A model generated the notes under the pieces. The model was not told the origin of the DNA and did no database searches. It was given only the letters and a program-made list of their open reading frames with translations. A stretch of DNA of 64,000 nucleotides from Rhizophagus irregularis (lineage: Eukaryota; Glomeromycota; Glomeromycetes; Glomerales; Glomeraceae). The first letter of the stretch is position 1, and each line of letters opens with the position of its first letter. A program made the translations under genes and the position numbers. Where the stretch lies: NCBI RefSeq assembly GCF_026210795.1, contig NC_089444.1:3958501-4022500 (forward strand), written 5' to 3'. Of this stretch, positions 1 to 64,000 are shown piece after piece.

Positions 1-340
1 ATCACTTGAGTATAATGCCACATCCACGTTATACTCTACTCAACACTTCCACCATACTCTACTACTATTCGTATCACTCAGTTGGGTCACCCTAAATCTC
101 TGCACCAGGGTGGCGCTATCTTCGGGCAGTTTGATTATAGCGTAGTTTAGATAGCGTTTGACTTTTTATTTTAATTTGTTCTTGTCTATCTTTCTGTAAT
201 CTTGTTCACATGGATATTAAAAAAAAAAAAAAAAAAAATAAATAAATATTTTCAAATCATAAAAAAATTATCATATGGATCTTAAAAAAGTAGTAATAGT
301 ACGAATTGAAAATTTTTAATCTATTAAATAATATTTGATG

Positions 341-643
341 GCAAATTTAAATTATTTAAATTCTCATATAAGGCCGGGCAAAAAAATAATTTAGATTCTC
401 GTGACCCGGCCGGGTCAGTTTTTCGAAAAATGGAAATTTTTTTTTTTATAGTAAAAATTTTTTATCACATGATTTTAAGTTTTTGGCCAATGTGCGTAAA
501 AAAATTTTTTACATATGAACAAATTTTACATATATAAAAAAAAATGCCGGCCAGCTGGGTTATTTTTAAAATTTTATGTCACAAGAATCTAAAAAATTTT
601 TTTTGCTCGGCCTTATATGAGAATTTAAATAATTTAAATTTGC
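341..643. mobile_element. MITE-like element with long inverted ends
   Basis: The two ends are inverted copies of each other over about 60 bp. The left end starts GCAAATTTAAATTATTTAAA and runs through GGCCGGGCAAAAAAA. The right end mirrors it, ending AATAATTTAAATTTGC after TTTGCTCGGCC. The centre is AT-rich with poly-T and poly-A and has no coding sequence. I see no clear target-site duplication. It is a non-autonomous inverted-repeat element of unknown superfamily. Confidence 0.75.
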
Positions 644-775
644 ATACTATTCTTTTTAATGAACACTTATTACTTTACAGAGATAAAAATTTAAATAACT
701 TAAATTTGCATATTTTTTAATGAATACTTAACTACTTTACGAGGGCGAAAATTTACTAAGTTTATGCTAAATTTA
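633..775. repeat. Imperfect tandem duplication, unit about 66 bp
   Basis: Two adjacent units share AAATTTGCATA, a TTTTTTAATGAA-like stretch, a CTTA..ACTACTTTAC-like stretch and AAAATTTA. The array abuts the right end of the preceding inverted-repeat element, so it may derive from slippage at that end. The rest of 776-1380 is AT-rich and I recognise nothing in it. Confidence 0.5.
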
Positions 776-1380
776 CAATTTATCATTATTTGAAATGAAT
801 TTCGGCCTGTACTAAATTTACATACTACTTAGTATGTATAGTACTAGTAGTTCCACCCGATATTTGGTTTTTTTTATAAATTAAGATATTAAGATACTGT
901 TATGCCAGTTCTTGAATGCTTATGAAAATAAGCGTATATGTATGGTAAGCAAATAAATGTTAATAAACGCGTAGTGAAATAAATTATATTAAAATACTAA
1001 TAAGTGTATCACTGTCGATCAATTTACGAATGTAACACAATAAAATAAATGTAAACTCAATCAAATGCGAATACGGTAACTAGATGATGAAGTATTTGTT
1101 GACTCGAAACAAACTTTTTTCGTTGGTCCCTTAAACTTCATTATATTTTTCATTTTTGCCAAATATTTCTTGTTGACTTTTTATTGAAGTCCACATCCAA
1201 ATTCTTCTTCCATCGCCGAATTATAAATCGCCTCCATAATTTTGATTCGTTGTTAAAGTATAGCTATTTTTACTTTACATCATGTTATTACAAATAGCTT
1301 TGTGTGTAACTCGAAGTTACATTTAATTACGTGATTATTAATAATATGGACTACTAATTAAAACATGTACTACGTTACTC

Positions 1381-4112
1381 AACAGAAATCCTATATAAGA
1401 TTTAACCGCCCAGCAGGACATTACGGCAGAGTTCCCGTTCTGATTTCTTCATTTATATTTATATTTAAATAGTATTTTACTTGCTGTCATTTCATGGCTC
1501 AATATCGGGCTCCTTACGAACGACCACCCTTTACTCCACCAGGCGTCCTCTTACCTATGGACAAACCTCGCGGAATGGCTATACTTCTGGTACTCCCACA
1601 CAACGTACAGCTTGCTACTATATGGCTCCTAGACCAGTTTATGGTATACCTTTAGGTAGTATATCACCAATGGCAGCTCCAGGTTCAGATATAGAAAAAT
1701 TGACAACTCTTTTCATTGGAGGGATATCACCAGGAGTAACTGATGATTGGAAAAAATTCTCAATTATTTAATTTTTTGGTGGGCAAATGAATGCTATATA
1801 TCGAAGGGATGGAAATTTTAACGTACACTATATTATCAAATTGGATTCTTATGAACCTTGGAGCTTTAAACGAAGGCGTAAATATTTTGAAGTGTATTAA
1901 GAAAAAACTTTATATAATTTTCTTACGACCTTTTTCCCAGATATCTTTCGAATTTATCTTAGTCTTGAAAACTTATTGGCGCATGAACATCTTCAGGTGT
2001 GATTTTATAGCTGACAATTTATTTTTGGTTTTTTTTTTGATTTGCTTATCTTGCGATTGTGAAATTGCGGAATATGCTGATGCTGATAGACAGTGTACTG
2101 CGTTCTTTGCGTGTACTTGGTGTCAAAGCTTTGGGTGATGATAAAAAAGTTAATAGTAAGCAATCACTTCTTGATAAATTACTTTTTGATCCTAATTCTT
2201 CATCTAAATACCATTTTATCCACATATATTATAGGTTAAAGCTGATGAAAATACAAGAAAATACCTTGCTCAATATGAGGCTTCAATGGTCTGTATTAAA
2301 CTATAGAAATAATTTTTTTCTTTTTTTTTAGCTATCATAATTGATGTCAATTATTGTCTTTCAGCATGATACAGAGTTAGGTAAAAATGCCTTGTTATCA
2401 CGTTGTTGAAGACATGACTAAGCCACAGGATAGAAGAGATCTGTCACCTTCAATAAATTCGCAGCATGAAAATAAACTAGCTCATTGAACATCACCAGCT
2501 ACAGAAATAAAAACAGAACATAGAGGAAAGATTTACCGGTTGATCTTCCTCCAGATCAAAAGGATCTTCATTATTTACTGAGAAATAGCATTCTTTCGAG
2601 AACGTGCTGCAGCAAGAGAACGAGAGCGTCAGAGAGAAGGGGAAGAACGAGCAAATCGTAGAGCTAAAGCTGAAAAAGAAAGAGAACGGTCACATGGAAG
2701 GGAAAATAGAGAGAGAGAACGTGAGAGAGAAAGAGAGCGGGTTCGCGATAGAGATCGAGATCGGCAATATAGACATTATCATCAACAGTAAATTTTGTTC
2801 CTGCAAGAGAATCAATACGCGAATCTTATATTTTAGACGATAAAGAAGAGGAACAACGCAGACAACTGAAGTTAAAAGAAAAACTGAAATGGAAATTGCT
2901 TTTAAATGGGTATATTAAATTATTTTTAATATTTTGTTTTTGGATTATATATATTGATTTTAATAATAATTATCTTATATTAGAGAGAAAGAAGATGGCA
3001 ACATAGAGAAGAAACAATGGCAACAAATCGTGAACGTGAAGCAGAACGAGATTAGATGTTAGAGAAAAACAAATTCGAGATCGGGAAATAATGGCGAGAA
3101 AGTTAGCGGAATGGGCGATGACATTGAAGTTGATAGCGGTCAAGAAGAATATTACAAAGACAGGTATATCACATTCATATTGTAATCAATTTAACGGAGA
3201 AATTATGAATTTTAACTTTTATAATTTATGTAGATCCCGCTGGTGGTTCCATCGACAACAGAGTACGTGAATTGGCTATGGATGAGGCAGATAGATAGGT
3301 TGAGAACAGCAAGAAATTGTGCTTGAGCAACATCGATTACAAACACTCGAGAAGCTATGGAAGCAGAATTAAATAATGAAAAAGATATTTTAACGCTTGC
3401 CACAATTGGTGCTTCACAAAATAATAGCGTTAAACCAGAACTAACTCTTAATCTTGCATCAAAACGTCGCGCGGCATTTATGGCCCTAGCTGAAGATGAG
3501 GAATTTGACGATTAATAAGGTATTGAATCAAAACGTAAATGTCGCCTTTGAAATATAGAGAGCCGAAGAAAGGAAAAAGAAAATTAGTTAAGAATTTAAT
3601 AGTGGCAACTATATCAACGGAATGTTAAATAGGAAGAATTAGATGAGGTAAGTTTCATATGTGGTTCAAAATTTTCTTCCTTTTTTTAAAAAAATCTTTG
3701 TTTTTATTAACATAAATAATAATTATTTCACAACAGAATGTTCTTAGCAAAAAGTTACAGCCATTTGTAAATAAAAAAAATTGTTGAATATCTCGGCGTA
3801 CAAGAAGATGAATTATTCTCTTTTGTTATTGATCATTTATGTAGTAATAAAAAGCCAGCTGAAGACTTAATCAAAGAAATGATGATGGTATGTTGATTAC
3901 TATTTGCACTAAATATCAAAGAGTAATTAATAAGCCAAATCATTGATTTTTTATATTCTTTGATTCATATACAGACTTTAGATGAGGAATCCGAGCTATT
4001 TGTAAAGAAAGAAATTATGGCGTATGTTAATTTTTGAAACGGAAAGTAAGACAAGAAAAATATAAAATGAAGATACAGCTTTTGAAAGGTTTTTAGAATG
4101 GGCTAGATAATT
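1381..4112 (+). pseudogene. RBM25/Snu71-like splicing factor pseudogene, copy A
   Basis: Decayed copy of a gene for an RBM25-like protein (U1-associated splicing factor with RRM, RE/RD-rich and PWI domains). Readable pieces in order are an N-terminal MAQYRAPYERPPFTPPG (about 1495-1545), the RRM start TLFIGGISPGVTDDW (about 1707-1750), a later RRM strand EYADADR (about 2050-2090), an Arg/Glu/Asp-rich block (about 2600-2790), a segment around SKRRAAFMALAEDEEFDD (about 3455-3515), and a PWI-domain piece IVEYLGVQEDELFSF (about 3780-3830) followed by LDEESELF. The pieces lie in different frames with stop codons between them, so no full protein can be read. GT-AG intron borders are still visible. 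An upstream TATATAAG lies near 1393. The 3' part (from 3241) is inside the near-identical inverted repeat; the 5' part is not. Confidence 0.8.
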
Positions 4113-6337
4113 CGAAGTAATTCGAAGCAGTGGTACCATATAACACGTAGCCGGAGTTTTTTACGTATAGTATTGTCTATCGGATTCTTTTTATTAAAAT
4201 GTGATATTCAAAAAATTAAAAATTAAATATAATGAAAATTCATAATGTTATTCTTTTATCAGTGGCAAATTGTTAAAATAATTACTTAAGAGATCTATTT
4301 ATATTTATTTATTTATTTTTTTTATTCTATCATTTTAATGTTATCATTGTTATCATTTCTTAATATCCCCTAGTAAATTATATAAAGATATAATGCAGAA
4401 AATCTCAAGAACAATAATTACCTTACAAGCTTATTATCAGTATCGTAAAAACTCAAATATTACATTAACTATACTAATAATCTAGTCAAACTGAAATTCA
4501 CTTTGAATTCGTTGTTATCACGTTTAGATAATTGAGTAAATATTTCACATATATTTTAGTAGAAATAACGATAGTTTTTAACTGTTGATATTTCACATAT
4601 ATTTTAGTAGAAATAACATAACTTGATTTTTACTTTGGCGTGATTATGCTATCTTTCTCATATGAAATGCAAAGCACGTGCTAAGACGTCATACTCGAAA
4701 AATTTGGAATATAAAGTCTAAAAACATTTATGTTTTTATTAAAAAGTATGATAACCGCAGTAATTACAGTGATATTGCTAATTTGAATGCACGATTGACT
4801 AGTCGATTTCAAGTCACAGTATTAAGAGAATAATTTTCTTTTTCTCCTCTTCACTTTCTTTATCCTCATTTTCATATTCTTTCATGAAAGCGAGAGATTG
4901 TTCGGTATATAGATAATGGATTTTACATATTGTACTAATTGTAGTATATATATATATATAATATTTATTGCAGTTCATCAATTTTAATTATTAATATAAT
5001 TATTTTATAAATTTTTTAAATACTAGTAATTAAATTCTTTTTGGACAGTAATAATAAAGTAATAGGAATAAAATATAATTAATTTTTAATAGTAATAGAA
5101 AATTAACTATTATTCATAATTATAAGTTAAATTGAAATACTAATTAAACTAACCTTTGTAAAACGTAATTTCTGAAAAACTCCGTGAAAATGATACATTT
5201 ATGAGAAAATAATTTAAGTAACTTGGATAATTTTCATGTTTGAGGCTATAAACTCCGTGAATATGATACATTTACGGAAATAACATGGAATAAAAAAACA
5301 CGGAAAAACAGGAATAAGTAAATTATTATATATTTATATTACCCTGTATAAGTTTAAGTGTATTGTAACGAATGTAACGACTGTAACATGTTACGTGTAG
5401 CATGTCATGTCTCCGTAGTACGGATTGTTATCTTAAAATAGATCGGTTTAACCGGTGATCATGACAATAGGAATGTATCGTGTTAAAATTGTTCTATTTT
5501 TTATGCTGTGTTACCTCGCTCCCATTGTTTTACGCTAAATTAAGACATAAACTTTATTTCATGAATATCCTTCCATTCCCTTGCAATACTGTTCTGCTTC
5601 ACTAGAGTCGTCTCACAAATGGTAATGGTTTCATATCTCCAGGTACAATAGATGAGGAATAATATGTCAAAATGTCAGCAAATTGGCTTATTTATTGCAC
5701 CATTTTGCATCCAATGATCATAGAGTAATACACCAAAATGTCAAAATTTTCTGCCAGCAGTGATATCATAATTTTATCACCAAAATTATGATAAATTTTA
5801 ATAAATTTAATAAATTTAATATTTTATTACTATATGTTTAAGTTCATGCTTATGCTTTAATTGCTTCCAAAATTTATTTGTACAAGGCAATGGACGTTTT
5901 ACAACTCCTTTGATACCAAATGCATGTGCAATACCAAATACTAGGTTTCAAATTACTTTTAAAGATAACAATTAATTTTTCCATTTAAATTACTAATTAA
6001 CTACTAATTACTAACTATTAATGAACTAATTCAAATTTCTATAATATATTTTCACAGTTTTTATAGTTAAAATTAATGTATTATACTAATGAAAGCTTCT
6101 GTAAAAAAAATTCTTTGCGGATAAAAAAAATGAAGACCGTGTGATATTGATCACCACGTTTTTTTACATGTTAATAAAGCAACGCAGATCAGTTTTTGAA
6201 ATACAAATTTGGTAGTATAGTAATAGAAATGCTTTTTTTTTGAAACACATTTGATTATAATTTTTTTTTTGAAACATGTTTGATAAAAAGAAAAGTTATT
6301 AATAGTTAATAAATAAATTTAGATTATAATGATGAGA
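4113..6337. other. Intergenic region between pseudogene and membrane gene A
   Basis: AT-rich non-coding stretch without convincing reading frames. It contains a 30-bp direct repeat (4540-4569 and 4588-4617, 48-bp spacing) and a second direct repeat around CTCCGTGAA.ATGATACATTTA (about 5179-5201 and 5253-5275). A GACGTCAT motif lies near 4686. The stretch is repeated in the right arm (about 30409-32633) and, diverged and carrying an insertion, at 60528-62754. Preservation in all three copies is explained by segmental duplication, so it does not by itself show function. Confidence 0.6.
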
Positions 6338-6339
6338 AA

Positions 6340-6349
6340 TATATATAAA
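6340..6349 (+). promoter_or_regulatory. TATA-like box of membrane gene A
   Basis: TATATATAAA lies 129 bp upstream of the preferred ATG at 6478. It overlaps an in-frame upstream ATG at 6349, which makes that upstream ATG an unlikely start. The third gene copy has the equivalent AT run at about 60517-60527. Confidence 0.5.
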
Positions 6350-6370
6350 TGTTCTGTTGTTCTGCTGTAA

Positions 6371-6467
6371 TCTCTCAAGTAAAAAAATTATCAATTATCA
6401 TTATCATTTTTCAAGTCTATCTCCCAAATAAAAAATTTATCAATTATCATTATCATTTTTCAAGTCT
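6371..6467 (+). repeat. Tandem 48-bp direct repeat in the leader of membrane gene A
   Basis: Two adjacent units each contain TTATCAATTATCATTATCAT followed by TTTTCAAGTCT. They lie between the TATA-like box and the ATG. The same duplication is present in the other two gene copies (right arm about 30279-30375; copy C about 60400-60497), so it predates their divergence. Confidence 0.7.
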
Positions 6468-6477
6468 CTTAGTAAAA

Positions 6478-9400
6478 ATGTTCAATTCAAAGATGTTGAT
6501 CACCTTTGTCTGTTTATTATCCATCTGTTGCTTTTTTGCTTCATCTCAAAACGTACTATCTTCTTCTCAAAATATTTCATCATCTCAAACTACATCCCTT
6601 CAAGATATATCAACCCAAGATATATCATTTATTTATGAAGAACCAATTAATGGGTTAAAATTATATAATACTTACTCCTATAGTTTAGATGGTTCTTTGA
6701 TAATTTGGATGGCCTTTGAAGATAAAGATCCAGCATGCATGTTACCTTATTTACATTTACGATTGATGGATAAAACAGGAAAAATAGAATATATGGATTT
6801 TAATTACACTCTTCCTGTGGAAGCAATTTGTCCCATTAATATGGATATTTTATCCTTAACTGATAATCATGTAATGATAGTTTATGTTAAATCAAACAAT
6901 GGTGTTAAGGGAAAATATGGCATAATAATTAATTACAGGAATGAGTCTATAAAGTAAGTTTGAATGATGGAAATTCTCATTAATGAAAGTCAATAATAGT
7001 GATTTAATAATAACATTTTTTTAGTGAAATATATTTAGGAAATGCTAATGGATTTGTTGAACGTAGCATAGTACCATATAAAGGGTTTATTAGTATTGAA
7101 AAACCAGATAAAGAAGGAATAGCAGCATGGCATTGGTTTAGCAATCCGTAAGTATTTTTATGAATGACAATTAGTTTTTTTTTTTTGAAAATATTTTATT
7201 GTTTAGTCAATTAACTTTTTCACCTTATTTTAGAGATATTATAACAGGAGAAGTAGTGGGACATAAAAATGGTGAATTTCATGCACCAAATCTATTATCA
7301 TATACCTTAGTTGATAGTTTAAATTTTTTATTAATAGATGGAGGGTTTGGTTTTATATATATTTTAAAATATAATGAAGCAAAAGGATCAGATCCAAATC
7401 TTCAATACTGGAGAGTATATGTATCTTTTCTAAGAGAAGGTACAGATTCCCCCACAATACCTTATCTGGTTTACCAAACCACTAAAAGATTAAATAATAT
7501 AACAATTAATTCATGTACTGTGACTTATAATGCCGAAGGATATGTATGTATTATGGCATTAAATAATACAGTCATAAATAAGAAGAATAGTAAATCCCGG
7601 ACTGAGATAAATTACTATCAGTTGAGATTTTTATCAACTGGGGCCTTAGAACAATTAAATAGAATTTCTAATCCAACAAATAGTAATACGGACATTGATT
7701 TTGAAATTTTATATTATGGAGGATTTCTTATGGAGCATATTCACAGTACAATGGATTTTTATCTTTTAGATGATAATGGTAATTATACGCAATTATGGGA
7801 ATCTTTTGGACCAGAGTTCTTTCATTTTAATACATTTCATATAAATAATACTATTGTTGGAATAAAGAATCAGAATAACAATAAACTAGAGTTTTTATTA
7901 AAATCTATACCAAGATTAAATAATCGAAGTAAGCTTTTCTTTCTTTACATTCTATAAAAAAATTTTCTAGTTTTTATTCCAAAGAAACTCAAATACAGGG
8001 TCATTTTTCTGAAAAATTTTTTATAGGGTATATATATATATATTTATTTAATATTTTCTTTTTAATATCTGTAGGTACTGAATATGGTTGTCCTGTAATT
8101 GAAACAACAAAGCCAGCTATTAATGAAGTTGTTGATCCTTTGATTAAAGAAATAATGATCAAATATACCATTCCAGTAAAGTTATCTACTGCGAATGTTT
8201 CAATATTTCAACAAAGTGATGATCCCAGTAAACCAGATCTATTAAGACAAACATTTTCGGGAGATCATAAACTATGTACTGTTGGAAGTGACAACTATAC
8301 AGTGCATATCCCAATTTTCGAAAGTACATTTAGTCAACCAAACTCCTCCTATTATGTGTTGGTTGATAATAATTTTGTCATCTCTCAAGAGAGAGATGAA
8401 CCTTTAATAGGAATTATCAAAAAGAATATTTGGACATTTTCAACAGGTAATATATACATCTTTTTTTTAAAATTTTTAAATAATCGAATTGAAAAATTTA
8501 TATTCTATCTGTCTGTTACTTTATTTATTAGAACCACTTAATACGCCAGTACAACATTCAAATTCAGTTACTGGATTACTTCGGTTAAATGAAGAAGGAA
8601 GTTTGAAATTTCTCCAAACAAATCATTCAGTATTTTTTAAGAGTATGATTCGAGAATTTTCTAAAACAATTCCAGTAACTGAACAGAGGATATCGACAAG
8701 TGGTATATGGAAATATGACACTACTTCTCCAAAAAAAATATTATTAACATTTAAAATAAATGAAGCTAAAGATGATCATATAATTGAACCAAACTCCCAA
8801 ACAATATTTGAAATTTTAAGAACCTTGATCAAACAAAAAAGGTTTACTGCACTTTCATCTAATGAATATACATCTTTAATTGATGAAAGTGCACCATTTA
8901 TAATGACCCGTAAGTGTGTTCATTAAATATTTTTGACATTTGTATTTGATTAATATTTTATTAAATTTTAATTCTATTACTTTACAGGAAATTATTTTGA
9001 AGAATATCGTTCATTGATTATAATATTTATAGTAGGTTTAGTTGTATTAATAATATTATATATTTTGGCTCGTCTAAAAAATCCTGAGGCAAAAAACTCT
9101 GTAATATTTGATACCTGGTTTATAATACAAGATTTTGCTGTGGATTTAGCATTTGTATTATTAAAAGTTAATAATACACCACATTTAAAAATCCCAACGT
9201 AAGAAATTCATTAATGTTATTTTATTTATATTATTTTGAAGATTAATTTAATTGATTACTAATTTTCTTATTTATTATTATTTAGTATGATATTCTTTAT
9301 TTTACCTATTGTAATAAATATTTTATTTGCCATAAATATTTTTGTATCTGAAATGGCAACAAATCCTTTGTTCTCTAAATGGATTAAAGAGTCTCTGGCA

Positions 9401-9793
9401 TTATCATCAATGTGCACATTATTTTCAGCCATTGATATACAAATATTAAGCACTTTATCATCGGATTTATTTGGCCTTAAAATATTTTCGATTCCTTTGA
9501 CTCAAAGATCAAAAAAAATAATGCTTTGGGGTAGTATCATAAACATCTTTATTGAAGATGTACCTCAAATCATTATCCAAGGGCTATATTACAATAGTGT
9601 GATAACATATGATCTTATTCCATCACTTGCGATTGCATCTGGTGGATTAGTTATATTAAATAAATTAATTTTAAGATCATATCATGCGTTGATAAGATGG
9701 AATCATCGACGCGATAAAATTGAAGAATATAATAAAAATCGACGTTTATCCGCCGCTTCCATAAGATCCATAAGGTCAAATGTTGGGAATTAA
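6478..9793 (+). CDS. Multi-pass membrane protein with secreted-type ectodomain, copy A (7 exons)
   Basis: Exons 6478-6953, 7025-7147, 7234-7928, 8075-8446, 8532-8909, 8988-9198 and 9286-9793 join in frame with GT-AG borders to a 920-aa protein. Start choice: the ATG at 6478 begins a clear signal peptide (MFNSKMLITFVCLLSICCFF); an in-frame ATG at 6349 overlaps the TATA box. Residues about 25-688 form an ectodomain with many N-x-S/T sites and no domain I can name. Membrane segments follow at about 689-710 (FIVGLVVLIILYILA), 753-773, 785-803, 828-852 and 860-882, with a short basic tail. The fourth contains EDVPQ, recalling the acidic-Pro-Gln motif of XK-type and other multi-pass proteins; this is weak evidence. 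I believe Glomeromycotina carry a large family of such proteins, but I assign no function. Intron 3 contains a foldback element. Confidence 0.85.
7952..8028. mobile_element. Short CTATAAAAA foldback element in intron 3
   Basis: The sequence starts CTATAAAAAAATTTTC and ends GAAAAATTTTTTATAGGG, inverted copies of each other, between the 5' splice site at 7929 and the acceptor at 8074. It belongs to the same end-type family as elements at 50850, 51470 and 62319. It is mirrored at 28719-28795, and a longer version occupies the same intron in copy C (58776-58884), so the insertion is older than the gene duplication. Confidence 0.6.
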
Positions 9794-10515
9794 AACAGAG
9801 AAAAAAAGACCTTGCCTCTACTAATTAGACAAAAAAAAATATAGGGATTGTACACCGCAAAAATATCTTTCGCTAGTTATTATTATTACTGGTTTTAAAA
9901 GTAGCATTAAATCAGAAGTATGAAGTGTCAATTCATAGAATGATATGAATACTAGTAATGAACATTATTTTGTAAATAGATTGTAAATATTTCAATTTTT
10001 TAAGTATTATTAATCTAATAAAATACTTTAGACTGCGCCGTCTGCCATAACTGATAAGAATTGTATTCTTTTTTTTCGTTTCTCAAAAAAATTTTTTTTT
10101 TTTTAGCATCGTTTGGATGAATACAAACAAAATGATTGATTTTCTTTAATTTCTCTGACTCTCAATTTCTCAAATGTCAACAAAATGCTGTTGTAGCCCA
10201 CTCTGAATTTAATTTGCGATTTTCCATCCTTCTGGTAAATTTGAGCCATAAGTTCAAGGCGATAATCAAATACTAAATATGTCTCCAAATTTGGTTTGGG
10301 ATATGATCACATTTTGGAAATTGTACATTCAAATCGAAAATTTCAATTTGAAATTGAAATTCTAACTTGAACGTAATTGCGTATGGGTTACAATATTTTA
10401 AAAATGCCCAGGTTACGTGTTGAATGCGTGTGATGTAGAAAATCGTAATTCAATAATGACCGTCAGTTATTTCTCCGTGACGGATAAATTAAAGTGGCGT
10501 AACTAATTTTATATA
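9794..10515. other. 3' flank of membrane gene A with an unidentified gene fragment
   Basis: After the stop codon there is AT-rich flank with AATAAAATA at about 10016 as a possible polyadenylation signal. On the minus strand 10103-10290 reads an open segment containing LETYLVFDYRLELMAQ and SQIKFRVGYNSILLTFEKLR. It has no ATG of its own and no recognisable family. The same fragment occurs in the right arm (26460-26646, plus) and, interrupted, at about 56260-56720. It looks like one exon of a dead or incomplete gene. Confidence 0.45.
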
Positions 10516-10652
10516 CATCGGGAAATTTTTTGGGGGGGATAAATATCGATAATTATCACTTTATCGATAATTATCACATTTTATCGTACTAAATAAATCG
10601 ATAATTAACGTATTATGATGATCATCGATAAACAACTGGAAAAATATAACAA

Positions 10653-10922
10653 TATTTAACATTAATGATATTTATTGATAATTATCTGAAAGATATTTAA
10701 TCGTATTAAGTGTTAAAAATTTTATCGATGAATTTCTATAAGATATTTAACATTAATGATATTTATTGACAATAATCTGAAAAATAAATAATGATATTAT
10801 TAAGTGTTAAAAGATTTTATCAATAAATTTCTGTAAGTTATTTAATGTTAATGATATTTATTGATAATTATCTGAAAGATAAATAATGATATTAAATTTT
10901 ATCAATAAATTTCTGTAGTGAT
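10653..10922 (+). repeat. Three tandem ~92-bp units, subterminal
   Basis: Three head-to-tail units begin near 10653, 10744 and 10839. Each carries a TTAA.(A/G)TTAATGATATTTATTGA-like start, (A/T)ATCTGAAA, AAATTTTATC(A/G)AT and AATTTCT(A/G)TA. Together with the flanking TATCGATAATTATC palindromes they make the left 400 bp dense in GATA/TATC motifs, as expected of subterminal protein-binding repeats or a regulatory block. Mirrored in the right arm at about 25827-26096. Confidence 0.7.
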
Positions 10923-10994
10923 AATTTATCAATCCTGTATAGATTTGCGTTATGTAACATGATATTTTAAATTAATTAAAAATAAGTACGAGGT

Positions 10995-11078
10995 TATTTA
11001 ATAATCACGTGTATTATATCATGTGACACGACTTTCCGTTAGTTAAACTACTAAGACCGTAAGACGTGACGATAAGTT
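10995..11078 (+). promoter_or_regulatory. CACGTG / CATGTGAC promoter-like block
   Basis: TCACGTG (11005-11011) is followed 9 bp later by CATGTGACA and then GTTAGTTAAACTACTA. The same arrangement, better conserved than its surroundings, sits before the pyrimidine tract of the second element (21243-21310). A CACGTG inside TATCACGTGATA also precedes the pyrimidine tract at 46080. This suggests a bHLH/bZIP-type site in a shared promoter, as an inference. Confidence 0.5.
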
Positions 11079-11095
11079 TATTTTTTTAAACTTTT

Positions 11096-11570
11096 TTTTT
11101 AGTTTAATTAACCATTTTCTTATACTCTTCTACCCTTCTTTTTCCTTTCTCCTCTCACACTTTCCCTTCACCCACTTCACCCTTTTTTACGCTTTCTTTT
11201 TTCTTTTTTCTTCTTTTTCACCTTTCGTTTCATTTCATTTTTTTCCATTTTTTTCATTTTCCCCTTCATTTTATCTCGTTTATTTCATTATTGTCATTTA
11301 TTTCTTTTTTCTTGTTCATTTTTTTTATTTTGCATTTTTTTTACTCATTTTTGGTTATTTATTTCCTTTTTTATCTCTTTCCGTTTTTCCGTCTTTCTAG
11401 CCACCTTTATTTTAAATGATACCGTCTTTCCCTTTCCCCTTTTTCATTCTTTCCTTTTTCCTATTTCCTCTATTTTTCCCTTTTCCTTTTTTTGTTTTAC
11501 CTTTCTCTCCCTCTCTATCGTCTTTCTTCTCTTTCACACTTCTCTTTCACTTAAATTAAACGCTTTTCAC
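11096..11570 (+). repeat. Pyrimidine tract (C/T-rich) ahead of the array
   Basis: Almost all C and T for about 470 bp, mostly TTTCC, CCCTTTT and CTCTC runs without strict periodicity. Similar tracts precede or interrupt the other arrays (21318-21570, 42580-42715, 46085-46209). Purine-rich reading frames on the other strand here (Lys/Glu/Arg-rich) are composition artefacts. Confidence 0.7.
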
Positions 11571-12360
11571 AACATGAAAAAAATTATAAATTTGGTCACG
11601 TTTTTGTTTTGGTAGATCTCTTGTGAAAAATGTTTTTCGTCTATAGTACTAATCTTTTTTTTTAGGTTTTGTCTCATTTTGACCTTCGGATGCCTGGGAA
11701 CTTGTTTCTTTTTAGATGGTCAAAAAACACGTTAAAATTCAGTAGGAAAGGAAGGGGAGAATGTATTCATTGATGAAATATTTTCTGGATTTCATTTTTG
11801 GATTTAGCTCAGGATTTAGGTAAAAGTTCATTTCTTTTACTTTTTTTAGTTCTTTCAGGTCAGACGTTAGTGAATTTTTTTTTAAATATTTATTTTAACG
11901 AAACTTCTTGTAGGTTCTAGTTTCAACTTTTGGCGTTAGACTGGTAAGTCTCAAAGTTGTAACTTTGAAACTTAATTTTTTTATTTTTATATAATGAGAA
12001 ACGTCAACTCACGTTTTTCTTTATTTTTGTAGGTTGTGGACTTTTGATTGAATGGGAAAGTGAAAACAGTAATTTTCGCAATACCTATTACAGGACTTGA
12101 TTTATTTTATTTTATTAGAAAGAAACGCTTTCTAACGCATCTTACATTTTCAGATATGGTAAATTCCATAATTTACAAGATTTGCTAATATATTTTTTTA
12201 TTTGAAACGTTTTCTAACGTTTTTCCTTTTTCATTTTTGTAGGTGTTTGGATTTCATTGGGTACTGGCTGATATGATCAGTTTCGAAGGTACTATTCGAA
12301 ACTTTTTTTAAATTTATCTCTTTTAGCAAACTTTAATTAATGTTTATTTTTATTTTATAG
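11570..12360 (+). other. Micro-exon / hairpin mini-intron array 1
   Basis: A run of GT-AG introns separated by short exons. Two introns are especially clear. Intron 11944-12032 (89 nt) has stem 11951-11958 with 11961-11968 next to the donor and stem 11999-12004 with 12011-12016 before the acceptor. Intron 12159-12242 (84 nt) has stem 12159-12165 with 12170-12176, which includes the donor GT itself, and stem 12205-12211 with 12216-12222 around TTCTAAC. Acceptors follow T-rich runs ending TTTTTGTAG. The micro-exons give no long conserved reading frame, so the product may be a non-coding RNA or a fast-evolving peptide. Copied in inverse orientation at about 24389-25190. Confidence 0.6.
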
Positions 12361-13096
12361 ACTCTTAATTGCTTTTTGGATGGAAAGTTTTATTTTTTGT
12401 CTTTTATTATTAATGAAACATTACTCTGTTTTTATTTGGCTTTAGACGATAGGTTTGGATGGGAGTTTATTGTAGAATTTTTGATTTTTTTAGTCTTTTT
12501 TTCTTTCATATTATTAAGTACTAATAAAATGATGTATTTGCTAAATAAAAGTGATTAGTGACATTATAGTTAAAAATCAATATATCATATAATTATCAAA
12601 TGAATATATTTTGATATTTATTGTTTAAGGTTATAGTCCGATAATTATTTGTTTGGTTAAATATCAATGATTATCATTTAAGTTTAAATATGATAATTTA
12701 TCACTGTTTATCCCTATCGATATTACTCAACGAGTCCGATTAATATCGATGTATGTCATGTGACCTTTTCATCGACATATCCCCTAGAAAAATTTCCCGA
12801 TGAAGTCATTAAATAGTGACAAAAAAAATTTTCTGGAAAAACTCCTAAAAAATCAGACCATGTGATAAGCGTAGGATAATATCTGCCAGTTAATAGGCAA
12901 TGAAAACTACTATTTTTTAAACTCATTTTTTTGCACACATGACTTCATACAATTCTGGATAAATATAATTATCTTAATAATATCTTAATAATAGAATTAA
13001 AATAATAAAAGCCAGGTATTATCTGAGTGATACGAAAAGGTATTGCTGTATTGGCATCCCTACAGACCTATTCAATTTATAAAACACTCACCACTC

Positions 13097-14069
13097 GCTC
13101 ACACATAAGAATAATTATCAGATGTTGATAATCTATTGGATATATTATTAACTGACATACACTTCATCAATATGATATTTATTATATTCATATATTAGAC
13201 TAGTTTAGATCTTTTGGAATTATGAGTAATGACTGCAAAAACGTAGGTGGCATGATATTTTCAACAAGATTAATAATATTTTTTGTTAGTTTTACAATGT
13301 CTTTGTGAATTTTCTTTGATTTATTATTGGTGGTGGTGGTTGTGTTGTTTCTGCTAGTAGTGGTAGAAGTAGTGGCAGTGGTGGTGGTACTGCTTGTGCT
13401 GTTGTTGCTAGTAGTGGTAATGGTGGCACTGATCATGGTGATGTTATTTTTTAATTTTATATTTTATTAATTTAGAATTAATTCCTCCTCCAAATTCTGA
13501 ACTTTGGAACTAAATTCTTTTAATTTATTAAAGGTCTCAAAGTCAACAACATCATCAATCTGATTTTGGCGAACAGATATCAGATCATTTTCACATCTTA
13601 AACTAGCACATTCTGATGAATCCTTATATAACTTAAAATCATCATCATTCAATTTTCTTGTATTCCCCTGGGTAAATAATGTCTCTCTTAATGTTCTGGA
13701 AATTGTAGGCTTTATATTATTATTAAGAAAAGAAATAATTAGTTACATTCAATTTAATTGTTTGATACTATTACATTAATCCATTTTTAAAAATATATTA
13801 TGTTTTTGAATAATACTACTTGTCTATAAATAACTCGGACTTCAAAGTATTACTCTCCACACTGAGAAGATATAGGATACAAAGCTCCATGTATCTTCCC
13901 ATAAATAGATTTTTAAAAATGATGTTAAAAACAATTAATTAAAAAAATATATATACCGTAAAGTTTGTTTGTTGCTGTTATCTCTAACAACAACTCTAGC
14001 AACTTGTGCACTTCTTGTTGTGCTTGGACTTACGAATTGTTATGATCTTGATAAGCAGCTCATTGTCAT
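13097..14069 (-). pseudogene. Ser/Thr-rich coiled-coil protein pseudogene, left arm copy
   Basis: Comparison with the copy at 48194-49583 gives the layout: a first exon beginning MTMSCLSRS (13957-14069) and a second exon with LNDDDFKLYKDSSECASLRC and DDVVDFETFNKLKEFSSKVQ, then an Asn/Ser/Thr repeat block, then NNKSKKIHKD and PPTFLQSLLIIP. This copy is dead: the first exon has an in-frame stop after MTMSCLSRS, its junction has lost a base, and a one-base loss after NLEEE shifts the frame before the Thr-rich block. The KEFSSKVQNLEEE part looks like a coiled coil. I do not recognise the family. The open frame antisense to the first exon (13969-14214) is a shadow. Confidence 0.6.
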
Positions 14070-14210
14070 AAATTATAAAAATGTGAGAAAAGAAAAATCA
14101 AGAGGTATTTATAAGATTGATGATCAAACCACAAATTTTGCCTTATACAATATCGTTATTATCATATTAAATCAAACTAATCCATGTGATGATCTGATAA
14201 TTAAGATTAA

Positions 14211-14480
14211 CTAAGCCATACATATCTAAGCCTTATTTGTTATAATGTAAGCCTTTAGCTTGATTATTCATTATGGGGCTTAAAAAAAGTTGGGTATCGG
14301 AAAAACCCATAAAGGTATTGAGTATTGTGATCAAAGCCACAAATTTTACGATAGTATTTAGTAAAACTAAATTCATGTGATGATCTAGATTTAATAAGCC
14401 ATAATATATAAGCCTTATTTGTAATTAATGTAAGCCTTTAGCTTGACTATTTTAAGAATTTTCATATGGCTTAAAAAAAG
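14211..14480. repeat. Two diverged ~180-bp direct repeats (AAGCC family)
   Basis: Both units contain TAAGCCTTATTTGT, AATGTAAGCCTTTAGCTTGA and GGCTTAAAAAAAGT, starting near 14213 and 14395. The same pair occurs in the right arm (about 22265-22540) and at 49713-49975. They sit just 3' of nothing coding on the plus strand and upstream of the coiled-coil pseudogene on the minus strand. Confidence 0.6.
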
Positions 14481-14757
14481 TGAAATATATAATGATTGTG
14501 TAATTTAAGTAGTTTGTGTAATTACAGTTTGTTCAAATTTTTTTAATACGAACTTTTTTAACTTTTTTTGTAATTATACTACATAATTATGACACTGTAC
14601 ATGTAATTATTTGCTTAACAATTTCATTATTTATTATACAAGAATTATAAAATAAGACAGTTTACTAAAATAAATAGTGAGAAAAAAGAAACATTCCTTA
14701 GTAAATGATAAAACATTTTGTTTTTTTAAACATATCAAAGATATGATGATATCATGA

Positions 14758-14761
14758 TTAA
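14758..14761. other. Left TTAA target-site duplication
   Basis: TTAA flanks the transposon here and at 19171-19174. The unoccupied homologous site at 50252-50255 has a single TTAA in matching flanks (ATGATATCATGATTAAGTTT), which fixes both element ends to the base. Confidence 0.9.
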
Positions 14762-14791
14762 TTCGTGATTCGTGTAATAACCGGAGAAAAT
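14762..14791 (+). repeat. Left terminal inverted repeat of the TTAA transposon
   Basis: Begins TTCGTGATTCGTGTAATAAC and ends GGAGAAAAT. It pairs with 19141-19170 with three mismatches. Confidence 0.9.
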
Positions 14792-15153
14792 TACTATGCT
14801 AAATCGGGGTAAATTTTTGTAGATCAAATAGTCTATATGAAAAATTGGCATTTTTGACGCATTTATTAAAGGATCACTAGTCATAGTTACACAACCAATT
14901 TATTAATTGTTATAATCATCATGACGTAACATTATCTAATTTCTACTTTATCGATGTTTTGATGAATATTTCTAACGACTTTAGTTTGAGGGAAAGGCTG
15001 ATTCCAAGCTAACTTGAACTTGCGATTTCAATAATGGCAAATTTTAGATTTTACAATTTTTTATAATATTTTTATATATTCTTTTACCAAACAGTTTTTT
15101 ATATTATTATTTCATGTTATTTTATTATTTCTTTATAAATTTATTTATTTTTA

Positions 15154-18100
15154 TTATGAACTCGGTCCCCTTCTAACGTACCAAAGACATTTCTGCCATT
15201 TTTGGCGATGTTGTGCTGAATAACGAGATATCCAGCCTTGAATAGTTTGTAGTTTTGGTATTTCTTCTTCATCCAACTCTCTTTCTTCAACTTTATTTCT
15301 GAGATTTTCTAGCATATTAGTAGCGGTAAATCTTTTACTTTTATCAACATCCCCTTCCAAAAAATATTCTTCTAAAGTTTCCATACTCTTTTAGATATAC
15401 GTTTTCCACCTCCTTTTTTACCATATTTTTGCTTGCTTTTGAACGCCCATCCAGACTCCAAGGGAAACTCATAAGTAGAATTCCTATTGAACAGTAAGTC
15501 TCTAATTGGCAAATAACTAATACGTGTTCAGAATAAGTATACTTACCATATAATATTTTGATTTTCTTGATTTTCGGAAATATCTTTTTCCAAACAAATA
15601 GTAATTAGCATTTTGTTTCAATATTTTTTTTTTTATAAATTCTTTTCTTACCATCTTGTATCATTTCTGTTTCATTAGCCAAGCCAAGTTCTAATTCCTT
15701 AACCAACCCATCTCTTTTAGCGGTGTTGATGACATTAATATTTCGTTTTTTCAATTCAAATAATAATCGTTCTCTTGTTAATCTTTTAGGATCAATACCT
15801 AAATCGGAGACAAAATGTGGGATAGATAATATTCACAAAAGCTGAAGAGGTAACGCACCTGAAATATTTGGCATAGCAATCACCCATTCATTTTTGGGAG
15901 TCGTATGAGTTGATGACGTAGGTTCTGGAATCTCAATTTTTTTTTTCTGCAAATTAGATATCTGTGCCGGTGAAAAATTTGTCTATTCTCCAACATTAGG
16001 AATCTCTCGACCAAGAATATAACCCGCCATTGATCCTTCTCCCGGCCAAGTCCATTCAAATAAATTAGAATTACCAGGAAGAGTATTCTTGGCTCTCTTA
16101 TTTTGGTCTAAAGTAAGTCAGAAAGATAAAATATTCTTTGATTATTTTGTTTGATTTAATCTCACCTTTTGTTCGATTTGGTTCTAAATGTGCAACAGAC
16201 GTTCTGCAAATATCTCTAATTGCTGTTTCAATATCAGCACCTTCCATTATATCTAATCCAAGTCGTACTTGACGTTTGATTGCATGGGTAATCTAAAATG
16301 TTGACACTTATTATATAGGTAAATGGCAGATCACTTATTTTATTTTATTTTATTAGTACCTGTGCATGATGACTGTCAATGGTCGTTTTTGCTTTACCTG
16401 CCTCTAAGAATATCCATTTCTTTACATTTATTTGATACCATTCTAACCAATTTCCCAAAATCATCATTAGGTCAGCATTATGATAATGAGGACCATTATC
16501 TGAAATAATTGTGATCCACTTTGGCTTATTTTCCAGTGATTCAATGACAGCATGGAGGGATGAAGCTGTAAACCAAGAGTCCTGACGCGTATCCATTGAC
16601 CAATGATCGTAAGCATGAATATCAAGTTCTTGATGTCTGGACTTTTTTGTATACATAAGAATTGTATGTAAAGTTCAACCTTTCTTTCCAAAAAATTCTG
16701 CTTTTGTTTCTCTGGCACTTTTTGGAAGTATTTTCATTTTGTAATCAACTACTAATACAGCGCCATTCTCATCCAAATCCAGTAGATTAGCATTAAATTG
16801 GGCATTCAAATAAACTTTACGGACTTGATGTGCAAGATAATATAACAAATGGTTTTGATATTCATCAAGATCTTCGTGTAAATCTGTTGATAGCTGATTT
16901 TTAAGACGATTAAAAAAGGTAAATAATTTGGCACATTCTTGAGATGCATGTGTATGTTGTTCTGTACAAACTCCAAATGCCCATAGTAAACAATAACTAA
17001 TACAAGGATTATGCTCTGTTATTCCTTTATTATTAACAATCAGATTTTTTTCATAATCTCGCTTCAAAAATCATTGTAACTGTTCCAATTCATCAAGAAA
17101 TTCTTTCTAAAAAAAAAATAAATGATATGTTTAAGCAAATTATCTTTAAAAACAAGAATTTTATTAGCTAAGTACCTTTTTTACGCTGTCTATAAACTTA
17201 TTTTCAATAAGCTTTCTAATATCAACAAATATTTCATATCCATACCGGCTACAAGTTGAACAAAGTCTGCCTAGATCTTCTCGATATATATATTCATTTC
17301 CTTGTAATTTTGTCATAAAGGTTGTACGATGAATTCCGTTAGGAAATTTGGCATGAAATTTTTCCCAGAGGGCTTGTTTGGTATCACGAAGGTATTTTAT
17401 TGGTGCACCAGTTTTACTATCTGTTTTATATGAACTTATAACTACATGTGCTTTGTCATTGATAAATTTTTCAAATTCTTGCAATTTTTCACTAGGTAGC
17501 TTTTCACGCGTAAAAGAAGGTTTTTTCATTGAAGAACCACCAGGCCCATTAAGATGACAGTGTATACGTGCCTTTGATATCAAATCATTTGAAACCTAGT
17601 AATATAGAATAATTTAGAAAAACAATTATAAGGTTAGAAATCAACTACTTTATTAATTAATACCGATAATTGCTTTTGAAGTTCTTCATATTTGAAATCA
17701 TTTGCTATAATAGATACTGTAGTATCCTTTGTTTTCCATCATCTCCTTTTTTATTGGTTGTTAGGCTTTCTTGAAAGCAATTCCAAAATGTGTTGGATAC
17801 GTCATAAAAGTTTACTGGTTGTGACATCAAAAAGCCAAATTCGTATAGCTGTTTCAATACATTTTTTTCAATATTATGATTCAATGATCTCGTCCAAAAT
17901 TCATACTATAATAATTATATACAATAATTAGAATTTTTTTTTTTTTTTACAGATGAACTATTATTTATATTTACCTTTGAATCCTGTTTTGAAAAAGGTG
18001 TTACATCATGACATCCTATATTGCGAAGCATTATTCTCCATGCATTTAGTTCACGTTCGCTAAATTTATGATCTAAAGGATATAATTGTTTTAGATTACT

Positions 18101-18958
18101 ATGCAATTCAATTATCGTTCCCTGCTCCTTCCACTTGTTTAGAAACTTGCGCCAATCAACATTACTAATAGTTCATCGCTTGAGATGATAAGAATAAACT
18201 TCTTCCATAAGCACATCATTATTCCAATCGCTCAATGAACAAGAAGGAATTTTTAGAGTCTGAATCAATCGTTGTGTTATAGTGTTTTCAATTCCAAATA
18301 GCATTCTTCCAGTAAATGTTTTTAATTTGGCAACTTTTGTTCCTTGTTCGCTAAAAATTCTTTCCCATACAAGATTAGGTGTGCTTGCACAATATATTTT
18401 TTCAACTTCCATTTTGTATATTATTGTTACTTTACATACATCTTCAAATTCTTGAAGAAATAAACAACGCTCCTTTGCCAAATAAAACAAAAAACTTGAT
18501 ATAAATCCAACTCCAGCATATCCCCATTGATCATTTTCAGATCTCGCAATCCCAAATACAAAAACGCGTACCAGCTCAAGATTAACAAAATATGGACGAA
18601 ATAAAACTCCTTCTAATAATTTTTTACAAATATCTGGCTTGTCAAAGCCCATTATCATAGGACCTGAAAATCTGGTTTTAGTATGAAACATTTGTTGATA
18701 AACTGTAGATATCGCGTTGGAACTAGAAATACTCGGCTCAGTAGTATAAAAAGATCCACAAGTGCAAATGTACCCTGGCTGTTCAAAATGTTCCCTATTA
18801 CCTTTCACCACTGTTAAAATAAAGTCATGTCCACTTAAATGGGTTACTACTTTCATATGCAGACGAATAGGAACCAGAAATTCCATTTCTTGATTGCAAA
18901 CTATCCACCATTCATACGAAAAAGGTCCGAAGTGTAATTCTGAATCAATAGTTCCCAC
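15154..18958 (-). pseudogene. DDE transposase of the TTAA element, lightly damaged
   Basis: Segments in transcript order: 18173-18958 (from MGTIDSELHFGPF), continuing to about 17985 (LERELNAW-type region NAWRIMLRNIGC); exon about 17652-17915; exon about 17179-17596; exon about 16360-17109; then 16168-16291, about 15861-16110, and a last piece METLEEYFLEGDVDKSKRF..(15154-15384). Candidate catalytic acids are Asp 16744-16746 (VVDYKM), Asp 16498-16500 (SDNGPHYHN) and Glu 16402-16404 (WIFLEAGK), spaced about 83 and 32 residues apart. Breaks seen: a TGA after SYHLKR, a frame shift near 17705, a TGA near 17064, a TGA after FFGKKG at 16675, a TAG near 15985 and a shift near 15400. The low number of lesions suggests fairly recent inactivation. 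Confidence 0.75.
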
Positions 18959-19140
18959 AGAAACTAACTAAGGAAACATCATAATTTTTATCTTTTGTCA
19001 TATTTGTAGAGTAATAACAAGTAACGCGAAAGAGTTTACATGGTTGTATTGGGTAACGCGAGAGAGATCTAACGGTTTTCTGTTTATTATATAAAACGAT
19101 ATATGTTCTTATCTCCGATCGACACTAATTAAATCACATG

Positions 19141-19174
19141 ATTTTCTCTGATTGTTACACGAATCACGAATTAA
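19141..19174 (-). repeat. Right terminal inverted repeat and TTAA duplication
   Basis: The repeat occupies 19141-19170, ending CACGAATCACGAA, followed by TTAA at 19171-19174. The downstream flank GTTTGGAAGTAAATTT continues the unoccupied site seen at 50256 onward. Confidence 0.9.
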
Positions 19175-20907
19175 GTTTGGAAGTAAATTTATTTTTATTT
19201 TGCGATTTTTACGTTAATTTTGATTAAAAAATTAAAAGCAAATTCTACTGTACAGCGCTGTATGCATAATTACTTATGATCGGTAAATCAGTATCGTATT
19301 TTTATTGCTTCAAGTAAATAATAAATTTTGAGTAAACTTGTTATCTTTGTACATCGGATGATCAGAACTCAGTCAAACATCAGGGGTATCAAAGTCCATA
19401 TTTGCAAATATATAATATCAGTAAATACAATACATAAAATAAACTAGATGCAAGAATATATTGGCAGTTGAACCATAGTCTCTAGAGTTAAACTATCAAT
19501 AATGACCAGCCCTATAAAAATTTTTTAGAAAATTGATCACATGTCTGAGTTCTTCTAGAGTAAAAAACTAGAAAAATAATTATATTTTTATTTTAACGTT
19601 ATTGTTTAATTCATAGTTTCAGAATGCTTTGATGTTAAATTTAAACGAATCAGGTAAAATAATTTATTTGAAGTAATTTATTATTTTATTAATAATGAAT
19701 GGTTTTCTTGTCTAATTTTATTCAATAAAATTAATCGGTTTTTTCGAAAATAGTCAGAGTATTATTTAATAAATTTAAGTTAGTATTTAAAAATTTTATT
19801 AACTCAGGTTTAATATTATTCTTAGCGGAAATTTTATGGTAGGTTCTTGAGATTCGAGACATTTAAAGATTTTTTCCTAGAAATATTCCGTCTGTTGAAA
19901 CAAGTAATATTTTAATTTAGGTAAACGCGGTAAGATAATATTATTTATTAATTAAAGCTTTAATTTGTCAACTGCAAACGATCTGCAGAAAATGGGAATC
20001 TGGCGTGACGTCAAATAAAAGTAAAAAATTATGTGAAAAAATTATTGTAAAAAACAAATTATTTGAAACTTTGGGATGAGTATTATTATGTAAAAAAATA
20101 TGAAAAAATTACTAATGATCGACATAAATTTGCATAAATGAATTTTTTACAGTAGACTCACGGATCACGAATTAAAATAACAGTTAACGATAATTACTTT
20201 TTAAAGAATATGAAATGAAATTGGAATTTTGACCGTTCTTTATGTTGAATTCAGTTACATAGGCCTAATACAGTAGCATCTTCACTTAAATACTTCAAAT
20301 ATTATAAATACTTTAATATGAAAATTAAATGTAATCATAGAACAAAGAAAAATTATCATATCCCTTTAACTTATTCAAATTCATAATATACTACGGATTT
20401 CCTTTATTATAGTTATAAAGAATAAGAGAGTGGTAATTAACGATATTACACATAGTGAAAAGTGCCTTAGATCTATTCCGACAAAATATCTTCACGCGAT
20501 TGTGACCTGAATATCATTAAAATTATAGAAAAGCCTGATTGCCGACGGAATCAGATGGACAATAGTGTTTCTGACCTTATTACTTTAACTAAAAAATGAT
20601 TAAGCTCGTTTCATATCATATGAAAAAATATACCTAACCGAGATTAGATCGGTCCATCACATTTATTTGTCATCAATAACGCTGTGTGTCTTGCTACATT
20701 TAAAGCTTTTCGATTCTTTATACGAACGGATCAAATTGTTAATTGCCGATTAGGAAATAAAGTTAAATTATTCATATCAAGAGAGGGAAATAATGAAAGT
20801 GGAGAAATGTATCATATCTTTTCGGTTCATCACCATGCTGTTTTTACATCACTATACAAACATTATTAACAGTACACTTTAATACATCTATTTATTAAAA
20901 TTTAATA
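19175..20907. other. Non-coding module tail, also present at 50256-52390
   Basis: This stretch and the 150 bp before the transposon match 50100-52390 with small indels and without two foldbacks that are inserted there. Part of it (about 19830-20900) is also found inverted and more diverged at 40400-41250. The best open frame (20684-20869) is not conserved in length in the other copy and is preceded by no good start context. I see no gene here. Shared landmarks are GATTCGAGACATTTAAAGAT, TTCACGCGATTGTGACC and ACCGAGATTAGATCGGTCCA. Confidence 0.7.
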
Positions 20908-22138
20908 CATCAGGAAATTTTTTTAGAGGAAAAATATCGATAATTATCACTTCATCGATATTTATCACATTTTATTATACCGAATAAATCGATAATTAAC
21001 ACATATTGATAAATAACTAGGAATATATAATGATATTTAACTATAACATATTTTATCTGAAAAAATCATAAGGTTAATTACCAATAATTTGTGATGTAAT
21101 AATTATTGATAATAATCTTTGTAATCTCATGGTTAATTTCTGATAATTTGTAATATTGATAATTTATTGATAATATTTAGTTGGATTTTATAATTAAAAA
21201 AAAAATATTAAAAGTAAGTTACGAAAAAGAGGTAACGGTTCTTTATTTAACAATCACGTGTATCATATCATGTGACACAACATCTCGTTGGTTAAACTAC
21301 TAGTAAGACGCAAACTTTTTTTTTAACTAAACATTTTTTACGCCCTTTCCCATTTCCCTTCCCCTCTCACCTGTTTCTCTTTCGCACCACTTTATCCTTT
21401 TTTATACTTTTCTTTTTCTTTCGTTTTCACCATTTGTTTCATTTCATTTTTTTCCATTTTTTTCATTTTGGCTCTCCTCTGTTTTTCCCTTCCCTTTTTT
21501 CGTTCCGTTTAGTCCCCTCTCCCTCTTCCTCTCTTTCATTCTTCTCTTTCAACCTTCCCTTTAATTTAAACACTTTTCTTAAAAAATTATAAATTTTTTT
21601 TTGTTACGTTTTCATTTCAGCGGTTTCCTTGTAGAAATGTAAGTAAATTTTTGGGATTTTAAACTTATTTTTTTCGCATTTAGTACTAATCTTCCTTTTT
21701 TTTATAGATTTTATCTTCATTTCAGCTTTCAGACGTTTGGGAATTCGCGTTTCTGTTTAGAAGGCCAAAAAATGTGTTGAAATTCGGCATTTTTTTCTTT
21801 GGAATTTTTCTTTTTTTTTTAGACGATTTTCTGGATTTATTTGGACGCGTGAGTCTCTTCGGTTTTTTGACTCAGGATTTTGGTAAGACACTAATTTTTT
21901 TATTAATTTTTTTTATTTTTAACGAACTTTACTAAAAGTTCTTTTTTAGGCGGTTCTTCGGCTCTTCAACAAGGAGATTTTGGTAAGACTATTATGATGA
22001 TATTTTTTCTTTCTTTATTTCTTTAACAAAAGTTAACATTCATTTTTTCTTCTTTCTTTAGGCGTTTCTTTCGGTCTTGAAAAGGAGATTAGTGTGTTTA
22101 ATTTTTTTTCGACTTGGGATTTTGGTAGGCTAATTATT
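20908..22138 (+). mobile_element. Second array-bearing element, truncated by the palindrome junction
   Basis: Left end CATCAGGAAATTTTTTTAGA, TATCGATAATTATCAC motifs, CACGTG (21255-21260) with CATGTGAC (21269-21276), a pyrimidine tract (21318-21570) and a micro-exon array (21600-22138) follow the same order as 10516-12802. The insertion point is visible because 52407 and the inverted 40.5-kb copy read straight through AAAATTTAATA|CTGT where this copy has the element. The array is cut at 22138, where the right arm of the inverted repeat begins, so the palindrome junction formed within this element or deleted its end. Confidence 0.65.
21600..22138 (+). other. Micro-exon / hairpin mini-intron array 4 (truncated)
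   Basis: Exons such as GCGGTTCTTCGGCTCTTCAA (about 21951-21983) are followed by GTAAGA donors and preceded by CTTTTTTAG-type acceptors. The intron before that exon has a perfect 7-bp stem (21924-21930 with 21935-21941) whose loop is ACTA, giving an ACTAAA branch-like motif. The stem GAACTTT/AAAGTTC differs from the GAAACGTT/AACGTTTC stems of other introns yet is fully paired. Confidence 0.55.
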
Positions 22139-22679
22139 ATTACATGTACAGTGTCATAATTATGTAGTATAATTACAAAAAAAGTTAAAAAAGTTCGTAT
22201 TAAAAAAATTTGAACAAACTGTAGTAATTACACAAACTACTTAAATTACACAATCATTATATATTTCACTTTTTTTAAGCCATATGAAAATTCTTAAAAT
22301 AGTCAAGCTAAAGGCTTACATTAATTACAAATAAGGCTTATATATTATGGCTTATTAAATCTAGATCATCACATGAATTTAGTTTTACTAAATACTATCG
22401 TAAAATTTGTGGCTTTGATCACAATACTCAATACCTTTATGGGTTTTTCCGATACCCAACTTTTTTTAAGCCCCATAATGAATAATCAAGCTAAAGGCTT
22501 ACATTATAACAAATAAGGCTTAGATATGTATGGCTTAGTTAATCTTAATTATCAGATCATCACATGGATTAGTTTGATTTAATATGATAATAACGATATT
22601 GTATAAGGCAAAATTTGTGGTTTGATCATCAATCTTATAAATACCTCTTGATTTTTCTTTTCTCACATTTTTATAATTT

Positions 22680-23652
22680 ATGACAATGAGCTGCTTATCA
22701 AGATCATAACAATTCGTAAGTCCAAGCACAACAAGAAGTGCACAAGTTGCTAGAGTTGTTGTTAGAGATAACAGCAACAAACAAACTTTACGGTATATAT
22801 ATTTTTTTAATTAATTGTTTTTAACATCATTTTTAAAAATCTATTTATGGGAAGATACATGGAGCTTTGTATCCTATATCTTCTCGGTGTGGAGAGTAAT
22901 ACTTTGAAGTCCGAGTTATTTATAGACAAGTAGTATTATTCAAAAACATAATATATTTTTAAAAATGGATTAATGTAATAGTATCAAACAATTAAATTGA
23001 ATGTAACTAATTATTTCTTTTCTTAATAATAATATAAAGCCTACAATTTCCAGAACATTAAGAGAGACATTATTTACCCAGGGGAATACAAGAAAATTGA
23101 ATGATGATGATTTTAAGTTATATAAGGATTCATCAGAATGTGCTAGTTTAAGATGTGAAAATGATCTGATATCTGTTCGCCAAAATCAGATTGATGATGT
23201 TGTTGACTTTGAGACCTTTAATAAATTAAAAGAATTTAGTTCCAAAGTTCAGAATTTGGAGGAGGAATTAATTCTAAATTAATAAAATATAAAATTAAAA
23301 AATAACATCACCATGATCAGTGCCACCATTACCACTACTAGCAACAACAGCACAAGCAGTACCACCACCACTGCCACTACTTCTACCACTACTAGCAGAA
23401 ACAACACAACCACCACCACCAATAATAAATCAAAGAAAATTCACAAAGACATTGTAAAACTAACAAAAAATATTATTAATCTTGTTGAAAATATCATGCC
23501 ACCTACGTTTTTGCAGTCATTACTCATAATTCCAAAAGATCTAAACTAGTCTAATATATGAATATAATAAATATCATATTGATGAAGTGTATGTCAGTTA
23601 ATAATATATCCAATAGATTATCAACATCTGATAATTATTCTTATGTGTGAGC
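22680..23652 (+). pseudogene. Ser/Thr-rich coiled-coil protein pseudogene, right arm copy
   Basis: Mirror of the pseudogene at 13097-14069 with the same lesions: an early stop in the first exon (22680-22792) and a frame shift after NLEEE near 23269. The second exon starts at about 23040. Shared lesions show that the gene was dead before the arms duplicated. Confidence 0.6.
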
Positions 23653-23946
23653 GAGTGGTGAGTGTTTTATAAATTGAATAGGTCTGTAGGGATGCCAATA
23701 CAGCAATACCTTTTCGTATCACTCAGATAATACCTGGCTTTTATTATTTTAATTCTATTATTAAGATATTATTAAGATAATTATATTTATCCAGAATTGT
23801 ATGAAGTCATGTGTGCAAAAAAATGAGTTTAAAAAATAGTAGTTTTCATTGCCTATTAACTGGCAGATATTATCCTACGCTTATCACATGGTCTGATTTT
23901 TTAGGAGTTTTTCCAGAAAATTTTTTTTGTCACTATTTAATGACTT

Positions 23947-26233
23947 CATCGGGAAATTTTTCTAGGGGATATGTCGATGAAAAGGTCACATGACATACAT
24001 CGATATTAATCGGACTCGTTGAGTAATATCGATAGGGATAAACAGTGATAAATTATCATATTTAAACTTAAATGATAATCATTGATATTTAACCAAACAA
24101 ATAATTATCGGACTATAACCTTAAACAATAAATATCAAAATATATTCATTTGATAATTATATGATATATTGATTTTTAACTATAATGTCACTAATCACTT
24201 TTATTTAGCAAATACATCATTTTATTAGTACTTAATAATATGAAAGAAAAAAAGACTAAAAAAATCAAAAATTCTACAATAAACTCCCATCCAAACCTAT
24301 CGTCTAAAGCCAAATAAAAACAGAGTAATGTTTCATTAATAATAAAAGACAAAAAATAAAACTTTCCATCCAAAAAGCAATTAAGAGTCTATAAAATAAA
24401 AATAAACATTAATTAAAGTTTGCTAAAAGAGATAAATTTAAAAAAAGTTTCGAATAGTACCTTCGAAACTGATCATATCAGCCAGTACCCAATGAAATCC
24501 AAACACCTACAAAAATGAAAAAGGAAAAACGTTAGAAAACGTTTCAAATAAAAAAATATATTAGCAAATCTTGTAAATTATGGAATTTACCATATCTGAA
24601 AATGTAAGATGCGTTAGAAAGCGTTTCTTTCTAATAAAATAAAATAAATCAAGTCCTGTAATAGGTATTGCGAAAATTACTGTTTTCACTTTCCCATTCA
24701 ATCAAAAGTCCACAACCTACAAAAATAAAGAAAAACGTGAGTTGACGTTTCTCATTATATAAAAATAAAAAAATTAAGTTTCAAAGTTACAACTTTGAGA
24801 CTTACCAGTCTAACGCCAAAAGTTGAAACTAGAACCTACAAGAAGTTTCGTTAAAATAAATATTTAAAAAAAAATTCACTAACGTCTGACCTGAAAGAAC
24901 TAAAAAAAGTAAAAGAAATGAACTTTTACCTAAATCCTGAGCTAAATCCAAAAATGAAATCCAGAAAATATTTCATCAATGAATACATTCTCCCCTTCCT
25001 TTCCTACTGAATTTTAACGTGTTTTTTGACCATCTAAAAAGAAACAAGTTCCCAGGCATCCGAAGGTCAAAATGAGACAAAACCTAAAAAAAAAGATTAG
25101 TACTATAGACGAAAAACATTTTTCACAAGAGATCTACCAAAACAAAAACGTGACCAAATTTATAATTTTTTTCATGTTGTGAAAAGCGTTTAATTTAAGT
25201 GAAAGAGAAGTGTGAAAGAGAAGAAAGACGATAGAGAGGGAGAGAAAGGTAAAACAAAAAAAGGGAAAAGGGAAAAATAGAGGAAATAGGAAAAAGGAAA
25301 GAATGAAAAAGGGGAAAGGGAAAGACGGTATCATTTAAAATAAAGGTGGCTAGAAAGACGGAAAAACGGAAAGAGATAAAAAAGGAAATAAATAACCAAA
25401 AATGAGTAAAAAAAATGCAAAATAAAAAAAATGAACAAGAAAAAAGAAATAAATGACAATAATGAAATAAACGAGATAAAATGAAGGGGAAAATGAAAAA
25501 AATGGAAAAAAATGAAATGAAACGAAAGGTGAAAAAGAAGAAAAAAGAAAAAAGAAAGCGTAAAAAAGGGTGAAGTGGGTGAAGGGAAAGTGTGAGAGGA
25601 GAAAGGAAAAAGAAGGGTAGAAGAGTATAAGAAAATGGTTAATTAAACTAAAAAAAAAGTTTAAAAAAATAAACTTATCGTCACGTCTTACGGTCTTAGT
25701 AGTTTAACTAACGGAAAGTCGTGTCACATGATATAATACACGTGATTATTAAATAACCTCGTACTTATTTTTAATTAATTTAAAATATCATGTTACATAA
25801 CGCAAATCTATACAGGATTGATAAATTATCACTACAGAAATTTATTGATAAAATTTAATATCATTATTTATCTTTCAGATAATTATCAATAAATATCATT
25901 AACATTAAATAACTTACAGAAATTTATTGATAAAATCTTTTAACACTTAATAATATCATTATTTATTTTTCAGATTATTGTCAATAAATATCATTAATGT
26001 TAAATATCTTATAGAAATTCATCGATAAAATTTTTAACACTTAATACGATTAAATATCTTTCAGATAATTATCAATAAATATCATTAATGTTAAATATTG
26101 TTATATTTTTCCAGTTGTTTATCGATGATCATCATAATACGTTAATTATCGATTTATTTAGTACGATAAAATGTGATAATTATCGATAAAGTGATAATTA
26201 TCGATATTTATCCCCCCAAAAAATTTCCCGATG
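23947..26233 (-). mobile_element. Mirrored copy of the 2.29-kb array-bearing element
   Basis: Both ends (CATCGGGAAATTTTTCTAGG at 23947 and the complementary end at 26233), the array (about 24389-25190), the purine-strand view of the pyrimidine tract (about 25180-25655) and the tandem 92-bp units (about 25827-26096) are present. It was copied as part of the arm and is not an independent insertion. Confidence 0.65.
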
Positions 26234-26299
26234 TATATAAAATTAGTTACGCCACTTTAATTTATCCGTCACGGAGAAATAACTGACGGTCATTATTGA

Positions 26300-26646
26300 A
26301 TTACGATTTTCTACATCACACGCATTCAACACGTAACCTGGGCATTTTTAAAATATTGTAACCCATACGCAATTACGTTCAAGTTAGAATTTCAATTTCA
26401 AATTGAAATTTTCGATTTGAATGTACAATTTCCAAAATGTGATCATATCCCAAACCAAATTTGGAGACATATTTAGTATTTGATTATCGCCTTGAACTTA
26501 TGGCTCAAATTTACCAGAAGGATGGAAAATCGCAAATTAAATTCAGAGTGGGCTACAACAGCATTTTGTTGACATTTGAGAAATTGAGAGTCAGAGAAAT
26601 TAAAGAAAATCAATCATTTTGTTTGTATTCATCCAAACGATGCTAA
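26300..26646 (+). pseudogene. Unidentified gene fragment, right arm copy
   Basis: Open segment with LETYLVFDYRLELMAQ and SQIKFRVGYNSILLTFEKLR, without a proper ATG, ending at a TAA at 26644. The copy near 56260 has stops and an interruption. No family recognised; likely a residual exon downstream of, and convergent with, membrane gene B. Confidence 0.4.
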
Positions 26647-26953
26647 AAAAAAAAATTTTTTTGAGAAACGAAAAAAAAGAATACAATTCTTATCAGTTAT
26701 GGCAGACGGCGCAGTCTAAAGTATTTTATTAGATTAATAATACTTAAAAAATTGAAATATTTACAATCTATTTACAAAATAATGTTCATTACTAGTATTC
26801 ATATCATTCTATGAATTGACACTTCATACTTCTGATTTAATGCTACTTTTAAAACCAGTAATAATAATAACTAGCGAAAGATATTTTTGCGGTGTACAAT
26901 CCCTATATTTTTTTTTGTCTAATTAGTAGAGGCAAGGTCTTTTTTTCTCTGTT

Positions 26954-29900
26954 TTAATTCCCAACATTTGACCTTATGGATCTTATGGAAGCGGCGGATA
27001 AACGTCGATTTTTATTATATTCTTCAATTTTATCGCGTCGATGATTCCATCTTATCAACGCATGATATGATCTTAAAATTAATTTATTTAATATAACTAA
27101 TCCACCAGATGCAATCGCAAGTGATGGAATAAGATCATATGTTATCACACTATTGTAATATAGCCCTTGGATAATGATTTGAGGTACATCTTCAATAAAG
27201 ATGTTTATGATACTACCCCAAAGCATTATTTTTTTTGATCTTTGAGTCAAAGGAATCGAAAATATTTTAAGGCCAAATAAATCCGATGATAAAGTGCTTA
27301 ATATTTGTATATCAATGGCTGAAAATAATGTGCACATTGATGATAATGCCAGAGACTCTTTAATCCATTTAGAGAACAAAGGATTTGTTGCCATTTCAGA
27401 TACAAAAATATTTATGGCAAATAAAATATTTATTACAATAGGTAAAATAAAGAATATCATACTAAATAATAATAAATAAGAAAATTAGTAATCAATTAAA
27501 TTAATCTTCAAAATAATATAAATAAAATAACATTAATGAATTTCTTACGTTGGGATTTTTAAATGTGGTGTATTATTAACTTTTAATAATACAAATGCTA
27601 AATCCACAGCAAAATCTTGTATTATAAACCAGGTATCAAATATTACAGAGTTTTTTGCCTCAGGATTTTTTAGACGAGCCAAAATATATAATATTATTAA
27701 TACAACTAAACCTACTATAAATATTATAATCAATGAACGATATTCTTCAAAATAATTTCCTGTAAAGTAATAGAATTAAAATTTAATAAAATATTAATCA
27801 AATACAAATGTCAAAAATATTTAATGAACACACTTACGGGTCATTATAAATGGTGCACTTTCATCAATTAAAGATGTATATTCATTAGATGAAAGTGCAG
27901 TAAACCTTTTTTGTTTGATCAAGGTTCTTAAAATTTCAAATATTGTTTGGGAGTTTGGTTCAATTATATGATCATCTTTAGCTTCATTTATTTTAAATGT
28001 TAATAATATTTTTTTTGGAGAAGTAGTGTCATATTTCCATATACCACTTGTCGATATCCTCTGTTCAGTTACTGGAATTGTTTTAGAAAATTCTCGAATC
28101 ATACTCTTAAAAAATACTGAATGATTTGTTTGGAGAAATTTCAAACTTCCTTCTTCATTTAACCGAAGTAATCCAGTAACTGAATTTGAATGTTGTACTG
28201 GCGTATTAAGTGGTTCTAATAAATAAAGTAACAGACAGATAGAATATAAATTTTTCAATTCGATTATTTAAAAATTTTAAAAAAAAGATGTATATATTAC
28301 CTGTTGAAAATGTCCAAATATTCTTTTTGATAATTCCTATTAAAGGTTCATCTCTCTCTTGAGAGATGACAAAATTATTATCAACCAACACATAATAGGA
28401 GGAGTTTGGTTGACTAAATGTACTTTCGAAAATTGGGATATGCACTGTATAGTTGTCACTTCCAACAGTACATAGTTTATGATCTCCCGAAAATGTTTGT
28501 CTTAATAGATCTGGTTTACTGGGATCATCACTTTGTTGAAATATTGAAACATTCGCAGTAGATAACTTTACTGGAATGGTATATTTGATCATTATTTCTT
28601 TAATCAAAGGATCAACAACTTCATTAATAGCTGGCTTTGTTGTTTCAATTACAGGACAACCATATTCAGTACCTACAGATATTAAAAAGAAAATATTAAA
28701 TAAATATATATATATATACCCTATAAAAAATTTTTCAGAAAAATGACCCTGTATTTGAGTTTCTTTGGAATAAAAACTAGAAAATTTTTTTATAGAATGT
28801 AAAGAAAGAAAAGCTTACTTCGATTATTTAATCTTGGTATAGATTTTAATAAAAACTCTAGTTTATTGTTATTCTGATTCTTTATTCCAACAATAGTATT
28901 ATTTATATGAAATGTATTAAAATGAAAGAACTCTGGTCCAAAAGATTCCCATAATTGCGTATAATTACCATTATCATCTAAAAGATAAAAATCCATTGTA
29001 CTGTGAATATGCTCCATAAGAAATCCTCCATAATATAAAATTTCAAAATCAATGTCCGTATTACTATTTGTTGGATTAGAAATTCTATTTAATTGTTCTA
29101 AGGCCCCAGTTGATAAAAATCTCAACTGATAGTAATTTATCTCAGTCCGGGATTTACTATTCTTCTTATTTATGACTGTATTATTTAATGCCATAATACA
29201 TACATATCCTTCGGCATTATAAGTCACAGTACATGAATTAATTGTTATATTATTTAATCTTTTAGTGGTTTGGTAAACCAGATAAGGTATTGTGGGGGAA
29301 TCTGTACCTTCTCTTAGAAAAGATACATATACTCTCCAGTATTGAAGATTTGGATCTGATCCTTTTGCTTCATTATATTTTAAAATATATATAAAACCAA
29401 ACCCTCCATCTATTAATAAAAAATTTAAACTATCAACTAAGGTATATGATAATAGATTTGGTGCATGAAATTCACCATTTTTATGTCCCACTACTTCTCC
29501 TGTTATAATATCTCTAAAATAAGGTGAAAAAGTTAATTGACTAAACAATAAAATATTTTCAAAAAAAAAAACTAATTGTCATTCATAAAAATACTTACGG
29601 ATTGCTAAACCAATGCCATGCTGCTATTCCTTCTTTATCTGGTTTTTCAATACTAATAAACCCTTTATATGGTACTATGCTACGTTCAACAAATCCATTA
29701 GCATTTCCTAAATATATTTCACTAAAAAAATGTTATTATTAAATCACTATTATTGACTTTCATTAATGAGAATTTCCATCATTCAAACTTACTTTATAGA
29801 CTCATTCCTGTAATTAATTATTATGCCATATTTTCCCTTAACACCATTGTTTGATTTAACATAAACTATCATTACATGATTATCAGTTAAGGATAAAATA

Positions 29901-30268
29901 TCCATATTAATGGGACAAATTGCTTCCACAGGAAGAGTGTAATTAAAATCCATATATTCTATTTTTCCTGTTTTATCCATCAATCGTAAATGTAAATAAG
30001 GTAACATGCATGCTGGATCTTTATCTTCAAAGGCCATCCAAATTATCAAAGAACCATCTAAACTATAGGAGTAAGTATTATATAATTTTAACCCATTAAT
30101 TGGTTCTTCATAAATAAATGATATATCTTGGGTTGATATATCTTGAAGGGATGTAGTTTGAGATGATGAAATATTTTGAGAAGAAGATAGTACGTTTTGA
30201 GATGAAGCAAAAAAGCAACAGATGGATAATAAACAGACAAAGGTGATCAACATCTTTGAATTGAACAT
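26954..30268 (-). CDS. Multi-pass membrane protein, copy B (identical to copy A)
   Basis: Exons 29793-30268, 29599-29721, 28819-29513, 28301-28672, 27838-28215, 27549-27759 and 26954-27461 join to the same 920-aa protein as copy A: signal peptide, N-glycosylated ectodomain of about 660 residues, then about five membrane segments. Every exon reads identically to copy A, so the two genes have had no time to diverge or have been homogenised. The TATA-like box is at about 30397-30406 and the leader repeat is kept. With copy C this gives three intact genes in 60 kb, so gene dosage may vary between strains if the palindrome is unstable. Confidence 0.85.
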
Positions 30269-30408
30269 TTTTACTAAGAGACTTGAAAAATGATAATGAT
30301 AATTGATAAATTTTTTATTTGGGAGATAGACTTGAAAAATGATAATGATAATTGATAATTTTTTTACTTGAGAGATTACAGCAGAACAACAGAACATTTA
30401 TATATATT

Positions 30409-32633
30409 TCTCATCATTATAATCTAAATTTATTTATTAACTATTAATAACTTTTCTTTTTATCAAACATGTTTCAAAAAAAAAATTATAATCAAATGTG
30501 TTTCAAAAAAAAAGCATTTCTATTACTATACTACCAAATTTGTATTTCAAAAACTGATCTGCGTTGCTTTATTAACATGTAAAAAAACGTGGTGATCAAT
30601 ATCACACGGTCTTCATTTTTTTTATCCGCAAAGAATTTTTTTTACAGAAGCTTTCATTAGTATAATACATTAATTTTAACTATAAAAACTGTGAAAATAT
30701 ATTATAGAAATTTGAATTAGTTCATTAATAGTTAGTAATTAGTAGTTAATTAGTAATTTAAATGGAAAAATTAATTGTTATCTTTAAAAGTAATTTGAAA
30801 CCTAGTATTTGGTATTGCACATGCATTTGGTATCAAAGGAGTTGTAAAACGTCCATTGCCTTGTACAAATAAATTTTGGAAGCAATTAAAGCATAAGCAT
30901 GAACTTAAACATATAGTAATAAAATATTAAATTTATTAAATTTATTAAAATTTATCATAATTTTGGTGATAAAATTATGATATCACTGCTGGCAGAAAAT
31001 TTTGACATTTTGGTGTATTACTCTATGATCATTGGATGCAAAATGGTGCAATAAATAAGCCAATTTGCTGACATTTTGACATATTATTCCTCATCTATTG
31101 TACCTGGAGATATGAAACCATTACCATTTGTGAGACGACTCTAGTGAAGCAGAACAGTATTGCAAGGGAATGGAAGGATATTCATGAAATAAAGTTTATG
31201 TCTTAATTTAGCGTAAAACAATGGGAGCGAGGTAACACAGCATAAAAAATAGAACAATTTTAACACGATACATTCCTATTGTCATGATCACCGGTTAAAC
31301 CGATCTATTTTAAGATAACAATCCGTACTACGGAGACATGACATGCTACACGTAACATGTTACAGTCGTTACATTCGTTACAATACACTTAAACTTATAC
31401 AGGGTAATATAAATATATAATAATTTACTTATTCCTGTTTTTCCGTGTTTTTTTATTCCATGTTATTTCCGTAAATGTATCATATTCACGGAGTTTATAG
31501 CCTCAAACATGAAAATTATCCAAGTTACTTAAATTATTTTCTCATAAATGTATCATTTTCACGGAGTTTTTCAGAAATTACGTTTTACAAAGGTTAGTTT
31601 AATTAGTATTTCAATTTAACTTATAATTATGAATAATAGTTAATTTTCTATTACTATTAAAAATTAATTATATTTTATTCCTATTACTTTATTATTACTG
31701 TCCAAAAAGAATTTAATTACTAGTATTTAAAAAATTTATAAAATAATTATATTAATAATTAAAATTGATGAACTGCAATAAATATTATATATATATATAT
31801 ACTACAATTAGTACAATATGTAAAATCCATTATCTATATACCGAACAATCTCTCGCTTTCATGAAAGAATATGAAAATGAGGATAAAGAAAGTGAAGAGG
31901 AGAAAAAGAAAATTATTCTCTTAATACTGTGACTTGAAATCGACTAGTCAATCGTGCATTCAAATTAGCAATATCACTGTAATTACTGCGGTTATCATAC
32001 TTTTTAATAAAAACATAAATGTTTTTAGACTTTATATTCCAAATTTTTCGAGTATGACGTCTTAGCACGTGCTTTGCATTTCATATGAGAAAGATAGCAT
32101 AATCACGCCAAAGTAAAAATCAAGTTATGTTATTTCTACTAAAATATATGTGAAATATCAACAGTTAAAAACTATCGTTATTTCTACTAAAATATATGTG
32201 AAATATTTACTCAATTATCTAAACGTGATAACAACGAATTCAAAGTGAATTTCAGTTTGACTAGATTATTAGTATAGTTAATGTAATATTTGAGTTTTTA
32301 CGATACTGATAATAAGCTTGTAAGGTAATTATTGTTCTTGAGATTTTCTGCATTATATCTTTATATAATTTACTAGGGGATATTAAGAAATGATAACAAT
32401 GATAACATTAAAATGATAGAATAAAAAAAATAAATAAATAAATATAAATAGATCTCTTAAGTAATTATTTTAACAATTTGCCACTGATAAAAGAATAACA
32501 TTATGAATTTTCATTATATTTAATTTTTAATTTTTTGAATATCACATTTTAATAAAAAGAATCCGATAGACAATACTATACGTAAAAAACTCCGGCTACG
32601 TGTTATATGGTACCACTGCTTCGAATTACTTCG
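30409..32633. other. Intergenic region, right arm
   Basis: Mirror of 4113-6337 including both short direct repeats. No gene is seen. Confidence 0.6.
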
Positions 32634-35600
32634 AATTATCTAGCCCATTCTAAAAACCTTTCAAAAGCTGTATCTTCATTTTATATTTTTCTTGTCTTAC
32701 TTTCCGTTTCAAAAATTAACATACGCCATAATTTCTTTCTTTACAAATAGCTCGGATTCCTCATCTAAAGTCTGTATATGAATCAAAGAATATAAAAAAT
32801 CAATGATTTGGCTTATTAATTACTCTTTGATATTTAGTGCAAATAGTAATCAACATACCATCATCATTTCTTTGATTAAGTCTTCAGCTGGCTTTTTATT
32901 ACTACATAAATGATCAATAACAAAAGAGAATAATTCATCTTCTTGTACGCCGAGATATTCAACAATTTTTTTTATTTACAAATGGCTGTAACTTTTTGCT
33001 AAGAACATTCTGTTGTGAAATAATTATTATTTATGTTAATAAAAACAAAGATTTTTTTAAAAAAAGGAAGAAAATTTTGAACCACATATGAAACTTACCT
33101 CATCTAATTCTTCCTATTTAACATTCCGTTGATATAGTTGCCACTATTAAATTCTTAACTAATTTTCTTTTTCCTTTCTTCGGCTCTCTATATTTCAAAG
33201 GCGACATTTACGTTTTGATTCAATACCTTATTAATCGTCAAATTCCTCATCTTCAGCTAGGGCCATAAATGCCGCGCGACGTTTTGATGCAAGATTAAGA
33301 GTTAGTTCTGGTTTAACGCTATTATTTTGTGAAGCACCAATTGTGGCAAGCGTTAAAATATCTTTTTCATTATTTAATTCTGCTTCCATAGCTTCTCGAG
33401 TGTTTGTAATCGATGTTGCTCAAGCACAATTTCTTGCTGTTCTCAACCTATCTATCTGCCTCATCCATAGCCAATTCACGTACTCTGTTGTCGATGGAAC
33501 CACCAACAAGATCTACATAAATTATAAAAAAGTTAAAATTCATAATTTCTCCGTTAAATTGATTACAAGATGAAATGTAGAATAAACCTCCTGTATTTGT
33601 AATAATATTCTTCTTGACCGCTATCAGCTTCAATGTCATCGCCCCATTCCGCTAAACTTTCTCGTCCATTATTTGCCGATCTCGAATTTGTTTTTCTCTA
33701 ACATCTAAATCTCGTTCTGCTTCACGTTCACGATTTGTTGCCATTGTTTCTTCTCTATGTTGCCATCTTCTTTCTCTAATATAAGATAATTATTATTAAA
33801 ATCAGTATATAAAATCCAAAAACAAAATATTAAATAATTTAATATACCCCTTTAAAAGCAATTTCCATTTCAGTTTTTCTTTTAGCTTGTCTGCGTTGTT
33901 CCTCTTCTTTATCTCTAAAATATAAGATTTGCGTCTTGATTCTCTTGCAGGAACAAAATTTACTGGTTGATGATAATGTCCATATTACTGATCTCGATCT
34001 CTATAGCGTTAGCGATCCCGCTCTCTCTCTCACACGTTCCTTCTCTCTATTTTCCCTTCCATGTGAACGTTCTCTTTCTTTTTCAGCTTTAGCTCTACGA
34101 TTTGCTCGTTCTTCCTCTTCTCTCTAACGCTCTCGCAGCACGTTCTCGAAAGAATACTATTTCTCGGTAAATAACGAAGATCCTTTTGATCTGGAGAGAA
34201 GATCAGCCGGTAAATCTGTGTCATCATCCTTTTCTCCATGTTCTGTTTATTTCTGTAGCTGGTGATGTTCAATGAGCTAGTTTATTTTCATGCTGTGAAT
34301 TTATTGAAGGTTGTAGATCTCTTCTATCCTGTGGCTTAGTCATGTCTTCAACAACGTGATAACAAGGCATTTTATCTAACTCTGTATCATGCTGAAAGAC
34401 AATAATTGACATCAATTATGATAGTAAAAAAAAGAAAGAAAAAAATTATTTCTATAGTTTAATACAGACCACCGTTCCCGGTCTTGAAGCCTCATATTGA
34501 GCAATATATCATTTTCTTGTAGTTTCATCGGCTTTAACCTATAATTGTGTGGATAAAATGGTATTTAGTAGATGAAAAATTAGGATCAAAAGTAAATCAA
34601 GAAGTTGATTACTTACTATTAACTTTTTTATCCTTCACCACCAAGTACACGCAAAGCACGTAGTACACTGTCTATCAGCATCAGCATATTCCGCAAATTC
34701 AAAAACCTTTGGATTTCCGGATTGGTCTTTAACTCGTTTCGAAGATTTTAATGTACCACAAGTCTTTGCAATCGCCAGATAAGCAAATCAAAAAAAAAAA
34801 CAAAAATAAATTGTCAGCTAAAGTATTTGATAAAATCATACCGGAAGATGTTCATGAGTGCGCCCAATAAGCGCATTAAAGCTTTCAAGACTAAGATAAA
34901 TTCGAAAGCTATCTGAGAAAAAAAATTTTAGCATCCAAAATAATATGCGTTTTAGGTCGTAAGAAAATTATACAAAAGTTTTTTCTTAATCGCACCTCCA
35001 AATATTTACGCCTTCTTTTAAAGCTCCAGGGTTCATAAAAATCCAATTTGATAATATAGTGTTCATTAAAATCTTCATCCCTTCGATTGGAAAATCATCG
35101 TCAACTTATTGACAAGTATCGATATATAGCATTCATTTGCCCACCATAAAATTAAATAATTGATCACTACCTTGAGAATTTTTTCATCAGTTACTCCCGG
35201 TGATATCTCTCCAATGAAAAGAGTTGTCAATTTTGCCATTGGTGATATACCGCCCAAAGGTATACCATAACCTGGTCTAGATAAGCTGTGCGTTGTGTGG
35301 GAGTACCAGAAGTATAGCCACCCCGCGAGGTTTGTCCATTAAATTAGATTATATCAAATAATTAAATTAAGAGGTTGTTTAAATATTATCTATAATGGTA
35401 TTAATTTTTTACTATCCTTAATTCTTATTATATAATTTTAGGTAAGAGGACCGCCTGGTGAAGTAAAAGGTGGTCGTTCGTAAGGTCGATATTGAGCTGT
35501 GAAATAACAGTAAGTAAAATGTTTTAAATATAAATTTTTTTTTTGAAAATTATTCTCGTATAAAATTATCTCTTCATCATCAGAATCTCTATTTTTATCC

Positions 35601-36860
35601 TTTGTTGTATAACTAACTCTTTTACGTTTATCCAATTACTGATACCTTGTGATTTCTCGAAATCTACTACTGCGTCACATCTCAGTTTCCATATTTTGTT
35701 GTAAACAAGCGTCATATTTATAGATCACTGATCATCAACAACCTTGTATCTTCAACCTTACAATGTTTGTACTTCCAAATTTTAAAATTAATTATTCCAT
35801 GCGTAATCTCATATAATAAATTTTCCAACGGAAACAATCTTGATTTTAGCGTGATCAAATCATAATATTGCCTCCGTTCATCCCCATTTTCTATAAAGAC
35901 GTTAACTGCTTCTTTCCATAGATCAAATAAAACACATGTTCCACTTCTTCATTGCATCTTACACATTTATTTGATGAAACCTCATAAACTCTCCTTTGAT
36001 ACAAAACATCGTAAGTTGGTCGATTGAATGAAATTTTTAATTCTAAAAGCTCTAGTTTGAGGATCCATCGCACTAGTTGATGAATTTATTACTTTAATTT
36101 CGTTACGAATTAGCATGAACGAAATTGGCCAATTAATATCGAAACTTATGTTAATAACAATTAATTGTTCTAATTGCTTTAATAGCATCATTTCTGCCTT
36201 CAGTTATTGTTAAGATAACTAACGAAGATCTTTGGCCCATTTTCTATAGTAACCTTCAATTATAAAATTATTCCAACGCAGATTATAATATATTACTCCA
36301 GATAATTCCAATGTCTAACATCGAAGATGCATTGTTCATAAGTTCCTTTTTCACTCCTTCAATTTTCACATTAAAATCTGATATATCTTAGAATTCATCA
36401 TGACTCCAAATAACTTGTAATTTTTTTCCGATATTATTTGATATAAAAACTTTAATAAAGTATAGTTTTGTAATCTATTTCTCCTATTACTTGTCTCATT
36501 CTTAAATTTTTCTAATTCTATAATAAATTTTTTATTATTAATTTCGATGTTGACGTACTTATAGCAATAATCCTATAGTGATAATTAATGTGATTAAAAT
36601 TCTTTTCATTTCGTTAACATTAATACTAAATTTTAAATTTGTATTAAAAATTTTCTTATATATCGTCGTAATTCTAAATTCAACGTTCCCCATTGTTTGT
36701 CTGTTTCCTTCTATATTGTTATTATATTTAAATATGTTTAAATATAATATAAATGAAGAAAACAGGACGGGAACTCTACCATAATGTCCCATTGAGTTAT
36801 ATTTTTAAATCTTTATATAAGATTTCTGTTGAGTAACGTAGTACAAGTTTTAATTAGTCC
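32634..36860 (-). pseudogene. RBM25/Snu71-like pseudogene, copy B, split by insertions
   Basis: In transcript order: the promoter-like flank with CACGTGATTA and the start of the leader (36750-36860), then an insertion that includes a probable LINE remnant, then AQYRPYERPPFTSPGGPLT (about 35439-35500), a further insertion of about 100 bp (35337-35440), the RRM motif TLFIGEISPGVTDE (about 35190-35235), RRM residues KRVKDQSGNPKVFEFAEYAD (about 34675-34745), an Arg/Glu-rich block (about 34000-34150), and the PWI piece (about 32870-32975). Frames are interrupted throughout. From 33505 inward it is identical to copy A; outward it is clearly diverged from copy A. Confidence 0.75.
35640..36550 (-). 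mobile_element. Probable LINE (non-LTR) 3' remnant
   Basis: The minus strand at about 35900-36000 reads FNRPTYDVLYQRRVYEV followed by SNKCVRCNEEVEHVFY, a C-x2-C...H pattern like the zinc-binding domain after the reverse transcriptase/RNase H of many LINEs. Upstream (to about 36550) are short fragments in several frames. No reverse transcriptase motif is readable, so this is a truncated and decayed 3' piece inserted into the leader of the RBM25-like copy B. Confidence 0.4.
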
Positions 36861-37039
36861 ATATTATTAATAATCACGTGATTAAATGTAACTTCAAAAG
36901 TTTACTTTTTTTTTGTGTCCGTACAACATATTTAAACATGGTTAGCATTTAGTAAATATATAAGAATCGATAATTTGTGAAAATCATATCATTAAAATTG
37001 ATTCATCCGCAAATTTAATAATTTGACGTGCTTTCTCAT

Positions 37040-38475
37040 CTATTTTAAAAGAATAGGGAATAAACTAAATTTCATAATGAAATATTTAATATAATTTCCT
37101 TGTATCATTTCTTCAATTACTGGCGTGGGGTTTTCGAATTTTTCTTCTCTCATTTCTTTATTCCAAACTGAAAAAATAGTCCCTAAAAGAGATAGAAATT
37201 GCATCAAAATTGTATGTCTTTTTTTAAAAGTAAAATATGATAAAATAAGAATACTTCACATACCATTTAACTTTGGATTATAAATACATTTAAAATATGA
37301 TGACATCAATTGGTGACCACCAATGATCAGGAACTTCAATTTCCTGATAGAGAGTATTAAATACTGTAAATAAATTTAATATCCTAAAACAAAAGAAATT
37401 GTCTAAGCAAAGAAAATAAATTTTTTTAAATTAAATTTAAAATTTGCGTTTTACGCACTCCAGCTTTAGTGGCACTGTAAACACCAAAAGTAAACACCGG
37501 ACGTATTGCAGTGATTGAAGCCGTGTTAATTATACTAATACCACCTTGCGGATTATTTTGTTTTAAATACTATGATTGGAATGCAAGTTTCGTTCCTATA
37601 ATAAAAGAAATCGTTATAATTATCTAATTGTTTCAGGGATAAATAATTGAATTTTTTTACCGTAAATTACACCAATAAGATTGATTTCTATAAGTTTTCT
37701 AAAGTGTGTTGGTTCTTTTAGTGAATCTTTCAACATTCCATTTTCAATATCCGTAATAGCAGCATTATTAATTACGATTTTAAAATAAAGTAGATAAAGT
37801 TAAATTCATTAAAAACTTTTTATTCACAATAAAATAAAGATTTCTTATAAATCAGCATAAACTTACATCAATTTGTCCAAATGTTTGTTTAGTTTTATCA
37901 AATAAGCTTATTAGTTCATTCCACTTGCTTACATCCGTCGGTTTTATGAAAAATCGCAATCATTTCTGACTTACTAATAAAAAAAAAGATATTATTAATT
38001 ACTGATAAATAGATATGATATTACTTTTTTTTCTTACTTTACGTTAAATTCTTTGGCAATTTTCTCGCTGGCATCTTCATTAACATCAGCGATAACATTT
38101 TCCTCTAAAAATAAGTTTCATGATTTATATTTATAATTTTGTAGAATCGAAATTTATAATAAAAGTAAGCATATTACATTTACCCTTCATCGCTCGACTA
38201 AACGTGTCGCAATTGCTAAATAGTTTATCAGATAGATATATAACAAGATTATAAAAACATGATGAGATTCATAATCCTTTTTTTTTTTATTTTTTTTAAG
38301 AATACATACGACCAATTCCCGAGGACTTACCTGAATTAACCAAACTTCTTAATAAATTTAAAAATGTCATGAAAATTATATAGGGATCACAATTTTGGAA
38401 TAAATTAAATAAATTACCAGTAAATAATAGCAACTTTCAGTTTCCTTTGACTTGTTGAGTAGTCATTACGAAAAA
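37040..38475 (-). pseudogene. Short-chain dehydrogenase/reductase pseudogene
   Basis: Starts MTTQQVKGN at 38465 and has about seven small exons with GT-AG borders. In order: SSGIGR (about 38310-38330), part of the Gly-rich nucleotide-binding motif; AIATRLVERMKG; VIADVNEDASEKIAKEFNVK (about 38045-38105); FIKPTDVSKWNELISLFDKT (about 37900-37960); KIVINNAAI (the NNAG-like motif); INTASITAI; YSATKAGV (about 37465-37490), the catalytic Tyr-x3-Lys; and a C-terminal part with VWNKEMREEKFENPTPVIEE ending at 37041. Breaks include a stop straight after MTTQQVKGN, a stop in LAFQS*YLKQ, and poor continuity at the Gly-rich motif. The substrate cannot be inferred. Confidence 0.7.
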
Positions 38476-40400
38476 AAATAGGAAAAAAAAATATTATCGC
38501 AATGATATAATTCCGATGTTTGTTTATTTGTTCCTTTTAAAGTTCGCAAGTTCATGCACAAAAAAATTACAAAATTGGGCAAGATTTTGTTTTATGATAC
38601 TTGAATTGTGCACCCTCAAAACGCGCATTAATGAAATAATAAATTGTAAAATTTTGTTTACAATGTATTTTACATTTTTAAACACTATATTATACATTTT
38701 TATATATTGTATTGTACGATTTTAAGTATTATATTACATATTTTGATCGGATACCATACATTGTATTTTTAAGTACATTGTATTAAAACATTAAACTATA
38801 CGAAATTCTCTTTTCCACTACGTCGATTTTACTATTTTTAGTAGACGACAAAATTTGATGAACATTCTTAACGTCCTTATGTGTCTTATTTCCTATTACA
38901 CTTATTACTAAAAAAGTTTAAAAAAATTTTAATACATGCTCGGGAACTTTTGTACATAAAAGATGCTTAATATTCAGTAAATTATATTTATTATATGTAC
39001 ATCTAATTTTTAAGTATTATCTTGAAAATAAAGTTTGAAAAAATTATATTTTAAATATCAATTATGAAAATTATACTGTATCAGATATAATATAAAGTTC
39101 TTATTGGAGATGCAGACAAAAATAAATCAAGCTTCTTAGATCCCCATAACCGTATTTAATATTACTAGGTATTATAAATATTGATAAAAATATGAATATA
39201 TTTTTGTGTCTAGAATTAAAAATTGGATGGAAAAAATATATCTTCGCAAGTCAATATATACATTTCGTACTATCTCAAATAGATTCTATCACTCGAGGCT
39301 CTCTCATATCGCCGTGATTTTATCATCTAAGCAAGAAGTTATCAAGAAATTTCTCACAATCAGAGTAATACAAATATAGTAAGTAACTAGTCACAAGATT
39401 TTATTCAATAATAAATTTTTAAATAAAAAAAAATCTGATTACTAGTATATTTCATTTTACTACTATATAATTATAATATTGTAAATAATTGTTGAACTAT
39501 ATTTTCTAACCTTTTTTTTCTCTGAGGAATATTAATAGATTCGTGACTAACCTTGCCATGCTATATATGAGATTTATGCAACAAAATATAATAGAAATCG
39601 ACAACGTATTATGGAATGATTTTAACCTAATATTGAAATGCCTTACCTTATACTTTATAATTTTGGTAATTCGCGAGAGATGGGAAGATTTTCATTAGAT
39701 CGCGTAACACAAAAAATATTGGCGGTACGACGGTACGTCGGTACGTCGGTACGTTATAATTATTTTAAAGGAAAAAATTAAATAAATAGATCATCCAACT
39801 GAATAAAATTATAATTTCTTCACTAAGATCACAACGAATAAAAGACACAACGCTAGAATCACACAACAACTACAGTACATTAACCAAAGTATTCTGGGAA
39901 GCAGTAAAATGGTATTTTAAGACACTACATTACATATTTATATGAAAATACTCATATAAAGTTTATCTATTTATTATTATGTCGTATTATGGGATTTTTT
40001 TATAAAATTTATCTTAGACGCTATTTAAGTGAAATTTATATAAGAAACTATACTTGGGGTGAACAAATCTAAGATTCTTTATCAACTTAGATTATCTACC
40101 CTGCATAAAACTTTTTTAAATTTTTATAAAAACAATAAAAGACGAACGTGTCAACTTTTCAATAGTCGCAAAGAAACTTGAGATTTTGTGTCGTTGATCT
40201 CGTATTACATGACTTTTTGATAATTGAAACTAAAGACGTATGCTGGGTATAAATCATTTAAAGTATTGAAACCGATCATTGTTTTTTTGGATTTAACATA
40301 GTTTCTCTAGTTAAACTCCATCATATCCTATATCCTGCATATTATCAATAATAATAATAATATTTGAGATAATATTTATATAATCCTTAATTAAAATATA
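38476..40400. other. AT-rich region with no recognised gene
   Basis: I see no conserved coding segment on either strand. The only distinct structure is a short tandem repeat at 39724-39755. CATGATATAATTCC-like and TATA-rich runs are composition. Confidence 0.5.
39724..39755 (+). repeat. Four tandem GGTACG(A/T)(C/T) octamers
   Basis: GGTACGAC, GGTACGTC, GGTACGTC and GGTACGTT in direct succession. The GC content is well above that of its surroundings. GTAC/TACG makes each unit nearly self-complementary. Confidence 0.8.
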
Positions 40401-41250
40401 TTTGACTATGTTACAGAATACACTTTGAAAAATTCATCACCAATTCTTTTAAATCTATCAAATGTTATATACATGTTATTCATTACAACTTTTTATATGA
40501 ATTTACAGTATACTGACAGTATTAAATTTTAATAAACAGACGCTGTCAGCGTTATTGGTGACTATATTTCACGTCATTTTTTAGTGGTCAGAAACACTAT
40601 TGCTTTTCTATAATTTTAAATATTTTAATGATATTCGGAATTTTTTTCGGTCACAATCGCGTGAAGATTGATATTCCGTCGGAATAGATCTAAAGCACTT
40701 TTCACTATATGTAATATCATTAATTACCGCTCCCTTATTATTTATAACTATAAAATTCGTAGTAATCTCCCGTTTGGAAAAAGTGAAATCTTTAATATTT
40801 GAATAAGTTAAAGGGATATGATGACTTTTCTTTGTTCTATGATGATTACATTTAATTTTAATACTAAAGTATTTATAATATTAGAAATATTTAAGTGAAG
40901 ATGCTACTATATTACTACTGTATTACGCCTACAGTATATAACTGAATTCAATATAAAGAACGGTCAAATTTCCAATTTCATTTCAGATTCTTTAAAAATT
41001 ACATTATCGTTAACATTAACTGTTAAGTATATTCATATTATAATGGTATGATAGTTAACTCAAATATTAAAAAACATTTTAAAGCTTCTTATCGCGTTTA
41101 CCTAGTTTGAACCGACGGAATGTTTCTAGAAAAAAATCTTTAAATGTCTCGAATCTCGAGAACAGTGCGAGAACCTATATAATATTAATTCGTAATCCGC
41201 CTGATAAGCGGTGATCGACATATAGTATATACATTTTAAACGTTTTTCAG
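40400..41250 (-). repeat. Inverted, diverged copy of the module tail
   Basis: Reverse complement shares landmarks with 19830-20900 and 51660-52460: TCACGCGATTGTGACC-type, ATTCCGACGGAATATC-type, TTTATTAAAATTTAATACTG and ATGAATAACA(C/T)GTATA. It lacks the element that starts at 20908, so it preserves the pre-insertion sequence. More diverged than the other two copies. Confidence 0.65.
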
Positions 41251-41300
41251 AATCCTTCTAATCTTACTTATTAAACAACTTCTAAAGTAATACTAAAGCA

Positions 41301-43210
41301 ATGTCAAAGCAAAAAGAATACTCAGTTTCACTTATTTCTGCAGGAGAATTTATAGACAACTTGCATTATGGACCACTCAAATCCAAGAACACATACAATC
41401 CGATTTTCATACCGAATTGGAAGAGTTGAAAGGGTATTTGTTGTATTATTTAGTTTTTGTGTAGGCTATTATATTTTTGATCTGATTTCTACTTGGATAT
41501 TTTTTTTTATAGGTTTGATTTCGACTTTTGATTTATTTCTTATAGGTAGTACGTTTTAGGATTTTATTTTGCGGACATCTTTTCGGTTCAGAATTTCTTT
41601 TCTTGTAGGTTTCTTTCTTTCGAATTTTTTTTTATTGTGTAGAATTCTTCATTCTGCTCGGACTTGATTTTTTTTCTTTTTTTTTTTGTAGGTAGCCTCG
41701 GTCCTTGGATTTTTCTTTTGTAGGTTCCTTCGATTCGAGCCTTTGAACCTTTCTTCTTGGTCCCGAGGGCTCGATGGTAAAGTATACAATTCAATCATAA
41801 GCCAGGTGTAGGCTCGACTCCTGCTTGGAGAACTTTGATCGTTTGTTGCTCTGACTTTAATTAGAACTTGGGCTTTGGGTTTTCTTTTGTAGTACTTCGA
41901 TTCGAACTTGGGCTTTGGATTTTCTTTAAATTTTTTTTTTTATTTTAACGAAACGTTAACTAACGTTTCATTTTCTTTCTTTTTTTTCTAGACGGTCAGG
42001 CAGAACGCGAAGAGTTCGGTAGGGGTTTCGGCAAACTTTTATTACTTTTATTAAATCTTGCAATGAAACATTTTTAACATTTCGTTTTTTGTCTTGTAGG
42101 TAGTAGGTACTCCAATTTTTTTTCGGTTTCAATTTATGGACAGAATAGATGATTTTCGATCGAAATGAAACTCTATTTGATTTTGTTATTAACATTTCAC
42201 AATTTTTTTGTAGATTATTTGGCTGGTAAATGAAACTCAATATTAAAATTTTTTTGTAGATCTTTCGGCTTAGTTTATGTTTAGACGGATTCGAATTTTG
42301 GAAATTATAGGTTTTGAAGTGAAGTCTTCGAAACTTTTTACTAACGTTTCTTTTTTTTTAAGTCTTGGTGTCGATCTAGGGGTTTGAGTTCGGTAAGAAC
42401 GTTGTGAAACAATTTTTTGGGGTTTTTTTTTGACATTAGAAACATTTTTTAACGTTTCTTTTCTTTTCATGGACACTAGCCTAGCCTTAGAAATGACCTG
42501 CTGGTAAGTCCATTGGGAAGGGTTTTTTTGACATTGGCTTGAAGAAACGTACTAACGTTTCTTTTTTCTTTATTTTTTTCCTTCACCGTTCTCAACCTTC
42601 TCTCTCGCTCTTCCCACCTTACCCTTCTCACCTTTCCTCTCACTCTTCTTTCTCTCTTCCTCTTTACCCCTTCCTCTCTCTCTCTTATTTTCCCCGACCT
42701 TTCTTCTCTTACTTTTGTAGGGCGGAATTTCTTCATAAGTTTATTTATTATTATTAATTTTGGTTTTTTAATTTTTTTTTTATTTATCTTTCATTTTGTA
42801 CAGTTATCGACAGATTTGTACTTCCTAGATCGTATTGGTAGGTTTTGTAGCGTTTCACTTCGAAACTTTTTTAAAGTTTTTTTTTTATATTACTATTCAG
42901 TTTAATTTTTTTTATTAATTTGTTTTTAACATTTTTGTAGGTTTCTACTTCATTGAACTTACTAGATCTTGAATGATAAGTAAGTTAAGAAACGGTTCGG
43001 GTTGAAACTTTTTTTCAAAGTTTTTTTTTTAACACCTCTTTTCTATTTTGTAGATATATTTTTCATTTTTAGGTCGGACTTGGACGAATTTGACTCGGAA
43101 ATTTTTTATAGATTTCGTGAATTTTGGGAAGATAATCTTTAAGAAACATTTCATTAATGTTTCTTTTTATTTTTAGGTTTCGGCATCTTTTGGAACGGAT
43201 GATGATATTT
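41301..43210 (+). other. Micro-exon / hairpin mini-intron array 2
   Basis: A possible first exon begins ATG at 41301 (MSKQKEYSVSLISAGEFIDN...) and stays open for about 40 codons before donor-like sites near 41435. Then at least ten acceptors (T-rich, ending TTTTGTAG or TTTTTAG) and GTAAG/GTAAA donors follow, with a pyrimidine tract at 42580-42715 inside the array. Hairpins around the branch-like motif: 41950-41957 with 41962-41969; 42544-42550 with 42555-42561; 43143-43150 with 43156-43163. The last has A-T where the first has G-C at the same stem position. Reading frames across the exons are not evident. Confidence 0.5.
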
Positions 43211-43804
43211 TTATATCAAAGACGATTTTTAACGTGCGTGTGGACCGAATTTTGATTATATTAGATAGTTGCTATAAACATGCAGATATTTAAAGTGTTT
43301 AATAAATTCAGATTTGTAACTAATATTAAAGCCAAATTAATAAATACTGAAACTAAATTTGGGTCGTCTTTAGACCATAATTTGACATAAAGTTTTGTGT
43401 CGAATATATTACTAATATTAGGTTGAATAAAAGAACGAATAATGACCAAATAATTAGTTTGAATATCAGTCATTATAAATTTTTTAAAAAAATTAAAAAA
43501 TTGTTGTGATTCCAACTAATTTACTGCCACCACATCACGCGAAGCTTCAGATTTTAGAAAAGTTGAAAGTTTGAATTTGTGGAATAATGAAAAAAAAGCA
43601 ATTAATATAAATATTTCATAACTGAAACTAACTTTTTATTAATTGGATAATTGCTATTGATGCTAATGTTGATCCAAAATTCTTTCAAGAAACTATTTTT
43701 TTTTATTCAATTTACAATGATTGGATGCACATTCGTTGTAATAAGTCACGTGATCAAACAACACATGACTATTCGATTAAAAAATTTTTTTGTTTAAATA
43801 TTAC
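43211..43804. other. Spacer between arrays
   Basis: An open frame on the minus strand (43261-43515, 84 codons) has a plain hydrophobic composition and no recognisable motif; I do not call it a gene. CACGTG occurs at 43747-43752. Confidence 0.4.
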
Positions 43805-44045
43805 CTACAAAAAAATACAAATAAAAAAAAGTTAAAACCGTTTTTAATAAAGAAAAAAAATAAAAAAATAAAAATAAAATTTTCGAAGTTTTTATTATAT
43901 TAAAGAAATAGATCATTATACCTTCATGTCTAAGGGATTTGAGGGACCGACCACCTAAAAAAAAAGGAAACGTTAATGATCATTTCGTTAAAAAAAGATG
44001 AATTTTTTTTTAAAAAAAACCTGATATCTACCTTGAGATCCATTG
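43805..44045 (-). other. Short micro-exon array on the minus strand
   Basis: Reading the minus strand: exon ending AATGGATCTCAAG followed by GTAGATATC, a T-rich intron with GAAATGATCATTAACGTTTC, an acceptor TTTTTTTTTAG, then exon GTGGTCGGTCCCTCAAATCC ending GACATGAAG with donor GTATAATG. This is the same grammar as the plus-strand arrays, in opposite orientation and next to the oxygenase gene. Confidence 0.45.
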
Positions 44046-44266
44046 TTAACGCAACTACGCGACTTTCTAATGATTACATTGTTAACATACAATAAAATCA
44101 TGTGGTTATACGACCTTTTATTGTCTCTTTAGTAAATAATTAGATTAGATTTGCTTTTTTGTTACTTTATTTCTATAACTTGTCATTATATTAAAAATTT
44201 TAAAAAATAAATTTTTACATGAATAATATACAATTTGCAAGATATTTTGATAATAAAATTTTATTT

Positions 44267-45574
44267 TTATTTTTTCTTTTTCTTTTTATTTTTTTGATTA
44301 ACATTTGATTTTCTTTTTTTTTGATTATTATTATTGTTGTTATTTATATGAATAAAAGATTCAGGAAATAAATCATTATGTGTGAAAAATACTAATGAAT
44401 GCCTAACACCAGAACATGGAAGATTTCCATGTACTAATAAATTAGACCTAAATGCTAAAATATTTCCAGGTTTTAATTTTATACGTATATTAAGTTGTGG
44501 AAATATTAAATCACCACCTTTCCATTCACCTAATGGTACAAGCCAACAAAAACCATATTTATCATCATCACGATCTATATGACATCCACAGATAGTATTG
44601 AAATTTACAGCACACATTCCGAATACCTTAAATAATTTTTTAACCTAGGAATTTATAATAAACCAAAAATTAAGTATTTAATTTATGAAAATAATGATAT
44701 TTTTTAATTATTTACCTGCGGTGGAAAGCAAAGATTACTTAAATTTCTATACATTGATGGATAATAAAATTCCATTATATTTGCGATATAATCTGCCACC
44801 TCATTAATTTCATATAGCATTTTGTCAACGCAACTATTAAATATTATAAAATAGTAATGTTTAAAATGCCAAATTATTATAAAAAAAATCAAATAAAAAT
44901 GAATAAAAACATACCAAGAATGATTAAAATATTCATCATTCTTAACTTTACACATATAATCCTGGGATTGGTATACAAATTTATTATTGCTTCGAAAAAT
45001 CCCAAAGTGCTGTGTAAAGGGTTGTGTTCCTGAATCTGATAGAACTTTTGATTAGTTTAATTAATTTAACGAAATAAAACATAAGTAATAATCATGTATT
45101 TTACCTTGAGATTCGTAATTAAAACCTTTAAATTTTGGTGGAGCATGGTTGAAATCATTGTGAATATGAGTCCAATATGTTTGAACAGCATGATCTGCAT
45201 TTACAATCAGCTGCTCTTTTTCTTTTGGAACTTCAAATAGACGAAATAAAGTTGCTTTGTTCTCATCTATACAATGATAATTACCTAAATAGTATGATGG
45301 TTAATTTAATATAACAAATTCAAATACAAATTTAATTAATATATATACCTTCAATTGTTTTAAAATTAGATAAATCATAATGCATAGAAATAGAATCCAC
45401 CGTTTTAAGATCTTTATTTTTTTCTCCAATCTGATTTATAACAACTGGTGGATATTCTTTTAAATCCAAATTGATATCATTTGGATTGTTTTCTTTATAT
45501 TCTTTATATTCTTTATATAACAGGTTATGCATACCCAGTAAATAGTTTTCGTATAAATTTATACAATATATCAT
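44267..45574 (-). CDS. 2-oxoglutarate/Fe(II) oxygenase, TET/JBP-like fold, intact
   Basis: Exons 45349-45574, 45105-45284, 44915-45035, 44716-44833 and 44267-44644 join in frame with GT-AG borders to a 340-aa protein. The last exon holds the double-stranded beta-helix core: the iron ligands His-x-Asp in CGCHIDRDDDKYGFCWLVPL, GEWKGGDLIFPQL, PGNILAFRSNLLVHGN with the distal His, and GVRHSLVFFTHN with the Arg expected to bind 2-oxoglutarate. This pattern resembles the single-domain fungal oxygenases related to TET/JBP, some of which oxidise 5-methylcytosine; in fungi such genes are often linked to transposons. A different substrate (protein or RNA) is possible. The N-terminal 200 residues are unassigned. 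The C-terminus is an Asn run followed by a Lys-rich tail (nuclear targeting possible). It sits between two micro-exon arrays. Confidence 0.85.
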
Positions 45575-45990
45575 TATTTTGTATTAAATTTATGCCGATC
45601 CAAATCACATTAATAAAATGATTTTACTAAATCGCGTTAAATTTGTACTAAAATCGATATTTAAAAATGAAATCATACCAAATTTATAATACATATTTAT
45701 TTAAAATATTTTCAAAAATAAATTCCATATAAATTTACATATATTTCAATTATATATTCCGTATAAAATCATTTGACCATAATTTATACAAATTTTGTAT
45801 AAAATTTGTATTACTCCTTCTCTGCACTTAAGAAACTTCCTTGTTCTTTTTTACATGATTGACATTTACATTTTACTTTTATTTTTATTTTTATTTTTAC
45901 ATTATTTAAAATTTTTACATTATTCATATTAATTTAAAAATATAAAAAAAAAAATTTCGGGCCCCCCATTTATATATAAAATTATGTATC
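45575..45990. other. AT-rich upstream region of the oxygenase and array 3
   Basis: Repeated AAATTTGTATAAAATTT-like and ACATTTAC motifs and a run of TTTTTA units near 45878-45900. TATATATAAA at 45971-45980 and TATCACGTGATA at 45994-46005 could serve array 3 on the plus strand. The region is a divergent intergenic space that may hold promoters for both directions. Confidence 0.4.
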
Positions 45991-46019
45991 ACGTATCACG
46001 TGATATTACATTAATAATT

Positions 46020-46086
46020 ACCGCAGCTTCAGCTGCGGTATAGCGAAAAAAAAAATTAAGCTTTTTTGGCAAAGCTTAATTTTTTT
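46020..46086 (+). repeat. Two adjacent strong hairpins before array 3
   Basis: Stem 1: ACCGCAGCT (46020-46028) pairs perfectly with AGCTGCGGT (46031-46039), 2-nt loop. Stem 2: AAATTAAGCTT pairs with AAGCTTAATTT around a loop of about 8 nt (about 46053-46083), followed by a T run. GC-rich stem followed by a second stem and poly-T is notable in such AT-rich DNA; it could be a transcript-end or leader structure or a palindrome of mobile origin. Confidence 0.65.
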
Positions 46087-46208
46087 TCTCTCTTTCACCT
46101 TTTGCTTCCCCTCTCTTTCCTTTCGCCTCCCCTCTCTTTCACCCTTTCCCCTTCCCTCACTCCTATCCCTTCTTCCTCTTTTTTCCACCCCTTCCCCTTC
46201 CCTTCTTT

Positions 46209-47830
46209 CAGAAAATAAAATGGTAAGTTTTGAAGCATTCACTTCAAAACTTTTATTTTTTAAAAAAATTAACTTTTTAGGAAACATTTACTAACGTTTC
46301 CTTTGTTTTTTTTTTGTAGTGGAAGCTAGTTTGGGAGCTTGAAATGGTGAGTTTAACTTAAATTATATATTTTTTTATTAGAAACGTTCTAACTGAACAT
46401 TTCTTTCTTTTTTGTAGGTTTGGTTTCTGGGAATTTAGAAATTCAGAAAACAGTAAGTTTTGTACATTTCACTACAAAACTTCCATTTTTTCTTTTTCTT
46501 TTCTTTAAGAAACGTTCTAACTGAACGTTTCCTTTCTTTTTTGTAGGTCTTTTTAGGCGGTTCTCTTGGTCTCCTTAAACACGAATTTGGTAAAGTATTC
46601 AATTTTTTTTTACTATTTTTGTTTTAACGAAAAATTTCTAACAGTTCGTTATTTCTTTTATCTAGGCGGTTTTCTTTCTGGTGGGTAATTTTTTTTCATT
46701 AATTAATTTAATGAACTCTATTAATGGTTCATTTTTATCTTAGATTTTGCCGATTCTTATCTTTCTTTTTTAGGTATTGCCGATTTTCTGGGTGAGTGTG
46801 CAATTTTATTTTCATTTTATCTATTTGTCTTCACTACTAACAATCAATCTTTCTTCTTTAGGTTTCATTATTTCTTTTTTTATATTTCAATGTCTCTTTT
46901 ATGGAAATAAAGGTGGGTTTTTTATTGTTCGTTTTTTTTTTTGTCATCTTTGATACTAAACTATTAAACTTTCTTTTTTTAGATTTGTCTTCGTTCCACC
47001 CTTCAAATGCATGGGATTTTGGTAAGAAATCGGACAATATTTTTGTTTCTATATATTTCTTTAATGAAACATATACTAACGTTTCAGTTTTTTCTTCTTT
47101 TAGAAGACCAAGTCTTTGAACGCGTAAAAACTCGGTAGGGTGGAGGGATTTTTTTTGAACTATTCTTTGAGAAACATTTATTAACGTTTCTTTCTCCTTT
47201 TTTAGGTAACCTATTCTTTGAACTTCCGAATGTGGATTTTGGTGGGCATTTTTTTCTTAACTATTTATTTTAATGAAACGTTTTCTAACGTTTCAATTTT
47301 TTCTTCTTTTAGATGGTTCTTCTGGTCTCTCTGGATGCGGCATTTTGGTAAGATTGTCATTTTTTTCTTGAAACTTTTATTTTGACGAACATTTTCTAAC
47401 TGTTCTCTTTTGCTTTTTAGACAGTTCTCCAACTCTTTGGACGCGGAACTTTGGTGGGAGTAATATTTTTTTGTTTTATTCCGTCTTTTATTCTGTCTTT
47501 TATTCTGTCTTTTAAAAACAGTTGCTAATTTATTTATTTTCTTTTTTTTAGCAGCTTAGAAACATATCTTAGTGAGAAATCGACTTTCAGTTAGACACAT
47601 GAGATAGGTAAGTTTGGAAAAAAAGGAATTCGAAACTTTGAAAAAGGTTTTTTTTAATATTTTTCTTTTTTTTTTGTAGAGAAGTTAGTTCCAGCTTGGA
47701 AACCAAAATCCCAAGTAAGTTTCGAAAAAGGAATTCGAAACTTTAGAAATAAGATTTTTTTTAACCTTTTTTTTTTTAGGCATCAAATGCTTCTTTAGAT
47801 GGATTTATACAGGATGTGAACTTTCGTATA
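46209..47830 (+). other. Micro-exon / hairpin mini-intron array 3 (best example)
   Basis: At least a dozen exon-intron units after a pyrimidine tract (46085-46209). Clear exons: 46320-46346 (27 nt), 46418-46452 (35 nt), 46547-46589 (43 nt). Clear introns: 46223-46319, 46347-46417 and 46453-46546 (71-97 nt). Intron 46453-46546 has a 9-bp stem at the donor (46455-46463 with 46474-46482) and a 9-bp stem around CTAAC (46509-46517 with 46523-46531). Intron 46223-46319 has a 10-bp donor stem (46225-46234 with 46243-46252). Later branch-region stems: 46710-46716 with 46727-46733, 47274-47282 with 47287-47295, 47387-47391 with 47401-47405; donor stem 47717-47724 with 47736-47743. Exons are related to each other (for example GGTTCTTCTGGTCTCT, GGTTCTCTTGGTCTCCTT, AGTTCTCCAACTCTTTGG), so the array grew by duplication of exon-intron units. 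No stable reading frame seen. Confidence 0.65.
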
Positions 47831-48193
47831 GATTAAATATTGATACAAAATCGATTTAATATAGATTTAGATAGTTGATACAATGAAGCTGAGTTAAACT
47901 GTATTATTATTTAAATAAACAATATTTTTAATTATATAGTATTAAATAAATATAAATAAATTTGGTACATTTATTGGCAAATATTTGGCTTATAGATGGC
48001 TCAACTTCAGAATGGTTTTGTAAAGTATTTGGCATAAATATAGTTAATATTAGAATGAATTTGGAATTAATTCAGAACAAATTAATTCAAATTTCGTGCC
48101 AAACGGGCTCATCCTTATATATTGTATATTTTAATATATATTCGGTACAAATTTATACAAAAACTATTTACTGGGATATATCTTATTTTTTTT
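47831..48193. other. AT-rich spacer
   Basis: No gene or structured repeat recognised between array 3 and the coiled-coil pseudogene. The open frame at 47962-48210 is short and without features. Confidence 0.4.
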
Positions 48194-48639
48194 TTATTGA
48201 CTTTTTTTAATAGTTTTTTTGTATATATGTTCCTGGTGTAATGATAATGCTGGCTGTGAGGGCTGTGATGATGATGACGATGCTTCTGGGTGATACTGCT
48301 CCTGATAATCGACAAATCCAAATTTATCTGCATGTTTTAATAATATATCATTTAATTTATTTTTAAAGGAGGAAAATAAATTTCTACTTTTCCTTTCCTT
48401 ATTTTTCACATAAGAATAATTCTCAGATGTTGATAATCTATTGGATATATTATTAACTGATACATACACTTCATCAATATATTTATTATATTCATATAGG
48501 ACTACTTTATGTAATTTGGAATTATGAGTAATGACTGCAAAAACGTAGGCGGTATGATATTTTCAACAAGATCAACAATATTTTTTGTTAGTTTATCAAT
48601 GTCTTTGTGGAATTTTTTTGATTTATTATTGATGGTGGT

Positions 48640-48780
48640 AGTGGTGGTTGTGCTGTTGCTGCTAGTGGTGGTAGTAGTGGTGGCAGTGGTGGTACTGCTT
48701 GTACTGTTGCTGCTAGTGGTGGTGGTGGTGGTGGCAGTGGTGGTACTGCTTGTGCTGTTGCTGCTTGTGGTGATGTTATT
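48640..48780 (-). repeat. Trinucleotide-rich Ser/Asn/Thr repeat block
   Basis: Repeats of the peptide TTSSNSTSSTTTAT and (T)n, encoded by ACC/ACT/AGC/AAC codons. Three peptide units here versus one in the arm copies, so the block has expanded or contracted since the copies separated. Confidence 0.7.
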
Positions 48781-48886
48781 TTTTAATTTTATTAATTTAG
48801 AATTAATTTCCTCCTCCAAATTCTGAACTTTGGAGCTAAATTCTTTTAATTTATTAAAGGTCTCAAAGTCAACAACATCATCAATC

Positions 48887-49127
48887 TGGAAATTGTAGCT
48901 AAAAACGTCCGGAAAATGTTTATTTGTCTGGAATATGTCCGGAATATTGCAATATTCCGGACGTTGGAAAATTTCCATTTTCCGGAAAATGTCCAGAAAA
49001 TGTCTAGGAGGGTTCAGACCCAGCGTCCAGAAAGTGTCCGGAATATTGCAATTTTCTGGACGTTTTCCGGACACACGGACATTTTCCGGATGTTTTAGCT
49101 ACAATTTCCGGACATTTTTTTTTACAG
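48887..49127. mobile_element. Foldback element with TCCGGA repeats inside the coiled-coil gene
   Basis: The ends are inverted: GGAAATTGTAGCTAAAAACG on the left and TTTTAGCTACAATTTCC on the right, the right end continuing GGACATTTTTTTTTACAGGG, a relative of TATAGGG ends. The inside is packed with GTCCGGAA/TTCCGGAC palindromes. On the minus strand it begins GTAAAA and ends TTTCCAG, so it could in principle be spliced, but the flanking frames would not match. Confidence 0.65.
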
Positions 49128-49583
49128 GGCTGATGAATCCTTATATAACTTAAAATCATCATCATTTAATTTTCTTGTATTCCCCTGGGTAAATAATGTC
49201 TCTCTCAATGTTCTAGAAATTGTAGGCTTTATATTATTAAGAAAAGAAATAATTAGTTACATTCAATTTAATTGTTTGATACTATTACATTAATCCATTT
49301 TTAAAAATATATTATGTTTTTGAATAATACTACTTGTCTATAAATAACTTGGACTTCAAAGTATTACTCTCCACACCGAGAAAATATAGGATACAAAGCT
49401 CCATGTATCTTCCCATAAATAGATTTTTAAAAATGATGTTAAAAACAATGAATTAAAAAATATAAATACTGTAAAAGTTTGTTCATTGCTGTTATCTCTA
49501 ACAACAACTCTAGCAACTTGTGCACTTCTTGTTGTGCTTGGACTTACGAATTGTTGTGATCTAGATAAGCAGCTCATTATCAT

Positions 49584-50849
49584 AAATTATAAAAATGTGA
49601 TTAAAAAAAAAAGAAAAAAAAAGAAAAATCAAGAGATCAGTGAAAGTATTTATATACAATATCGTATTAAATCAAACTAATTCATGTGATGATCTTGATA
49701 ATTAAGAAATAACTAAGCCATACATATCTAAGCCTTATTTGCGATTAATGTAAGCCTTTAACTTGATTATTCATTATGGGGCTTAAAAAAAGTTGGGTAT
49801 TGGAAAAACTCATAAAAGTATTGAGTATTGTGATCAAAGCCACAAATTTTACAATAGTAATAAAACTAATTCATGTGATGATCCAGATTTAATAAGCCAT
49901 ATATAAGCCTTATTTGTAATTAATGTAAGCCTTTAGCTTGACTATTTTAAGAATTTTCGTATGGCTTAAAAAAGTGAAATATACAGTATAATGATTGTGT
50001 AATTTAAGTAGTTTGTGTAAATTTCAGTTTGTTCAGATTTTTTTTAATACGAACTTTTTTAACTTTTTTGTAATTATACTACATAATTATGACACTGTAC
50101 ATGTAATTATTTGCTTAACAATTTCATTATTTATTTATTATACAAGTATTATTATAAAATAAGACAGTTTACTAAAAGAAAATATAAAAAAAGTAACATT
50201 TCTTAGTAAATGATATTTTTTAAACATATCAAAGATATGATGATATCATGATTAAGTTTGGAAGTAAATTTGCGATTTTTACGTTAATTTTGATTAAAAA
50301 ATTAACGTAAAAAAAATTAAAAGCAAATTCTACCGTACATCGGATGATCAGAAACCAACATATAATCATAATATCAGTAAATACAATATATAAAATAAAC
50401 TAGGATGCAAGAATTTATATTGGCAGTTGAACCATAGTCTCTAGAGTTAAACTATCAATAATGACCGCCTACACGGATCATTTCAGCTCCATAAAAATTT
50501 TTTAGAAAATTGATCATATGTCTGAGTTCTTCTAGTAGAGTAAAAAACTAGAAAAATAATTATATTTTTTATTGCTTAGTTCATAGTTTGAGAATGCTTT
50601 GATGTTAAATTTAAACGAATCAGGTAAAATAATTTATTTGAAGTAGTTTATTATTTTATTAATAATGAATGGTTTTCTTGTCTAATTTTATTCAATAAAA
50701 TTAATCAGTTTTTTCGAAAATAGTCAGAGTATTATTTAATAAATTTAAGTTAGTATTTAAAAAATTTTATTAACTCAGGTTTAATATTATTCTTGTTCTT
50801 GAGATTCGAGACATTTAAAGATTTTTTTCTAGAAATATTCCGTCTGTTG
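49584..50849. other. Module tail, third copy, with unoccupied TTAA site
   Basis: Matches 14070-14757 and then 19175-19890 without the 4.4-kb transposon. The AAGCC repeats are at 49713-49975. The empty target TTAA is at 50252-50255 in ATGATATCATGATTAAGTTT. No gene seen; the plus-strand frame at 49486-49680 is antisense to exon 1 of the coiled-coil gene. Confidence 0.75.
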
Positions 50850-51105
50850 CCCTATAAAAAAGGAATGTTTAGAATATATACGTAAAATATACAATATACA
50901 TAAAATGTCTATAGAATGTCCATAAAATACTGTATATAAAAAATATACAAAATGGGCTCACTGTATATAAAATGTACAAAAAAGTATATGAGTCCCCTTT
51001 GCATATATCCTATGTATTCTATGGACATTCTATAGACATTTTATGTATAATGTACATTTTATGTTTATTTTATGTATGTTTTCTGAACATTCCTTTTTTA
51101 TAGGG
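50850..51105. mobile_element. CCCTATAAAAA foldback element, 256 bp
   Basis: Starts CCCTATAAAAAAGGAATGTT and ends AACATTCCTTTTTTATAGGG. The interior is nearly all inverted repeat (AAAATGTCTATAGAATGTCC mirrored by GGACATTCTATAGACATTTT). Compared with the empty site in the loop (about 19880-19895, CGTCTGTTGAAACAAG) it duplicated TTG, or GTTG if the last G is counted as target. Confidence 0.85.
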
Positions 51106-51469
51106 TTGAAACAAGTAATATTTTAATTTAAGTAAACGCGGTAAGATAATATTATTTATTAATTAAAGCTTTAATTTGTCAACTGCAAACGATCGGCAGA
51201 AAATGGGAATCTGGCGTGGCGTCAAATAAAAGTAAAAAATTATGTGAAAAAATTATTGTAAAAAACAAATTATTTGAAACTTTGGAATAAATATTATGTA
51301 TTAAAAAAATATGAAAAAATTACATAAATTTGCAGAAATGAATTTTTTACAGTTGACTCACAAATCACGAATTAAAATGTTTTTTAATATTGTTAAAAAA
51401 AAAAATGAATTAACTATCATACCATTAGTATATCATATGAATACTTAACAGTTAATGAATGTTAACGAT
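51106..51469. other. Module tail between two foldbacks
   Basis: Matches about 19893-20190 with small indels. No coding signal. Confidence 0.6.
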
Positions 51470-51656
51470 CCCTATAAAAAAAGAAAATTCGGAATTTGTC
51501 CTGAAAAGTATGGAAAATGTCCGGAAACTTTCCGTGCGTCTGGAAAATATTCGGAAACGGTCATGTTTTGGAACATTTTCCGGACGCTCGATTAAAATTT
51601 CCGGACATTTTCCATACTTTTCAGGACAAATTCCGAATTTTCTCTTTTTATAGAGG
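51470..51656. mobile_element. CCCTATAAAAA foldback element, 187 bp
   Basis: Starts CCCTATAAAAAAAGAAAATT and ends AATTTTCTCTTTTTATAGAGG; the long inverted arms include CGGAATTTGTCCTGAAAAGT and its complement. The target CGAT is single in the loop copy (near 20188) and duplicated here (51466-51469 and 51657-51660), showing a 4-bp target duplication. The arms differ in sequence from the 50850 element although the ends agree. Confidence 0.85.
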
Positions 51657-52904
51657 CGATAATTACTTTTTAAAGAATATGAAATGAAATTGGAATTTTG
51701 ACCGTTCTTTTATGTTGAATTCAGTTACTTAAGCTGATAGGCCTAATACATTAGCATCTTCACTTAAATATTTCAAATATTATAAATACAATGTAATTAC
51801 AGAACAAAGAAAAATCATCATATCCCTTTAACTTATTCAAATTCACCATATACTACGGATTTCCTTTCAGTTATTATAGTTATAAAGAATAAGAGAGTGA
51901 TAATTAACGATATTACACATAGTGAAAAGTGCTTTAGATCTATTCCGACAGAATATCTTCACGCGATTGTGACCCGAATATCATTAAAATTATAGAAAAG
52001 CCTGATTGCCGACGGAATCAGAAGGACAATAGTGTTTCTGACCTTATTACCTTAACTAAAAAATGATTAAGCTCGTTTCATATCATACGAAAAAATATTC
52101 CTAACCGAGATTAGATCGGTCCATCACATTTATTTGTCATCAATAACGCTGTTAAAATAGTGTGTCCTGCTACATTTAAAGCTTTTCGATTCTTTATACA
52201 TCAATGAAATTGTTAATTACCGATTAGGAAATAAAGTTAAATTATTCATACCAAGAGAGGAGAATAATGAAAGTGGAAAAATGTATCATATATTTTCAGT
52301 TCATCACCGTGCTGTTTTTACATCACTATACAACCATGATTATTAACAGTACACTTTAATACGTTTCATTTGATAATTAGCGTCTATTTATTAAAATTTA
52401 ATACTGTAACATACTACAAATTAACGAATAAATTTTTTATAAATATAAAAAGTTATAATGAATAACACGTATAAGTTATACATAGTAATTATTGCTATAC
52501 CCTATTATTTATATTATATCATAGAATAAAATAATAATACTTTTTTTTTTAAAAAAATATTTATATTGATATGTATATAATGTTAAAATATTTTTATAAA
52601 ATATTCCCTATAGGATCACACTGGTTCTGTTTGACTGATAATTTCATATATTAGTTTAGAAGATAATCAAATATCAACTTGTATATAATCTGACTAATTT
52701 AATAGCAAGATAAAATAATAAAAAATCGACGTAACCGCTTATTGTGTTATATCAGTATGAGCCAATAATAATACATGTTGAATTGAGCCTGAGATAAACA
52801 TTATTACTATTTTGGAGTGACTAATCCGACTGCTGCCCTCTATAAAAAATTTTCTGAAAAAAAACTCCGATGCACAAAAAAAAGTTAGCATCAAACGTGA
52901 AAAC
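51657..52904. other. End of module tail and leader of RBM25-like copy C
   Basis: To about 52390 it matches 20190-20907; to 52460 it matches the inverted 40.4-kb fragment. After that AT-rich sequence with a partial CCCTCTATAAAAAATTTTC end at about 52838. TTTAATCACGTGATTATTAA at 52917 is also found before copies A and B and marks a shared promoter or duplication edge. Confidence 0.55.
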
Positions 52905-55432
52905 TGAAAAGTCACATTTAATCACGTGATTATTAATAATATGGACTAATTAAACTTGTACTACTGACGTTACTCAACAGAAAAATGGATCCCTATTCCC
53001 TACCAGGACATTATGGTAGAGTTCCCGTTCTGATTTCTTCATTTATATTTATACCTAATATTTTACTTACTGTTATTCATAGCTCAATATCGAGTTTCTT
53101 ACGTTTTACTCCACCAGGCGGTCTTCTTACCTATGGACAAACCTCGCGAGGTGGCTATACTTCTGGTATTCCCACACAATCATGTACAGCTAATATGGCT
53201 CCTAGACCAGGTTATGGTATACCTTTGGATAGTATATCACCAATGGCAGCTCCAGGTTCAGAAATAGAAAGATTGCCAACTCTTTTCATTGGTGGGATAT
53301 CATGGAAAAATTCTCAAGGTAGTGATCAATTATTTAATTTTTGGTGGGCAATGAATGCTACTTGTCAACAAATTGACGATGATTTCCAATCGAAGGGATG
53401 GAGATTTTACTGAACACTATATTATCAAATGAACCTTGGAGCTTTAAAAGAAGGCGTAAATATTTGGAGATGCGATCAAGAAAAAACTTTGTATAATTTT
53501 CTTACGACCTACAACGCATATTATTTTGGATGCTAAAATTTTTTTTCCCAGATAGCTTTCGAATTTATCTTAGTCTTGAAAGCTTTAACATGAACATCTT
53601 CCGATGTGATTTTGTCAAATACTTTAGCTGACAATTTATTTTTGTTTTTTTTTGATTTACTTATCTGGCGATTACAAAGACTTGTGGTACATTAAAATCT
53701 TGGAAACGAGTTAAAGACCAATACGAAATCCAAAGGGGTTTTGAATTTGCGGAATATGCTGTGTACTGCGTTCTTTGCGTGTACTTGGTGGTGAAGGTTC
53801 GGGTGATGATAAAAAAGATAAGGGAGTTGTTCCTCCTACTTTGGAGGAAGGTGTTAATGGAAATCTTTTGAATTGGAACAAAAAAATGATGATGCTGAGA
53901 AGAAATTTCATGAATTAGAAAATGGCAAAAAATTAATAGTAAGCAATCATTTCTTGGTAAATTACTTTTTGACCTAATTCTTCATCTAAATACCATTTTA
54001 TCCACGCATATATATTATAGGTTAAAGCCGATGAAAATACAAGAAAATATCTTGGCTTCAAGGTCAAGAACGGTGGTCTATATTAAACTATAGAAATAAT
54101 TTTTTTTTTTTAGCTATCATATTTGATGTAAATTATTGTCTTTCAGAATTACTATACAAAGTTAGATAAAAGTGCCTTGTTATCAGTTATAATCGTTGTT
54201 GAAGACATGATGACTACTAAGTCACAGGATAGAAGAGTTCTGTCACCTTCAATAAATTCGCAGCATGAAAATAAACTAGCTCTTCGAGCATCACCAGCTA
54301 CAGAAATAAAAACAGAAGGATGATGACACAGATTTACCGGCTGATTTTCCTCTAGATCAAAAGGATCTTATTTATCGAGAAATAGAATACTTTCGAGAAC
54401 GTGCTGCAGCAAGAGAACGAGAGCGTCAGAGAGAAGAGGAAGAACGAGCAAATCGTAGAGATAAAGCTGAAAAAGAAAGAAAACGTTCACATGGAAGGGT
54501 AATTAGAGAGTAAGAACGGGAGAGAGAAAGAGAGCGGGATCGCGATAAAGATCGAGATCGGCAATATGGACATTATCATCAACCAGTAAAATTTATTCCT
54601 GCAAGAGAATCAAGACGCGAAACTTATATTTAGACGATAAAGAAGAGGAACAACGCAGACAAGCTAAAAGAAAAACTGAAACGGAAATGGCTTTTAAATC
54701 GGTATATTAAATTATTTAAAATTTTGTTTTTGGATTATATATACTGATTTTATCTTATATTAGAGAAAGACGATGGCAACATCATAGAGAAGAAACAATA
54801 GCAACAAATCGTGAACGTGAAGCAGAACGAGATCTAGATGTCAGAGAAAAACAAATTCGAAATCGGGAAATAATGGCGATAACTGAAAGTTAGCGGAATG
54901 GGACGATGACATTGAAGCTGGTAGAGGTCAAGAAGAATATCACAAAGACAGAGGCATATATCACATTCATCTTGTATCAATTTAACGGAGAAATTATGAA
55001 TTTTAACTTTTTTTATAATTTATGTAGATCTTGTTGCAGAGCACGTAAATTAGCTATCGTGGATGAAGCAGATAGGTTGCGTGAACAGCAAGAAATTGAG
55101 CTTGAACAACATCGATTACAGACGCTTAAGAAGAAAGAAAGCAGCGTGAAGATGCTATGGAAGTAGAATTAAATAATGAAAAAGAAATTTTAACGCTTGC
55201 CACAAATGGTACTTCACAAAATAATAGCGTTAAACCAAAACTAACTCTTAATCACGTCGCGCGGCATTAATGGCCTCAGCTGGAATTTGACGATGAAGAA
55301 GTGAAGGGATTGAATCAAAACGTAAACGTCGGATTTTAATTCCTTTAGAATATAGTGATAATGAGGACAATGAAAACAAAACCGAAGAAAGGAAAAAGAA
55401 AATTAGTTAAAGAATTAGTGGTAACTATACCA
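52905..55432 (+). pseudogene. RBM25/Snu71-like pseudogene, copy C
   Basis: In order: FTPPGGLLTYGQTSRGGYTS (about 53105-53165), NMAPRPGYGIPLDSISPMAA (about 53193-53253), RRM start LPTLFIGGIS (about 53275-53305), WKRVKDQYEIQRGFEFAEYA (about 53700-53758), an Arg/Glu/Asp block (54412-54580), RESRRET and the KRRILIPLEYSDNEDNENKT segment (about 55323-55385). It ends in the shared frame break KTEERKKKIS* and lacks the PWI domain, with unrelated sequence after about 55435. Several frame changes; not functional. Confidence 0.75.
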
Positions 55433-57009
55433 ACGGTTTAGTCTTCAGAAAGTTAACCGTAATTAATAACTAATAATATGGTTTTGAGAGTTAATATTAA
55501 AGAATCTTTATCATGCTAAACGATAAAAATTAAAATTTGCGTGATTTATTAATTAATATACTTATGATAAGATCATAAAATTGTTCGTGAAAGCCTGAAA
55601 GGCTTTTAAAAATCAAGATTGTATGAAAATTTATTTGTTAAGATAAATTAATCTAAATAAATTAATAATTCAAGTCTCGATAAAAAAAGGCTCGAAAATA
55701 GTAACATTATTTGGTAATAATCCGATAAAATGCAATATATAAAATTAGTCACAATGATGTCACATTAACTAGACGACTTAGGTTGATATTTAATTTTTCA
55801 GTTGTCTGACAGGTCAATACAAGCATTGTCTTCCAAGAAGGATACATATTATACTTTCCAATACTGAAGATTTGGATCTACTGGATTTTATGATCATGAT
55901 CCTTTTCGAATTGACACGCCACTTTAATTTATCTGTCACGGAGAAATAACGATTATGTACGTTCCTTATTCGGTTAAACGATGATATTGAGTATTATAGT
56001 ATAGTTGACGAAAATCTATACAGTATAGTTTTTTCTATACAGTATAATTTTTTATTTATACAGTATAGTTTTTATCTAGTATACAAGTATAACTGAATAC
56101 ATCACATCCGATCAATACGTAACCTGGATATTTTTAAAATATTGTAACCCACACGCGATTACGTTCAAGTTAAAACTCTAAAGTCAGAATTTCAATTTCA
56201 AATTGGAATTTTTGATTTGAATGTACAATTTCCGAAATGTGATCATAACCCGAACCAAATTTAGAGACATATTTAGTGTTTGATTATCGTCTTGAACTTA
56301 TGGCTTAAATTTACCAGAAGTATTGAAAATTGCAAATTAAATTCGGAGTTGGGCTACAACAGCATTTTAGTTTTGTAAAACTGAAGGAGACCCTTGTTTG
56401 ATTCTTTATATAAAATTATATACGCATATCAGCAGATTAAAAATGGAAAGAGAAGAAAGGAAGAGGCATGTTGTACAAATTGAAATAAATGCAAAGTAGT
56501 ATAACAATAGATTTTTCATAATCAAAAATTTTTTATTTCTTTTAAAATAAATTCAATAAAACTCCTGGTTACATTATGTTATTTTCATGTGTGTAATAAA
56601 TTTCATGTGTAAGATACTACTATTCAGTTATTGTTAGTACACAAAAAGAAAAACATTTATTGGAGTCAAAGAAATTGAAGACAATAATCTTGTTCGTGTT
56701 CATCCAATAAATGATGCTCCAAAAAAAAAATTTTTTTGAGAAACGAAAAGAAAAAGAATACAATTCTTATGGTGCAGATGGCGCAGTCTAAAATATTTTA
56801 TTAAATTAATAATACTTAAAAAATTAAAATATTTACAATCTATTTACTAAAATAATGTTGTTCATTATTCATATTCTATGAATTGACGCTCCATACTTCT
56901 GATTTAATGCTACTTCTAAAACCTGTAATAATAATAACTAGTAAAAGAGATTTTTGCAGTGTACAATTCCTATATATTTTTTTGGGAGGCAAGATCTTTT
57001 TCCTCTGCT
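55433..57009. other. Region between RBM25-like copy C and membrane gene C
   Basis: Holds (a) sequence without recognised genes to 55910; (b) about 55915-56350, the diverged copy of 10150-10500 including the LETYLVFDYRLEL fragment with stops; (c) a set of palindromic TATACAGTATAG units at 56008-56098; (d) 56380-56690, not present in the arm copies and unassigned; (e) 56690-57009, the 3' flank of membrane gene C. Confidence 0.5.
56008..56098. repeat. Tandem CTATACAGTATAG palindromes
   Basis: Three units TATACAGTATA(G/A)TTTTT in direct succession with spacing of about 21-24 bp, each a 10-12 bp palindrome, ending TCTAGTATACAAGTATA. Absent from the homologous arm sequence. Confidence 0.65.
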
Positions 57010-60000
57010 TTAATTCGCAACATTCGACCTTATGGATCTTATGGAAGCGGCGGATAAATGTCGATTTTTATTATATTCTTTAATTTTATCTAGTCGATGA
57101 TTCCATCTTATCAACGCATGATATGATCTTAAAATTAATTTATTTAATATAACTAATCCACCAGATGCAATTGCAAGAGATGGAATAAGATCATATGTTA
57201 TCACACTATTGTAATATAACCCTTGGATAATGATTTGAGGTATATCTTCAATAAAGATGCTTATGATACTACCACAAAGCATTATTTTTCTTGATCTTTG
57301 AGTCAAAGGAATCGAAAATACTTTAAGGCCAAATAAATCCGATGATAAGGTGTTTAATATTTGTATATCAATGGCTGAAAATAATGTGCACATTGATGAT
57401 ATTACCGTAGATCCTTTAACCCAATTAGAAAATGATTTATTCGTTGCCATTTCAGATACAAAAATATTTATGGCAAATAAAATATTTATTACAATAGGTA
57501 AAATAAAGAATATCATACTAAATAATAATAAATAAGAAAATTAGTAATCAATTAAATTAATTAAATTAATCTTCAAAATAATATAAATAAAATAATATTA
57601 AATGAAATTTCTTACGTTGGAATTTTTAAATGTGGTGTATTTTTAACTTTTAATAATACAAATACTAGATCTACAGCAAAATCTTGTATTATAAAATAGG
57701 TCTCAAATATTACAGAGTTTTTGGCTTCAGGATTTTTTCGACGAGCCAAAATATATAATATTATTAATACAATTAAACCTACTGTAAATATTATAATCAA
57801 CAAACGAAATTCTTCAAAATAATTTCCTGTAAAGTAATAGAATTAAAATTTAATAAAATATTAATCAAATACAAATGTCAAAAATATTTAATGAACACAC
57901 TTACGGGTCATTATAAGAGGTGCACTTTCATCAATTAAAGATGTATATTCATTAGATGAAAGTGCAGTAAACCTTTTTTGTTTGATCAAGGTTCTTAAAA
58001 TTTCAAATACTGTTTGGGAGTTTGGTTCAATTGCATGATCATCTTTAGCTTCCTTTATGTTAAATGACAATAATATTTTTTTTGGAGAAGTAGGGTCATA
58101 TTGCCATCTACCACTTGTCGATAATCTCTGTTCAGCTACTGGAATTGTTTTAGAAAATTCTCGAATCATATTCTTGAAAAATACTGAATGATTCATTTGG
58201 AGAAATTTTAAACTTCCTTCCTCATTTAATCGAAGTAATCCAGTAACTGAATCTGAATATCGTACCGTTTTAAGTGGTTCTAAATATAGTAATGGAATAT
58301 TAATTTTTCTATTTGATCATTAAAAAATATTAAAAAAAATGTGTATATTACCAGTTGAAAGCATCCAAATCTTATTACCAATTCCCATTAAAGGTTCATC
58401 TCTCTCTTGAGAGATAACAAAATTATTATCAACCAACACATAATAGGAGGAATTGGGTTGACTAAATGTACTTTCAAAAATCGGGATATGCACTGTGTAA
58501 TTGTCACTTCCAACAGTACATAGTTTATAATCTCCCGAAAATGTTTGTCTTAATAGAGCTTGTTTACTTGGATCATCACTTTGTTGAAATATCGAAACAT
58601 TCGCAGTTGATAACTTCACTGGAATGGTATATTTGATTATTATTTCTTTAATTGAAGGATCAACAACTTCATTAATAGCTGGATTTGTTGTTTCAATTAC
58701 GGGACTATAATAATCAGTACCTACAGATAAAAAAAAATATTAAATAAATATAAATAAATAAATATATATATATACCCTATAAAAAATTTTTCAGTAAAAT
58801 GATCATATATTTAAATTTCTTCAAAATAAAAACTAGAAAAATGATTATTTATCAGAGTTTTTTCCAGAAATTTTTTATAGGGTTGTAAAGAAAGAAAAGA
58901 AATTAAAATTAAAAGCTTACTACGATTATTCAATATTGGTAAAGATTTTAATAAAAATTCTAATTTATTGTTACTCTGATTCTTTATTCCAACAATAGTG
59001 TTATTTAGAGTAAACATATTAAAATGAAAGAACTCTGGCCCAAAATATCCCTGTGATTGCACATAATTGCCACTATTATCTAAAAGATAAAAATCCATTG
59101 CATCATAAATATTTTCCACAAGAAATCCTCCATAATATAAAATTTCCAAATCAATGTCTGTATTATTTGTTGGATTGGAAATTCTATTTAATTGTTCTAA
59201 GGCTCCAGTTGATAAAAATCTCAACTGATAATAATTTATCTCAGTCTGTGATTTATTCTTCTTAATATTTGTAATTGTATTATTTAATGTCATAATACAT
59301 ACATATCCTTCAGCATTATAAGTCACAGAGCATGATTTACTTGTTAAATTATTTAATTTTTGGGTAGTTTGATAAACAAGAGAAGGTATTGTGGGGGAAT
59401 CTGCACTTTCCCTTAGGAATGATACATAAACTCTCCAGTATTGAAGATTTGGATCTATTACTGATGATTCTTTTGTTTCATCATATTTTAAAATATACAT
59501 AAAACCAAAACCTCCATCTGTTAATAAAAAGTTTAAACTATCTACTAAGGTATAGGATAATAGATTTGGTGCATGAAATTCACCATTTTTACGTTCCACA
59601 ACTTCTCCTGTTGTAATATCTCTAAAATAAGGTAAAAAAGTTAATCAACTAAACAACTAATAAAATATTTTCAAAAAAAAACTAATTGTTACTATTCATA
59701 AAAATACTTACGGAAGACTAAACAAACGCCATGTTGCTATTCCTTCTTTATTTGGTTTTTCAATACTAATGAGACCTTTATTTGGTACAAAGCTACGTTC
59801 AACAAATCCATTAGCATTTCCTAAATATATTTCACTAAAAAAAAATATTATTATTAAATCATTATTATTAATTTTCATTAATGAGGATTTCCATCATTTA
59901 AACTTACTTTATAGTAGACTCATTGCTGTAATTAATTATTATGCCATATTTTCCCTCAACACCATTGTTTAATTTAATATAAGTTATCATTATATAATTT

Positions 60001-60389
60001 TTAGTTAAGGGTAAAATATCCGCAGTAATGGGACAAACTGCTTCCACAGGAAGAGTGTAATTAAAATCCATATATTTTATTCTTCCTGTTTTATCCATTA
60101 ATCGTAGATGTAGATAAGGCAACATGCATTCTGGTTTCTCATCTTCAAAGGCCATCCAAATCAGCAAAGAATTATCTAAAGTAAGGGTGAAGGTATTATA
60201 AAGTTGTAACCCATTAATTGGTTCTTTATAAATAAATGATATATCTTGGATTGATATACTATCTTGGAGGGATGTAGTTTGAGATGATGAAATGTTTTGA
60301 GAAGAAGATAGTACGTTTTGAGATAAAGCAAAAAAGCAACAGATGGATAATAAACAGACAAAGGTGATCAACATCTTTGAATTGAACAT
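57010..60389 (-). CDS. Multi-pass membrane protein, diverged paralogue (copy C)
   Basis: Exons 59908-60389, 59712-59834, 58921-59621, 58352-58720, 57905-58279, 57616-57826 and 57010-57517 join to 922 aa with all seven intron positions and phases as in copies A and B. Length changes between paralogues are all multiples of three (exon 1 +6, exon 3 +6, exon 4 -3, exon 5 -3), and no stop is present, which argues for selection on the protein. Signal peptide MFNSKMLITFVCLLSICCFF is unchanged; the membrane region keeps EDIPQ in place of EDVPQ. Divergence is concentrated in the ectodomain, as expected for a surface protein. Introns keep the same foldback in intron 3. The function is unknown. Confidence 0.85.
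58776..58884. mobile_element. CCCTATAAAAA foldback in intron 3 of copy C
   Basis: Begins CCCTATAAAAAATTTTTC and ends GAAATTTTTTATAGGG, about 110 bp, in the same intron and position as the 77-bp version in copies A and B. The interiors differ in length, which suggests internal loss in the A/B lineage. Confidence 0.65.
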
Positions 60390-60516
60390 TTTTACTAAGA
60401 GACTTGAAAAATGATAATGATAATTGATAAATTTTTTACTTGGAAGATAGACTTGAAAAATGATAATGATAATTGATAAATTTTTTACTTGGGAGATTAC
60501 AGCAGAATAACAGGAC

Positions 60517-60527
60517 ATTTATATATG
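60517..60527 (-). promoter_or_regulatory. TATA-like box of membrane gene C
   Basis: CATATATAAAT on the minus strand, about 130 bp before the ATG at 60389, matching the box of copies A and B in position. Confidence 0.45.
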
Positions 60528-62318
60528 TTTCTCATCATTATAATCTTGATTTATTTATTAACTATTAATAACTTTTCTTTTTATCAAACATGTTTCAAAA
60601 AAAAAATTATAATCAAATGTGTTTCAAAAAAAAAATTCAAAGCATTTTTATTATTATACTACCAAATTTGTATTTCAAAAACTGATCTGCATTACTTTAT
60701 TATGTGTAAAAAAATGTGGTGATCAATGTAACATACACGGTCTTTGTTTTTTACTAAAGCTTTCATTAGAATAATATGTCAATTTTTAACTATAAAAACT
60801 GTGAAAGCATGTTATAGAAATTTGAACTATTCTATTAATAGATGTTAATTTAATGGAAAAATTAATTGTTTACATTTGAAAGTAATAATTTGGAACCTAG
60901 TATTTGGTATGCACATGTGTTTGGTATCAACTTTAGAAGCAATTAAAGCATAACTGGAATCATTGAACTTAAACATATAGTAAATTATGCACACAAGTAA
61001 TATTCTAAAAATAGAATAAAATATTAAATTTTTTAAATTTAATAAAATTTATCATGATTTTAATGATAAAATTATGATATCACTGCTGGCAGAAAATTTT
61101 GACATTTTGGTGTATTATTCTATGATCATTGGGTGCAAAATGCCAAAATGGTGCAATAAACAACCCAATTTGCTGACATTTTGACATATTATTTGTACCA
61201 GGAGATATGAAACCATTACCATTTGTAAGACAACTCTGATGAAGCAGAACAGTATTCATAAAGTTTATGTCTTAATTTAGCGTAAACAATGATAGGTAAC
61301 ACAGCATAAAAAATGGACAATTTTTAACTTTTTAACATGAGACATTCCTATTGTTTAATTGTCATCATGATCACCGGTTAAACCGATCTATTTTAAGATA
61401 ACAATCCGTACTATGGTAAGTTGGAGCATGCTACACGTTACAATACACTTAACTTATATAGGGTAATATAAATAATATAATAATTTACTTATTCCGTGTT
61501 TTTATTCCATTGTTATTTCCGTAAATGTATCATATTCACGGAGTTTATAGCCTCAAACATGAAAATTATCCAAGTTATTTAAATTATTTTCTCACAAATG
61601 TATCATATTCACGGAGTTTTTCAGAAATTACATTTTATTAGGTTAGTTTAATTAGTATTTCTATTTAACTTATAATTATGAATAATAGTTACTAATTATT
61701 CTATTACTATTAAAAATTAAAGTAATTATATTTTATTCCTATTACCATATTATTACTGTCCAAAAGAATTTAATAACCAGTATTTAAAAAATTTATAAAA
61801 TATTTAAATAGTATATATACTTAAGTTTAGTCGTGCGATCAAATTAGCAATATCTATAATTACTGCGGTTATCGAACACTACTGTAGTAGTACCTTACCA
61901 TACTTTTTATAAAAACATAACGAATGATAAGTGTTTTTTGACTTTATATTCAAACAAATTTTTCGAGTATGACGTCTTAGCACGTGCTTTGCATTCATAT
62001 TTCATATGAGAAAGATATCGGCAAAATGCATAACCACGCCAAAGTAATAATGAAGTTAAGTTTATTCACAGTAAAAGTAACTTATCGATAATTTATTAAA
62101 ATTCTCTCAATTATCTAAACATAACAACGAATTCTAATTAAAATATAAAGTGAATTTTGACCTGATTACTAGTATAGTTAATGTAAATATTTGGGTTTAT
62201 TAGTACGATATTGATGATAACTGAAGCTTGTAAAGTAATTATTGTTCTTCAGATTTTTTGCATTATATCTTTATATAATTTACTAGGGGATATTAAAAGA
62301 TGATACTGAACAATGATT
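60528..62318. other. Intergenic region upstream of membrane gene C
   Basis: Diverged copy of 4335-6337 in inverse orientation, with the CACGGAGTTT direct repeats kept (about 61537-61620). No genes seen. Confidence 0.6.
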
Positions 62319-62546
62319 CCCTATAAAAAATGTTTGTTTGATAAATATTCGGAATGAGGTCAATTTTCTGCTATTATACAATATTTGTTACAATTTAATA
62401 CAAGATGCGGAGATTGAGAATTTTTAACCACATAAAAACATACAATATCATGATGAATGTCCAATAAATGTCAAATAAATGTTCGGAATGGGGTCGATTT
62501 TCCGAACAAAAAACCGAACAGTGTTTGGACAATATTTTTTATAGGG
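62319..62546. mobile_element. CCCTATAAAAAA foldback element, 228 bp
   Basis: Starts CCCTATAAAAAATGTTTG and ends ATATTTTTTATAGGG. Inside are ATTCGGAATG(A/G)GGTC repeats in both orientations. The uninterrupted sequence AACAATGATAACATTAAAAT is present in both arms (for example near 32395), proving a later insertion in this copy only. Confidence 0.8.
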
Positions 62547-62754
62547 ATAACATTAAAATGATAGGATTAAAAAAAAAAAATAGATCTCTTAAGTAATTAT
62601 TTTATCAATTTGCTATTGATAAAAAGAATTATGAAGTTTTATTATATTTAATTTTTAATTTTTGAATATCACATTTTAATGAAAAGAATCTGATAGACAA
62701 TATATATAAATTAAAAAACTCTGGCTACGTGTTATATGCCATTGCCTCAAATTA

Positions 62755-63940
62755 CTTCGAATTATCTAGCCCATTCTAGAAACCTTTCAAAAGCTGTATC
62801 TTCATTTTATATTTTTCTTACTTTCCGTTTCAAAAATTAACATAAATAGCTCGGATTCCTCATCTAAAGTCTGTATCATATAAATCAAAGGATATAAAAA
62901 ATCAATGATTTAGCTTGTTAATTACTCTTTGATATTTAGTGCAAACAGTAATCAACATACAATCATCATTCTTTAGTTAAGTCTTCAGCTGGCTTTTTAT
63001 TACGTAAATGATCAATAACAAACTAATTCATCTTCTTGTACGCTGAGATATTCAACAATTCTTTTACTTACAAATGGCTGTAACTTTTTGCTAAGAATAT
63101 TCTGTTGTGAAATTTTAATTATTATTTATGTTAATAAAAACAAAGATTTTTTTAAAAAAAGGAAGAAAATTATGAACCACATATGAAACTTACCTCACCT
63201 AATTCCTCCAAAGTCCTCCTTTATCCGTTGGTATAGTTGCCACTAATTCTTTAACTAATTTTCTTTTTCCTTTCTTCGGTTTTGTTTTCATCGTCCTCAT
63301 TATCACTATATTTCAAAGGAACTAAAATTCGACGTTTACGTTTTGACTTAATACCTCCTTCATCATCAAATTCCTCATCTTCAGCTAGGGCCACTAATGC
63401 CGCGCGACGTTTTGATGCAAGATTAAGAGTTAGTTTTGGTTTAACGCTATTAAATTTGTGAAGCACACTGTGGCAAGCGTTCAAATTTCCTTTTCATTGT
63501 TTAATTCTGCTTCCATAGCTTCTTCACGCTGCTTTCTTTATTCCTCGAGTGTCTGTAATCGATGTTGCTCAAGCTCAATTTCTTGCTGTTCTCGCAACCT
63601 ATCTGCCTCATATATAGTCAATTCACGTGCTCTGAACTGTTGTCGATGGAATCACCAACGAGATTTACATAAATTATAAAAAAAGTTAAAATTCATAATT
63701 TCTCCGTTAAATTGATTACAAGATGAATGTGATATATACCTACCTGTCTTTGTAATATTCTTCTTGACCGCTATCAGCTTCAATGTCATCGCCCCATTCC
63801 ACTAACTTCCTCGCCATTATTTCTCGATCTCGAATTTGTTTTTCTCTAACATCTAGATCTCGTTCTGCTTCACGTTCACGATTTGTTGCCGTTGTTTCTT
63901 CTCTATGTTGCCATCATCTTTCTCTCTAATATAAGATAAT
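62755..63940 (-). pseudogene. RBM25/Snu71-like pseudogene, copy D, 3' half only
   Basis: In transcript order: REREAERDLDVREKQI-type residues (about 63830-63900), EDIEADSGQEEYYKD (about 63745-63795), NSVKPKLTLNLASKRRAALV (about 63395-63455), KRKRRILVPLKYSDNEDDEN (about 63290-63350), the shared frame break at KKKIS*, and the PWI piece PFVSKRIVEYLSVQEDEL (about 63025-63080). The 5' half is missing: homology stops at about 63940 at the edge of another element. It is the best preserved of the four copies in the part it retains but is still broken. Confidence 0.7.
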
Positions 63941-64000
63941 TAGGGATCACCCAAAAATCCTGACGCTTATAATATCGACAGTCTATAATCCCGACACCAA
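63941..64000. mobile_element. Start of an unidentified repeat element at the window edge
   Basis: Homology to the RBM25-like copies ends abruptly and is replaced by GGGATCACCCAAAAATCCTG followed by short repeated motifs (AATCCTGACG, AATATCGACA, AATCCCGACA). Repeated 10-mers just inside a sharp boundary look like the subterminal repeats of a DNA transposon. The rest lies outside the window. Confidence 0.4.

Follow-up and report, generated by a model that had tools for sequence, protein, structure and literature searches.

The DNA at 46076-47830 raises the question of whether a run of very short exons and introns, many of them with hairpins at their splice signals, is a spliced gene, and if so of what kind. 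We consider it probable that this region is a spliced gene of micro-exons, noncoding or fast-decaying coding, whose mini-introns make use of local hairpins. Computation directly gave the chain of introns, the hairpins themselves and, for the array, a stronger pairing of cognate than of swapped arms; that the introns are spliced out and that their hairpins work at the level of the pre-mRNA is what we infer.

The window, by which we mean the whole 64-kb stretch of DNA analysed and to which all comparisons between loci are confined, is AT-rich (GC 22.6-33.2 % in 2-kb steps) and includes intron-containing genes. The protein sequences resemble those of Glomeromycotina such as Rhizophagus, and the DNA probably belongs to the nucleus of an arbuscular-mycorrhiza-like fungus. 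The micro-exon array with introns at 46223-47779 is referred to as E46 and the related loci as A11, B21, C41 and D42 (Table 1). The Tet_JBP match of the oxygenase gene, at 44270-44644 (-), has a Pfam E-value of 2.3e-8 and 33.9 bits, below the cut-off of 34.9; six other window proteins gave a single Pfam match, also below cut-off, and one window protein had no relative in viral contigs. The tRNA search found none, no Rfam match in the window reached gathering level and the seven Rfam matches within 45.9-48.0 kb were every one far under their own gathering scores, and a known RNA (tRNA, Rfam) was rejected as an identity for the array, there being no match.

An inverted duplication of 12.6 kb and 98.8 % identity joins 2060-14610 and 22136-34701, and a further diverged block is also present; the duplication may reflect either a palindrome of recent origin or an error of assembly. 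Over the 1380 aligned columns compared around A11, the two copies differ at one position. Block copies at 13102-14761, 48407-50255 and 22139-23647 are mutually related, and since the related block lies approximately 0.6 kb downstream of A11 and E46 and immediately adjoins B21, the arrays may have moved along with it.

The intron chain of E46 and its hairpins

By inspection, 14 introns were read in E46, and a splice-chain search returned the same set except for the ends of intron 5. The model of this first search had been trained partly on E46 itself; an independent splice model was trained on eight introns from the protein genes of the window only. At a threshold of 12 the independent model gave one chain of 14 introns, 46223-47779, with a score of 64.2, which was reached by 0/300 local Markov-2 nulls (best 26.3) and 0/10 whole-window nulls (best 20.9). 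At a threshold of 10 the array alone scored 92.2 (nulls 0/300, best 41.3), and over the whole window the chain extended past the array to 48053 with 16 introns and a score of 94.6 (best whole-window null 46.1). The multi-intron array described in the first-pass annotation is therefore borne out, the chain being far beyond chance. With their GT-AG ends, branch consensus, pyrimidine tract and place in such a chain, the introns, which range from 59 to 98 nt, would on sequence grounds be U2-type spliceosomal introns; intron 7 has no branch motif under the rule used for the fold and arm-swap tests. Since the other loci were at null level with the independent model at a threshold of 12 (A11 18.2, D42 17.7, B21 15.3 and C41 outside the six best), E46 is intact and the others are eroded or poorly modelled. 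With the E46-trained model A11, its inverted copy and D42 stood out, and no chain was found in six nulls.

Table 1. Coordinates of the features of E46, of the related arrays and of the oxygenase gene in the window
Feature	Position	Strand	Remarks
Intron 1	46223..46319	+	5' hairpin 46225-46252 (11 bp); branch-site hairpin 46280-46301
Intron 2	46347..46417	+	branch-site hairpin 46381-46403
Intron 3	46453..46546	+	5' hairpin 46455-46482 (10 bp); branch-site hairpin 46509-46531 (9 bp)
Intron 4	46590..46665	+	branch-site hairpin 46625-46651, energetically weak (104/300 shuffles)
Intron 5	46685..46743 by reading	+	branch-site hairpin 46710-46733
Intron 5, alternative splice sites	46681-46773	+	from chain search
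Intron 6	46792..46861	+	without hairpin
Intron 7	46913..46982	+	without hairpin
Intron 8	47022..47103	+	branch-site hairpin 47065-47086
Intron 9	47135..47205	+	branch-site hairpin 47171-47190
Intron 10	47242..47312	+	branch-site hairpin 47274-47295; AAC of CTAAC paired
Intron 11	47348..47420	+	branch-site hairpin 47387-47405
Intron 12	47454..47551	+	neither hairpin type; different 5' fold (6/300)
Intron 13	47608..47679	+	5' hairpin 47610-47638 (28/300)
Intron 14	47715..47779	+	5' hairpin 47717-47743
13 internal micro-exons, between introns 1 and 14	46320..47714	+	15-56 nt, from chain search
Pyrimidine-rich leader	46076..46210	+	composition scan; probable core promoter or transcription start region (proposed role)
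ATCACGTG element	45995..46002	.	74 nt upstream of the E46 pyrimidine-rich leader
Array A11, with leader	11116..12460	+	near-identical inverted copy at ~24.4-25.6 kb (-)
Array B21, with leader	21441..22125	+	one branch-site hairpin; no 5' hairpin found
Array C41, eroded, without own leader	41461..42575	+	branch-site hairpins and one 5' hairpin
Array D42, with leader	42556..43176	+	related to E46
Tet_JBP-type 2OG oxygenase gene	44267-45583	-	four introns by reading; Pfam match at 44270-44644

It had been claimed that each intron carries two hairpins, but this is true of introns 1 and 3 only. By inspection, a branch-site hairpin is present in nine of the 14 introns (1-5 and 8-11) and a 5' splice-site hairpin in four (1, 3, 13 and 14), and three introns (6, 7 and 12) are without either. 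The significance of the folds was judged by dinucleotide shuffles, 300 per test, at a level of ≤15/300. The individual stems singled out at first were confirmed: the 5' stem of intron 1 has 11 bp beginning at intron position +3 (AAGUUUUGAAG/CUUCAAAACUU) and 0/300 shuffles were as stable, the 10-bp 5' stem of intron 3 was matched by 1/300, and the stem at 46509-46531, with nine perfect pairs and the loop UAACU, by 0/300. The second stem of intron 1, around CTAAC, is present but not significant alone (23/300).

A branch site was called in 12 E46 introns, and five of these had significant branch-site folds (introns 2, 3, 9, 10 and 11, with counts of 2, 0, 6, 0 and 14), while intron 8 gave 19 and intron 4 gave 104; the fold of intron 5 was left out, its ends in this test being those of the chain search. 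Significant 5' folds were found in four of the 14 introns, namely 1, 3, 14 (1/300) and 12, the last not being of the AAGTTT type; the count for intron 13 was 28. At the other loci 5/16 branch-site folds (D42 intron 4, 0/300; C41 intron 5, 5/300; B21 intron 3, with its branch motif misplaced, 7/300; A11 intron 5, 12/300; A11 intron 3, 13/300) and 2/25 5' folds (A11 intron 4, 0/300; C41 intron 3, 13/300) reached the same level, and not all of these are GAAAC/GTTTC or AAGTTT stems. None of the seven introns tested from protein genes of the window, in sets of four and three, reached ≤15/300 for either fold (the second set had four introns, one of which lacked a branch motif and was skipped in both tests). 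The contrast of 5/12 in E46 with 0/7 in the controls is a small one. In their predicted structures, eight of the nine branch-site hairpins of E46 leave the branch A free and that of intron 10 pairs it; the distance from this A to the intron end is 19-26 nt.

Pairing of cognate arms and compensatory change

In the arm-swap test the left arm of each intron was folded with every right arm, with 20000 permutations. For E46 it took in 13 of the 14 introns at the branch site, one without a branch motif being dropped, and all 14 at the 5' end; the introns were not picked for their hairpins, with the exception of intron 5, which was hand-set to its hairpin version. Cognate arms paired better than swapped arms both at the branch site (-4.91 vs -2.46 kcal/mol, 0/20000) and at the 5' end (-4.27 vs -2.02 kcal/mol, 0/20000), part of this signal coming from the presence or absence of whole hairpins. 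When duplex energies were used the counts were 0/20000 and 1/20000, respectively. The nine hairpin-selected introns of E46 still gave 3/20000, with the selection and one mis-set branch site as caveats. Pooled over all loci, the test gave 0 and 2/20000 for 29 branch sites, the 10 of 39 introns without a branch motif having been dropped, and 2 and 9/20000 for 39 5' ends. For the loci outside E46 alone it was not significant at either the branch site (1993 and 4579/20000) or the 5' end (1899 and 1942/20000).

Covariation was counted after the arms had been lined up by eye, with N in place of the loops. Over 19 rows the branch-site arms contained 12 cells with two-sided change compared with 4.8 in shuffles (0/500), and their covariation score was 0.246 compared with 0.120 (0/500), falling to ≤0.072 when the arms were slid. 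The number of pairs with two-sided change, for instance from A-U to C-G or from C-G to either A-U or U-A, was not above shuffles (4 vs 3.1, 186/500). Over nine rows the 5' arms contained four such cells compared with 1.1 (6/500), a score of 0.182 compared with 0.116 (3/500) and three pairs with two-sided change compared with 1.0 (15/500), one pair occurring as U-A, U-G and C-G. Kinship among the rows can lift such values above shuffles even without structure. RNAalifold recovered the 5' stem unaided, with two-sided change in 3/9 pairs; on an unaided MAFFT alignment of the branch-site regions it found no structure, probably because the loop lengths differ. Maintenance of the hairpins by paired changes is supported by these results.

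Exons, related loci and rival explanations

The internal exons of E46 measure 15-56 nt, and not just the 27-43 nt first reported. Their similarity to one another is real but partial: over the array loci 18/276 exon pairs are alike at ≤1/200 shuffles, where approximately 1 to 3 would be expected, the exon ends outside E46 having been placed partly by eye. Within E46 the alike pairs are E9-E10, E9-E12, E10-E11, E11-E12, E2-E14 and E3-E5; exons E2, E3 and E4, the neighbours of introns 1-3, have no mutual likeness at the ≤1/200 level. Exon E8 (46983-47021) is the homologue of 21708-21747 and 11666-11704, and is thus one exon in three loci. At the site of intron 8 in A11 (11666-11741) and B21 (21708-21800) only a short pyrimidine tract and AG were seen by eye, and the difference may represent loss or gain of an intron within the family, in either direction. 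The proposed duplication of whole exon-intron units is favoured by the likeness of adjacent introns, which exceeds that in random orders (7/5000 as high), and less clearly by that of adjacent exons (193/5000), but over all pairs the likeness of introns did not correlate significantly with that of their upstream exons (rho 0.15, 198/2000 permutations).

Hairpin introns occur at four loci besides E46, three of which share the pyrimidine-rich leader. When both strands of the 64 kb were scanned for stretches with ≥88 % C+T and ≥25 % C in 60 nt, seven were found, all at array loci (two each in A11 and its inverted copy, and one each in B21, D42 and E46). Copies of the ATCACGTG element also precede two other arrays, at 11004 and 21253, but since CACGTG occurs 11 times in the window its link to the arrays is only suggestive. 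The interval 46020-46093, between the CACGTG element and the leader of E46, contains two hairpins, one (CCGCAGCTTCAGCTGCGG) noticed by eye and the other a 23-nt stem with AAGCTT; Rfam matches there were only far below cut-off.

A model of the 5' hairpin (R1) had 11 hits at E<1e-4, all nine of its training sites plus two sites within A11's inverted copy. A model of the branch-site hairpin (R2) had 15 hits at E<0.01, of which eight were training sites, two were in the inverted copy, four more were in arrays and one was outside, at 43955-43989 (-), ahead of a possible 33-nt micro-exon. A possible small gene at 43754-44044 (-), outside the leader-bearing arrays, would read ATG GAT CTC AAG and continue with an intron that bears a branch-site hairpin (7/300), followed by this 33-nt micro-exon. 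Apart from this one possible locus at 43.9 kb, no spread into unrelated genes was seen in the 64 kb. A branch-site hairpin pattern matched 21 stretches of viral contigs once each, which was taken as chance, and a longer hairpin pattern had no matches in prokaryote genomes.

Does the gene encode a protein? It is quite possible that it does, as a micro-exon gene similar to fast-evolving secreted families, either functional or recently decayed, with alternative acceptors and exon skipping. Exons 5-8, with the splice sites of the chain search, are 15, 18, 51 and 39 nt long, all multiples of three within one open frame; the B21 exons of 60, 33 and 63 nt are jointly open in one phase, given a hand-set last donor; and where E8 differs from its B21 relative, seven of the 10 changes are at third, two at second and one at first codon positions. 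These features hint at past or present coding. Against it, only 7/13 internal exons are in threes, with exons 9, 11, 13 and 14 counting against coding, and the longest open stretch of the spliced E46 exons, 79 codons, is within chance, being matched by 920/3000 per-exon shuffles, 618/3000 whole shuffles and 1531/3000 exon-order permutations. The open frame of B21 is likewise at chance (1556 and 1169 of 3000). Furthermore, the 79-codon frame has an ATG only if two weak alternative acceptors are used, and has no match in Pfam or PDB. An isoform of 111 codons, requiring two alternative acceptors and the skipping of one exon, was discounted as selected post hoc. The RNA may be noncoding, the frames being no longer than chance, yet some exons hold one phase. 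On the opposite strand, a frame of 132 codons at 46858-47256 (-) is lysine-rich and of simple sequence.

The first-pass annotation had also suggested introns founded by the insertion of foldback elements, that is, an introner-like spread. This would fit the recurrence of the hairpin motifs across several loci and once outside, and by z the introns are more alike than the exons, although z also rises with length. We regard such an origin as unlikely, since near-identical introns in unrelated genes are what marks an introner and, in the 64 kb, 11/11 R1 hits and 14/15 R2 hits (training sites included) are inside array loci, with 43955-43989 (-) as the possible exception; the seven tested protein-gene introns are without hairpins, neighbouring units are related, the place of intron 8 in A11 and B21 appears by eye as an acceptor remnant and not a clean empty site, and common splicing signals suffice to make introns alike. 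That the palindromes act as DNA, either as dyad protein sites or as cruciforms, with their position at splice signals a coincidence, is improbable as well. G-U pairs are in no clear excess over C-A mismatches (12 vs 7), so that pairing as RNA rather than DNA is not established by them, but the fixed start of one palindrome at +3 of the 5' splice site, the location of the other around the branch motif with its A 19-26 nt from the intron end, and arms that vary with compensation instead of keeping a single sequence all speak against action as DNA. Chance folding of low-complexity DNA is disfavoured and very improbable: the DNA is indeed T-rich and simple, and several single hairpins are at chance level, yet the dinucleotide shuffles, the Markov nulls and the arm swaps are all contrary to it. 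A mirtron-like source of small RNA was rejected, as stems of 7-11 bp look too short.

Proposed mechanism and comparison with known systems

In the reading that we favour, a micro-exon gene spliced with the help of local hairpins, transcription of 46076-47830 would begin at the pyrimidine-rich leader, and the unit would consist of micro-exons with 14 spliceosomal introns, each 59-98 nt long, between them. Some of this unit would have been built by duplicating neighbouring exon-intron units. The unit would belong to a small family with four further loci in the window, one of them also present as an inverted copy. The branch-site hairpin is proposed to present CTAAC in or beside its loop, and since the branch A is unpaired in eight of nine predicted folds, the branch site would stand out among the decoys of a U-rich intron; most likely the structure helps to choose the true signals among such decoys. 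The 5' hairpin, spanning intron positions from +3, would compete with U1 snRNA, and introns 1, 3, 13 and 14 may therefore be removed more slowly or be spliced alternatively. The mature RNA would be noncoding or a fast-decaying micro-exon coding RNA. A bolder version, which we hold to be rather doubtful and put forward tentatively, is that the loci give rise to a family of micro-exon RNAs, mostly noncoding and interrupted by multiple introns, and that their mini-introns constitute a structured spliceosomal class, with 5'-gating and branch-presenting hairpins kept up by compensatory change while the exons drift, and with splicing order or exon choice set by structure.

Among the matches listed from the openly licensed literature, which mostly leaves out subscription papers, a comparable array was not recognised in titles and abstract openings. 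Aphid bicycle genes are known for their numerous short exons. The E46 family resembles them in being a multigene family with many very short exons (PMC9168663). The same likeness holds for the schistosome micro-exon genes, but these have long introns and encode secreted proteins, whereas E46 has mini-introns and may be noncoding (PMC10526429). The SP7-like effectors of Rhizophagus are likewise a Glomeromycotina family with tandem repeats; no instance of their repeat signature, Y[KR]Rx[AP]x[AP], was found when the array regions were read unspliced in three forward frames, where a motif split by an intron would escape (PMC11333574).

With respect to structure, intron folding has been probed mainly in long introns of yeast, and the study of the zipper and downstream stems of Saccharomyces cerevisiae had data for 81 long introns and 7 short ones, with linker lengths of 42-85 nt (PMC12350175). 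Compared with the introns studied there, those of E46 are all 59-98 nt. Like the zipper stem, the 5' hairpin of E46 lies between two signals, yet it begins at +3, in the stretch that pairs with U1; the other stem of E46 surrounds the branch site, whereas the downstream stem of yeast is beside it (PMC12350175). An intronic hairpin motif of approximately 60 bp in Aspergillus, proposed to shorten introns or to position the branch site, is also a fungal intronic hairpin, but the introns concerned average 183 bp and the E46 hairpins are approximately 20-30 nt in introns of 59-98 nt (PMC2467506). The stwintrons and introners of Hypoxylaceae/Xylariaceae share with E46 the related fungal introns and the short complementary elements near splice signals. 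They differ in that both ends of one intron pair together, in place of two separate local hairpins, and in that near-identical copies are found in different genes, whereas here they are almost confined to one locus group in the 64 kb (PMC12403724).

Set beside these systems, E46 represents a natural mutational series of very short introns carrying variants of two splice-signal hairpins, which would allow testing whether a branch site presented in a loop and a covered 5' splice site tune splicing, and the family may add a micro-exon gene family to the fungi.
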